Source: Eubacterium sp. ER2 (GTDB taxonomy: Bacteria > Bacillota > Clostridia > Lachnospirales > Lachnospiraceae). Taken from it: a stretch of 46,042 nucleotides of DNA. The DNA lies in assembly GCF_000765215.1 (NCBI RefSeq), contig NZ_JPJE01000049.1, positions 1 to 46,042 of the forward strand, read 5' to 3'. Shown here one piece after another: positions 1 to 46,042 of the stretch; position 1 is the first letter of the stretch, and the number at the start of each line of letters is the position of its first letter. A program made the position numbers and the translations under genes. The notes beneath the pieces are model-generated. The model ran no database searches, was not told the origin of the DNA, and was given only the letters and a program-made list of their open reading frames with translations.

Positions 1-34
1 CTTTATAAGAAAATATGGGAGTTGGCATTTTGGC

Positions 35-71
35 AAAAAGAGTGGTGCTGGAGCTAGGGCTCCAGCACCAC
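35..71 (-). terminator. Terminator of the gntR regulator gene
   Basis: A 13-bp perfect stem (42-54 paired with 59-71, loop TAGG) lies beyond the stop codon of the minus-strand regulator. On the minus strand it is followed by TCTTTTTG (41 to 34), the T-rich tail of an intrinsic terminator. On the plus strand the hairpin is followed by CTTTG, so it works mainly leftward. Confidence 0.7.
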
Positions 72-88
72 CTTTGTCTACAGTCTGA

Positions 89-113
89 AAGGGGCTGTAA
101 AAAGCCCCTTTTT
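89..113 (+). terminator. Terminator of an upstream plus-strand gene
   Basis: Stem AAGGGGCT (89-96) pairs with AGCCCCTT (103-110) and is followed on the plus strand by TTTTTATTT. It should stop a rightward transcript entering from outside the window. Together with the leftward hairpin at 42-71 it forms a converging pair of terminators. Confidence 0.7.
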
Positions 114-115
114 AT

Positions 116-820
116 TTAATCCTGCAGAAGATTGTACCAGATATCCACAGAATTTTTTACACAGTTGTCAATTTCTGAATATGCCTTCTTTTGGATAATG
201 TTATAGATTTTTGTGTGTGCTTCATACGCATACTCCCCCCTCTGGTGTGAATGTGTATGGGAGATGGATGCGCGCAGCGAATGAATGACAAAATAATATA
301 TTCTGGCAGCAAGAGGGTTGCAGCATGCTTCACCGAGCAGATGATGGAAATCAATATCATTCTGAAAAATCTTTTCTGTGTCAGCGTTGGATCCGATCAG
401 TGCTTCCAGTTCAGAAAGATTGTCTTTCATGGCTTTCCTGTATTCTTCATTTTCATCATAATGATCAATGACAAGCTCGATAATATCTTTTTCAAATATC
501 TGGCGGAATTCATAAAGGTTTTCCACATCCGGGTTGGTCACAAAGTATGTGAACAGGAGTGAATCCAACAGATTGCTGTCCGGCGATTCACTCACATACG
601 TGCCGTTGCCAACCCGGATATCAACTAGTCCAAAAGCGGACAGTATTTTCATTGCTTCTCTGACAGACCCCCTGCTCACATTCAGGCCTTCCGAGATTTC
701 CAGTTCATTTGGAAGCTTGTCCCCGGGAAGCAGCTTCTTGTCCATTAACAGCTGCTTAATGCTGTTAACTACAATGTCAACGGCGGATTCTCGTTTTGAG
801 GCTTGAAATAAATTACTCAT
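116..820 (-). CDS. FadR-type GntR regulator (wHTH + FCD)
   Basis: Transcription factor of 234 residues, normal for the FadR subfamily. Residues about 10-75 form the GntR winged helix (LPNELEISEGLNVSRGSVREA is the recognition region). Residues about 90-225 are an all-helical FCD ligand domain with likely metal ligands in DIDFHHLLGEA and the C-terminal SHTHSH/EAH stretch. Such proteins usually bind a sugar acid or other small acid and repress a neighbouring catabolic operon. The gene diverges from the transketolase operon, and repeats of ACATTAAAC lie between them, so it very likely controls that operon and itself. The ligand cannot be read from the sequence. Confidence 0.9.
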   Translation of the reverse strand: MSNLFQASKRESAVDIVVNSIKQLLMDKKLLPGDKLPNELEISEGLNVSRGSVREAMKILSAFGLVDIRVGNGTYVSESPDSNLLDSLLFTYFVTNPDVENLYEFRQIFEKDIIELVIDHYDENEEYRKAMKDNLSELEALIGSNADTEKIFQNDIDFHHLLGEACCNPLAARIYYFVIHSLRASISHTHSHQRGEYAYEAHTKIYNIIQKKAYSEIDNCVKNSVDIWYNLLQD

Positions 821-883
821 ATATTTACTATCCTTTCAATTATTAATGTGCAAGCATAAAAATCCCAATTTACTATATTGGAG

Positions 884-912
884 ATTATAACAAATAATTC
901 ATTAAACGTCAA
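884..912 (-). promoter_or_regulatory. Promoter of the gntR gene with overlapping half-operator
   Basis: On the minus strand TTGACG (912-907) and TATAAT (889-884) are separated by exactly 17 bp. The -35 box lies inside an imperfect palindrome (901-921) that contains a near copy (TCATTAAAC, 899-907) of the ACATTAAAC repeat found at the divergent promoter. This fits autoregulation. Confidence 0.7.
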
Positions 913-941
913 ACGATTAATAGTTATTTTGCTAAAATCTA

Positions 942-970
942 TTGACTTTTCAAAGGAAATATAGTATACA
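942..970 (+). promoter_or_regulatory. Promoter of the transketolase operon
   Basis: TTGACT (942-947) and TATACA (965-970) are spaced 17 bp apart. The -10 box overlaps the first 3 bp of the 25-bp palindrome at 968-992, so a bound repressor would block RNA polymerase. Confidence 0.8.
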
Positions 971-1012
971 TTAAACATCAGATGTTTAATGTTAATACGA
1001 CGAACATTAAAC
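968..1012 (+). promoter_or_regulatory. Operator array: three ACATTAAAC half-sites
   Basis: The 9-mer ACATTAAAC occurs at 968-976 (+), 984-992 (-) and 1004-1012 (+). The first two make a perfect 25-bp palindrome (12-bp arms, centre at 980). The second and third make another inverted repeat (984-993 with 1003-1012). Position from the -10 box into the leader is typical of a repressor site. The neighbouring GntR protein is the obvious ligand, by inference. Confidence 0.75.
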
Positions 1013-1059
1013 CGAACATAATCATCATCCGATAAAATTTATATGAGGAGGATAGTTCC

Positions 1060-1881
1060 ATGAAGGTAGAAGAATTAAAAAGAATAGCAGATCATCTTCG
1101 ATTGACGGCAGTGGAAATGGTCTATAAGGGAAAGGATGGTCATCCTGGCCCGGCGTTATCTATTGCGGATATCATTGCAGTTCTCTATTTTGATGAGATG
1201 AGGATAGATCCGGAAAATCCTGAGTGGGAGGACCGGGACAGATTTGTACTCTCCAAAGGGCATGCCTGCCCTATCTACTATGCGGCTCTGTCTGAAAAGG
1301 GATACTTTGGGGAAAAGATAAAGGACTTTAAGCTGAGAGCGCTGGGAAGTATGTTTCAGGGGCATCCGGTCATGAACAAGACCAGAGGTGTTGATATGAC
1401 ATCAGGTTCCCTGGGAAACGGTATTGCTATTGCGGCGGGGATGGCAATCGCAGGAAAGTACAGGAAAAAGGATTACAATGTATTCGTCATTACAGGTGAC
1501 GGAGAACTGCAGGAAGGCATCTGCTGGGAGGGAATCAATACAGCGGCAGCTCATCATTTAGACAATCTGATTGTATTTGTGGATAAAAACGGATGGCAGA
1601 GTGGAGGATCTGTTGTGGACACCATTGGTTCCAACAATGTGAGAGAGCGTTTTGAGGTTTTTGGATGGCACGCCCAGGAAATAGACGGACATAATATCGA
1701 GGAAATCAAGGCAGCTATCCAGACTGCAAAGCAGGCGAAGGGGAAACCAAGCGTAATCGTCTGCGACTGTATCAAAGGAAAGGGACTTCCCTTTATGGAG
1801 AACAATAATGCCTGGCACAAAGGCGTGCCCTCAGAAGAACAGTATAAAGAGGCTGTGAAAATTTTAGGAGGTGAATCGTAA
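1060..1881 (+). CDS. Transketolase-like enzyme, N-terminal (TPP-binding) subunit
   Basis: The pyrophosphate-binding half of a split transketolase, 273 residues. The thiamine diphosphate motif runs from GDGELQEG (146-153) to the closing KNG (176-178). Histidines of the active site lie in DGHPG (26-30), SKGHA and FQGHP. AGGAGG precedes the ATG. The stop overlaps the start of the C-terminal subunit by 1 nt (TAATG), so the two halves should be made in equal amounts. Split transketolases include pentose phosphate enzymes and special ones such as apulose-4-phosphate transketolase (AptAB). The context, with a GntR regulator and an ApnO-like gene, favours a catabolic enzyme over housekeeping. Confidence 0.93.
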   Translation: MKVEELKRIADHLRLTAVEMVYKGKDGHPGPALSIADIIAVLYFDEMRIDPENPEWEDRDRFVLSKGHACPIYYAALSEKGYFGEKIKDFKLRALGSMFQGHPVMNKTRGVDMTSGSLGNGIAIAAGMAIAGKYRKKDYNVFVITGDGELQEGICWEGINTAAAHHLDNLIVFVDKNGWQSGGSVVDTIGSNNVRERFEVFGWHAQEIDGHNIEEIKAAIQTAKQAKGKPSVIVCDCIKGKGLPFMENNNAWHKGVPSEEQYKEAVKILGGES

Positions 1882-2816
1882 TGGCAGAATTTAAAGGTAC
1901 AAGAGAAGCGTTTGCACAGGCGTTGATTGATCTGGCAGAAACAGACAATAAAATTATGTTTGTATCCCCGGATTCATTAAAAGCAATGCGTGCCACAAAA
2001 TTTGCGGAGCTTCATCCGGAACAGTATGTGGAGGTGGGCATTTCAGAGCAGGGAGCTGTGGACACAGCGGCAGGACTGGCGGCGGCGGGGCTTCTTCCAT
2101 TTGTAGGTACATACGCGGGATTTATGACTATGCGCGCATGTGAACAGATGAGAACATTTGTGGCTTACCCCAATCTGAATGTGAAATTTGTGGGAATTAA
2201 CTCCGGATTACTTGGAGGAGAACGGGAAGGGGTCACACATCAGTTTTACGAGGATCTGGGAATTCTCTCCAATATTCCCGGCTTTACCATTCTCACTCCG
2301 GCGGATGCGGCTCAGACATACCACGCTGTAAAGCTGGCGGCAGAAATCAATGGCCCTGTATATGTGAGGGCAGGAAGCGGAAGAGAGGCCGATATATATG
2401 ACAGGGAAACGCCATTCAGTCTGGATGGAATCCGGATTTTAAAGGATTACGGAACAGACACGCTTCTCCTTTCGAGTGGCTTTGTGCTTGACCGGGTGCT
2501 GGCGGCAGCGGAGCTCCTCAAAGGGCAGGGCATCAATGTTATGGTTGGAGATGTGAATATCCTTTACGGAAAGCATCAGGAGAAAATTCTGGAGGCTATC
2601 TCAAAAGTGACTCGTATTGTTACAGTGGAAGATCACAATATAAATGGCGGGCTTGGTGCCTATATCAGCAGGCTGGTGACGGAGAATGATCCAAAGAAGG
2701 TAAAAAGGATTGGACTTACTACATTTGGTGAATCAGGGCCCGCAAAAGAGCTGGCGGATGCATACGGATTCTCACCGGAAGCCATTGCCGAGACAGTGGT
2801 AAAAAATATGAAATAA
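1881..2816 (+). CDS. Transketolase-like enzyme, C-terminal (Pyr + C domain) subunit
   Basis: Partner of the preceding gene, 311 residues. The pyrimidine-binding domain (about 1-165) carries the catalytic glutamate in VGISEQG (E56), which activates the thiamine aminopyrimidine ring. The C-terminal domain (about 185-305) has the usual transketolase fold, with the VTVEDHNINGGLG stretch. The two subunits transfer a two-carbon ketol unit between a ketose and an aldose, normally phosphates. The aldose-phosphate specificity cannot be read here. Translational coupling to the N-terminal half is evident from the TAATG overlap. Confidence 0.93.
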   Translation: MAEFKGTREAFAQALIDLAETDNKIMFVSPDSLKAMRATKFAELHPEQYVEVGISEQGAVDTAAGLAAAGLLPFVGTYAGFMTMRACEQMRTFVAYPNLNVKFVGINSGLLGGEREGVTHQFYEDLGILSNIPGFTILTPADAAQTYHAVKLAAEINGPVYVRAGSGREADIYDRETPFSLDGIRILKDYGTDTLLLSSGFVLDRVLAAAELLKGQGINVMVGDVNILYGKHQEKILEAISKVTRIVTVEDHNINGGLGAYISRLVTENDPKKVKRIGLTTFGESGPAKELADAYGFSPEAIAETVVKNMK

Positions 2817-2845
2817 ACGATAAGTGGGAAAAGAGGAAAATAGTT

Positions 2846-3709
2846 ATGGAAAAAATTGTTGTAAGTGTAATCGGAGCAGGCGGGAAAATGGGAACAAGGA
2901 CCAGCAATAATCTGGCCAAAAAGCAGGACAGGTTTGAGCTGCTTCTGGTAGAAGCCTCTGAGGCAGGGATAAAAAGCATTAAGGACCGGGGCTTTGAGCC
3001 GGTTCCGGTGGAGGAAGCGCTGGCAAAATCAGACGTAGTTGTTTTTGCGGTGCCTGATACCCTTATAGGGAAGCTGTCAGAAGTCTATGTGCCCCAGCTG
3101 AAGCCGGGAACAGGCTTTATTATCCTGGATCCGGCGGCGGCAGTGGCAAGAGAGCTGACGCTGAGAGAAGACTGTACATTTGGCGTTGCGCATCCCTGTC
3201 ATCCATCCTACTTTCTTGATCAGGATACGTATGAGGCGCGCCAGGACCGCTTTGGAGGGTGTGGCGGCAAACAGGATATTGTTATGTCGAAGATCCAGGG
3301 AGATGACGCAAAATTTGAACAGTGCGTAGAGGTGGCGAAACAGATGTATGCGCCAGTGGAGCATGCCTATGTCATGACATCTGAGCAGATAGCATTTCTG
3401 GAGCCGACTCTGGTAGAGCTGCTTGGAGCTACCTGTCTCTACGCAATGGCGGAAACGGTTGACGAGGCTGTAAGGAGAGGAATCCCCAAAGAGGCCGCCG
3501 TCTCGTTTCTGACAGGACATATCTATAATCTGTCAGCAAACTTTCTGGGATACATTCCCGGAAACCCGCCTGTATCTGACGCGTGTAAGGTGGCGATATC
3601 TCTGGGGAACAGACTAGTCATGAGAGAGAACTGGAAAGAAATCTGGAAGGATGACGTGCTTCACAAGGTCATTGCCACCATGCTCCATCCGGATAATCCT
3701 CAGATTTAG
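2846..3709 (+). CDS. ApnO-like / 6PGDH-superfamily NAD(P)-dependent oxidoreductase
   Basis: A 287-residue enzyme with an N-terminal Rossmann motif (VIGAGGKMG, residues about 8-16) and the helical 6PGDH-like C-terminal domain. As I remember the family, it resembles D-apionate oxidoisomerase ApnO: shared features are GAGGKMG, AVPDTLIGK, HPCHPS, the FGG segment, YAPV and the late SDACKVAI. ApnO oxidises and rearranges D-apionate to 3-oxo-isoapionate. True 6-phosphogluconate dehydrogenases are longer and have other substrate motifs. A branched or C4-C5 sugar acid is therefore a likely substrate, but related enzymes may act on other acids. It lies 29 bp after the transketolase subunit in the same operon. 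Confidence 0.75.
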   Translation: MEKIVVSVIGAGGKMGTRTSNNLAKKQDRFELLLVEASEAGIKSIKDRGFEPVPVEEALAKSDVVVFAVPDTLIGKLSEVYVPQLKPGTGFIILDPAAAVARELTLREDCTFGVAHPCHPSYFLDQDTYEARQDRFGGCGGKQDIVMSKIQGDDAKFEQCVEVAKQMYAPVEHAYVMTSEQIAFLEPTLVELLGATCLYAMAETVDEAVRRGIPKEAAVSFLTGHIYNLSANFLGYIPGNPPVSDACKVAISLGNRLVMRENWKEIWKDDVLHKVIATMLHPDNPQI

Positions 3710-3720
3710 GAGGAATTGGC

Positions 3721-4689
3721 ATGAAAATAGTTGTACTTGACGGTTATACACTGAATCCCGGTGATCTGGACTGGAAAGGATTAGAAGAAATAGGGGAGTG
3801 TATCATCTACGACCGGACTTCTCTGACAGATGTGGAAGAGGTGATCGAAAGGATTGGCGACGCCCAGATTGTATACACCAATAAGACACCGCTTCCGGCG
3901 GAAGTGTTTGAACGCTGCAGCAATATAAAATTTGTTGGAGTTCTGGCTACAGGATATAATGTGGTGGATGTCAGAGCTGCACGTGAAAAGAATATACCGG
4001 TTGCCAACATTCCTACATACGGCACAGCAGCAGTCGGGCAGTTTGCCATTGGGCTTCTGCTGGAGATATGCCACCATATAGGACATCACAATGAGGCGGT
4101 CCATAATGGGAAATGGACAGACAATCCCGACTGGTGCTTTTGGGACTATCCATTGATCGAACTGGACGGTAAGACGATGGGAATCATTGGCTATGGGAGA
4201 ATCGGGCAGACAACAGGAAGAATTGCCCAGGCTTTGGGGATGAATGTGCTGGCTTATGATTCATACAAAAATGAAGCGCTGGAGTCACCCTCCTGTAAGT
4301 ATTCTTCATTGGACGAGTTGCTGAGAAATTCAGATGTGATCGCCCTGCACTGCCCCCTCTTTCCAGAGACAGAAAAAATAATTAACAGACAGAGCATTGG
4401 CAAGATGAAAGAGGGAGTTATCATTATAAACAATTCCCGGGGGCCTCTCATTGATGAGGAAGCTCTTGCAGAGGCGCTGCAGGAAGGAAAAGTAGCAGCT
4501 GCGGGCCTAGACGTTGTATCTGATGAACCCATACACAGCGACAACCCGCTGCTGAAAGCGCCGAACTGCATTATAACACCCCATATATCATGGGCGCCGA
4601 AGGAATCCAGAAAAAGACTTATGGACATAGCGGTTTCAAATCTTCAGTCTTTCCTGGAGGGAGCGCCCCAGAATGTTGTAAATAGATAG
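3721..4689 (+). CDS. D-isomer-specific 2-hydroxyacid dehydrogenase (glycerate/hydroxypyruvate reductase type)
   Basis: A 322-residue NAD(P)-dependent dehydrogenase. The nucleotide motif is GYGRIG (157-162). The catalytic triad is R240 (NNSRGPLID), E269 (SDEP) and H288 (TPHIS). Length and pattern match glycerate dehydrogenase/hydroxypyruvate or glyoxylate reductases, which interconvert 2-oxo and D-2-hydroxy acids. An AGGAGG-like site (AGGAGGAATTGGC) lies just upstream, 11 bp after the ApnO-like gene, and a terminator follows. It is thus the last operon gene, and probably reduces or oxidises a short hydroxyacid formed by the pathway. Confidence 0.88.
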   Translation: MKIVVLDGYTLNPGDLDWKGLEEIGECIIYDRTSLTDVEEVIERIGDAQIVYTNKTPLPAEVFERCSNIKFVGVLATGYNVVDVRAAREKNIPVANIPTYGTAAVGQFAIGLLLEICHHIGHHNEAVHNGKWTDNPDWCFWDYPLIELDGKTMGIIGYGRIGQTTGRIAQALGMNVLAYDSYKNEALESPSCKYSSLDELLRNSDVIALHCPLFPETEKIINRQSIGKMKEGVIIINNSRGPLIDEEALAEALQEGKVAAAGLDVVSDEPIHSDNPLLKAPNCIITPHISWAPKESRKRLMDIAVSNLQSFLEGAPQNVVNR

Positions 4690-4724
4690 TGGACAGTTTA
4701 TTTCTGTTTCAAAGCAATCAACCA

Positions 4725-4772
4725 AAAGTACAGCCCCGGATCAAGGATTTCCGGAGCTGTACTTTCTTATTT
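4725..4772 (+). terminator. Terminator of the transketolase operon
   Basis: Arms 4725-4740 and 4750-4765 pair over about 16 bp with one mismatch (AAAGTACAGC with GCTGTACTTT at the base), followed by a T-rich stretch. Confidence 0.8.
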
Positions 4773-4812
4773 CCTTTAACTTCCAATTACACACATAATG
4801 TATAATGTGACC

Positions 4813-4841
4813 TTGAAAAGCACTTTATATAGTGGTATGAT
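4813..4841 (+). promoter_or_regulatory. Promoter of nrdJ
   Basis: TTGAAA (4813-4818) and TATGAT (4836-4841) with a 17-bp spacer, just upstream of the nrdJ ribosome site. The leader is too short for a cobalamin riboswitch. Confidence 0.65.
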
Positions 4842-4876
4842 GTTATATGCTATTAATCAAAAAGGAGAAACGTGAA

Positions 4877-7168
4877 ATGACTGTAGAAGAATGGCTGGGC
4901 GAGGACAATCGGCTCGGCACAGACATATGGACTAAAAAGTACTGTAATGAAGGCGAGAGCTTTGACGAGTGGGTTGGGCGTATCAGCGGAGGAAATGAAG
5001 AGATCGCCCAGTATATCCGGGAAAAAAAGTTCCTGTTCGGCGGCCGGATCCTGTCCAACAGGGGATTGGACAAGGAGGGCAGGAAGGTAACCTACTCTAA
5101 CTGCTATGTGGTGGATCCTCCGGAGGATAATATTGAGAGCATCTTCGACTGTGCCAAAAAGCTGGCCCGGACCTACAGCTATGGCGGTGGCTGCGGGGTG
5201 GATATCTCAAAATTAAGCCCCAGAGGGGCACGCATCAACAATGCGGCAAAGGAGACAAGCGGCTCCGTGTCCTTTATGGAGCTGTATTCCCTTGTGACGG
5301 CTCTGATCGGACAGAACGGAAGACGCGGAGCGCTGATGATCTCCATCGACTGTTCCCACCCGGATGTGGAGGAGTTCATTGACCTGAAGACCGATCTGGA
5401 GAAGGTCACAAAGGCCAATATTTCCGTGCGCATCCACGAGGACTTCATGGAGGCGGTAAAGAAAAATGAGGACTATCTCCTTCACTATACAAGAGAGGCT
5501 ACAGGCCAGGTCATCGAGAAGCAGATCAACGCCAGAGAGTTGTTCCGCAAGATCGCGGAGACAAACTGGGACTATGCGGAGCCGGGTGCTCTGTTCTGGG
5601 ATCGCATCGAGGGATGGAACCTCCTGAGCAACACAAAGGATTTCTCCTACGCAGGAGTCAATCCCTGTGCTGAGGAGCCTTTGCCGGCAGGCGGAAGCTG
5701 TCTTCTTGGCAGCATCAACCTGTCCGCCTTTGTAAACGACCCATTTACGGATCACGCTCAGTTTGACTTTGAGGGACTGAAGCACTGCGTGGAGGTATCT
5801 GTAGGAGCTCTGAACGAAGTGCTGGAGGAGGGACTTCCTCTTCATCCCCTGGAGGAGCAGCAGGAGAGCGTGGCCCGGTGGCGTCAGATCGGACTTGGCA
5901 TCATGGGACTTGCCGACTGCCTCATCAAGCTGGGATTGGCTTACGGCGAGGAGGACGCTGTGGCCATGTGCGACAAGATCGGATTTGCCATGGCGGATTC
6001 AGCCATTGCCGCTTCCGCAAAGCTGGCAAAAGAGAAGGGCGCCTACCCGGCCTGTGAGATTAACGAGGTCATGAGCACCCCCTATTTCCTGGCAAACACG
6101 TCAGAGAAGACAAGGGAACTGGTGAAAAAGTACGGCCTTCGCAACTCCCAGCTTCTGACTATCGCCCCCACAGGAACCCTGTCCACTATGCTGGGCATTT
6201 CCGGCGGCATTGAGCCTGTCTACGCAAACTACTATGAGAGAAAGACCGAGTCTCTTCACGGGACAGACGTCTACTATAAGGTGTACACAAAGATCGTGGA
6301 GACCTATATGAAGCAGTTTGGCATCAAGAGCGATGCGGAGCTGCCGGATTACTTTGTGACGGCCATGACTCTGGACTACCGCCAGAGGATTGACATGCAG
6401 TCCGTATGGCAGCAGCACATTGACGCTTCTATCAGTTCTACGGTAAATGTGCCCAACGGCTTCACCGTGGAGGAGACGGAAGGTCTCTATATGTACGCCT
6501 ATGAGAAGGGTCTGAAGGGAATCACCATTTTCCGCGACGGCTGCAAGAGGATTGGTATCCTCAATACAGACCTGAAGAAGGAGAAGAAGGAGGTCACCGC
6601 AGGCGAGGGCCTGAAGAGAGGCGAGATCCTTCTTGTGACAGACGACGTGGTGGGCAAGAAGCGCAAGCTGGTGACAGGCTGCGGAAGCCTGCACTGTATC
6701 GCCCTGTTTGACCCCAACACAGGCGCCCTTCTGGAGACATACCTGAGCAAGGGCTCCACAGGCGGCTGCAACAACTTCATGGTGGGACTGTCCCGTATGA
6801 TCTCCATCAGCGCAAGGGGCGGCATCAGCATTGAGACCATTGTGGACCAGCTCAACTCCAGCGGCTCCTGCCCCTCCTACACAGCCAGAAGAGTGACCAG
6901 GAAGGACACCAGTAGAGGGGCCTGCTGTCCCATGGCAGTGGGAAATGCTCTCATGGATATGTACAATGAGATGCAGGCTGAGCTGGCAGCAAAGGAGAAC
7001 TGCGAGGCGGAAAAGCCGGTGAAGAAGGTAAAGAAGGTTCCAAAGCCAAAGGCAGTCTCCACAGAGCTGGACAAGGACAAGATGTACTGCCCGGAGTGCG
7101 GAGAGCCTCTGATCTTTGAAGAGGGATGTAACATCTGCAAGAGCTGCGGATGGAGCAAATGCCACTAA
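4877..7168 (+). CDS. nrdJ: Adenosylcobalamin-dependent (class II) ribonucleotide reductase
   Basis: Makes deoxyribonucleotides using a cobalamin-generated thiyl radical, with no oxygen requirement; cytosolic. The ATG at 4877 has AAAGGAG 10 bases before it, so it is preferred over an in-frame ATG at 4847; length is 763 residues. Active-site residues are C76 (YSNCYV), the N262-P-C264-A-E266 thiyl/glutamate motif and C275 (GGSC), the redox partner 11 residues on, as in class II enzymes. Residues about 575-690 form a TSCPD domain, followed by a lysine-rich linker and a C-terminal zinc ribbon (CPECGEP, CKSCGWSKC). It is monocistronic with its own promoter and terminator. Confidence 0.96.
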   Translation: MTVEEWLGEDNRLGTDIWTKKYCNEGESFDEWVGRISGGNEEIAQYIREKKFLFGGRILSNRGLDKEGRKVTYSNCYVVDPPEDNIESIFDCAKKLARTYSYGGGCGVDISKLSPRGARINNAAKETSGSVSFMELYSLVTALIGQNGRRGALMISIDCSHPDVEEFIDLKTDLEKVTKANISVRIHEDFMEAVKKNEDYLLHYTREATGQVIEKQINARELFRKIAETNWDYAEPGALFWDRIEGWNLLSNTKDFSYAGVNPCAEEPLPAGGSCLLGSINLSAFVNDPFTDHAQFDFEGLKHCVEVSVGALNEVLEEGLPLHPLEEQQESVARWRQIGLGIMGLADCLIKLGLAYGEEDAVAMCDKIGFAMADSAIAASAKLAKEKGAYPACEINEVMSTPYFLANTSEKTRELVKKYGLRNSQLLTIAPTGTLSTMLGISGGIEPVYANYYERKTESLHGTDVYYKVYTKIVETYMKQFGIKSDAELPDYFVTAMTLDYRQRIDMQSVWQQHIDASISSTVNVPNGFTVEETEGLYMYAYEKGLKGITIFRDGCKRIGILNTDLKKEKKEVTAGEGLKRGEILLVTDDVVGKKRKLVTGCGSLHCIALFDPNTGALLETYLSKGSTGGCNNFMVGLSRMISISARGGISIETIVDQLNSSGSCPSYTARRVTRKDTSRGACCPMAVGNALMDMYNEMQAELAAKENCEAEKPVKKVKKVPKPKAVSTELDKDKMYCPECGEPLIFEEGCNICKSCGWSKCH

Positions 7169-7201
7169 ATAGAATAATATAACAATTAAAGGAAGCTGCA
7201 C

Positions 7202-7236
7202 AGCGGCCGGACTCGTAAATGAGCCGGCCGCTTTTT
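7202..7236 (+). terminator. Terminator of nrdJ
   Basis: AGCGGCCGG (7202-7210) pairs with CCGGCCGCT (7224-7232), followed by TTTTT. Confidence 0.85.
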
Positions 7237-7278
7237 ATGACCTTTTTTCGTTAAAAAATCTACTTCCGGAAAATGGGA

Positions 7279-7306
7279 TTACAACAGGCGGCAGGGGTGA
7301 TATAAT
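7279..7306 (+). promoter_or_regulatory. Promoter of the hydrogenase operon
   Basis: Extended -10 element TGATATAAT (7298-7306) with a weak TTACAA (7279-7284) as -35, spacer 16 bp. Confidence 0.5.
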
Positions 7307-7349
7307 AAACAAATCTGTGGTAGGAAAACATTGAGAGGAGAAAGAGAAA

Positions 7350-9182
7350 ATGAGCAGACTAGAGATTAAGGCTCCCAACAGAGCCAGGATTGTCATGGAA
7401 GGTCTCTACAAGGATCTGGAGAGACGAATCGAGTCCAGCCCTCCGGGACTGTGTCCCGTGGACATGTCCAGAGCCTTCCTGGAGCTGTGCCACGCCCAGA
7501 CCTGCGGGAAATGCGTGCCCTGCAGGATCGGACTTGGACAGCTGAACCATTTTATCAAGGACGTGCTGGACGGAAAGGCCACCATGAAGACACTGGACTA
7601 CATGGAGGAGACAGCCCTCTCCATTATGGAGTCGGCGGACTGCGCCATCGGCTACGAGGCGGCCCGCATGGTCTACAAGGGACTGATGGGCTACCGGGAT
7701 GACTATATTGAACATATCAGGAACGGCAGATGTACCTGCAGCTACAACCAGCCTGTGCCCTGCGTGGCCCTCTGTCCGGCTCATGTGGATGTGCCGGGAT
7801 ACATAGCCCTGATCGGGGAGGGGCGCTATGCGGACGCGGTGCGGCTGATCCGCAAGGACAACCCGTTCCCTACCACATGCGGGTTTATCTGTGAGCATCC
7901 CTGCGAGGCCAGATGCCGCAGGAATATGGTGGACGATTCGGTCAATATCCGGGGACTGAAGCGGATGGCGGCAGACTATGCAGGTGAGGTGGATCCGCCG
8001 GCCTGCGCTCCGTCTACAGGGAAACGGATTGCCGTGCTGGGCGGCGGCCCCGGGGGCCTGAGCGCTGCCTACTATCTGCAGCTCATGGGACATCAGGCTG
8101 TGGTCTACGAGATGCTGCCAAAGCTGGGCGGCATGCTCCGGTACGGCATCCCCAACTACCGTCTTCCAAAGGAGCGGCTGGAGGAGGATATTGACTGTAT
8201 TTTAAAGACAGGAGTGCAGGTAAAGTACGGCATGAAGATTGGCCAGGACATCACCATCCAGCAGCTCAGGAAGGAGTACGACGCAGTGCTCATCACTATC
8301 GGCGCCAGCACGGACAAGAAGCTGGGCCTGGAGGGAGAGGACGCACAGGGCGTGCTCTCGGCTGTGCAGTTCCTGCGGAATGTAGGAAAGAACATCATCA
8401 TGGATCTGACCGGCAAGGAGGTGGCTGTCGTTGGCGGGGGAAATGTGTCCATGGACGCAGTCCGCACGGCAAAGCGTCTGGGAGCCAGGAAGGTCAGCAT
8501 TGTGTACCGCCGCCGGAGGGCGGATATGACCGCCCTGCCCCAGGAGATCGAGGGGGCCATCGCGGAGGGCGTGGAGCTGCAGACGCTGAAGGCGCCATCA
8601 TCCATTGATGTGGATGAGGCGGGCCAGGTCAGAGGGCTCTATGTGACGCCCCAGATGGTCAGCGCCATCCGGGACGGCAGAGCCAGCATCCGCCCCACAG
8701 GGGAGGAGGACGTCTACATCCCCTGCGACGTGCTCATCGTGGCCATTGGGCAGAACATTGAGACCCGCCACTTTGAGGAGGCAGGCATCCCGGTGGAGAG
8801 AGGAAAGATACGCACAAAGAGCACGGGAACCTTTGAGAATATGCCGGGTGTATTTGCGGGGGGAGACTGCGCCAGCGGCCCTGCCTCTGTCATCACGGCC
8901 ATTGCTGCCGGCAAGGTGGTGGCGGCCAATATTGACGAGTATCTGGGCTATCACCATGAGATCTCCTGTGACGTGGACATCCCAGAGCCGGACCTTACGG
9001 ATCGCTCCCCCTGCGGAAGAGTCAATCTGACAGAGCGGGAGGCCTGTCTGCGGGTGAAGGACTTTGAAGGCGTGGAAAACTGCATGACAGAAAATGAGGC
9101 AAAGCAGGAGGCGGGACGCTGCCTGCGGTGCGATCACTTCGGTTACGGCATATTCAAAGGAGGGCGCGAGACGATATGGTAA
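7350..9182 (+). CDS. NuoF-tail/GltD-type NAD(P) oxidoreductase, hydrogenase partner
   Basis: A 610-residue iron-sulfur flavoprotein. Residues about 35-110 match the [4Fe-4S] tail of NuoF/HydB subunits (C52, C55, C58 in TCGKCVPCR, and C98). Residues about 125-200 carry the two-cluster cysteine pattern of glutamate synthase small subunit GltD (C138, C142, C177, C181, C185, C189). Then follow the FAD site (GGGPGGLSAA, about 231-240) and the NADPH site (GGGNVSMDA). The FMN/NADH half of NuoF is absent. Its frame overlaps the [FeFe] hydrogenase gene by 7 bp, so the pair should form a complex passing electrons between NAD(P)H and hydrogen or ferredoxin. It is not glutamate synthase, since no large subunit is present. 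Confidence 0.88.
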   Translation: MSRLEIKAPNRARIVMEGLYKDLERRIESSPPGLCPVDMSRAFLELCHAQTCGKCVPCRIGLGQLNHFIKDVLDGKATMKTLDYMEETALSIMESADCAIGYEAARMVYKGLMGYRDDYIEHIRNGRCTCSYNQPVPCVALCPAHVDVPGYIALIGEGRYADAVRLIRKDNPFPTTCGFICEHPCEARCRRNMVDDSVNIRGLKRMAADYAGEVDPPACAPSTGKRIAVLGGGPGGLSAAYYLQLMGHQAVVYEMLPKLGGMLRYGIPNYRLPKERLEEDIDCILKTGVQVKYGMKIGQDITIQQLRKEYDAVLITIGASTDKKLGLEGEDAQGVLSAVQFLRNVGKNIIMDLTGKEVAVVGGGNVSMDAVRTAKRLGARKVSIVYRRRRADMTALPQEIEGAIAEGVELQTLKAPSSIDVDEAGQVRGLYVTPQMVSAIRDGRASIRPTGEEDVYIPCDVLIVAIGQNIETRHFEEAGIPVERGKIRTKSTGTFENMPGVFAGGDCASGPASVITAIAAGKVVAANIDEYLGYHHEISCDVDIPEPDLTDRSPCGRVNLTEREACLRVKDFEGVENCMTENEAKQEAGRCLRCDHFGYGIFKGGRETIW

Positions 9183-10903
9183 ATCTGACAATTGACGGGA
9201 AATCCATTTCCGTAAAAGAAAATACGACAATCATGGAGGCTGCCAGACAGAACGGCATCCCCATACCCAGCCTCTGCTATCTGAAGGGCATCAACGAGAT
9301 CGCAGCCTGCCGTGTGTGCGTGGTGGAGCTGGAGGGGAAGGAGAGGCTCATCACATCCTGCAACAACGTGGCTGAGGAGGGCATGGTGATCTTTACCAAC
9401 AGCCCCAAGGTGCGCAAGGACAGGAGGACCAATGTGGAGCTGATCCTGTCCCAGCACGACTGCCAGTGCGTCACCTGCGCCCGCAGCGGCTGCTGCAGCC
9501 TGCAGAAGATCGCCAATGACCTGAACATCATCGACATCCCCTACCGCCAGGAGATCGACAGGCGGGAGTGGAACCAGGATTTCCCTCTGATCCGGGACTC
9601 CGCAAAGTGTATCAAGTGCATGCGGTGCATCCAGATCTGTGACAAGGTGCAGAAGCTGTCTGTGTGGGATGTGGAGGGGACGGGATCCCGGACCACAGTC
9701 AACGTGTCCGGACATATGAATATCGAGGACGCCCCCTGCTCCCTCTGCGGCCAGTGCATCACCCACTGCCCGGTGGGCGCCCTGCGGGAGCGGGACGACA
9801 CAGAGAAGGTGTGGGACGCCATGGCAGACGAGAAGAAGACCGTGGTGGTCCAGGTGGCGCCTGCTGTCCGCACATCCTGGGGTGAGCAGACGGGACTGGC
9901 CCCGGAGGAGGCCTCTGTAGGGAAGATCATGGATGCCCTGAAGCGAATGGGGGCGGACTATGTGTTTGACACTGTCTTCTCCGCGGACCTGACCATCATG
10001 GAGGAGGCCAACGAGTTCGTCAGGAGATTTACGGCGGGAGAGCTGAAAAGCTATCCCATGTTCACCTCCTGCTGCCCGGGCTGGGTACGGTTTGCCAAAT
10101 CCCAGTACCCCCACCTTGTGAAATATCTCTCCACCGCCAAGTCGCCCCAGCAGATGTTCGGCGCGGTCATGAAGACCTATTTCGCGGAGAAGATCGGAAA
10201 GCGGCCGGAGGACATTTACACGGTATCTGTCATGCCCTGCGTGGCCAAGAAGGCAGAGCGGGAGCAGGAGCTTTTCTATGAGGAATACGCGGGCCACGAT
10301 GTGGACGCGGTCATCACCACGAGAGAGCTGGTGAAAATGATGCGCTCCGCCCACATCAGCCCGGAGACTCTCCGGGATATACCGGGGGACTCTCCCATGC
10401 AGGAGGGGACCGGCGCCGGCGTCATCTTCGGCGTCACAGGGGGCGTCATGGAGGCGGCCCTGCGCACAGCCTACGCAGTGATCACAGGGGAAAATCCGGA
10501 CGCGGACGCCTTTGAGGCTGTCAGAAGCCCCGGATTTAACGCAAATGAGGGCGTGTCGGAGGCGGAGCTCACCATCAACGGCATCCGGATCCGCACTGCT
10601 GTGGTGAGCGGACTTGGAAACACCAGGACTCTTCTGGACAGGATGGAGAAGGGGGAGGTGCAGTACGACTTTGTGGAAGTCATGGCCTGCCCCGGCGGGT
10701 GCGTGGGAGGGGGCGGACAGCCCATCCACGACGGGCAGGAGCTGGCCTTTGACAGAGGCAGGCAGCTCTACCGGCTTGACAGCGACTGCAAAATCCGTTT
10801 TTCTCATGAAAATCCGGATATCCGGAAGCTCTATGAGGAGTACATGGGGCAGCCATTGTCCCATAAAGCTCACATGCTGCTCCACACAGAGCACGGAATG
10901 TAG
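9176..10903 (+). CDS. [FeFe] hydrogenase, group A, multi-cluster
   Basis: Catalyses reversible proton reduction in the cytosol. The start at 9176 (AAAGGAGG 12 bases upstream, 7-bp overlap with the previous gene) gives 575 residues. It has an N-terminal [2Fe-2S] domain (C34, C45, C48, C62) and the His-Cys3 [4Fe-4S] ligands H94, C98, C101, C107. Two further [4Fe-4S] motifs follow (C145/148/151/155 and C188/191/194/198). The H-cluster has L1 TSCCPGW (C300), L2 MPCVAKKAE (C355) and L3 ACPGGCVGGG (C505, C509). Cluster positions match clostridial CpI almost residue for residue. Pairing with a GltD-like protein fits the class called A2 in HydDB, as I recall it. The maturases HydEFG are not in this window. 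Confidence 0.95.
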   Translation: MVNLTIDGKSISVKENTTIMEAARQNGIPIPSLCYLKGINEIAACRVCVVELEGKERLITSCNNVAEEGMVIFTNSPKVRKDRRTNVELILSQHDCQCVTCARSGCCSLQKIANDLNIIDIPYRQEIDRREWNQDFPLIRDSAKCIKCMRCIQICDKVQKLSVWDVEGTGSRTTVNVSGHMNIEDAPCSLCGQCITHCPVGALRERDDTEKVWDAMADEKKTVVVQVAPAVRTSWGEQTGLAPEEASVGKIMDALKRMGADYVFDTVFSADLTIMEEANEFVRRFTAGELKSYPMFTSCCPGWVRFAKSQYPHLVKYLSTAKSPQQMFGAVMKTYFAEKIGKRPEDIYTVSVMPCVAKKAEREQELFYEEYAGHDVDAVITTRELVKMMRSAHISPETLRDIPGDSPMQEGTGAGVIFGVTGGVMEAALRTAYAVITGENPDADAFEAVRSPGFNANEGVSEAELTINGIRIRTAVVSGLGNTRTLLDRMEKGEVQYDFVEVMACPGGCVGGGGQPIHDGQELAFDRGRQLYRLDSDCKIRFSHENPDIRKLYEEYMGQPLSHKAHMLLHTEHGM

Positions 10904-10919
10904 GTTAAATCTTTGTAAA

Positions 10920-10940
10920 ATGGTAGAATTTCTACACCAT
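10920..10940. promoter_or_regulatory. Inverted repeat upstream of the RpiR gene
   Basis: The element GTAGAATTTCTAC is a 13-bp palindrome flanked by ATGG and CCAT. It lies between the hydrogenase stop and the RpiR start and could be an autoregulatory operator. No convincing -35/-10 pair could be assigned. Confidence 0.35.
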
Positions 10941-11019
10941 CCTCGGGCGGTCAGTGCTAAAATGAGACATTGAAAAAAGTCGAAAAAACGGAGCGCTGCT
11001 CCGCGGGGAGGAGAGAACT

Positions 11020-11907
11020 ATGTGGGAGACGGAACTGAGGCTCTGCTATGCCATGCTGAGCAATAATCAAAAGAAAGCGGCGGATATACTGCTGGAAGAC
11101 CCGGACGCCGCCCGGACCATGACCGTGCGGGAACTGGCCGGGCAGGCCGGGGTGGGACAGGCCACTATCATCCGGATGCTGCAGGCTGCTGGATATGAGG
11201 GCTGGTCCGCTTTTCAGCGGGAGGTCTGGCAGGAAAAGGGAAAGCAGGAAAGAGGAATGCATGAGGCCGCTGCCAGGGAACCGGCTTCCGGAGGAAAGAA
11301 ATCCCCGGCAAAGCGAGAATACAGAAAATACGAGGCCGTCTTCCAGATTATCAGGGATGATCTCACCATGATATCGGACATGGCGAAACATCTGGACCTG
11401 AGACAGCTGGAGGAGGTTGTGAAGGTCATAAAAAAGGCCAAGATCATAGACGTGTACGGGACGGACAATTCCGCCAACGCGGCGGCGGAGCTGTCCGGCA
11501 GGATGCTCCACCTGGGGCTCACCAGCAGGAACTACTCGGACCTGTTCTTCCAGAAGGTCAGCGCCGGTCATCTGGGGAAAAAGGATGTGGCTATCGGATT
11601 TTCCATATCCGGAGAGACCCAGGCTGTCATAGACTCCCTGACCGCGGCCAGGCAGGCGGGAGCTGTGACGGTGGCGGTGACGGGAGATCAGGTGTCCGGC
11701 CTGGCCCAGATCGCGGACTACATCTTTATCACTCCCACCATCCATTTCTCGGAGATCAGCCGGTGGATCTCCTCCCGCATCTCCCAGATGGCCTTTGTGG
11801 ACGCCCTTTGCGGTGCCATCATGGTCAGCGACCCGGACCGCTTTGACCAGATGCTGCTACAGTCCACGAAGGAGTTCGAACAGGATATGCACAGGAAAGA
11901 TGTGTAG
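11020..11907 (+). CDS. RpiR-family regulator (HTH + SIS)
   Basis: A 295-residue regulator with an N-terminal HTH (about 1-80: TVRELAGQAGVGQATIIRM) and a SIS phosphosugar-binding domain (about 130-265: VYGTDNSANAAAELSGRM, FSISGETQAVIDSL). A charged, alanine-rich linker joins them (about 80-110). SIS domains sense sugar phosphates or related phosphorylated metabolites. It precedes the MATE/ABC operon, separated by a terminator, so it may sense a phosphorylated compound handled there. The strong GGGAGGAGAG site fixes the start. Confidence 0.9.
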   Translation: MWETELRLCYAMLSNNQKKAADILLEDPDAARTMTVRELAGQAGVGQATIIRMLQAAGYEGWSAFQREVWQEKGKQERGMHEAAAREPASGGKKSPAKREYRKYEAVFQIIRDDLTMISDMAKHLDLRQLEEVVKVIKKAKIIDVYGTDNSANAAAELSGRMLHLGLTSRNYSDLFFQKVSAGHLGKKDVAIGFSISGETQAVIDSLTAARQAGAVTVAVTGDQVSGLAQIADYIFITPTIHFSEISRWISSRISQMAFVDALCGAIMVSDPDRFDQMLLQSTKEFEQDMHRKDV

Positions 11908-11927
11908 AGCAATATAAAACGCAGTAG

Positions 11928-11966
11928 AAGGACTTTTCGGAGCATTGCTCCGGAAGGTCCTTTTTT
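11928..11966 (+). terminator. Terminator of the RpiR gene
   Basis: Arms 11928-11943 and 11947-11962 (AAGGAC...GTCCTT, with GGAGC/GCTCC at the tip) form a long stem with a 3-nt loop, ending in TTTTTT (11961-11966). Confidence 0.85.
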
Positions 11967-12089
11967 CATGCGGATTTACGGGAAAGAGCTTTACACAGAC
12001 TTTACATTTTTTTGAAGATTTCTTAAAACTCATTGTTTATAATCCGGGTTGTGTCCGAGAGGACCGAAGAGAAAGGAACCAAGACACCC

Positions 12090-13382
12090 ATGTTCAGACG
12101 AATTTTAAAACAGGCTCTCCCCACCATGATCGCTTTTACCATGTCAGGTATGTACAGCGTGGTGGACGGACTATTTGTGGGAAAGGCGGCGGGGGACACA
12201 GGACTTGCGGCCATCAATATCGCCTGGCCCATCCCGGCTGTGATCACAGCCCTGGGAATCGGGATCGGCACAGGGGGAAGCGTCCTCTATTCCAATATGC
12301 TGGGAAAGGGTGACCGGGACGGCTGCAGGAGAATGTTCAATACAACTGTGACATTCCTGGCGCTGGCAGGCATCCTCCTGTCGGTCATCCTCTTTGCGGC
12401 GAGGGATCCCCTCCTTCGCATCTTCGGAGCAGAGGGGGATGTGATGGAGCAGGCACAGCAGTACACCGGCATCATCATCGCCGGGGGCGTGCTGCAGGTG
12501 TGCGGCACAGGGATCACGCCTCTCCTTCGGAACATGAACCTGTCTTTTGCGGCCATGATCAGCATGGTGACCGGGTTTGTGGTGAACATCGCAGTCAACT
12601 ACTATCTGATGTTTCCCCTGGGAATGGGGATACGGGGCGCGGCCTTCGGAACAGTGACCGCCCAGCTCGTGGTGCTGGCCATCAGCATCCTTGTCCTTGC
12701 CAGGGCCTACAAGGAGAAGGCAAGGCCTGCTCTTGAGAGGAGGCTGGCGGCCGGGATCTGCCGCAGCGGCATCACCGCCTTCGGCGTCTCCCTGGCGCCC
12801 ACCGTGGCCCTCATTTTCACCAACTGGCAGTGCCTCCGGTACGGGGGAAACGCAGCGGTGGCCTGCTATGCCGTCATCTCCTACATCGTCTTTCCGGTAC
12901 AGTACCTGCTGACCGGCATAGGAGACGGAGTGCAGCCCCTCCTGAGCTACTACAACGGAGCGGGGCGGCCTGTGGAGCTTGGACAGGTGAAACGGATTGC
13001 CCGCATAGGAGCGGGCGTGCTGGGAGCAGTGACTATGGCGGCGACATGGATCTGCACGCCCTACCTTGCCCGGTGGTTTGGCCTCTCCGAGGAGGCGGCC
13101 GCATTTTTCGGAACAGGCATGAGGATCAGCGCTCTTGCTTTCCTGGTGACAGGATTTGCAAAATTTAATCTCTCTTATCTGAACGCGGTGCTGAGGGCCA
13201 GGCTGGCTGTGATCCTCACATTTGCGGAGAGCCTGGTCGTATCACCTGTATACCTGTTCCTGATCCCGGCAATTACCGGGATGACCGGCATATGGATCTC
13301 GCTGCCGGCCACAGCGGTCACCATGCTCGTGATTTACGGAATGATAAACAGAAAGGAAATGAGTTATGAGAAAAAAGATTAG
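12090..13382 (+). CDS. MATE-family multidrug/metabolite efflux transporter
   Basis: An integral membrane antiporter of 430 residues with about 12 hydrophobic segments in two MatE repeats. It opens FRRILKQALPTM-, followed by the TM1 region with MYSVVDGLFVGK. It exports cationic drugs or metabolites in exchange for Na+ or H+. The ATG at 12090 has GAAAGGA upstream; a longer reading from TTG 12033 adds residues with no membrane character and is less likely. Its last 17 bp overlap the first permease gene of the ABC operon, which suggests translational coupling and a shared transcript. A TATAAT box at 12038-12043 lacks a good -35. Confidence 0.88.
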   Translation: MFRRILKQALPTMIAFTMSGMYSVVDGLFVGKAAGDTGLAAINIAWPIPAVITALGIGIGTGGSVLYSNMLGKGDRDGCRRMFNTTVTFLALAGILLSVILFAARDPLLRIFGAEGDVMEQAQQYTGIIIAGGVLQVCGTGITPLLRNMNLSFAAMISMVTGFVVNIAVNYYLMFPLGMGIRGAAFGTVTAQLVVLAISILVLARAYKEKARPALERRLAAGICRSGITAFGVSLAPTVALIFTNWQCLRYGGNAAVACYAVISYIVFPVQYLLTGIGDGVQPLLSYYNGAGRPVELGQVKRIARIGAGVLGAVTMAATWICTPYLARWFGLSEEAAAFFGTGMRISALAFLVTGFAKFNLSYLNAVLRARLAVILTFAESLVVSPVYLFLIPAITGMTGIWISLPATAVTMLVIYGMINRKEMSYEKKD

Positions 13383-14247
13383 CTTTCGAAAAGTGGGGAC
13401 TGTGTGGCTGTTTGTCCTGCCCGCCCTGATCCCCCTGATCGTATTCTGGATTTACCCCATACTCCGGTCTGTGTATATCAGCTTTACAGACTGGGACTAC
13501 ATGTCGCCAACATACAATTTTGTATTTCTTGACAACTTTATAGCGCTCTTCAAGGATGCACGTTTCTACGATGCCCTGTGGAACACCATCGTGTTCACAG
13601 TGGGGACCCTGATCCCCACTATTGTCCTGGGACTGCTCCTGGCGCTGCTGATGCAGAAGGCGTTCAAGGGAAGCGGGATCGTGAAGTTTATTCTGTTTTC
13701 CCCGTGGATCACGCCTACAGTGGCAATTTCCATTGTGTGGACCTGGATCTATGATCCGGACACCGGAATTGCAAACGCAGTGCTGGAATTTCTGCATCTT
13801 CCGGCACTGCAGTGGATAAAAAGTTCCGAGACAGCCATGCTGGCGGTGATCATTGTGACTGTCTGGAAGAGCCTGGGATACGCTATGATCTTCTACCTGT
13901 CGGCTCTGGAGAAAGTTCCGGGAGAGCTGTACGAGGCAAGCGGCCTTGACGGGGCGAAGAGCTGGCAGAGATTCCGGGATGTGACGCTGCCGTGTATCTC
14001 CCCCACCACATTTTTCCTGGTGATCATTACAATGGTCAGTTCCCTGCAGGCCTATGATCAGATACAGATCCTGACCCAGGGCGGCCCGTCGGGAAGCACA
14101 AGGACGCTTCTGTATATGTACTATCAGCTTGGATTTGAGGAATTTAATATGGGACAGGCTACAGCGGTGGCTATTGTCATGATCATTCTGACGGTGCTCC
14201 TGTCAGCCATACAGTTCACAGCATCCAAAAAATGGGTCCACTATTAG
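13366..14247 (+). CDS. ABC sugar/organophosphate permease, MalF/UgpA type
   Basis: A 293-residue inner-membrane permease with six predicted membrane helices, first at about 12-35. The cytoplasmic EAA loop reads ELYEASGLDGAKSWQRF, the contact for the ATPase. This belongs to the CUT1 family (MalF/UgpA-like). It overlaps the MATE gene by 17 bp and is followed 15 bp later by the second permease. With that partner, a lipoprotein and an ATPase in the same operon it forms a complete importer. Confidence 0.92.
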   Translation: MRKKISFRKVGTVWLFVLPALIPLIVFWIYPILRSVYISFTDWDYMSPTYNFVFLDNFIALFKDARFYDALWNTIVFTVGTLIPTIVLGLLLALLMQKAFKGSGIVKFILFSPWITPTVAISIVWTWIYDPDTGIANAVLEFLHLPALQWIKSSETAMLAVIIVTVWKSLGYAMIFYLSALEKVPGELYEASGLDGAKSWQRFRDVTLPCISPTTFFLVIITMVSSLQAYDQIQILTQGGPSGSTRTLLYMYYQLGFEEFNMGQATAVAIVMIILTVLLSAIQFTASKKWVHY

Positions 14248-14262
14248 AAAAGAGGGAAAAAT

Positions 14263-15099
14263 ATGAAGATAAAAACAGGAATTCAAAAGACAGGAAAAAT
14301 CATCATACTTCTTGTGTTCTGCGTGTTTACAGTGTTCCCTTTCATCTGGATGGTGCTGAGTGCGCTGAAGACAAAGGCGGAGGTTATGGATGTGTCTGCC
14401 TTCTTCCCGGCGGAATTTCAGTGGCAGAATTTTTATGAAGTCATCTTTAACTCCCCGCTTCTGAAATACGTGGCAAACAGCTTGTATGTATCTGCATTTA
14501 CATTGCTGATACAGATTGTCACAGGGGCCATGATCGCCTATGCCATCGTGTTTATGAACTTTAAGGGTAAGAAAGTTCTGTTTGCCATTATCATGGGAAC
14601 CTACATGCTGCCAACGGCGGCTACCTACATTCCCAGCTATATCATCCTGGCAAATGGGGGTCTTCTGAATACATACACAGGACTGATCATCTCCGGATGT
14701 GTCAGCATATTCGGCATCTTCCTCCTCCGCCAGGCCTTCATGCAGGTGCCTGCGGGCATGATCGAAGCAGCCAGGATAGACGGGGCCAACCACTGGCAGA
14801 TCCTCTGGAGAGTGGTGTGTCCTATGACAAAGTCCTCCTTCATCACCATGGGACTTATGAATTTTATCACCTGCTATAACAACTACATGTGGCCCTCCCT
14901 GATCACGGACTCAGACTCCAAGATGCTGGTATCCCAGGGACTTCGGAAGTTCTTTATCGAAGGCGGAGCCTACGGGACCGAGTGGCCCCTTGTCATGGCC
15001 GGCAGCGCCATCATCGTACTGCCCCTCCTGATACTGTTTGCCTTCACCCAGAAATGGTTTATCTACGGTATCGGCGGAGACACGGGTATGAAGGGATAA
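14263..15099 (+). CDS. ABC permease, MalG/UgpE type
   Basis: A 278-residue permease with six predicted membrane helices. The EAA loop is MIEAARIDGANHWQILW. It is the MalG/UgpE-like partner of the preceding gene, and together they form the translocation pore. The binding-protein gene follows 62 bp later without a terminator-like hairpin. Confidence 0.92.
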   Translation: MKIKTGIQKTGKIIILLVFCVFTVFPFIWMVLSALKTKAEVMDVSAFFPAEFQWQNFYEVIFNSPLLKYVANSLYVSAFTLLIQIVTGAMIAYAIVFMNFKGKKVLFAIIMGTYMLPTAATYIPSYIILANGGLLNTYTGLIISGCVSIFGIFLLRQAFMQVPAGMIEAARIDGANHWQILWRVVCPMTKSSFITMGLMNFITCYNNYMWPSLITDSDSKMLVSQGLRKFFIEGGAYGTEWPLVMAGSAIIVLPLLILFAFTQKWFIYGIGGDTGMKG

Positions 15100-15161
15100 A
15101 ACCCTCTTACATATATAAATGAAAACAAAGGAAAGAAAAAGAAGCAAAAAGGAGAAATATC

Positions 15162-16454
15162 ATGAAGAAAAGAATTGTATCTGCACTTTTATTATGCGCT
15201 ATGGCAACATCCCTTCTGGCGGGCTGCGGCGGCGGCTCCTCCTCTGAGCCAACAACGACAGCAGACGGGAAAATACAGATCGACCTGTGGTACTCAGGTG
15301 GAAAGACTGCTGTGAACGTGTTCCAGGAGATCGTTGACGACTTCAACGCATCCCAGGATGAGTACGAGGTGGCCACCACCACACAGGCAGACTACACAGA
15401 GACCTACGAGAAGCTCCAGGCGGGGATCGCAGGAAAGAACGCGCCGGATATGGCCCTTCTCGGCACAGACAATTCCAGGAACCTCTCAGAGAAGAACCTG
15501 GTGGCAGACATCAATGAGTTTGTGGACGCTGACGACGAGTTCGACAAAGAGGACTACGTTCCGGTCTTCTATGACCAGGGCGTGGACGCGGACGGAAAGC
15601 TCTTTGCCCTTCCGGCCTACGGGACCACACAGGTGCTCTACTACAACAAACAGATATTTGCAGACGCAGGGATCGACCCCACCACCATTAAGACATGGCA
15701 GGACCTGGAGGCGGCAGCAGAGAAGATCACAACAGACAGCGTGGTTGGATGGGAGCCCATGTGGGGCTACGGGAACCTTGTGGACGCAGCTCTCAGCAAC
15801 GGAGCTTCTCTCCTCAGCGAGGACGGCGAGACATGCCTGATCAACTCCAAAGAGTGGGTGGACGTATGGGAGAGCTTCCGCAAATGGATCCACGACGACA
15901 AGATCATGAAGGTAAACTCCGGCGGACAGGGCTGGGAGTACTGGTACACCACCATTGACGATGTGCTCCAGAACAAGGCCGGCGGGTACACGGGATCCTC
16001 AGGAGACCAGGCAGACCTTGACTTCAATATCGTAGGCGCCATCGAGCAGCCCGGATTTAACGACAACCCGTCAGCGCCCACAGCGGACGCGCTTCAGCTT
16101 GTCATGTTGGAGGGATCTTCCGACGAGGAGAAGCAGGGCGTGTACGAGTTCATGAAGTACTTCACAACACCGGAGAACCAGGCGAAATGGTCCATGGCGA
16201 CAGGGTACGTGGCTGTCCGCGAGTCCACCCAGGAGGTGCCGGATTTCAAGGCCTACACAGATGAGAACCCCCACGCTCTTGTACCGCTCCAGCAGGCAAT
16301 GCACGGCACATCTTCCCTCATCGACCCGACGGGCGGAAAGATCCTGGACGCTCTGAAGATCGCGGCAGACCAGGTGGAACTGGAGAACGTACCGGCGCAG
16401 GAGGCGCTGGATGCGGCGCAGGCAACTGCACAGGAGGCGCTGGACGCGTTATAA
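15162..16454 (+). CDS. ABC substrate-binding lipoprotein, UgpB-like
   Basis: An extracellular lipid-anchored binding protein of 430 residues. It has a signal peptide and lipobox LLAGC, with lipidated C22. The mature part has the CUT1 family pattern: LWYSGG near the N-terminus, GIAGKNAPDMALL and LYYNKQIFADAGI. The C-terminal helix region ends in imperfect repeats QEALDAA/QEALDAL (DNA copies at about 16398-16418 and 16431-16451), a detail also seen as QQALD in UgpB. This supports a UgpB-like role, with glycerol-phosphate or diesters as candidate ligand, but other sugars cannot be excluded. Confidence 0.9.
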   Translation: MKKRIVSALLLCAMATSLLAGCGGGSSSEPTTTADGKIQIDLWYSGGKTAVNVFQEIVDDFNASQDEYEVATTTQADYTETYEKLQAGIAGKNAPDMALLGTDNSRNLSEKNLVADINEFVDADDEFDKEDYVPVFYDQGVDADGKLFALPAYGTTQVLYYNKQIFADAGIDPTTIKTWQDLEAAAEKITTDSVVGWEPMWGYGNLVDAALSNGASLLSEDGETCLINSKEWVDVWESFRKWIHDDKIMKVNSGGQGWEYWYTTIDDVLQNKAGGYTGSSGDQADLDFNIVGAIEQPGFNDNPSAPTADALQLVMLEGSSDEEKQGVYEFMKYFTTPENQAKWSMATGYVAVRESTQEVPDFKAYTDENPHALVPLQQAMHGTSSLIDPTGGKILDALKIAADQVELENVPAQEALDAAQATAQEALDAL

Positions 16455-16455
16455 A

Positions 16456-17946
16456 ATGAGACAGGAACTGAAATTTACCGTCAGCCGGGAGGCTGAAAAT
16501 CTGCACAGGGAGCCGCTGGTGGTTCCCTGTGACACAGAAAGACTGTATATCAAAGTGGATCTGCCGGAGGAATTCCGCTATATGAGCTTTCTCATCCTGG
16601 AGGACCCGGAGGGACATATCCGTCTTCAGAAGCAGCTGGCCTGGGGAGACCAGGGCCTGTGCGTGGGAAAGGGCCCAAAGGACACTACCATAGGAGGCGT
16701 GCCGGGCAGGATACAGCCGGGAACGTGGCAGGTGTGCCTGGGCATCTTTACGGAGTATCTGCACCAGAGGCTGGGGGACAAGAGAGGCTGTATCACCATG
16801 ACCGTGTCCGACGGGGAGGGCCCTGTGTCAGACCCCATGGGCGGCCTCGCCTGGGTGGAGGACACCCTGGAGATTTCCCCGGAAAAGTACCGCTGGGACA
16901 AAGTATACGGGACTAAAAAGCAGTGGTATAAGGGCGATTTCCACACCCATACAAGGCTGTCTGACGGCAAGGAGTCCCTGGAAAGTGCCATGAAGAAGGC
17001 ACAGGATATGGAGATGGATTTCTACGTGCCGACAGAGCACAACCTGATGCACACAGGATGGTGCAATACATCCCTGTGTATCCTTCCCGGCATAGAAGTG
17101 ACGACGGACAAAGGACACATGAACCTGTTTGGTATCACAAAGATGCCGGAGCGCATCATGGACATCGTGGCTCACAATGGGGAGGAGATCGTGGATACCT
17201 ATATGGAGGAGACCATACAGGAGGCCAGAAGAAATCACTGGATCACAAGCATCAATCATCCTTTCCTCACCATCTGGAAATGGCTCTATGAACAGACGGA
17301 TCTGCGCGACATAGACTGCCTGGAGATCATCAATGATCCCACGTACACAGACGCTCCGGACTCCAACGAGAAGGCGGTGCGCTTTCTGGACGCGCTGTGG
17401 CAGGACGGACACAGGATCTACGGCGTGGGAGGCAGCGACTCACACAATCTGGTGGAGGAGCGCTACGAGGGGGCGGATCTTCCGTCTATCCCCGGCGATC
17501 CGGCTACATGGGTCTGCTGCGGCGATCTGTCACCGGAAAATCTGATGACAGCCGTGAAGGCGGGACATATGTGTGTGACCCGGTTCTGTAAAATGACGCC
17601 GGTGATCCATGCGGCAGGAGAAACATTCCTGCCCGGGGACGAACTTCCGGAGGAAGCCAGGACAGTCACCATACAGGCTGTCGTGGAGGGGCTTTCTGAA
17701 CAGCCGGAGATCTCCCTTGTGAAAAACGGCAGCTTTGAGAAGCTGGAAGTAAAAGAACTGGGAAATGGCGCCTGGGAAGTCCTGGCGGAGACAGACCTGG
17801 AAGAAAGGCAGTGGCAGTGGATACGTCTGGAGATCCGCAGCAGCAAAAAGCAGCTTCTTGGTTACATGAACCCTGTGTTCAAGGGACAGAAGATATCCAG
17901 ATATCGCACATTCGGCGAAATAAATAAGATGATGGATGAACCATAA
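16456..17946 (+). CDS. PHP-domain metallophosphoesterase (CehA/McbA-like)
   Basis: A 497-residue protein. Residues about 1-150 form a beta-rich N-terminal domain. The PHP metal-site motifs are H163-x-H165 (DFHTHT), TEHN (H195), GIEVTTDKGHMN (E214, H221), INHP and GGSDSH. The PHP fold hydrolyses phosphomono- or diesters or related bonds with a multinuclear metal centre. It starts one base after the lipoprotein stop, so it is likely coupled. Position between an importer and a HAD phosphatase suggests it cleaves the imported compound, the job UgpQ does in Escherichia coli. No signal peptide is visible, so the action is cytoplasmic. Confidence 0.82.
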   Translation: MRQELKFTVSREAENLHREPLVVPCDTERLYIKVDLPEEFRYMSFLILEDPEGHIRLQKQLAWGDQGLCVGKGPKDTTIGGVPGRIQPGTWQVCLGIFTEYLHQRLGDKRGCITMTVSDGEGPVSDPMGGLAWVEDTLEISPEKYRWDKVYGTKKQWYKGDFHTHTRLSDGKESLESAMKKAQDMEMDFYVPTEHNLMHTGWCNTSLCILPGIEVTTDKGHMNLFGITKMPERIMDIVAHNGEEIVDTYMEETIQEARRNHWITSINHPFLTIWKWLYEQTDLRDIDCLEIINDPTYTDAPDSNEKAVRFLDALWQDGHRIYGVGGSDSHNLVEERYEGADLPSIPGDPATWVCCGDLSPENLMTAVKAGHMCVTRFCKMTPVIHAAGETFLPGDELPEEARTVTIQAVVEGLSEQPEISLVKNGSFEKLEVKELGNGAWEVLAETDLEERQWQWIRLEIRSSKKQLLGYMNPVFKGQKISRYRTFGEINKMMDEP

Positions 17947-17948
17947 AT

Positions 17949-18680
17949 ATGATCAGAGGAATTTTATTTGACAAAGACGGAACCCTGGTGGATTTTTTCT
18001 CCCTGTGGCTTAAGGCGGCTCTGGAGGTGACTCCGGCGTTTTTACGAGAAAACAACCTGGACGACAACGCGCAGATGACCGACTATGTGCTGCGGGCCAT
18101 GGGCGTGGAAGACGGGAAAGTGGATCCCAAAGGTGCGCTTGCCTACAAGTCCTACCAGGAGATCGCGGAAGATATCTGCCGGGCGCTGGAAGAAAAAGGC
18201 ATTGTCCTGGATACCGGCAGGGTTCAGGAGCAGCTGGAGCGGCTCTTTAACGGGAGTGTCACCAGCGGAGACATCAGCTACAGAGAGCTGACAGATATCG
18301 GACAGGTCATGCGGGATCTGAAAGGAAAGGGGATCTGCGTGGGACTTGCCACGGCGGACACCCTGTACTCGGCAGAGAGCTGTCTGAAAAAGCTGGGCAC
18401 ATACCAGGAATTTGACTATGTAGGAGCCGATGACGGTATCCGAAAACCCAAGCCGGAGGCGGATATGTTCCTGGAGTTTCAGAACAAATTTCATCTGAAA
18501 CCGGAGGAGATCGCCGTGGTGGGAGACACTTACAATGATGTTGTGTTTGCAAAGAACAACGGCGGCATTGCCATTGGAGTCTTAAGCGGCGTCAGCAGCG
18601 AGGAAGACTTCCGGGGCGAGGCAGACTATATTCTGAATTCCATCCAGGAGCTGCCGCAGCTTCTGGAGCGGATGGAATAA
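17949..18680 (+). CDS. HAD-superfamily phosphatase
   Basis: A 243-residue HAD enzyme. Motif I is FDKDGTL (D8, D10), motif II ATADT, motif III the lysine of KPKPEADMF and motif IV GDTYND. Size and cap length fit phosphoglycolate-type small-molecule phosphatases. It begins 2 bp after the PHP gene and precedes the ATPase gene, so it should remove a phosphate from a product of that operon. The substrate cannot be read from sequence. Confidence 0.88.
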   Translation: MIRGILFDKDGTLVDFFSLWLKAALEVTPAFLRENNLDDNAQMTDYVLRAMGVEDGKVDPKGALAYKSYQEIAEDICRALEEKGIVLDTGRVQEQLERLFNGSVTSGDISYRELTDIGQVMRDLKGKGICVGLATADTLYSAESCLKKLGTYQEFDYVGADDGIRKPKPEADMFLEFQNKFHLKPEEIAVVGDTYNDVVFAKNNGGIAIGVLSGVSSEEDFRGEADYILNSIQELPQLLERME

Positions 18681-18719
18681 ATAAAACAGATCAGACACGG
18701 ATGACAAGGAGGAATAGCT

Positions 18720-19802
18720 GTGGCTGAAATTCAGTTAAACCATGTTTATAAAAAATTTGATGATGGAGTTACCGCGGTAAAGAATTTTACCCTGGATATA
18801 CAGGACAGGGATTTCGTGGTCTTTGTAGGACCTTCCGGGTGTGGAAAATCCACCACCCTGCGCATGATTGCCGGTCTGGAGAAGATCTCCGACGGCACTC
18901 TTGTGATCGATGGGAAGAAGATGAATGATGTACAGTCCTGCGACAGGGATATAGCCATGGTATTCCAGAATTATGCTCTCTATCCACATATGACAGTGGC
19001 GGAGAATATGGCATACAGCCTGAGGCTGAAGCATGTGCCGAAAAAAGAACGCAGACAGAAAGTGGAGGAAGTGGCAAAGATCCTGGGACTGGAAGAGGTG
19101 CTGGACAGAAAGCCGGCAGAGCTTTCCGGCGGACAGAAGCAGAGAGTGGCCATGGGGCGCGCCATCGTGCGGCAGCCGAAGGCCTTTCTCATGGATGAGC
19201 CTTTGTCCAACCTGGACGCCAAGCTCAGGACCCAGATGAGGAGGGAGATCCAGAAGCTGTACAGGGAACTGAACAGTACATTTATCTACGTGACCCATGA
19301 CCAGACAGAGGCCATGACGCTGGGGACAAAGATCGTGGTTATGAAAGCCGGCGAGATCCAGCAGATCGCCTCCCCGGAAATGCTGTACAATGAACCGGCC
19401 AATGTGTTCGTGGCAGGATTTATCGGCATGCCGCCCATGAATTTCTTCAGAGGCAGATGCCAGATGCGCTATGAGAAGGTCTATGTCAGCACAGCGGGTA
19501 TGCAGATCGAGCTGCCCCCGGACATGGCTGACCGGGTAAAGAAAAAAAGCGAGCTTGGGAAGGACGTCATTATCGGCGTGCGCCCGGAGGATATGCTGAT
19601 CGCGGACGAGGGAGTAGAAAGCAAGGTCCGTGTCTATGAGATGCTGGGCTCGGAGACATATCTGTATTTCGATCACGATGGGGGAACTGTGGCAGTCAGA
19701 ACAGCGGCAGACACTCCCATCCGCAAAGGAGACAGGGTGCACTTCAACTTCCGAAAGGACAAGATCCATCTGTTTGACGCTCAGACAGAGGAGAGAATAT
19801 AA
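18720..19802 (+). CDS. ABC importer ATPase, MalK/UgpC type
   Basis: A 360-residue ATPase. Walker A is GPSGCGKST, the signature LSGGQKQR, Walker B FLMDEPLSNLD, and the switch histidine lies in VTHDQ. The C-terminal third (about 235-355) is the regulatory OB/TOBE domain typical of CUT1 ATPases. Translation starts at GTG 18720, 8 bases after AGGAGG. It drives the two permeases and the lipoprotein encoded upstream. Such ATPases are sometimes shared among several importers, but this one is in its own operon. Confidence 0.93.
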   Translation: MAEIQLNHVYKKFDDGVTAVKNFTLDIQDRDFVVFVGPSGCGKSTTLRMIAGLEKISDGTLVIDGKKMNDVQSCDRDIAMVFQNYALYPHMTVAENMAYSLRLKHVPKKERRQKVEEVAKILGLEEVLDRKPAELSGGQKQRVAMGRAIVRQPKAFLMDEPLSNLDAKLRTQMRREIQKLYRELNSTFIYVTHDQTEAMTLGTKIVVMKAGEIQQIASPEMLYNEPANVFVAGFIGMPPMNFFRGRCQMRYEKVYVSTAGMQIELPPDMADRVKKKSELGKDVIIGVRPEDMLIADEGVESKVRVYEMLGSETYLYFDHDGGTVAVRTAADTPIRKGDRVHFNFRKDKIHLFDAQTEERI

Positions 19803-19827
19803 AATATCACAACAGATAAAAGGAACG

Positions 19828-19870
19828 AAGCGCCGCTTCATCTTCGGAATACGAGGATGAGGCGGCGCTT
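19828..19870. terminator. Bidirectional terminator between convergent genes
   Basis: AAGCGCCGC (19828-19836) pairs with GCGGCGCTT (19862-19870), extended by CATC/GATG inside. The flanks have only modest T-runs on either strand, so strength is uncertain. Confidence 0.6.
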
Positions 19871-19906
19871 TGCGTTCACCTGTACCTGGCAGTGTCAGAA
19901 ACCAGG

Positions 19907-20659
19907 TTATCCGTAGATAAATTCAGTTATGACTCTGGCGGAAAGCTCTGCGTTTGTCAAGATGGAAGGGTGCCCGCCTGTCTGAAACATGTGGATAGAA
20001 CCGTCCTGCACGAGACGGCTCATCTCAAGGTACTCCTCTTCCATATTCCTGCGGCACATAGAGTCCTCTCTGCTTCCCATGAAAAGGATGGGAACCTGCA
20101 GCTTCTCAAGGGGCATGCAGAACAGAGGAACACGGTCTGCGGCGCACTTTACAAGCGCCTGTGTGTTGAGCTCCACGATGCTTTCCCAGTCCTCGCCCTG
20201 GCACCACTGGTAAAACTGCCTGGCAGAAGGATCCTGCATGGCGGCTCTGCGCTCTTTTAACAGGTCTTCTGCGAATGTTTCGTGCAGTGTTCTGCCGTCA
20301 AAGCTGTCGGCGATCACTTTTTCTGTCAGGTCGGGGCGCTTCAGAGCAGTGTTGGCTGCTATCCAGGCCCCTCCGCTTGTGCCAAGAATATTTACTTTCC
20401 CGATATGCATATGCTCAATAAGCGCAATGACCTGCTCGGCCTGCGAACTCCAGAGATCTGCGGGAAAATGACTGACTCTGTCTGACTGTCCGTTTCCGAG
20501 AAAATCAAGCAGGATCACCCGTAAATGCTCCTGGTACAGTGGTAACAGAAACTCGAACATGACAGAGGAAGCGGTGTCGCCGTGCAGCATGACAAGGGGC
20601 TTTCCGTGCCCGGCTTCCTTATAAAAAATCTTTTTTGAATGAAAAGTAAAATAAGACAT
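19907..20659 (-). CDS. Alpha/beta-fold hydrolase
   Basis: A 250-residue hydrolase when started at the ATG at 20659, which has AGGAGACCG just upstream. An in-frame ATG at 20716 has no ribosome site. The nucleophile is S95 in LGTSGGA, the acid is probably D in GSREDSM, and the histidine is in QTGGHPS. The oxyanion-hole region is MLHGDTASS. The family covers esterases, lyases and C-C hydrolases, so substrate is unknown. It is monocistronic, facing the ABC operon. Confidence 0.88.
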   Translation of the reverse strand: MSYFTFHSKKIFYKEAGHGKPLVMLHGDTASSVMFEFLLPLYQEHLRVILLDFLGNGQSDRVSHFPADLWSSQAEQVIALIEHMHIGKVNILGTSGGAWIAANTALKRPDLTEKVIADSFDGRTLHETFAEDLLKERRAAMQDPSARQFYQWCQGEDWESIVELNTQALVKCAADRVPLFCMPLEKLQVPILFMGSREDSMCRRNMEEEYLEMSRLVQDGSIHMFQTGGHPSILTNAELSARVITEFIYG

Positions 20660-20731
20660 ATTTTCGGTCTCCTGATCATTGTATTTGTCCGACTGACCAG
20701 CAAGGCGCAGCAACAAAGGTACACCCTGCTG

Positions 20732-20755
20732 TTACTTTGCATTCCAGATCCCCAT
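20732..20755 (-). CDS. Possible 7-codon leader peptide upstream of the hydrolase
   Basis: On the minus strand ATG at 20755 opens MGIWNAK-stop, 9 bases after AAGGAG. The site GGAGACCG recurs before the hydrolase start (20665-20673). The ORF lies in the 5' leader predicted from the promoter at 20789-20797. It may modulate translation or attenuation, but such short ORFs arise by chance. Confidence 0.3.
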   Translation of the reverse strand: MGIWNAK

Positions 20756-20788
20756 ATAGGCGGTCTCCTTTCTCTGTATTCTGTTTTC

Positions 20789-20797
20789 ATTATACCA
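20789..20797 (-). promoter_or_regulatory. Extended -10 promoter of the hydrolase gene
   Basis: TGGTATAAT on the minus strand (20797-20789) is an extended -10 element. It lies about 130 bp upstream of the hydrolase start. No clear -35 is seen. The rest of 20660-21025 holds no convincing gene apart from the short leader ORF. Confidence 0.5.
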
Positions 20798-20941
20798 TGT
20801 GGGAGGGGAGATGGGCTATGAAATAGAAGGATGTACCGGGAAAACCTAAATCCTTTCAGCAGCCTGTAGATAGTGGAAAAGAAGAATACTGCACATCGTT
20901 TTTGAAGGTAAGCAATCAATATATTTAGGAAAAATTAAGGG

Positions 20942-20961
20942 ATATAATAATAGAATTATAT
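20942..20961. promoter_or_regulatory. AT-rich inverted repeat upstream of the antitoxin
   Basis: ATATAAT (20942-20948) and ATTATAT (20955-20961) form a 7-bp inverted repeat that may be the antitoxin's own operator. AT-rich composition makes chance occurrence possible. Confidence 0.3.
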
Positions 20962-21025
20962 GGAGTAATCGGATATAATGAAATTACGGAAGCAACCAAC
21001 TTTTCTTGTGGAAGGAGTTGTTAAT

Positions 21026-21187
21026 ATGACATCAGCAGAAATGTTAGCCTATGAAAAAGAATTGGAAGAAAATCAGAGAACTGTTCGGCAGATGGTTTTA
21101 GACAGCCTGGAAGATGTTAGAGCGGGAAAAGGAAGAGACTTTAACGAATTCTTTGATGAATTGGAGAAAAAGTACCAGAATGTATAA
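21026..21187 (+). CDS. RelB/ParD-like antitoxin of a TA pair
   Basis: A 53-residue charged, helical protein (TSAEMLAYEKELEENQR, EDVRAGKGRDFNEFF). The ATG at 21026 has GAAGGAG 8 bases upstream; a longer reading from 20978 is less likely. The stop codon overlaps the start of a RelE/ParE-type toxin frame, the standard layout for such pairs. The toxin is broken (see next entry), so this is an orphan antitoxin. Confidence 0.7.
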   Translation: MTSAEMLAYEKELEENQRTVRQMVLDSLEDVRAGKGRDFNEFFDELEKKYQNV

Positions 21188-21442
21188 ATATCGAATTATC
21201 ATTGAACCGTTAGCCGAGGAGGATATTATCAGAAATGCAGAGTATATTGCATATGAGAAAAAATCTCCGAAGACAGCCAGAAGCCTGTTAAAAGGACTTA
21301 GAAAAGAAATAGGAAGCATTATTACAAAAATTATAAAATTTTTTATATAGTGGATAAGACAAAAATGACAGTATACATATTGAGAGTCCTGCATATGCTT
21401 GTAGACAGTAAGGCTTTATTATTACGTATTGTAAAAGATTAA
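21180..21442 (+). pseudogene. Broken RelE/ParE-type toxin
   Basis: The frame from ATG 21180 gives the normal N-terminus (MYKYRIIIEPLAEEDI...ARSLLKGLRKEIG) but stops at 21350 after 56 codons; complete toxins run about 95-105 residues. The usual C-terminus (NYKIFYIVDKTK...VYILRVLHML) is readable in a different frame at 21326-21442. The middle piece normally containing the ER..L..GIRK-type region is missing. An internal deletion of roughly 20-25 codons, not a multiple of three, explains both observations. The toxin should be inactive. Confidence 0.8.
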
Positions 21443-21445
21443 GAG

Positions 21446-21476
21446 ACCAGTTGCTTGAAAAAGTCGCTGGTTTTTT
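21446..21476 (+). terminator. Weak terminator after the TA remnant
   Basis: ACCAG (21446-21450) pairs with CTGGT (21467-21471), followed by TTTTTT. The stem is short. Confidence 0.45.
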
Positions 21477-21577
21477 ATATAGAATTACTGGAAAGGATAA
21501 TATTCTCTCTTTTGCTTCGAAAAAGGACAGGAAAAAGGTAATCAAAGGTAATCAAATCTTACCGGCGTAAAGGCAAC

Positions 21578-21616
21578 AAAAAAAGAACGGAAACCCTTGG
21601 AATACCAAGGATTTCC
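21578..21616 (-). terminator. Terminator of tRNA-Leu
   Basis: On the minus strand a 12-bp stem (21616-21605 with 21600-21589, tip CCTTGG/CCAAGG) leads into GTTCTTTTTTT. Confidence 0.85.
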
Positions 21617-21631
21617 GCTTCTCTCAAAGCA

Positions 21632-21714
21632 TGCGGAGAAAGGGACTTGAACCCTCACAGGATTGCTCCCACTAGAACCTGAATCTAGCGCGTCTGCCAT
21701 TCCGCCATCTCCGC
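21632..21714 (-). tRNA. tRNA-Leu (anticodon CAG)
   Basis: An 83-nt class II tRNA. The acceptor stem is GCGGAGA with TCTCCGC and discriminator A. The anticodon stem CTAGA/TCTAG encloses loop TTCAGGT, so the anticodon is CAG (Leu). A long variable arm follows, then T-loop TTCAAGT. CCA is not encoded. A terminator lies just downstream on the minus strand. Confidence 0.96.
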
Positions 21715-21727
21715 TCGACAAAAAGTA

Positions 21728-21756
21728 TATTATCATATATCGCTGAGAATTGCAAA
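21728..21756 (-). promoter_or_regulatory. Promoter of tRNA-Leu
   Basis: TTGCAA (21756-21751) and TAATAT (21733-21728) on the minus strand are 17 bp apart, placing the start a few bases before the tRNA. Confidence 0.5.
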
Positions 21757-21807
21757 CATTTTTTTGAAAAATTTAAAAATTTTTCTGAGGTGTCCTGTGG
21801 GCGCATA

Positions 21808-21816
21808 TGGTATAAT
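21808..21816 (+). promoter_or_regulatory. Extended -10 promoter of sdaAB
   Basis: TGGTATAAT (21808-21816) is an extended -10 element about 85 bp before sdaAB. No strong -35 is seen. Confidence 0.6.
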
Positions 21817-21900
21817 AACTACAGAGCGGTTTTTATACCACATACATGAAGTGAGTAACACTGAGACAGACGAAAAAGGAAGAAAGGAAAGGTAACCAGT

Positions 21901-22575
21901 ATGGCAAGTATTTTCGACATTTTAGGTCCTGTAATGGTAGGGCCGTCCAGTTCCCATACGGCAGGGGCAGTGCGTATCGGGCTTATCGGCAGGCAGCTTC
22001 TGGGGAGACAGCCGCAGAAAGCCACCATCTATCTGCACGGTTCTTTTGCGGCGACAGGTGAAGGACATGGAACAGACCGGGCGATTGTGGCAGGGCTTCT
22101 GGGGATGAAGCCGGATGACATGCGTATACCGGACAGTTTTAAGATCGCGAAAAAGGAGAAATGTGATTTCACGATCCAGAAGAAAGAGATCCGCGGCGCT
22201 CATCCGAATACCGTGCAGATGCTTCTGGAGGCGGGCGATGCCAGTCTTGACATTCAGGCCTGTTCCATAGGAGGCGGACGTATCGTGGTGAGCAAGTTGG
22301 ACGGTATTGATGTGAATTTCAATGCAGAGAGTAATACGCTGATCGTCCATAACCAGGATCAGCCGGGGCATGTGGCCCAGGTGGCAAATATTTTAAGCCA
22401 GAAGAACATCAATATTGCCACCATGCAGCTTTTCCGGGACAAGCGGGGCGGCTATGCGGTCATGGTCATTGAGACGGATCAGATCATCCCGGACAGCGCC
22501 ATATCGTGGCTGGAGAATCTGGATGGAATCATTAAAGTTACGTTCCTCAATGTGAGCGGAGCAGAAGAAGAATAG
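21901..22575 (+). CDS. sdaAB: L-serine dehydratase, iron-sulfur type, beta subunit
   Basis: A 224-residue subunit of the oxygen-sensitive enzyme that deaminates L-serine to pyruvate and ammonia. The N-terminal motif VGPSSSHTAGA is diagnostic. The C-terminal part (about 148-222) is an ACT domain (VHNQDQPGHVAQVANIL) that may bind serine for regulation. A strong GGAAAGG site precedes it. The alpha subunit follows after 15 bp with its own AGGAGGGG site. Confidence 0.96.
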   Translation: MASIFDILGPVMVGPSSSHTAGAVRIGLIGRQLLGRQPQKATIYLHGSFAATGEGHGTDRAIVAGLLGMKPDDMRIPDSFKIAKKEKCDFTIQKKEIRGAHPNTVQMLLEAGDASLDIQACSIGGGRIVVSKLDGIDVNFNAESNTLIVHNQDQPGHVAQVANILSQKNINIATMQLFRDKRGGYAVMVIETDQIIPDSAISWLENLDGIIKVTFLNVSGAEEE

Positions 22576-22590
22576 GAGGGGCGCAAAGAT

Positions 22591-23466
22591 ATGTCATATG
22601 GATCAATAGATGCAATCAAGGAAAGATGTAAAAAAGACGGTATTGAGTTCTGGAAGGCCGTGCAGATCGAAGACTGCAATGAGAGGGATGTGTCTGAGGA
22701 GAGTTCCTGGAAAGAGATGACCCGCATGTGGCGGATCATGTGTGAGAACGTGGACACATATGAGCCGGACCGTGTTTCCAGAAGCGGCCTTGTGGGGAAA
22801 GAAGGCGGCCTCATGGAAGAGTATCAGAAAAAAGGGGATACTCTTTGCGGGGATTTTATGGCAAAGGTTATGACAGTGGCTCTGAAGATGGGCTGCAACA
22901 ACGCCTGCATGAAGCGTATTATTGCGGCGCCCACAGCCGGGGCCTGCGGTGTTCTTCCGGCTGTGCTCATTCCTTATTTCAAGGAGCATGAAGTGCCGGA
23001 GGAGAAGATGGTGGAAGCCATGTACGTGGCGGCCGGTGTGGGACAGGTCATTGCCAACCGGGCGTTCCTTGCCGGTGCGGCGGGCGGATGCCAGGCAGAG
23101 ATCGGCTCGGGTTCCGCCATGGCGGCGGCAGCCATCTGCCATGTAAAAGGGGCGGATGCGGAGACCATGGGCCATGCGGCGGCTATGGCTCTGAAGAATC
23201 TGATGGGCCTTGTGTGTGACCCGGTGGCAGGCCTGGTAGAGGTGCCCTGCGTCAAGAGAAATGTAGGCGGGGCTGTCAATGCCCTGGCGGCGGCTGACAT
23301 GGCCCTGGCGGGCATCACAAGCCGGATCCCCGTGGATCAGGTTATCGACGCCATGCGGGAAGTGGGCGACAAGATGGATGTGACTCTGCGGGAGACCGGA
23401 GCAGGCGGCGTGGCAGCCAGCATCACGGGTGTGGAGATCGCGGAGCGGATCATACAGACGGATTAA
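22591..23466 (+). CDS. sdaAA: L-serine dehydratase, iron-sulfur type, alpha subunit
   Basis: A 291-residue catalytic subunit. Cysteines for the [4Fe-4S] cluster lie in GCNNACMKR, AGACGV and VCDPVAGLVEVPC. Glycine-rich segments (GAAGGCQAEIGSGSAMAAA) match the family. It works with the preceding beta subunit in the cytosol and links serine breakdown to pyruvate and ammonia. The two genes form a two-gene operon. Confidence 0.96.
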   Translation: MSYGSIDAIKERCKKDGIEFWKAVQIEDCNERDVSEESSWKEMTRMWRIMCENVDTYEPDRVSRSGLVGKEGGLMEEYQKKGDTLCGDFMAKVMTVALKMGCNNACMKRIIAAPTAGACGVLPAVLIPYFKEHEVPEEKMVEAMYVAAGVGQVIANRAFLAGAAGGCQAEIGSGSAMAAAAICHVKGADAETMGHAAAMALKNLMGLVCDPVAGLVEVPCVKRNVGGAVNALAAADMALAGITSRIPVDQVIDAMREVGDKMDVTLRETGAGGVAASITGVEIAERIIQTD

Positions 23467-23495
23467 AGATAAGCGGACAGTGTCCGGATAAAAAA

Positions 23496-23536
23496 GCAGA
23501 GGCGGCGTTCTCCCGGAAGGGGGGCGCTGCCTCTGC
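23496..23536 (-). terminator. Terminator of the DUF368 gene
   Basis: GCAGAGGC (23496-23503) pairs with GCCTCTGC (23529-23536). On the minus strand it is followed by TTTTTT (23495-23490). It may also stop the sdaAA transcript from the other side, but without a T-run. Confidence 0.75.
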
Positions 23537-23554
23537 GTTACTGTACAGAGTTTT

Positions 23555-24400
23555 TTATTCGGTTTTCACACCGCTGTTGAACTTATCCAACGCCAGCGCA
23601 ATCACCACGCCTGCCACAATGCAGATGATGTTGACAATGGCGGAACCCGGTGTGGCAAAGCTGGACACAGGGATGATCATGACCGTGGCCGCGATGACAA
23701 TGCCGATAATGCCGTGGAAGGCAAGAGAGTAGTAATTTTCAAACAATGTGTTGACGGCTTTGGCCAGCAGGATGACTGTGACGACTGCTCCGATGCCTCC
23801 TGGTACAAGGACATTCATGTCAAAGTGTCCGATGCCGTCCACAAAGGGTGTGTAAAGCCCCAGAGGCATCAGCAGGGTGGAAAAGCTCATGCCGGGAGCA
23901 ATAATGCTCAGAGCCAGGCAGAAGCCGCAGAACAGATACCAGACGAAGCCCGGAGTTACTTCTATAGAGTTCATCTGCAGGCCCATAAGCAGGGCAAAGA
24001 TCACGCACATGCAGACGACAAGAGAGATCCAGGAACCTTTGCTGCGCCCCTGTTCGCCCGCCTCCCGGAAGAGAGAGGGGAGCATGCCCGCGATCAGACC
24101 GATAAAGAGGCAGACGGAAGGATCCGGGTATCTGTTTAAGAAAAAGGACAGGATATTGGCCACACCCAGGAAACCAATGGCGACTCCGATAAGTACCGGG
24201 ATCAGCTTTGGAACATGGGTCTTAAAGTTCCTGACCGGACTGGACAAAAGCTCCATGATGGGTTTATAGATGCCGAAGATCACGCACAGGACGCCTCCGG
24301 AGATGCCCGGGAGGACGGCTCCAAGTCCGATCAGAGCTCCCTGGATAATGCGGAATAGAAACTGTACAGGTGACATTTTGCTGTTCTGTTTTTTGTTCAT
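23555..24400 (-). CDS. DUF368 membrane protein, putative polyprenyl-phosphate translocase
   Basis: A 281-residue membrane protein with about 8 hydrophobic segments and the family's signature GALIGLGAVLPGISGGVLCVI near the N-terminus and a second SIIAPGMSFSTLLMPLG repeat. DUF368 proteins (PopT) recycle undecaprenyl phosphate across the membrane for wall synthesis. The start at 24400 (AAAGGA upstream) is preferred. An upstream in-frame ATG at 24469 would leave an 11-nt leader from the promoter at 24487-24515 and has no ribosome site. Confidence 0.85.
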   Translation of the reverse strand: MNKKQNSKMSPVQFLFRIIQGALIGLGAVLPGISGGVLCVIFGIYKPIMELLSSPVRNFKTHVPKLIPVLIGVAIGFLGVANILSFFLNRYPDPSVCLFIGLIAGMLPSLFREAGEQGRSKGSWISLVVCMCVIFALLMGLQMNSIEVTPGFVWYLFCGFCLALSIIAPGMSFSTLLMPLGLYTPFVDGIGHFDMNVLVPGGIGAVVTVILLAKAVNTLFENYYSLAFHGIIGIVIAATVMIIPVSSFATPGSAIVNIICIVAGVVIALALDKFNSGVKTE

Positions 24401-24486
24401 ATAAATCAAAAATCCTTTCTTATGGTGCGCCGCATCCGGCAGCGCGGTGAGTTTCTTTACTACTTCCATATTTGACAGACCCTATA

Positions 24487-24515
24487 TTTATACTATTATT
24501 TCGGTTGTTTTTCAA
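24487..24515 (-). promoter_or_regulatory. Promoter of the DUF368 gene
   Basis: TTGAAA (24515-24510) and TATAAA (24492-24487) on the minus strand with a 17-bp spacer. Confidence 0.6.
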
Positions 24516-24634
24516 GTACATCCGCCCTGCAAAAAAGTCTTCTGTGGGACCGGGTTGTAAAAGGCCGCAGCTTCTGCTATCGTTGCCATGGAGACATTTT
24601 CCCGGGGAGTGAGAAGAAGACGGAGGAAAAAGTT

Positions 24635-25360
24635 ATGGGAAATATATATGATGATCCGGTGTTTTTTGATGCCTACGCACAGATGGACAGAAGCCGGAAA
24701 GGCCTTGAGGGAGCCGGGGAGTGGCATCAGCTGGTGCGGCTTTTCCCGGACATGGAAGGAAAGAATGTACTGGACATGGGATGCGGATACGGCTGGCACA
24801 GTAAATATGCGGCAGAAAATGGTGCCGGGGCAGTGACGTCCATAGACCAGAGCAGCCGCATGATCGGGGAGGCCGGGAAGAGGAATGCAGACGACAGGAT
24901 CACTTACAGAGTCTGCGCCCTGGAGGACTACGAGTACCCGGAAGAGACCTTTGACCTTGTGGTGTCCAATCTGGTGCTCCACTATGTGGAAGATCTGGAC
25001 GCCATATACGGGAAGGTATACCGGACACTGAAAAAGGGAGGCGACTTCCTTATGAATATTGAACACCCTGTGTTTACCGGCAGTGTCATGGAGGAGTGGA
25101 TCCGGGATGAAGAGGGAAACGCGCTGTACTGGCCGGTGGATGATTACTTTTATCCCGGCAGGCGTGAGACGGTTTTTCTGGGGGAAAAGGTGGTGAAGCA
25201 GCACCACACGCTGACCCAGATCCTGGGCGGACTTCTGAAGCGCGGTTTTACACTGACGGCAGTGGAGGAGGCGTATCCGGACCCGGCCATGCTGGATCTG
25301 CCGGGCATGAAAGACGAGATGCGCCGACCCATGATGCTTTTTGTGAAGGCAAAGAAATAG
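24635..25360 (+). CDS. Class I SAM-dependent methyltransferase
   Basis: A 241-residue Rossmann-type methyltransferase. Motif I is VLDMGCGYGWHS (about 46-57), followed by the acidic ribose contact SIDQS and by VVSNLVLHYVEDL, typical of Methyltransf_11/25. The substrate is not known. It has its own GGAGG site and lies upstream of the fatty-acid operon without an obvious functional link. Confidence 0.87.
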   Translation: MGNIYDDPVFFDAYAQMDRSRKGLEGAGEWHQLVRLFPDMEGKNVLDMGCGYGWHSKYAAENGAGAVTSIDQSSRMIGEAGKRNADDRITYRVCALEDYEYPEETFDLVVSNLVLHYVEDLDAIYGKVYRTLKKGGDFLMNIEHPVFTGSVMEEWIRDEEGNALYWPVDDYFYPGRRETVFLGEKVVKQHHTLTQILGGLLKRGFTLTAVEEAYPDPAMLDLPGMKDEMRRPMMLFVKAKK

Positions 25361-25370
25361 CGCAAAACTC

Positions 25371-25399
25371 TTGACAGAAGCCATGTGCTGCTATATACT
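25371..25399 (+). promoter_or_regulatory. Promoter of the fatty-acid operon
   Basis: Consensus TTGACA (25371-25376) and TATACT (25394-25399) with a 17-bp spacer, 82 bp before fabH. Confidence 0.85.
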
Positions 25400-25411
25400 T
25401 TGAAAGTCAAA
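25399..25411. promoter_or_regulatory. Putative FabT operator
   Basis: TTTGA-AAG-TCAAA directly follows and touches the -10 box. Palindromes with TTTGA/TCAAA arms are the recognised type for FabT, the MarR repressor of lipid synthesis in Firmicutes. The fabT-like gene at the end of the operon would supply the repressor. A looser copy lies at 25430-25446. Confidence 0.6.
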
Positions 25412-25481
25412 ATATTTCAGACTAAAAATATTTGAAGCGTCGAAATAATAATAGAAATAAAGAAACGAGGAAGCAAAGAAC

Positions 25482-26447
25482 ATGACCGGAGTGATATGCG
25501 GTACAGGCTCAAGTGTGCCTGTACATACGATGGATAACAATGATATTGCCCAGCTTGTGGAGACCAGCGACGAGTGGATCCAGGAGAGGACCGGAGTGGT
25601 ACGGCGCCACATCATCACTGAGGAGACGACAGTGTCCATGGCCGCCGATGCAGCCAGAAAAGCGCTGGAGAACAGCGGCACTGCTCCGGAGGAAGTGGAT
25701 CTGATCCTTGTGTCCACCATCTCCTCCAACGTGATCCTGCCCTGCGCGGCCTGCGAGGTGCAAAAAGAGATTGGCGCTGTGAACGCCACCTGCTACGACA
25801 TGAGCGCGGCCTGCACCGGCTTTGTGCTGGGCTACAGCTCCGCTCTGGCCTATCTGGCCTCCGGCATGTACAGCACCATCCTTGTGATCGGGAGCGAGAG
25901 CCTGTCCAACCTGACAAACTGGAAGGACAGAGGCACATGTATCCTCTTTGGAGACGGCGCCGGAGCCGCGGTGGTGAAAGCCGGGGAGGGAACCTTCTAC
26001 TATCCGGTGACCCACTCGGAGGGAGCCAAGGGCGAGGCCCTGACATGCACCAGCCGCTATAACCGGAACTGGGAGAGCATCCCGGAGGAGGAGATGCTTA
26101 TGCAGATGGACGGCCGTGGCGTGTTCAAATTTGCTGTGAAGAAGGTGCCGGAAGTGATCGGTGAGGTCCTTGAGAAAAACGGCCTTACAAAGGAGGACAT
26201 CGACCTGTATGTGCTCCACCAGGCCAACAGAAGGATCGTGGAGTCCGTGGCAAAGCGGATGGAGGAACCCATCGAAAAATTCCCCATGAACCTGCAGGAG
26301 TATGGCAATACGTCTTCTGCCAGCATCCCCATCCTGCTGGATGAGCTGAACCGGGATGGAAGGCTGAAGAAGGGGCAGAGAATTGTGATCGCCGGATTTG
26401 GAGCCGGCCTGTCCTGGGGAGCGGCAGTCATAGACTGGACAAAATAA
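25482..26447 (+). CDS. fabH: Beta-ketoacyl-ACP synthase III
   Basis: Starts fatty-acid synthesis by condensing an acyl-CoA with malonyl-ACP. It is 321 residues with the catalytic triad C111 (SAACTG), H246 (LHQANRR) and N276 (GNTSSA). It is the first gene of an operon in the same order as the streptococcal fab cluster. A palindromic hairpin separates it from acpP. Confidence 0.97.
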   Translation: MTGVICGTGSSVPVHTMDNNDIAQLVETSDEWIQERTGVVRRHIITEETTVSMAADAARKALENSGTAPEEVDLILVSTISSNVILPCAACEVQKEIGAVNATCYDMSAACTGFVLGYSSALAYLASGMYSTILVIGSESLSNLTNWKDRGTCILFGDGAGAAVVKAGEGTFYYPVTHSEGAKGEALTCTSRYNRNWESIPEEEMLMQMDGRGVFKFAVKKVPEVIGEVLEKNGLTKEDIDLYVLHQANRRIVESVAKRMEEPIEKFPMNLQEYGNTSSASIPILLDELNRDGRLKKGQRIVIAGFGAGLSWGAAVIDWTK

Positions 26448-26455
26448 GCGTGCAG

Positions 26456-26473
26456 CGCCGCAAAAGCGCGGCG
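26456..26473 (+). other. Hairpin between fabH and acpP
   Basis: CGCCGC (26456-26461) pairs with GCGGCG (26468-26473) around an AAAAGC loop. There is no T-run, so it is more likely an RNA-processing or stability element than a terminator. Confidence 0.4.
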
Positions 26474-26525
26474 ATGGCATAGATAAAATCAAAGTAAAAA
26501 GGTAAAAGAAAAGGAGAACAAGACA

Positions 26526-26750
26526 ATGCTGGAAAAGATCAAAGAAATGGTAGCAGACTCATTAGGAGTAGACGCAGGAACGATCACAGAGGAGACTTCC
26601 TTCAAGGATGACCTTGGCGCTGACTCTCTGGACCTGTTTGAGCTTGTAATGGCTCTGGAGGAAGAGTACGATGTGGAGATCCCCACAGAGGATCTGGAGC
26701 AGATCGCTACAGTAGGCGACGTGATTTCCTACATCGAGTCCCACAAATAG
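26526..26750 (+). CDS. acpP: Acyl carrier protein
   Basis: A 74-residue acidic helical protein that carries the growing acyl chain on phosphopantetheine. The attachment serine is S34 in [12 protein letters not shown]. Length is normal. It follows fabH by 78 bp and has AAGGAG upstream. Confidence 0.97.
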
Positions 26751-26814
26751 ATCAGATAAGCAGTATATATTTCATCAGAATAAAAAGACGAAAAAAGAAA
26801 AAGAGGTTGTCAAT

Positions 26815-27753
26815 ATGAAAACAGAAGTAACGGAATTACTGGGAATTGAATATCCGATTATCCAGGGCGGTATGGCCTGGGTCGCTGAATATCACTTGGC
26901 AGCCGGCGTATCAAATGCCGGTGGGCTTGGACTGATAGGAGCAGCAAGCGCTCCGGCAGACTGGGTGCGCGAACAGATCAGAGAAGCAAAAAAACTGACA
27001 GATAAGCCTTTCGGCGTCAACATCATGCTGATGAGCCCGTACGCGGACGACGTTGCGAAGGTGATCGTGGAAGAAGGCGTAAAGGTGGTTACCACCGGAG
27101 CCGGAAGCCCGGAGAAATACATGAAGATGTGGAAGGAAGCAGGCGTAAAAGTCATCCCTGTTGTCGCCTCCGTTGCACTTGCAAAACGTATGGAGCGCTG
27201 CGGCGCTGACGCGGTTGTCGCAGAAGGGACAGAAGCCGGCGGACACATCGGAGAAAATACGACCATGGTCCTGGTACCCCAGGTGGTGGATGCGGTAAAT
27301 ATTCCGGTCATCGCCGCAGGCGGTATCGCTGACGGAAGAGGCATTGCCGCAGCGTTCATGCTGGGCGCAAAGGGCGTGCAGATGGGCACACACTTTGTTG
27401 TCACAGATGAGTCCCAGGTACATGAAAATTACAAAGAACGCATCATCAAGGCAAAAGATATCGACTCCCGTGTCACAGGCCGCACCACAGGACATCCGGT
27501 ACGCGCGCTGAGAAACGACATGACAAAGAAATATCTGGAGCTGGAAAATAAAGGTGCAGGCTTTGAGGAGCTGGAGCTTCTGACACTGGGCGGTCTTCGC
27601 AAGGCAGTTGTGGAAGGCGACGTGAAAAACGGAAGCGTCATGGCAGGACAGATCGCCGGCATGGTGAAAGAGAGAATGTCCTGTAAGGAGCTGATCGACA
27701 AACTGGTAAGCGAGACAGATGCACTGATCAAAGGAGCGGGCTTTTATGAGTAA
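26815..27753 (+). CDS. fabK: Enoyl-ACP reductase II (FMN-dependent)
   Basis: A 312-residue FMN TIM-barrel that reduces the trans-2-enoyl-ACP in each cycle. Key features are IIQGGMAWVAE at the N-terminus and H144 in TEAGGHIGE, the general position of the FabK catalytic histidine. FabK enzymes are not inhibited by triclosan, unlike FabI. No FabI is seen in the operon. It overlaps fabD by 8 bp. Confidence 0.95.
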   Translation: MKTEVTELLGIEYPIIQGGMAWVAEYHLAAGVSNAGGLGLIGAASAPADWVREQIREAKKLTDKPFGVNIMLMSPYADDVAKVIVEEGVKVVTTGAGSPEKYMKMWKEAGVKVIPVVASVALAKRMERCGADAVVAEGTEAGGHIGENTTMVLVPQVVDAVNIPVIAAGGIADGRGIAAAFMLGAKGVQMGTHFVVTDESQVHENYKERIIKAKDIDSRVTGRTTGHPVRALRNDMTKKYLELENKGAGFEELELLTLGGLRKAVVEGDVKNGSVMAGQIAGMVKERMSCKELIDKLVSETDALIKGAGFYE

Positions 27754-28678
27754 GATTGCATTTATTTATCCCGGCCAGGGCGCGCAGAAATGCGGCATGG
27801 GCCAGGATTTCTACGAGAACAGCGCTTCCGCGAAGGCTGTGTACGACATGGCTTCAGAGGTGCTGAAAGATAACATGGACATTGACATGAAAGACCTGTG
27901 CTTTCATGAGAACGATAAATTGGACCTTACAGAGTACACACAGGCAGCCCTTGTGACCACCTGCCTGGCCATGACAAAGCCGCTTGTGGAGGCGGGGATC
28001 CGCCCGGACGTGACAGCAGGCTTAAGTCTTGGTGAGTACTGCGCCATTGCGGCGGCAGGCGGCATGAAGGACGAGGATGCCATCCGCCTTGTGAGAAAAA
28101 GAGGCCTTCTCATGCAGAACACGGTTCCTGCAGGGGAGGGTGCCATGTGCGCCATCATGGGCATGACCGGCGAAGAGATCGAGGCGGTCACTGACGGCAT
28201 GGAAGGCGTGTCTGTTGCCAACTACAACTGCCCGGGGCAGATCGTTATTACCGGGGAGACAAAGGCAGTGGAGGCTGCGGCAGAAAAGCTGAAAGAAGCC
28301 GGAGCCAAAAGGGCGGTCATGCTGAATGTCAGCGGACCTTTCCACTCCCCCATGCTGAAGAAGGCCGGGGAGGAGCTGGCGCAGGTGCTGGAGGGCGTGG
28401 AGCTGTCCCCTCTTAACGTGCCTTATGTGACAAACGTGACAGCGCAGCAGGTGACAGACATCAGCCAGACAAAAGAGCTTCTGGCAGAGCAGGTCAGCTC
28501 CTCCGTGCGTTGGCAGCAGAGCATGGAAAATCTCATCGCGGACGGCGTGGACACGTTTATTGAGATCGGGCCGGGCAGAACCCTTGCCGGTTTCATGAGA
28601 AAGATCAGCCGCGATGTGACGGTCTATAACGTAGGTACATGGGCCGACGTGGAGAAAGTGGCGGAAAGTCTGAAATAA
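27746..28678 (+). CDS. fabD: Malonyl-CoA:ACP transacylase
   Basis: Transfers malonyl from CoA to ACP; 310 residues. The nucleophile is S94 in GLSLGEY and the base is H in GPFHSPM. The GQGAQ motif lies near the N-terminus. It overlaps fabK, indicating tight coupling. Confidence 0.97.
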   Translation: MSKIAFIYPGQGAQKCGMGQDFYENSASAKAVYDMASEVLKDNMDIDMKDLCFHENDKLDLTEYTQAALVTTCLAMTKPLVEAGIRPDVTAGLSLGEYCAIAAAGGMKDEDAIRLVRKRGLLMQNTVPAGEGAMCAIMGMTGEEIEAVTDGMEGVSVANYNCPGQIVITGETKAVEAAAEKLKEAGAKRAVMLNVSGPFHSPMLKKAGEELAQVLEGVELSPLNVPYVTNVTAQQVTDISQTKELLAEQVSSSVRWQQSMENLIADGVDTFIEIGPGRTLAGFMRKISRDVTVYNVGTWADVEKVAESLK

Positions 28679-28704
28679 AGTCGAAAAGCAAAAAGGAGGC
28701 AGGG

Positions 28705-28714
28705 GCGGTTAACC
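28705..28714 (+). promoter_or_regulatory. Palindrome between RBS and fabG start
   Basis: CGGTTAACCG separates AAGGAGG from the fabG ATG. Folding could bring the two close together. It could equally be a chance site. Confidence 0.3.
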
Positions 28715-28729
28715 GTCCTGTACGAGAAA

Positions 28730-29470
28730 ATGTTAGATGGAAAGATTGCAGTAGTAACAGGAGCTTCCCGCGGGATCGGAAGGGCCATCGCCCTGGAACT
28801 GGCTTCCCAGGGAGCCTTCGTGGTAGTCAACTACAACGGTTCAAAGGACCGGGCGGAGGAAGTGAAAAAAGAGATCGAGGCAGCCGGAGGAAAAGCGGAA
28901 GTCTATCAGTGCAATGTATCTGATTTTGAGAAATGCCAGGCTTTTATCCAGGATGTTATCAAAACATACGGAAGACTGGATATTCTTGTCAACAACGCGG
29001 GCATCACAAGAGACGGACTTCTGATGAAGATGTCCGAGGCGGATTTTGACAGCGTCATTGAGACCAACCTTAAGGGCACTTTCAACACTATCCGCTTCGC
29101 GTCCAGACAGATGCTGAAGCAGAGAAGCGGCCGTATCATCAATATGTCCTCTGTTGTGGGCATTGCAGGCAATGCGGGACAGGCCAATTACGCCTCCTCC
29201 AAGGCGGGCGTCATCGGCCTTACAAAGGCTGTGGCAAGAGAGCTGGCTTCCAGGGGCATCACGGTGAACGCCATCGCTCCCGGATTTATCGAGACAGAGA
29301 TGACGGAGGTCCTCTCTGACGCAGTGAAAGAGGCGTCTGTGGCCCAGATCCCTCTTGGAAGATTTGGAAAGCCGGAGGATATCGCAAAGACAGCGGCCTT
29401 CCTGGCTTCTGACGATGCAGGCTATATTACAGGACAGGTGATCCAGGTAGACGGAGGAATGGCGATATGA
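28730..29470 (+). CDS. fabG: 3-oxoacyl-ACP reductase
   Basis: Short-chain dehydrogenase of 246 residues that reduces 3-oxoacyl-ACP with NADPH. The cofactor motif is TGASRGIG (10-17), and catalytic residues are S140, Y154 and K158 (YASSK). The AAGGAGG site (28693-28699) lies about 30 nt before the ATG, with the palindrome CGGTTAACCG between them, so ribosome access may depend on that fold. It overlaps fabF by 4 bp. Confidence 0.95.
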
Positions 29471-30708
29471 TGAAGAGAAGAGTAGTTGTGACAGGGCTTG
29501 GGGCCATCACCCCCCTGGGAAATACAGTTCCCGAGTTCTGGGCGGGCGTAAAGGAAGGAAAGGTGGGCATCGCGCCTATCACGAAGTTTGATACCACTGA
29601 ATATAAAGTAAAACTGGCGGCAGAAGTCAAAGATTTTGTGGCAAAAGACCGGATGGATTTCAAGGCTGCAAGAAGGATGGAGGCTTTCTCACAGTACGCT
29701 GTGGCGGCTGCAAAGGAAGCTTTCGACGACGCAGGCATTGACATGGAGAAGGAGGACTCCTTCCGGGCCGGCGTCATCATCGGCTCCGGTATCGGAAGCC
29801 TGCAGCAGGTGGAGTCCAGCTACGAGAAGATCAAGACAAAAGGCCCTAACAAGGTAAACCCGCTGATGGTGCCCCTTATGATCTGCAACATGGCGGCAGG
29901 AAATGTTTCCATCCAGCTTGGCCTGCGGGGAAAATGCTCCAATGTGGTGACAGCCTGTGCCACAGGAACCCACTGTATCGGAGACGCCTTCCGGGCTATC
30001 CAGTATGGTGACGCGGACATTATGCTTGCAGGGGGAACAGAGAGCGCTATCTGCCCCACAGGAGTGGCAGGATTTACCGCCCTCACCGCCCTTTCCACCA
30101 ACCCGGATCCGGCCACGGCATCCCGCCCCTTTGACAAAGACAGAGACGGCTTCGTCATGGGTGAAGGAGCAGGCGTGGTTGTTCTGGAGGAACTGGAACA
30201 CGCAAAGGCAAGAGGAGCGAAGATCTACGCGGAGGTCGTGGGATACGGCGCCACAGGAGACGCTTACCACATCACTTCACCGGCAGAGGACGGCGCAGGT
30301 GCTGCCAAGGCCATGGAGCTTGCCATGGAGGAGGCAGAAGTTTCACCTTCCCAGGTAGAGTACATCAATGCCCACGGCACAAGTACACACCACAATGACC
30401 TCTTCGAGACAAGAGCCATCAAGAAGGCCTTCGGCGACGCGGCAAAAGACGTAGTCATCAACTCCACAAAATCTATGATCGGCCATCTTTTAGGTGCAGC
30501 CGGCGGCGTGGAGTTCATCACTCTTGTGAAATCCGTGGAGGAAGGATTTATCCACCAGACCATGGGAACCGTGGAGACAGACGAGGACTGTGACCTTAAC
30601 TATGCGGTAGGCGCTCCGGTGGAGAAGGAGATCCACTACGCCATGACCAACTCCCTTGGATTTGGCGGACACAACGCAACCGTGCTGATCAAGAAATACG
30701 AAGAATAA
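29467..30708 (+). CDS. fabF: Beta-ketoacyl-ACP synthase II
   Basis: Elongating condensing enzyme of 413 residues. The active cysteine is C164 (VTACATGTH), with histidines in [11 protein letters not shown] and GHLLGAAGG. It begins inside the end of fabG at ATGATG. GGAGG lies about 10 nt upstream, inside fabG. Confidence 0.97.
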
Positions 30709-30724
30709 AAAGAGGTGCGAGATC

Positions 30725-31195
30725 ATGGAATTTGAGAACCTGTTAAAACTCATCCAGGCAGTCTCCGACTCAGAGCTGACCGGACTGAAATACGAAGAAA
30801 AGGGCGTAAAGCTCCATCTGACAAAAGAAAAAGAGACCATCGTCACAGCTCTGCAGGCGGCTGAGAGTACTGTGGCGGTTCCGACCGTGCAGGCAGCAGC
30901 TCCCGCAGCGGCTGCACAGACAGACAAGGCAGCAGAAGAGAAGACATCTGCAGAGCCCTCCGGCAAGATCGTGAAGAGCCCTCTGGTGGGAACATTCTAC
31001 GCAGCTCCGGCAGAGGATGCGGATCCTTACGTGTCTGTGGGAGACACGGTGAAAAAAGGCCAGGTCATGGCCATCGTGGAAGCCATGAAGCTGATGAACG
31101 AGATCGAGAGCGACTTTGACGGGACAGTGGAGGAGATCTACGTGGAAAACGGCCAGGCCGTGGAGTACGGACAGCCGCTGTTCCGCCTTTCATAG
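30725..31195 (+). CDS. accB: Biotin carboxyl carrier protein
   Basis: The biotin carrier of acetyl-CoA carboxylase, 156 residues. The biotinyl lysine is K122 in EAMKLMNE. An Ala/Pro-rich hinge (about 45-78) leads to the biotinyl domain. It is followed by fabZ after 25 bp. Confidence 0.96.
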   Translation: MEFENLLKLIQAVSDSELTGLKYEEKGVKLHLTKEKETIVTALQAAESTVAVPTVQAAAPAAAAQTDKAAEEKTSAEPSGKIVKSPLVGTFYAAPAEDADPYVSVGDTVKKGQVMAIVEAMKLMNEIESDFDGTVEEIYVENGQAVEYGQPLFRLS

Positions 31196-31220
31196 GAAAT
31201 ACAGGAAGGAGACAAAGAGC

Positions 31221-31649
31221 ATGAACCATTTGGATATCAACCAGATCAAGGAGATCATTCCCCACCGCCATCCCTTCCTCCTTGTGGACTACATCGAGGA
31301 CTATGAGCCGGGACAGTTTGCGGTAGGTTATAAATGCGTCACATACAGGGAAGATTTCTTCAAGGGACATTTTCCCCAGGAGCCGGTAATGCCCGGTGTG
31401 CTGACGGTGGAGGCGCTGGCCCAGGTAGGGGCTGTGGCCATCCTGAGCAAAGAGGAGAACAAAGGAAAGATCGCCTATTTTGGCGGCATCAATAAATGCA
31501 AGTTCAAAGGAAAGATCGTGCCGGGAGATAAAGTAAAGCTGGAGACAAAGATCATCAAGGCCAAAGGGCCTATGGGGATCGGAGAGGCCACTGCCAGCGT
31601 GGACGGCAAGGTGGTAGTCAGCGCGGAACTGACCTTTATGGTAGGATAG
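31221..31649 (+). CDS. fabZ: 3-hydroxyacyl-ACP dehydratase
   Basis: A 142-residue hot-dog enzyme that removes water from 3-hydroxyacyl-ACP. The catalytic pair is H50 (KGHFPQ) and E64 (LTVEALAQ), and HRHPFLLVD is the family motif. An upstream in-frame reading from 31116 overlaps accB and is not used; AGGAAGGAG precedes the 31221 ATG. Confidence 0.95.
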   Translation: MNHLDINQIKEIIPHRHPFLLVDYIEDYEPGQFAVGYKCVTYREDFFKGHFPQEPVMPGVLTVEALAQVGAVAILSKEENKGKIAYFGGINKCKFKGKIVPGDKVKLETKIIKAKGPMGIGEATASVDGKVVVSAELTFMVG

Positions 31650-31672
31650 ACTGACGGGAGGATGAAAGAGAA

Positions 31673-33037
<1,365 letters not shown>

Positions 33038-33039
33038 AA

Positions 33040-34770
33040 ATGAAGTTAGAAAATATGTTTAAAAAGACAAGAGCTGTCTCGGGGAGAAAGGGATACATCT
33101 CCCTGCGGGAGAGGCGGCCGGAGGTGCCGGAGGGCCTGCTGCGCAAGTGCAACAAATGCGGCAGCGCCATCATTGCCGAGGACGTAAAGAGAGGCTACTA
33201 TATCTGCCCGAAGTGCGGCGGCTATTTCCGTGTCCACGCCTACAGACGCATTGAGATGATCACCGACGACGGTACATTTGAGGAGTGGGACAAGGAGCTT
33301 GTGGGCGGAAATCCCATGGACTATAAAGGCTATCCGGAGAAGCTGGCAGCCGTGCAGGAGAAGACAAAGCTTACCGAGGCGGTTGTGACAGGAAAGGCGG
33401 AGATCAACGGTCTGGAGACAGTGATAGGCGTCTGTGACGGCCGGTTCCTCATGTCCAGTATGGGAGAGGCCGTGGGAGAGAAGATAGCCCGGGCTGTGGA
33501 GCGGGCCACCAAGGAGCGGCTTCCGGTGATCCTTTTTGCCTGTTCCGGCGGGGCCAGGATGCAGGAGGGGATCACCTCCCTTATGCAGATGGCAAAGACT
33601 TCCGCGGCTCTGAAGCGGCACAGCGATGCGGGACTTCTCTATATTTCCGTTCTGACAGACCCCACCACAGGCGGTGTGACGGCCAGCTTTGCCATGCTGG
33701 GAGATGTGATCCTGGCAGAGCCCAAGGCCCTCATCGGCTTTGCAGGCCCCAGGGTCATTGAGCAGACCATCGGACAGAAACTGCCCAAGGGCTTTCAGAG
33801 ATCCGAGTTCCTGCTGGAGCACGGTTTCATTGACCGGATCGTGGAGAGGGAAGAACTGAAGACGGTTCTCTCCGAGATTCTGCAGATGCACCAGGAGAGC
33901 GGCAGGACGTATAAGAGAGGAGCTGCTTCTGAACGGGACGCTGCCTTGGAAGAGCAGATGGAGGCTCTGGCAGCTCCGGAAGAAGAGGAGCTGTCAGCCT
34001 GGGAGCGGGTGCAGATCTCCCGGATGAAGGACCGCCCGGTGGGATCGGACTACATCCAGACGCTGTTTACTGATTTTATGGAGTTCCACGGCGACCGGTA
34101 TTTTGCGGACGACAAAGCCATCATCGGCGGCATCGCCAGATTTCACGGCCAGCCGGTGACTGTCATTGCCCAGGCCAAGGGGACCACTACGAAGGAAAAT
34201 ATCGAGCGCAACTTCGGAATGCCGTCTCCGGACGGGTACCGCAAGGCCCTCCGCCTCATGAAGCAGGCGGAGAAATTCGGCCGCCCGGTGATCTGTTTTG
34301 TGGACACCCCGGGAGCTTTCTGCGGCCTGGAAGCTGAGGAGAGAGGCCAGGGAGAGGCCATTGCCAGAAACATCTATGAGATGTCGGGACTGAAGGTGCC
34401 GGTGCTCTCTGTCATCATCGGAGAGGGAGGCAGCGGAGGAGCCCTTGCCATGGCTACTGCGGACGAGGTGTGGATGCTGGAGAATTCCGTGTATTCCATC
34501 CTCTCCCCGGAAGGATTTGCCAGCATCCTGTGGAAGGACAGCACAAAGGCAAAAGAGGCGGCAGAGGTTATGAAGCTGACAGCCAGGGATCTTTATAAGG
34601 CGGGCATTGTGGAGAAGGTCATTCCGGAACCTGCCCACTATACAGTGCTGAACCTGGAGGAAGTGACAGACAGGCTCTCGGAGGGCATGGACCGCTTCCT
34701 TGAAACATATGAAAGCATGTCGGCAGAAGAGCTGACCCAGAGGCGGTACGAGCGTTTCCGCCGGATGTAG
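33040..34770 (+). CDS. Fused acetyl-CoA carboxylase beta-alpha carboxyltransferase
   Basis: A single 576-residue chain holds both halves of the carboxyltransferase that makes malonyl-CoA. Residues about 1-290 are AccD with its zinc ribbon (C37, C40, C56, C59). Residues about 310-575 are AccA (EFHGDR, GTTTKENIERNFGM, VDTPGAF, GEGGSGGALA). In many bacteria these are separate accD and accA genes. No internal stop or frameshift is seen, so fusion should be genuine. It ends 9 bp before the next gene. Confidence 0.94.
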   Translation: MKLENMFKKTRAVSGRKGYISLRERRPEVPEGLLRKCNKCGSAIIAEDVKRGYYICPKCGGYFRVHAYRRIEMITDDGTFEEWDKELVGGNPMDYKGYPEKLAAVQEKTKLTEAVVTGKAEINGLETVIGVCDGRFLMSSMGEAVGEKIARAVERATKERLPVILFACSGGARMQEGITSLMQMAKTSAALKRHSDAGLLYISVLTDPTTGGVTASFAMLGDVILAEPKALIGFAGPRVIEQTIGQKLPKGFQRSEFLLEHGFIDRIVEREELKTVLSEILQMHQESGRTYKRGAASERDAALEEQMEALAAPEEEELSAWERVQISRMKDRPVGSDYIQTLFTDFMEFHGDRYFADDKAIIGGIARFHGQPVTVIAQAKGTTTKENIERNFGMPSPDGYRKALRLMKQAEKFGRPVICFVDTPGAFCGLEAEERGQGEAIARNIYEMSGLKVPVLSVIIGEGGSGGALAMATADEVWMLENSVYSILSPEGFASILWKDSTKAKEAAEVMKLTARDLYKAGIVEKVIPEPAHYTVLNLEEVTDRLSEGMDRFLETYESMSAEELTQRRYERFRRM

Positions 34771-34779
34771 GAGATCTGT

Positions 34780-35889
34780 ATGGAAAGAAAACCATTGAAA
34801 GTGGGCGAAAAGGAGGCCAGGCTGCCTCTGATCCAGGGCGGTATGGGCGTGGGCATCAGCCTGGGAGGCCTGGCCGGAGCCGTGGCAGCAGAGGGCGGCG
34901 TGGGGCTTATCTCCACCGCCCAGATCGGCTTTCGGGAGCAGGATTTTGACCGGGACTCCCTGGGGGCCAATCTGCGGGCTTTGAAAAAGGAATTTGACAG
35001 GGCCCGGGCCATCTCGCCCCAGGGCGTCATCGGCTTTAACATCATGGTGGCCAGCAGGTGCTATGAGGCCTACGTGAAAGCTGCCGTGGAGGCAGGCGCG
35101 GACATCATCGTCTCCGGCGCCGGACTTCCCATGGATCTGCCAAAAGAGGCCGCCTGCGCCGCCAGGGAGGCGGGCAGAAAGAGGGAACCTGCGCTGGCGC
35201 CTATTGTCTCCACAGAGAAAGCGGCCCGGGTGATCCTGCGGTACTGGGATAAGAAGTACAGCAGGGTACCGGATCTTCTGGTGGTGGAGGGACCTCTTGC
35301 AGGGGGGCATCTTGGATTTAGCGGGGAGCAGCTGGAAGCATTCCGGAGGGAGTCCGGGCAGGGAGACGGGGACATCTCGCTGGCCTACGAAGAAGAGATC
35401 CAGGCCATCCTTCAGACGGTCCGTTCCTTTGAGGAGAAATACGGGCGGAAGATCCCTGTGGCTCTTGCAGGGGGCATCGACAACCGGGAGAAGGCGCAGA
35501 AAGCCTTCTCGCTGGGGGCGGACGCCATCCAGGTGGCCAGCCGTTTTGTCACCACAGAGGAATGCGACGCAGACATCCGGTACAAGGAGGCATACATCCG
35601 TGCCGGCAAAGAGGACATCGTGATCGTGAAGAGCCCGGTGGGCATGCCGGGGCGGGCCATCCGGAACCGCTTTATGGAGCGGGTCATGGGAGGGGAGCAG
35701 ATTCCCCACAGCCCCTGTCACAAATGTCTTCACACCTGCAATCCGGCAAAAATTCCCTACTGCATCACAGACGCCCTTATCTGTGCTGCCAAAGGAGAGG
35801 TGGAGGACGCCCTTCTCTTCTGCGGCGCCAACGCCTGGAAGGCAGACAGGATAGAGACAGTGAGGGAAGTCATAGAGTCACTTCTGTAA
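34780..35889 (+). CDS. FabK/nitronate monooxygenase-like flavoprotein
   Basis: A 369-residue FMN TIM-barrel related to FabK and nitronate monooxygenases (IQGGMGVGISLGG; VSGAGLPMD; ALAGGIDNREKA). It is longer than FabK and ends in a cysteine cluster C-x2-C-x3-C-x7-C-x6-C (CHKCLHTCNP..., about 313-336) that FabK lacks. This may bind iron-sulfur or zinc. It lies at the end of the fatty-acid operon, 9 bp after accDA, so it may be an alternative enoyl reductase or a detoxifying oxidase. Its reaction is unknown. Confidence 0.8.
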   Translation: MERKPLKVGEKEARLPLIQGGMGVGISLGGLAGAVAAEGGVGLISTAQIGFREQDFDRDSLGANLRALKKEFDRARAISPQGVIGFNIMVASRCYEAYVKAAVEAGADIIVSGAGLPMDLPKEAACAAREAGRKREPALAPIVSTEKAARVILRYWDKKYSRVPDLLVVEGPLAGGHLGFSGEQLEAFRRESGQGDGDISLAYEEEIQAILQTVRSFEEKYGRKIPVALAGGIDNREKAQKAFSLGADAIQVASRFVTTEECDADIRYKEAYIRAGKEDIVIVKSPVGMPGRAIRNRFMERVMGGEQIPHSPCHKCLHTCNPAKIPYCITDALICAAKGEVEDALLFCGANAWKADRIETVREVIESLL

Positions 35890-35911
35890 GATCATAGAAA
35901 GGAAAATGTTC

Positions 35912-36364
35912 ATGGAGGATGCATACAGGGCCATCAACGATATTCTCGTTAATCTGTTCCACGAGATATGGGAACTGGAGGAGAAGGCCATCATCACAGA
36001 GGAATTTAAAGATCTGACAAACAATGATATGCACGTCATTGAGGCCATCGGCCTGGGCGAGGGGAACAATATGTCCTCCATCGCCAGAAAACTGAATATC
36101 ACCGTGGGCTCTCTTACGACAGCCATGAACAGCCTTGTGAACAAAGCCTACGTGGAGCGCCGCCGCAGCGAGAAGGACCGGCGGGTGGTCTACGTCAGAC
36201 TGACAGAGAAGGGGATCAAAGCCTTCCATCACCACGAGGACTATCACCGGCAGATGACCCAGGCGATCCTGGACAAACTGACGGAGGATGAGATCCCTGT
36301 TCTTGTAAAGACACTGGAAGGACTGTCCGAATTTTTTAAAGGGTACAGTCAGAAAGTAAGATAG
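35912..36364 (+). CDS. fabT: MarR-family regulator, FabT-like
   Basis: A 150-residue winged-helix repressor; the recognition region is MSSIARKLNITVGSLTTAMNSL and the wing RRRSEKDRRVVYVRLT. The ATG at 35912 has AAAGGA 8 bases upstream; an ATG 6 bases earlier is too close to it. FabT senses acyl-ACP and represses fab genes. In streptococci fabT is near the start of the cluster, whereas here it is last. It probably binds the palindrome at 25399-25411. Confidence 0.85.
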   Translation: MEDAYRAINDILVNLFHEIWELEEKAIITEEFKDLTNNDMHVIEAIGLGEGNNMSSIARKLNITVGSLTTAMNSLVNKAYVERRRSEKDRRVVYVRLTEKGIKAFHHHEDYHRQMTQAILDKLTEDEIPVLVKTLEGLSEFFKGYSQKVR

Positions 36365-36376
36365 AGGAACACAGCG

Positions 36377-36413
36377 GGAGAAAGAGTATCGAGGGGTACT
36401 CTTTCTCCTTTTT
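36377..36413 (+). terminator. Terminator of the fatty-acid operon
   Basis: GGAGAAAGAGTA (36377-36388) pairs perfectly with TACTCTTTCTCC (36397-36408), followed by TTTTT. Confidence 0.92.
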
Positions 36414-36416
36414 GCA

Positions 36417-36425
36417 TGATACAAT
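36417..36425 (+). promoter_or_regulatory. Extended -10 promoter of the DUF296 gene
   Basis: TGATACAAT (36417-36425) is an extended -10 element right after the terminator T-run. The -35 region falls in the terminator stem and is weak. Confidence 0.45.
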
Positions 36426-36456
36426 GGATGTAGTGAAAGTGAAAGGAGGGCTCACT

Positions 36457-36876
36457 GTGGAATACAGGAGATTTGACAATACGATTGTTGCAAGAATTGA
36501 CAAGGGAGAGGAAATCCTGGACCAGGTAAAAGAGATTGCTCTGAAAGAGGAGATAAAGCTGGCCTCCATCCAGGCGCTTGGAGCCATCAGCCAGTTTACA
36601 GCAGGTGTTTTTAAGACAGAGGAAAAGAAATACCTGGCCAATGAATTTGAGGGCAGCTTTGAGATCGTGTCACTGACAGGCACCATCAGCACCATGGACG
36701 GGGAATTTTACGCGCATCTGCATATAAGCGCCGGAAATGAAAAAGGGGAAGTCTTTGGGGGACATCTGAACCGGGCGGTGGTCAGCGCCACCTGCGAGAT
36801 GGTCATCACGGTGATACCGGGCGTGGTGGACCGGCGCTACAGCGAGGAGATCGGATTAAATTTATTTCAGTTTTAA
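36457..36876 (+). CDS. PPC-domain (DUF296) DNA-binding-like protein
   Basis: A 139-residue protein of the PPC/DUF296 family. The core reads FGGHLNRAVVSATCEMVITV with the metal-like HLHIS stretch. Such proteins are small trimeric folds of unclear bacterial function; in plants PPC domains occur in DNA-binding AHL proteins. The GTG at 36457 lies 7 bases after AGGAGG. It precedes the sirtuin gene by 12 bp, so they probably form one operon. Confidence 0.8.
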   Translation: MEYRRFDNTIVARIDKGEEILDQVKEIALKEEIKLASIQALGAISQFTAGVFKTEEKKYLANEFEGSFEIVSLTGTISTMDGEFYAHLHISAGNEKGEVFGGHLNRAVVSATCEMVITVIPGVVDRRYSEEIGLNLFQF

Positions 36877-36888
36877 GAAGGTGACAGT

Positions 36889-37617
36889 ATGTACCAGGAG
36901 GAAGTAAGAAAACTGCAGGAGATCATAGACGACAGCCGGCGGATCGTCTTTTTCGGAGGGGCCGGCGTCTCCACGGAGAGCGGGATACCGGACTTCCGGA
37001 GTGCGGAGGGCATTTACCACCAGCACTACAAATACGCGCCGGAGCAGGTGGTGAGCCACAGCTTCTTTAAAGCCCACCCGGATGTTTTCTATGAATTCTA
37101 TAAAGAAAAGATGATGTGTCTGGATGCGGAGCCAAATGCGGCTCACAGGAAGCTGGCCCAGCTGGAGGAGGCAGGGCGCCTCACAGCGGTCATCACCCAG
37201 AATATCGACGGACTCCATCAGAAGGCGGGAAGTAAGAAGGTGTATGAGCTTCACGGCAGCATCCACAGGAACTACTGCCAGAAGTGCGGCCGTTTCTACG
37301 ATGCGGCCTTTGTAAAGGAGGCCCCGGGCATTCCCAGGTGTGGGTGCGGAGGCATCATCAAGCCGGACGTGGTCCTCTATGAGGAGAGCCTGGACTCCAT
37401 GACAATAGAAAAGAGCGTCCGTGCCATTGCGGAGGCGGACACGCTCATCATCGGGGGTACCTCCCTTGTGGTGTACCCGGCGGCCGGGTTTATTGATTAT
37501 TTCCGCGGCAGGCATCTGGTGGTCATCAATAAAAGCGCTACAGCCAGGGAAGTGGGAGCGGAGCTTTCCATATCGGCTCCCATAGGGGAGATCCTGGGAC
37601 AGATCAAAGTGAAGTGA
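36889..37617 (+). CDS. NAD-dependent protein deacylase (sirtuin)
   Basis: A 242-residue class of NAD-dependent lysine deacylase. NAD motifs are GAGVSTESGIPDFR and TQNIDGLHQKAG; the catalytic histidine is in ELHGS. The zinc ligands are CQKC and the unusual C-x-C of RCGCGG. The GTSLVVYPAAG motif is typical. It ends in a 14-bp antisense overlap with the CmpB gene. Confidence 0.94.
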   Translation: MYQEEVRKLQEIIDDSRRIVFFGGAGVSTESGIPDFRSAEGIYHQHYKYAPEQVVSHSFFKAHPDVFYEFYKEKMMCLDAEPNAAHRKLAQLEEAGRLTAVITQNIDGLHQKAGSKKVYELHGSIHRNYCQKCGRFYDAAFVKEAPGIPRCGCGGIIKPDVVLYEESLDSMTIEKSVRAIAEADTLIIGGTSLVVYPAAGFIDYFRGRHLVVINKSATAREVGAELSISAPIGEILGQIKVK

Positions 37618-38200
37618 TCCCCGGTCCCATGTTGGGGGAGAGGAAGGAGCGCACCAGGTCTGCCGCAAAGAGAGCGCACAAGATCACACACAGCAGCCTT
37701 TTCCGGGAGCCGGACAGGCGGCTGAACTGCCCATCCAGCGCAGGGGCGGCGATGTAGATGATAAAGAGACCGCCTGTGCCAAAAAGCAGCAGTCCTTCCA
37801 GGCAGACTCTGCCATGGATCTGGAAGAGCATGTCGCTGTAGTTCCACCAGCGGACACCGAACATGGTCTCCAGGAAGAGCCCGGCGAAATACTCCACCGT
37901 GCCGCACAGAAGCACAATGAGGCCAAAAGACAGGAGCGGGCGGCTGCGCCATTTTTTCAGAAGCACCAGGATCAGCACGCCCCCTGTCCCGTAGATGGGA
38001 AGCCAGGGGCCGGCCATGAAGCCCCGGTTGAAGAACATGCCGTCTACCACCAGGTGGAGGCCCACCTCCCAGAGCCAGCCAATGCCGGAAAAGGTAAAGA
38101 ACATAAGGACAAGGGAGGACACAGAGTAGTCCTGCCGGCAGGACAGCGCGGGCCTGTGTGTGACCAGTATATTTCCTACGTAAGTAACGGCAGCTCTCAT
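37604..38200 (-). CDS. CmpB-type putative ABC transporter membrane protein
   Basis: A 198-residue membrane protein with about five hydrophobic segments. The motif GIGWLWEVGLHLVVDG, then FFNRGFMAGPWLPIYGTGG and YFAGLFLETMFG..WWNYSD, matches the ABC_trans_CmpB family. Transport has not been shown for this group. GGAGGGG lies before the start at 38200. Its 3' end overlaps the sirtuin gene on the other strand by 14 bp. Confidence 0.85.
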   Translation of the reverse strand: MRAAVTYVGNILVTHRPALSCRQDYSVSSLVLMFFTFSGIGWLWEVGLHLVVDGMFFNRGFMAGPWLPIYGTGGVLILVLLKKWRSRPLLSFGLIVLLCGTVEYFAGLFLETMFGVRWWNYSDMLFQIHGRVCLEGLLLFGTGGLFIIYIAAPALDGQFSRLSGSRKRLLCVILCALFAADLVRSFLSPNMGPGITSL

Positions 38201-38245
38201 AAAAATCCCCTCCTGTAAAGTATATATAGAGTAAGTTTTCTTTTG

Positions 38246-38274
38246 TTGTATCCAGTATAAGAAAAAGATATAAA
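38246..38274 (+). promoter_or_regulatory. Promoter of the C39-like gene
   Basis: TTGTAT (38246-38251) and TATAAA (38269-38274), spacer 17 bp, in an AT-rich intergenic stretch. Confidence 0.4.
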
Positions 38275-38343
38275 GATAAATGGCAGGAAATTATGAAGAA
38301 TTTCAAAAGATTATGACAGAAAAAATGAAGGGAAGATACATCT

Positions 38344-38967
38344 ATGGAAAGACATCTGGATTATTTTGAGATTGAAGGCTCCTACGGCGGAAGCCAGGAC
38401 TGGTTTACCAATATCGTCATGCACGTGGGCGGCTGCGGGGCGGCCACAGCCTGTGACACCTGCATCTATCTGGCTCTGCGAAAGGGGATGAAGGGGCTGT
38501 ATCCCGGTGACGCGGGCCGTCTCACAAAACAGGCCTACAAGGAGTTCAGCATGAAGATGAAGCCCTATCTGAAGCCCAGGGCAGGGGGCATCGACAGGCT
38601 GGAAACCTATATAGAAGGGTATGCCCGCTATCTTGCGGATCTGGGAAATGAGGATGGCAGGAGCCTTCACATGGAGCCCCTCCACGGGGAGGCAGATGTG
38701 GAGGAGGCCAAAGCAGCGGTCAGAAGGCAGATTGACAGGGGGCTTCCCATTCCGTATCTTCTGCTCTACCACAAGGATAAAAAGCAGTTCGGGGATTTTA
38801 CCTGGCACTGGTTTCTTCTCACCGGTTATGAGGAAAGGGAGGGCCGTTTCTATGTGACGGCGGCCACCTACGGAGCTGCCACCAGGCTGGATTTCGAGGA
38901 AATGTGGGATACCGGGTATGAGAAAAAGGGCGGGATGGTGCTCTATGCCCTGGAAGAGGGGAAATAA
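38344..38967 (+). CDS. Uncharacterised protein, C39-like cysteine peptidase fold (putative)
   Basis: A 207-residue soluble protein with no signal peptide. The pattern C31 in MHVGGCGAATACD, then H155 in WHWFLLTGYEE, and a following aromatic/hydrophobic strand matches the Cys-His order of C39-like and papain-like peptidases. An N-terminal Q18 could form the oxyanion hole. Catalysis is not shown and the family is unrecognised. Neighbours do not indicate a substrate. It may also be a transglutaminase-like or inactive relative. Confidence 0.65.
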   Translation: MERHLDYFEIEGSYGGSQDWFTNIVMHVGGCGAATACDTCIYLALRKGMKGLYPGDAGRLTKQAYKEFSMKMKPYLKPRAGGIDRLETYIEGYARYLADLGNEDGRSLHMEPLHGEADVEEAKAAVRRQIDRGLPIPYLLLYHKDKKQFGDFTWHWFLLTGYEEREGRFYVTAATYGAATRLDFEEMWDTGYEKKGGMVLYALEEGK

Positions 38968-38970
38968 AAA

Positions 38971-38991
38971 AGGACCGGACGGTCCTTTTTT
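38971..38991. terminator. Bidirectional terminator
   Basis: AGGACCG (38971-38977) and CGGTCCT (38979-38985 region) pair, with A-runs upstream and T-runs downstream (TTTTTT to 38991). It serves both the C39-like gene and, on the minus strand, the RraA operon. Confidence 0.85.
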
Positions 38992-39017
38992 ATTTTGCCC
39001 TGTATCTGATCAACAGC

Positions 39018-39698
39018 TTAGTCTACAAATTCAAATCCAATCTTTTCCAGGGTCTCATCTACCCATGGACGAGGCCACTCGCCGCGGGTGTGGATGCCTT
39101 CCAGCTGTTTTTCCTCACCTGCGTGGTAAGCTCTTGCCTTCTCGGCCAGCTCTTTGGCGAACTCGGGTCTGATGGCGATCAGTCCGTCAGAGTCTCCCAC
39201 GATGATATCGCCCGGATTGATGATGATGCCTGCAAAGGATACGGGGAAGTTCATTTCCCCCGGTCCGTTCTTGTAGGGTCCGTTGGGAGTCACGCCTTTT
39301 GCGTATACCGGGAAATCCATCTGGCTGAGAGCGTAGCTGTCACGCACGCATCCGTCGATGATGATGCCTGCCAGACCTCTGGATTTTGCGTAGCTGCTCA
39401 TGATCTCTCCGCATAAGGAGCGGCTCATGCTGCCCTTGTTTGCCAGGACGATGACATCCCCCGGCTGAGCCATATCCAGCGCCTTGTGGAACAGAAGATT
39501 GTCTCCTGCCGGTGCATTTACAGTAAAGGCGGTTCCCAGAAGGCGGGCCTTTGGATTTAAGGGATAAATGCTGGCGTCTACCGCAGCGATCCTGCCGCAC
39601 TGGTCATCAATGTTGGCTACCGGAATTCCGCGGAAAGCTTCCACCAGTTCCTTGTCCGGTCTCTCAAAGTTTCTTTTAATTCTGCATCCTACTGCCAT
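39018..39698 (-). CDS. RraA-family aldolase/decarboxylase-like protein
   Basis: A 226-residue RraA-fold protein. The aldolase arginine-aspartate pair is present (IIIDGCVRD, R119-D120), together with the GDNLLFHKAL region. These favour a metal-dependent 4-hydroxy-2-oxoacid aldolase or oxaloacetate decarboxylase over the RNase E inhibitor role. Companion gene is the aminotransferase 27 bp upstream. An AGAGG site precedes the start at 39698. The reaction is inferred from motif only. Confidence 0.75.
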   Translation of the reverse strand: MAVGCRIKRNFERPDKELVEAFRGIPVANIDDQCGRIAAVDASIYPLNPKARLLGTAFTVNAPAGDNLLFHKALDMAQPGDVIVLANKGSMSRSLCGEIMSSYAKSRGLAGIIIDGCVRDSYALSQMDFPVYAKGVTPNGPYKNGPGEMNFPVSFAGIIINPGDIIVGDSDGLIAIRPEFAKELAEKARAYHAGEEKQLEGIHTRGEWPRPWVDETLEKIGFEFVD

Positions 39699-39725
39699 TT
39701 CTCTAACCTCTTTCTTTTTGTAGCT

Positions 39726-40904
39726 TTATTTTTTCAGTTTCTCTACCGCGTCCTTTATCCTGCGGATGGCTTCCTGGAGATCCTCGTAGCTGCAGGCGTA
39801 GGACAGTCTCAGATATCCTTCTCCTTCGGATCCGAAAGCGGAGCCGGGAACCATGGCTACCTTTGCCTCCTCAAGGAAGTACTCGGCCACCTCCATGGAA
39901 GACATGCCCAGACTCTTGACATTCACAAAGATGTAGAACGCGCCCTGGGGATCATTGCAGCTGATGCCGTTGATCTCATTGAGGGCTTTCACCGCGTAAT
40001 CCTTCCGTCTCTGATACTCCTGGCGCATAGCTTCCACATCGTCCGCGCAGTCGCGAAGAGCGGTCACAGCGGCCTCCTGTACAAAGGAGGAAGCGCAGGT
40101 GATGGTATACTGGTGCACTCTGACGCAGGCGGCGATAATGCCCCTGGGAGCGCACATGTATCCAAGACGCCAGCCGGTCATGGAATAAGCTTTGGAAAAG
40201 CCGCCCAGTGTAATGGTCCTCTCCTTCATGCCGGGAAGGGAGGCAATGCTGACATGCTTTGTGTCATCGTAGACAAGCTGGCTGTAGATCTCGTCTGCCA
40301 CCACCAGAAGGTCATTCTTGATGGCAAGCTGGCTGAGCTTTTCCAGTGTCTCTCTGGAGAGAACGCCTCCTGTCGGGTTGCTGGGGTTGACGATGACGAT
40401 CATCTTTGTCTTATCTGTGATCTTGGACTCCAGCTCTTCCATATCGATTTGGTAGTTGTTCTCCTCTTTCAGATTGTATGTCACAGGGACAGCTCCCAGA
40501 GAGGACGGAACGTGAATGTAGTTCAGCCATACCGGATTGGGCACGAGAACTTCGTCTCCGTCTTCCAGGAAGGCTGCCATGGAAGCGTAGGTGGCTTCGC
40601 CGACACCTACTGTCACAAGCACCTCATCGGCATCATACTGTACACCGTGATGCTCTGTTTCCCATTTAGCGATCTCTTTTCTCAGAGCCGGTATTCCGTA
40701 GTTGGAGGTGTAAAATACATGCCCCGCTTTCAGACTCTCATAAGCGGCCTCCTTGATCTTTTCCGGTGTGTCAAAATCCGGACGTCCGATTTCCAGATGA
40801 ATGACGTTTTCTCCTGCCTGCTGCATCTTTGTGGCTTTTTCCATTACTGCACGGATCTCGGAAAAAGGCAGGCTTTCCATTCGTTTTGCTGTCTTGTACT
40901 CCAT
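39726..40904 (-). CDS. PLP-dependent aminotransferase, class I/II (aspartate aminotransferase-like)
   Basis: A 392-residue fold-type I aminotransferase. The PLP lysine is in GGFSKAYSMTGWRLGY; NPSNPTGG and the C-terminal arginine of YLRLSYACS complete the signature. It transfers an amino group from a dicarboxylic or aromatic amino acid to a 2-oxo acid. AGGAGA precedes the start at 40904. It is the first gene of a two-gene operon with the RraA-like gene, suggesting a substrate whose 2-oxo product is then cleaved. Confidence 0.92.
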   Translation of the reverse strand: MEYKTAKRMESLPFSEIRAVMEKATKMQQAGENVIHLEIGRPDFDTPEKIKEAAYESLKAGHVFYTSNYGIPALRKEIAKWETEHHGVQYDADEVLVTVGVGEATYASMAAFLEDGDEVLVPNPVWLNYIHVPSSLGAVPVTYNLKEENNYQIDMEELESKITDKTKMIVIVNPSNPTGGVLSRETLEKLSQLAIKNDLLVVADEIYSQLVYDDTKHVSIASLPGMKERTITLGGFSKAYSMTGWRLGYMCAPRGIIAACVRVHQYTITCASSFVQEAAVTALRDCADDVEAMRQEYQRRKDYAVKALNEINGISCNDPQGAFYIFVNVKSLGMSSMEVAEYFLEEAKVAMVPGSAFGSEGEGYLRLSYACSYEDLQEAIRRIKDAVEKLKK

Positions 40905-40961
40905 AGCATCTCCTCCAAAGTAAATTGCAAAGTGTATTGTGAATTTATTACTATAGAAAAA

Positions 40962-40990
40962 ATCGTAGCATCAGAAGAATGTAAAGTCAA
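40962..40990 (-). promoter_or_regulatory. Promoter of the aminotransferase operon
   Basis: TTGACT (40990-40985) and TACGAT (40967-40962) on the minus strand, 17 bp apart. Confidence 0.7.
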
Positions 40991-41074
40991 TTTAATAATT
41001 TGTATCTATAATATTAATAAAATTTATATTCAGTGGACATAAATGAAAGTGAATAGCAGAGAGGATCTGCTCTG

Positions 41075-41103
41075 ATTGCAGTATTTTTTCCTCTGTGCTA
41101 CAA
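41075..41103 (+). promoter_or_regulatory. Promoter of the cyclophilin gene
   Basis: TTGCAG (41075-41080) and TACAAT (41098-41103), spacer 17 bp, 53 bp before the start codon. Confidence 0.7.
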
Positions 41104-41155
41104 TACCCAGGAAAGACAATTTCTGAAAAAACAGAAGAAATGAGGTAGACAAAAA

Positions 41156-41674
41156 ATGGCAAATCCAGTCGTTACATTTGAAATGGAAAACGGAGATATC
41201 ATGAAGGCGGAGCTCTATCCCGAGATCGCTCCCAACACAGTGAACAACTTTATCTCGCTGGTGAACAAAGGCTTCTACGACGGCCTTATTTTCCACCGGG
41301 TCATCAGCGGTTTTATGATCCAGGGCGGATGCCCCGACGGAACAGGCATGGGCGGCCCGGGCTACACCATCAAAGGCGAGTTCAGCCAGAACGGCTTTGC
41401 AAATGATCTGAAGCACACAGAGGGCGTGCTGTCCATGGCAAGAGCCATGCATCCTGACTCGGCAGGAAGCCAGTTCTTTATCATGCACAAGAACTCTCCC
41501 CATCTGGACGGCGCTTACGCGGCTTTCGGAAAGATCACAGAGGGCATGGACATCGTAAATAAGATTGCCCAGACTCCTACAGACTACAGCGACAGACCGC
41601 TGGAAGTGCAGAGGATGAAAAAGGTGACTGTGGATACCATGGGAGTGGAGTACCAGGAGCCGCAGAAGGCGTAG
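41156..41674 (+). CDS. Cyclophilin-type peptidyl-prolyl cis-trans isomerase
   Basis: A 172-residue cytosolic cyclophilin that speeds proline isomerisation in protein folding. The catalytic arginine is in FHRVISGFMIQGGC; SAGSQFFI and HLDGAYAAFGKI complete the site. No signal peptide is visible. It is monocistronic. Confidence 0.95.
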   Translation: MANPVVTFEMENGDIMKAELYPEIAPNTVNNFISLVNKGFYDGLIFHRVISGFMIQGGCPDGTGMGGPGYTIKGEFSQNGFANDLKHTEGVLSMARAMHPDSAGSQFFIMHKNSPHLDGAYAAFGKITEGMDIVNKIAQTPTDYSDRPLEVQRMKKVTVDTMGVEYQEPQKA

Positions 41675-41775
41675 AGGTGACGTACACAGAATTTAAAAGA
41701 AATGTGATGACCGGCAGGTAGAGGAGGAAATGAAAAGGAAAGTCCCAGACCTTGCAAAATAGAGCATAATCACTT

Positions 41776-41813
41776 AAAATAAGACACAGCATGTAAGCGC
41801 TGTGTCTTATTTT
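41776..41813 (+). terminator. Terminator of the cyclophilin gene
   Basis: A 15-bp perfect stem (41776-41790 with 41799-41813), tip GCATGTAAGC, ending in TTATTTT. Confidence 0.85.
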
Positions 41814-41816
41814 AAT

Positions 41817-41839
41817 GGGAAAATCGTTGGGATTTTCCC
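41817..41839 (+). promoter_or_regulatory. Second hairpin before ecfA1
   Basis: GGGAAAATC (41817-41825) pairs with GATTTTCCC (41831-41839), ending 21 bp before ecfA1. It follows the terminator hairpin directly. It may affect ecfA1 translation or read-through, but no regulator is known. Confidence 0.4.
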
Positions 41840-41860
41840 CATGGAGATGGAAAAACTGAT

Positions 41861-42718
41861 ATGAAACATAATATGATCCAGACAGAAAAGCTCATATTTG
41901 AATATGAAAAAAGAGATGAAGAAGGAAATGTCATCGGCACCTCCCGGGCCATCGATGAGGTGGATCTTGGCATAGAGGAAGGCCAGTTTATCGCCATTCT
42001 GGGCCACAACGGTTCCGGCAAGTCTACCCTGGCCAAACACATGAACGCTATTCTCGTTCCTACAGGAGGCACCATGTGGGTGGACGGCCGGAATACGAAA
42101 GATCCCCAGGAGCTGTGGAATGTGCGCCAGAGTGCGGGCATGGTGTTTCAGAACCCGGACAACCAGATCATCGGCACCGTAGTGGAGGAGGACGTGGGCT
42201 TTGGCCCGGAGAACTTAGGCGTCCCCACAGACGAGATCTGGAAGCGGGTGGAGGACAGCCTTAAGTCCGTGGGCATGATCGAGTACCGGCACCACTCGCC
42301 AAACAAGCTGTCCGGCGGGCAGAAGCAGAGAGTGGCCATTGCCGGCGTCATTGCCATGGAGCCAAAGTGCATTGTGCTGGACGAGCCCACCGCCATGCTG
42401 GACCCGGACGGAAGGAAGGAAGTCCTGCGGACGGTGCGTGAGCTGCGTCACAGGAAGCATGTGACGGTCATTCTCATCACCCACTATATGGAGGAAGTGA
42501 TCTACGCGGACCGGATCTTTGTCATGGACCACGGCCATATTGTCATGCAGGGAACGCCCCGGGAGATCTTCTCCCAGGTGGATACGTTAAAATCCTACCG
42601 GCTGGACGTCCCCCAGGTGACCATGCTGGCAGATGAACTGAGAAAGCGGGGGCTTGCTATCCCTGCCGGAATATTGAAAAAGGAAGAGCTGGTGGAAGCG
42701 CTATGTCGATTAAATTAG
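41861..42718 (+). CDS. ecfA1: Energy-coupling factor transporter ATPase 1
   Basis: One ATPase of the shared vitamin/metal ECF transporter, 285 residues. Walker A is GHNGSGKST, signature LSGGQKQR, Walker [12 protein letters not shown]. It overlaps ecfA2 by 16 bp. The substrate S components are encoded elsewhere. It drives the complex with EcfT. Confidence 0.94.
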
Positions 42719-43566
42719 AACACGTCAATTATATATACAGTCCGGGCACAGCCTACGAGAAGAAGGCGCTCTCTGACATCTGCCTTGAGCTCCCTCACGG
42801 GGAGTTTGTGGGCATCATCGGCCACACCGGGTCCGGGAAATCCACACTGATCCAGCATCTGAACGGTCTCATACGGGCCACCAGCGGCACGGTCTTTTAC
42901 AACGGAGAAAACATTTACGCGGAAGGGTACGATATGCGGAAGCTCCGCAGCCAGGTGGGGCTTGTCTTCCAGTACCCGGAGCATCAGCTTTTTGAGGTGG
43001 ACGTGCTGACGGATGTGTGCTTTGGCCCGAAGAACCAGGGGCTTACTCCGGAGGAATGTGAAAAGAGAGCCACAGAGGCGCTGCGCCTTGTGGGGCTGAA
43101 GGAAAAATACTGGAAATCCTCCCCCTTTGAGCTGTCCGGCGGACAGAAGAGGCGGGCGGCCATTGCAGGTGTCCTGGCCATGCGCCCCGGCGTCCTTGTG
43201 CTGGACGAGCCCACTGCCGGCCTGGATCCAAAGGGCCGGGACGAGATACTGGATCAGATCGCATACCTGCACAGGCAGAGCGATATGACGGTGATCCTTG
43301 TGTCCCACAGCATGGAGGATATTGCAAAATACGCGGACAGGATCATTGTCATGAACAAAGGAAATATCCTGTACAACGACACACCGAAACAGGTATTTTC
43401 CCATTACCAGGAGCTGGAGAAGATCGGTCTTGCGGCCCCCCAGGTCACGTACATCATGCACGATATAAGAGAGGCCGGGTTCGATGTGGGGGTGACGGCC
43501 ACCACAGTGGAGGAGGCTGCGGACGAGATCATGGAGGCTGTGAAGAAAAGGCGGGGGAGTGTATAG
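42703..43566 (+). CDS. ecfA2: Energy-coupling factor transporter ATPase 2
   Basis: Second ECF ATPase, 287 residues. Walker A is GHTGSGKST, signature LSGGQKRR, Walker [12 protein letters not shown]. It pairs with EcfA1 and is followed immediately by ecfT. Confidence 0.94.
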
Positions 43567-44391
43567 ATGATAAGAGACATTACAATAGGACAATATTATC
43601 CGGCCCAGAGCATCCTGCACCGCCTGGACCCGAGGGTGAAGCTGGTGGGGACGCTACTCTATCTGATTTCCCTGTTTCTCTTCAACAGTATTCCCGGGTA
43701 TCTGGTGGCCACCATTTTCCTTGTGGCCATCATACGCATGTCAAAGGTACCTTTTTCTTATATCATGAAGGGCATGAAGCCCATTATCATGCTGCTGATG
43801 ATCACGGTTCTCTTCAACCTCTTTCTCACAAGGGGCGGAGAGACGCTGTTCCATGCCTGGATCTTTACCATTACGGAGGAGGGCCTGCGGACCGCGGTAT
43901 TTATGGCGATCCGTCTGATCTATCTGATCGCCGGTTCATCGCTGATGACCTTTACCACGACGCCCAACGCGCTGACAGACGGCATCGAGAGCCTTCTGCA
44001 TCCCCTTAATAAGATCCATGTTCCGGTGCACGAGGTGGCCATGATGATGTCCATCGCCCTCCGTTTTATCCCCATCCTTCTGGAGGAGACGGACAAGATC
44101 ATGAAAGCCCAGATCGCAAGGGGAGCGGACCTGGAAAGCGGCAACATCATCCAGCGGGTGAAAAGCATGATCCCCATTCTGGTGCCCCTCTTCGTATCCG
44201 CCTTCCGCCGGGCCAACGACCTTGCCATGGCCATGGAGGCCAGGTGCTACCGGGGCGGGGAAGGGCGCACAAAGATGAAGCCCCTGCGGTACAAGAGCAG
44301 GGACCGGATGGCTTACATTGTCATGGTCGTGTATGTGGTGGCAGTGGTGGTCATCGGACGGTATGTTCCCTTCCACATATGGATCTTTTAG
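43567..44391 (+). CDS. ecfT: Energy-coupling factor transmembrane protein
   Basis: A 274-residue membrane scaffold with about 5-6 helices. The coupling motifs for the ATPases are ARGADLES and the variant ARCYRG (normally ARG). It joins the ATPases to substrate-binding S proteins, none of which is encoded here. Confidence 0.93.
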   Translation: MIRDITIGQYYPAQSILHRLDPRVKLVGTLLYLISLFLFNSIPGYLVATIFLVAIIRMSKVPFSYIMKGMKPIIMLLMITVLFNLFLTRGGETLFHAWIFTITEEGLRTAVFMAIRLIYLIAGSSLMTFTTTPNALTDGIESLLHPLNKIHVPVHEVAMMMSIALRFIPILLEETDKIMKAQIARGADLESGNIIQRVKSMIPILVPLFVSAFRRANDLAMAMEARCYRGGEGRTKMKPLRYKSRDRMAYIVMVVYVVAVVVIGRYVPFHIWIF

Positions 44392-44449
44392 GATGGATTT
44401 TCCGGGGCATGTGTGAGTGTCCCGGCATCTTTTAGAGAGGAAAAGAGAC

Positions 44450-45235
44450 TTGAGACGGATAAAGCTGACAGTGGCCTACGACGGCACAAACTACTGCGGC
44501 TGGCAGGTCCAGCCAAACGGGATCACGATAGAGGAGGTCCTCAATAAAAAACTCAGTGCCCTCACAAAGGAGGACATCCGGGTCATTGGCGCCAGCCGCA
44601 CCGACTCCGGCGTCCACGCCCTGGGAAATGTGGCGGTCTTTGACACGGAGAGCACCATTCCGCCGGAGCGCATGGCACTGGCTCTGAACCAGAAGCTGCC
44701 GGAGGACATTGTGATCGTAAAGTCCCAGGAGGTGCCCCTCTCCTGGCATCCCAGATACCAGGACAATATCACCAAGACCTACGAGTATCACATTTACAAT
44801 GCCAGGACGGCCAATCCCATGAAAAAGCGCACCAGCACCTTTGTGTACGTGCCTCTGGATGTGGAGAAGATGAGGAAGGGCGCAGCTTATCTCGTGGGCC
44901 AGCACGATTTTGCCAGCTTCTGCTGTATCCGCACCAACACGGAGGACACGGTGCGCCGCATCGACAGCCTGGAGGTGGAGGAGCGTCCCTGCACGGAAGG
45001 AGACTTCTCCTACAGGGAGGCGGAGGCAAAGGAGATTGTCATCCGCATCAGCGGCAACGGCTTTCTCTACAACATGGTCCGCATCATCGCCGGCACCCTG
45101 ATCCGGGTGGGGCGGGGCTTTTACGAGCCGGAAAAAGTAAAAGAGATACTGGAAGCGCGGGTCCGCACCGAGGCCGGTGTGACGGCGCCGCCCCAGGGAC
45201 TGGTTCTTATGGAGATCCGGTACGGGGAGGAGTGA
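44450..45235 (+). CDS. truA: tRNA pseudouridine synthase A
   Basis: Makes pseudouridine at positions 38-40 of tRNA; 261 residues. The catalytic aspartate is in GASRTDSGVHA. The start is TTG at 44450, about 9 bases after AGAGGA; an upstream in-frame GTG (44417) is not supported by a ribosome site. ecfA1-ecfA2-ecfT-truA is a common Firmicutes gene order, often followed by rplM-rpsI. Here an intron follows instead. Confidence 0.95.
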   Translation: MRRIKLTVAYDGTNYCGWQVQPNGITIEEVLNKKLSALTKEDIRVIGASRTDSGVHALGNVAVFDTESTIPPERMALALNQKLPEDIVIVKSQEVPLSWHPRYQDNITKTYEYHIYNARTANPMKKRTSTFVYVPLDVEKMRKGAAYLVGQHDFASFCCIRTNTEDTVRRIDSLEVEERPCTEGDFSYREAEAKEIVIRISGNGFLYNMVRIIAGTLIRVGRGFYEPEKVKEILEARVRTEAGVTAPPQGLVLMEIRYGEE

Positions 45236-45250
45236 CCTGCAGGAAATACG

Positions 45251-45277
45251 GGAGTTCCGCTTTGCGGAGCTCCTTTT
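45251..45277 (+). terminator. Terminator of the ecf-truA operon
   Basis: GGAGTTCCGC (45251-45260) pairs with GCGGAGCTCC (45264-45273), one G-T wobble, loop TTT, followed by TTTT. The intron begins about 4 bp later. Confidence 0.85.
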
Positions 45278-45281
45278 CGCG

Positions 45282-46042
45282 GTATGACGGGCATGCCGTC
45301 AGTCTGTGGTGAAAGTCCACAAGGGGCGTAGTTGCCGACGAACCCCAGAGCGACTCCCAAGGTTTGTATCGTGAGGTACAGGCGAGAAGAAGGGATAGCG
45401 AAATCGTAGCCTGACGGACAGAAACCTGATATAAGGCGTACATGGCGGATAAGCTGCCCGCAGACAGCGAAGTCCAAAAGGCAATCGTAACCCATGTGCG
45501 TAGATCAGGCAGGTAGACGAGGAAAGACTGGCAGGCTTATCCCGTGAGGTCTCACAGGCGGGGAAATCTCACCGTAGTAACAACGAACTGTGAGAAGTCA
45601 GCAGAAGCCGTAGTAGGCAGAGCCTTGAGATAGGCGTTGCTGAAGGGCTGAACAATGTAACCGTGTAATCAAATGTATGCTCCATGGAATACCTGACAGC
45701 AGAAAGGGCGAAACGTAAATGAGCAGGTACTGCACAACTTATGGCGAATCCATGGAAACGGAAAGGAGAAAGCACACAAGGCAATGTCAGAACTGTTGGA
45801 AAAGATATTGTCCAAAGACAACATGAACGCCGCATACAAAAGAGTCTGTGCCAGTAAAGGTGCAGGAGGAGTAGATGGGGTGACAGTAGAAAAACTTGGT
45901 GATTATATCAAAGAGAACTGGGACAGTATCAGAAATCAGATCAGGAGCAGGGAGTACAAACCACAACCGGTCAGGAGAGTGGAAATCCCCAAGCCGAATG
46001 GCGGGGTGAGAAAGCTGGGGATCCCAACCGTAATGGACAGGG
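45282..46042 (+). mobile_element. Group II intron (class C-like), 5' part
   Basis: From GTATG at 45282 onward the sequence folds and reads like domain I of group IIC introns: GGGCATGCC, GTCTGTGGTGAAAGTCCACA and, near the ORF, AGTCAGCAGAAGCCGTAGTA. As I recall it, the order matches the Oceanobacillus iheyensis intron. Insertion is right after the truA terminator, the preferred site of class C introns. The first-base assignment is inferred from alignment to memory and may be a few bases off. The 3' part, domains V-VI and the rest of the ORF lie beyond the window. Confidence 0.82.
45784..46042 (+). CDS. ltrA: Group II intron maturase/reverse transcriptase (partial)
   Basis: The N-terminal 86 residues of an intron-encoded reverse transcriptase, with the RT0/RT1 region NMNAAYKRVCASKGAGGVDG and VRRVEIPKPNGGVRKLGIPT. 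The enzyme helps splice and copy its intron. It resembles class C enzymes such as the Eubacterium rectale maturase. AAAGGAG lies 13 bases before the ATG. The catalytic YADD and the rest are outside the window; the gene is truncated by the window edge, not broken. Confidence 0.9.
   Translation, partial: MSELLEKILSKDNMNAAYKRVCASKGAGGVDGVTVEKLGDYIKENWDSIRNQIRSREYKPQPVRRVEIPKPNGGVRKLGIPTVMDR

Follow-up and report, generated by a model that had tools for sequence, protein, structure and literature searches.

A split transketolase encoded with an ApnO-like enzyme in Eubacterium sp. ER2 suggests a candidate pathway for a branched sugar acid

The window, by which we mean the whole stretch of DNA analysed (46,042 nucleotides, the entire contig C50 of the Eubacterium sp. 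ER2 genome), carries at positions 116-4689 a gntR gene divergent from a four-gene operon that encodes the two subunits of a split transketolase (TK-N and TK-C), an ApnO-like protein and a D-2-hydroxyacid dehydrogenase (Table 1). An earlier note on this DNA had described five co-ordinated genes with a shared operator; that observation was confirmed, with the open reading frames as described and a palindrome behind the operon promoter, and the range it gave, 820-4772, covered the operon genes without the body of gntR (116-820). The genes lying 3' of the operon (ribonucleotide reductase, an NAD(P)-binding protein, [FeFe] hydrogenase, an RpiR regulator and MATE) look unrelated.

Table 1. Features of the gntR-transketolase locus, in window coordinates.
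Feature	Position	Strand	Evidence and remarks
GntR/FCD regulator	116..820	-	PF00392 4.5e-16, PF07729 1.4e-11; predicted repressor
gntR promoter-like site TTGACG-17-TATAAT	884..912	-	overlaps degenerate operator copy 902-920 (4 mismatches)
Operon promoter TTGACT-17-TATACA	942..970	+	pattern match; under the threshold of the generic promoter scan
Operator palindrome TTAAACATCAGATGTTTAA	971-989		directly 3' of the operon promoter
Split transketolase N subunit (TK-N), ThDP domain	1060..1881	+	Transketolase_N PF00456 1.7e-66; PDB 6yak 2.5e-76
Split transketolase C subunit (TK-C), pyrimidine and C-terminal domain	1881..2816	+	Transket_pyr PF02779 3.2e-33; Transketolase_C PF02780 2.1e-20
ApnO-like NAD-dependent oxidoisomerase (predicted: apionate to 3-oxoisoapionate)	2846..3709	+	PGDH_C PF16896 6.7e-63; PDB 5t57 9.8e-66
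D-2-hydroxyacid dehydrogenase (predicted hydroxypyruvate reductase)	3721..4689	+	PF00389; PF02826 2.5e-61; PDB 5tx7 4.5e-107
Inverted repeat, possible terminator	4724..4765	+	read by eye 3' of the last operon gene; absent from terminator-scan calls

The operator is a perfect palindrome (TTAAACATC-A-GATGTTTAA), and the promoter-operator composite (942-989) was matched once in the window and never in 100 shuffles. With up to three mismatches allowed, the palindrome occurred in only two places genome-wide and its reversed-pattern control in none; the second place is an operon on contig C65 encoding an amidohydrolase, a DUF997 protein, a PanF-like Na+ symporter and EamA. Autoregulation of gntR is predicted from the degenerate copy at its own promoter-like site.

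We compared gene content across 36 loci, using tblastn maps for the counts. TK-N, TK-C and the ApnO-like gene were found together in 34 of these, directly adjacent and on one strand in 32, and with such a count the set is not a chance neighbourhood; the other two loci (L031 and L046) had an ApnO-like gene without transketolase. The set was found in Lachnospiraceae, Oscillospiraceae, Negativicutes, Christensenellaceae and spirochaetes, and a GntR homologue was present in 24/36 loci. Across 397 Lachnospiraceae genomes, the TK-C subfamily (at least 53% identity) and the ApnO-like protein (at least 36%) were found in the same seven, the next transketolases reaching at most 42%; a match in genome G271 (24.5 bits), taken as a distant Rossmann relative, was excluded from the seven. 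A census of 398 genomes of the phylum gave a strong match only in the strain's own genome, together with 12 matches at 19-26 bits that we take to be distant Rossmann relatives too.

Aligned to known transketolases, the window enzyme has canonical N-subunit and ThDP-binding motifs, and its THQ histidine aligns. It shares 44-48% (N) and 33-36% (C) identity with the split transketolases on contigs C14 and C23 of the same genome and with that of C. hydrogenoformans (6yak/6yaj), which likewise consist of two chains. Unlike these, its subfamily is confined, in the 397-genome draw, to genomes with an ApnO-like gene, and the ApnO-linked transketolases formed one clade (support 99/99) against five other split transketolases. 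A signature of the TK-C subunit, N[SAG]GxxGGEREG[VC]THQ, was present in 40/40 ApnO-linked rows (two of them repeats), the H-A-G ... G[EP]DG motif of ordinary split enzymes being exchanged for N-GGEREG. In alignment with human TKT, R318 is kept while H416, S345 and R474 correspond to N, A and S; these four residues we take to be the phosphate-binding set. Since three of the four are changed, the enzyme may use an acceptor other than glyceraldehyde-3-phosphate, or phosphate may be bound by the new arginines.

The ApnO-like protein matched PF16896 over its full length (6.7e-63), with an additional N-terminal KARI_N-like match, and shares 46% identity with PDB 5t57 and 42% with a gene of R. etli. 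Over the aligned stretch, 5t57 is identical to a Cupriavidus necator N-1 gene followed by a gene for a RuBisCO-like protein (RLP, PF00016) and by OiaK (NCBIfam 761 bits, cut-off 700), and the R. etli gene has OiaX, an OiaK-type kinase, a Gfo/Idh oxidoreductase and an ABC importer as neighbours; no RLP was listed within 9 kb at another proteobacterial ApnO locus, L062. We found 59 columns that are invariant in the proteobacterial ApnO group (five rows: L059, L060, L061, L062 and 5t57, of which L060 equals 5t57; L077 excluded) and common to at least 95% of 37 transketolase-linked rows, among them K14, R18, R107, D109, H116, H119, D134, Q143, E186, E191, H225 and D245, but these columns discriminate poorly because 49 of the 59 recur in 3c24, a protein of unknown function, and 22 columns are fixed differently between the two groups. 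By sequence comparison the window protein appears to group with ApnO, and not outside it.

D-apionate degradation by ApnO together with OiaC, OiaX or OiaT was reportedly described by Carter et al. in 2018. As in that system, an ApnO-family protein would act first in the loci studied here, transporters are of sugar-acid or apiose type, and a NanR-annotated regulator lies nearby in R. etli and Labrenzia. By contrast, tblastn found no relative of OiaX, of two RLPs, of two OiaK, of two apiose-cluster Gfo/Idh proteins or of two 610-residue apiose-cluster proteins in the 34 transketolase loci, which have instead the split transketolase, the hydroxyacid dehydrogenase and, in some relatives, a glycerate kinase. 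None of OiaC, OiaX, OiaT or OiaK appeared among the ten window genes scanned with NCBIfam, and tblastn, applied to the window and to selected stretches of the genome, did not find OiaC, OiaX or OiaK. Thus, another enzyme must consume the ApnO product in these loci.

The dehydrogenase, with its 2-Hacid_dh and 2-Hacid_dh_C domains, had structure matches that include 5tx7 and 2cuk, and after 5tx7 these are phosphoglycerate and glycerate dehydrogenases/glyoxylate reductases; it stayed under every NCBIfam cut-off (best, 308 versus 448 bits), and hydroxypyruvate is its predicted substrate. It was present in 23/36 loci. Among the 13 without it, six extend no more than 1.3 kb past ApnO on its downstream side, and in the other seven (L031, L035, L036, L040, L044, L046 and L047) it is missing despite room; the ApnO-dehydrogenase distance correlation was only moderate (0.52). 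A glycerate kinase gene (PF02595) was found in seven loci, directly 3' of the dehydrogenase in six, with none nearby in 29/36, and the strain's own single copy lies on contig C68. The kinase needed by the pathway is probably a glycerate kinase and not a sugar-acid kinase. The suggestion in the earlier note that transporter and kinase may lie outside the window has support from sequence, the operator-linked transporter operon lying on C65 and glycerate kinase on C68.

Taken together, we consider it probable that the operon serves the inducible breakdown of a branched C5 sugar acid, D-apionate being the likeliest candidate, by a route that would involve transketolase. The ApnO-like enzyme would oxidise the acid with NAD+ and shift its hydroxymethyl group, giving 3-oxoisoapionate, HOCH2-CO-C(OH)(CH2OH)-COO-, which would be a natural donor for transketolase. 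The split enzyme would then move the HOCH2-CO unit to an aldose phosphate (glyceraldehyde-3-phosphate is assumed), forming xylulose-5-phosphate and leaving hydroxypyruvate as the remainder of the donor, a scheme that balances when calculated by hand (C5H8O6 + C3H7O6P = C5H11O8P + C3H4O4). Reduction of hydroxypyruvate to D-glycerate by the dehydrogenase would recycle the NADH of the first step, and glycerate kinase, encoded in the same operon in several relatives and elsewhere in this genome, would lead into glycolysis, so that the overall route would be redox-neutral and without loss of CO2. The GntR protein would repress through the palindrome and would also control the C65 operon, which probably imports and unmasks the substrate. 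We give slightly better than even credence to the more specific proposal of a fourth, undescribed fate of 3-oxoisoapionate, namely a dedicated 3-oxoisoapionate:glyceraldehyde-3-phosphate glycolaldehydetransferase yielding xylulose-5-phosphate and hydroxypyruvate in a redox-neutral, CO2-free branched sugar-acid fermentation of gut and rumen anaerobes, in which the GGEREG arginine that replaces the GEDG aspartate would hold the carboxylate. The earlier note's idea of a different route, with transketolase removing a two-carbon unit from what ApnO forms, gains sequence support.

The PanF-like symporter and the amidohydrolase of the C65 operon are no obvious match for apionate in free form, and that tblastn found no apiose-cluster Gfo/Idh or 610-residue relative in the transketolase loci also speaks against this substrate. 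An unlikely alternative is that another 3-branched hydroxy acid, of pantoate-like shape, enters through the symporter in amide, ester or lactone form and is freed by the amidohydrolase, the ApnO-like protein and transketolase acting on a relative of 3-oxoisoapionate. The symporter scored 519 bits against a PanF cut-off of 328 and lies beside the Amidohydro_3 enzyme and the DUF997 protein (presumably of the YhdT kind), and different hydrolases (PF04909 or PF04199) are encoded at other loci. However, many loci have TRAP (16/36) or ribose-type ABC transporters (5/36; L036 has both) without the symporter-DUF997/amidohydrolase set, the hydrolases may be mere lactonases, and pantoate itself lacks the carbonyl-CH2OH on which transketolase would act. 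In the strain's own genome, the search for TRAP genes gave only two weak DctM stretches, both inside a single C17 gene, in a setting that does not resemble this system.

Considerably less probable is a C4 route, in which the ApnO-like enzyme would convert erythronate or threonate into a 3-oxo-tetronate by oxidation at C3, and transketolase would take C2 from this and leave glyoxylate for the dehydrogenase to reduce to glycolate. The similarity of the dehydrogenase extends to glyoxylate reductases, and in L046 the ApnO-like gene (a 64% relative) lies near the threonate genes LtnD, OtnK and OtnC; by their scores these form a separate, known gene set, though, while glycerate kinase in seven loci fits a C3 and not a C2 product and the kinship with ApnO argues for a rearranging enzyme. 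The same L046 gene adjoins a gene for an OiaC-type TIM barrel, without an NCBIfam name, relatives of which tblastn did not find in the transketolase loci.

AptA/AptB, given in PMC13001218 as the apulose-4-phosphate transketolase of D-apiose degradation I (ECSF_RS02710/02715 in E. coli SE15), is likewise a split transketolase of branched-sugar catabolism, and AptB also has Asn at the human H416 position. A mixed apiose cluster, with such an enzyme by chance beside an oxidative ApnO, is nonetheless highly improbable, for the window subunits are only 33/29% identical to AptA/AptB, below their identity to ordinary split transketolases, and strictly co-occur with the ApnO-like gene across the 397 genomes, whereas the SE15 genes have an FGGY kinase and an ABC transporter as partners, no ApnO and a different active-site motif. 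Orthology to AptAB, the enzyme that the earlier note had cited for comparison, was rejected on identity, on a tree in which AptAB forms a long branch separate from the ApnO-linked clade, and on the FGGY kinase of SE15, for which tblastn gave no match in the 36 loci and a single one in this genome (C19, 22.7%). Least credible is an ordinary pentose-phosphate transketolase adjoining an unrelated dehydrogenase pair, which the canonical ThDP-binding and N-subunit motifs would allow but the separate clade, the altered donor/acceptor site and the restriction to 7/397 genomes oppose, as does the ordinary split enzyme on C14, adjoining a fructose-6-phosphate aldolase/TalC-type gene and leaving the operon itself away from pentose-phosphate genes. 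As a whole, the earlier interpretation is partly supported.

Our search of the open-access literature found no 3-oxoisoapionate transketolase and none combined with apiose and hydroxypyruvate reductase; among the matches listed, (oxo)isoapionate was named only in PMC11747546, which also gives enzyme names of D-apionate degradation, and PMC6302742. The sulfo-transketolase pathway for sulfoquinovose reported in Faecalicatena (PMC11659671) resembles the proposed route through 3-oxoisoapionate in that a modified acidic sugar is cleaved by a transketolase, and in gut anaerobes of the same group, its substrate there being a sulfonated sugar. If the proposed route is correct, it would represent a new transketolase reaction, with an acid as donor and hydroxypyruvate as product, and a way for anaerobes without a RuBisCO-like enzyme in their clusters to use a plant-derived branched sugar acid; it would also assign a function to a gene set detected here in Lachnospiraceae, Oscillospiraceae, Negativicutes, Christensenellaceae and spirochaetes.

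The window spans one whole contig (46,042 bases) from a draft genome of 3.27 Mb; the cluster occupies its first 4.7 kb and consists of a regulator gene and four tightly packed plus-strand genes. After 5tx7, the structure matches of the dehydrogenase were phosphoglycerate dehydrogenases, glycerate dehydrogenases and glyoxylate reductases. The five genes that follow (ribonucleotide reductase, NAD(P)-binding protein, [FeFe] hydrogenase, RpiR regulator and MATE) look unrelated to the cluster.

Features of the cluster and of its co-regulated or probable relic sites (C65, another contig of the same genome; MD308, a related genome)
Feature	Location	Strand	Remarks
GntR/FCD regulator	window 116-820	minus	divergent from the four-gene operon
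Transketolase N subunit (TK-N)	window 1060-1881	plus	nearest solved structure: split transketolase of Carboxydothermus hydrogenoformans (6yak, 6yaj, both chains)
Transketolase C subunit (TK-C)	window 1881-2816	plus	as for TK-N
ApnO-like protein	window 2846-3709	plus	nearest solved structure 5t57
D-2-hydroxyacid dehydrogenase	window 3721-4689	plus	nearest structure 5tx7
Operon behind the C65 operator	C65 (L056) 117-4509		amidohydrolase (PF07969, Amidohydro_3), DUF997 protein, PanF-like sodium symporter, EamA transporter
Full promoter-operator and leader, retained in MD308	L097 5141-5251		

Gene content was mapped by tblastn in 36 loci, the window and 35 relatives from a pattern-based scan. Both transketolase subunits accompanied the ApnO-like gene in 34 of them (hereafter TK loci), directly adjacent in 32, the two loci without the pair being L031 and L046. 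The dehydrogenase was present in 23 loci and absent from 13; six of these 13 contigs stop at most 1.3 kb downstream of ApnO (L030, L032, L033, L034, L039, L050), L039 breaking off inside an apparent dehydrogenase start, and seven have room for the gene (L031, L035, L036, L040, L044, L046, L047). A glycerate kinase gene was found in seven loci, directly 3' of the dehydrogenase in six (L024-L028, L043), and a GntR homologue in 24. Among 397 family genomes drawn separately, the ApnO-like search returned seven genomes plus one 24.5-bit match, and the reverse search with TK-C returned the same seven, spread over six genera, at identities of at least 53% (next transketolases at most 42%). In all six foreign genomes, TK-N, TK-C and the dehydrogenase lie within 11 kb, L074 and L075 being identical in sequence to L019 and L048 and the L077 ApnO-like protein being divergent (36%). 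The hypergeometric value for seven of seven in 397 is about 3e-15, a rough hand calculation overstated owing to shared ancestry. Distance correlations were strong between the transketolase chains (0.90), fair for ApnO-transketolase (0.67-0.70), and moderate for ApnO-TRAP (0.58) and ApnO-dehydrogenase (0.52), the last value fitting a more frequent exchange of the dehydrogenase.

The genome itself holds three other DNA matches to the dehydrogenase gene, one a fragment. A paralogue on contig C19 (L007, 5812-11689) stands beside genes assigned by eye as FGGY kinase, aldolase and zinc-type alcohol dehydrogenase-like, a putative other sugar pathway; on C68 (L009, 6222-9570), a distance of about 1.8 kb separates the single glycerate kinase gene of the genome from a paralogue fragment (148 aa).

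The ApnO-like protein was 46% identical to 5t57. A C. necator N-1 plasmid gene, which shows full identity to 5t57 where the two align, has a RuBisCO-like gene and OiaK (761 bits, cut-off 700) behind it. The ApnO-like protein was 42% identical to an R. etli gene with a Gfo/Idh oxidoreductase, an ABC importer and two scored enzymes as neighbours: OiaX, above its cut-off (785 against 700 bits), and an OiaK-type kinase, below its own (476 against 700 bits). The Labrenzia ApnO gene has a RuBisCO-like protein (RLP) and a kinase alongside, and that of S. meliloti has ABC and Gfo/Idh genes nearby, with no RLP among the genes listed within 9 kb. Fifty-nine columns invariant in five proteobacterial ApnO rows (four distinct) were nearly so in 37 transketolase-linked rows, but 49 of them occur also in 3c24, a protein without assigned function, and the two groups were fixed differently at 22 places; by sequence, the ApnO-like proteins are thus sister to ApnO, sharing its general machinery and likely its chemistry.

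3-Oxoisoapionate can be decarboxylated (OiaC), or processed by a kinase with either a RuBisCO-like decarboxylase (OiaK, OiaX) or a transcarboxylase/hydrolase (OiaK, OiaT). The activities of RLPs are described in PMC6302742, and apionate pathway enzymes are enumerated in PMC11747546. None of the 34 TK loci gave a tblastn relative of OiaX, two RLPs, two OiaK, two Gfo/Idh proteins, two 610-aa proteins or the SE15 FGGY kinase, the 610-aa and Gfo/Idh queries being taken from proteobacterial clusters and OiaC being represented by the L046 TIM barrel rather than an authenticated OiaC. The TK loci therefore lack every known 3-oxoisoapionate consumer usable as a query. The only loci with acid-sugar-kinase relatives were L046 (28%) and, from the extra family loci, L077 (25%). 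In L046 (1708-11616, an Accumulibacter MAG), which lacks a transketolase, the ApnO-like gene (64%) stands beside a xylose-isomerase-like TIM barrel, possibly of the OiaC kind, and TRAP and threonate genes. L077 (G299, 3559-17501) combines its ApnO-like gene with a TIM barrel, Dak1 kinase, sugar-acid kinase, HpcH/HpaI aldolase, TRAP, two dehydrogenases and a GGEREG-type transketolase, and may thus hold two apionate-like routes in parallel.

The window transketolase was less similar to the apulose-4-phosphate enzyme AptA/AptB of E. coli SE15 (33/29% for TK-N/TK-C) than to ordinary split transketolases, namely the C14 and C23 copies of the same genome and the C. hydrogenoformans enzyme (44-48/33-36%). 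In a concatenated tree with few comparators and some long branches, AptAB's the longest, the 34 ApnO-linked transketolases formed one clade (99/99) separate from five others. All 40 ApnO-linked C subunits (two repeats) carry N[SAG]GxxGGEREG[VC]THQ. The five enzymes compared have HAG..G[EP]DG.THQ, except AptB, which shares the N and has GPLAS; for two further loci, L107 and L110, the stretch was missing, and L109 yielded no row. Aligned to human TKT, TK-C has N for H416, A for S345 and S for R474 and keeps R318, four residues that bind the substrate phosphate; with these changes, the phosphorylated acceptor may be one other than glyceraldehyde-3-phosphate. The aspartate of GEDG contacts the substrate hydroxyl beside the cleaved bond. 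A donor in which that carbon bears a carboxylate but no hydrogen would demand such an active-site change, and the arginine of EREG may hold the carboxylate.

Carter and colleagues are said to have reported 3-oxoisoapionate in 2018 as the ApnO product. Since its structure is HOCH2-CO-C(OH)(CH2OH)-COO-, transketolase cleavage beside the carbonyl must leave hydroxypyruvate. In the proposed route, the ApnO-like enzyme would yield 3-oxoisoapionate and NADH, the transketolase would transfer the C2 unit to glyceraldehyde-3-phosphate, giving xylulose-5-phosphate (the atoms balance), and the dehydrogenase, encoded next after the ApnO-like gene and of the glycerate dehydrogenase/glyoxylate reductase kind, would reduce hydroxypyruvate with the NADH from the first step. 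Glycerate kinase, encoded 3' of the dehydrogenase in some relatives, would act next, and no carbon would be lost. Among the assignments tried, only this route would explain the dehydrogenase and glycerate kinase together with the ApnO-like enzyme and transketolase.

A perfect 19-base palindrome (971-989) lies directly 3' of TTGACT-17-TATACA, and this composite site, the predicted target of the regulator, matched once in the window and never in 100 shuffles. With up to three mismatches, the palindrome occurred twice genome-wide (reversed control, 0), the second time at C65:4607-4625 in the same layout, TTGAC[AT]-17-TATACA-operator. The C65 symporter scored 519 bits against a PanF cut-off of 328. 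In Claveliimonas bilis (L041), the four genes of the C65 operon immediately precede the gntR-transketolase operon, as do amidohydrolase, DUF997 and symporter genes, with no EamA found, in Lachnospiraceae 3-2 (L018); in both, each operon has a perfect composite site of its own. These shared sites and layouts place the regulator, the operator and both operons in a single regulon in three genomes. Strain MD308, from which L016 comes, keeps a second composite site together with a 63-base leader that matches that of the L041 amidohydrolase at 94% identity; no amidohydrolase-operon gene follows, the next ORF, on the opposite strand, has no NCBIfam match (E 1e-20), and the site is probably a relic of that operon, in a stretch that holds assembly Ns. 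Operator-like sites with up to four mismatches numbered 36 across 41 fetched loci, against two for the reversed pattern, the Accumulibacter locus having one with three mismatches. Additional three-mismatch sites appeared in five of six other whole genomes, where the control pattern matched one to three times per genome, so that only perfect or composite matches merit trust.

Entry systems vary by locus: TRAP (16 of 36), two ABC kinds (the ribose type in 5), a PanF-like symporter (2) with amidohydrolase, and MFS (L043, L044). One ABC kind adjoins an alpha-L-rhamnosidase in L019, L022 and L023, where this GH78-type enzyme (Pfam in L019, same protein cluster in the others), a sugar ABC transporter and two-component-like genes lie 3' of the dehydrogenase, hinting at a plant glycoside source. 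Because no apiose-cluster Gfo/Idh relative was found, apionate or its lactone may be what many strains take up; the hydrolases, which vary between loci (PF07969, PF04909, PF04199), may act as lactonases. Operon genes of one cluster, c45, in L027 (14764-16771, weak lactate-racemase-like match) and L040 (5716-6954, no match) may in some strains encode an acid epimerase step; a cyclase-type hydrolase (PF04199) is present in L027 as well. The C65 operon has the make-up of an import or unmasking module, whose substrate could reveal the true substrate of the pathway. No description of this route was found in the open-access literature searched. An ApnO-type first enzyme is common to the window cluster and the known apionate pathways; the cluster keeps this enzyme type and substitutes all else.
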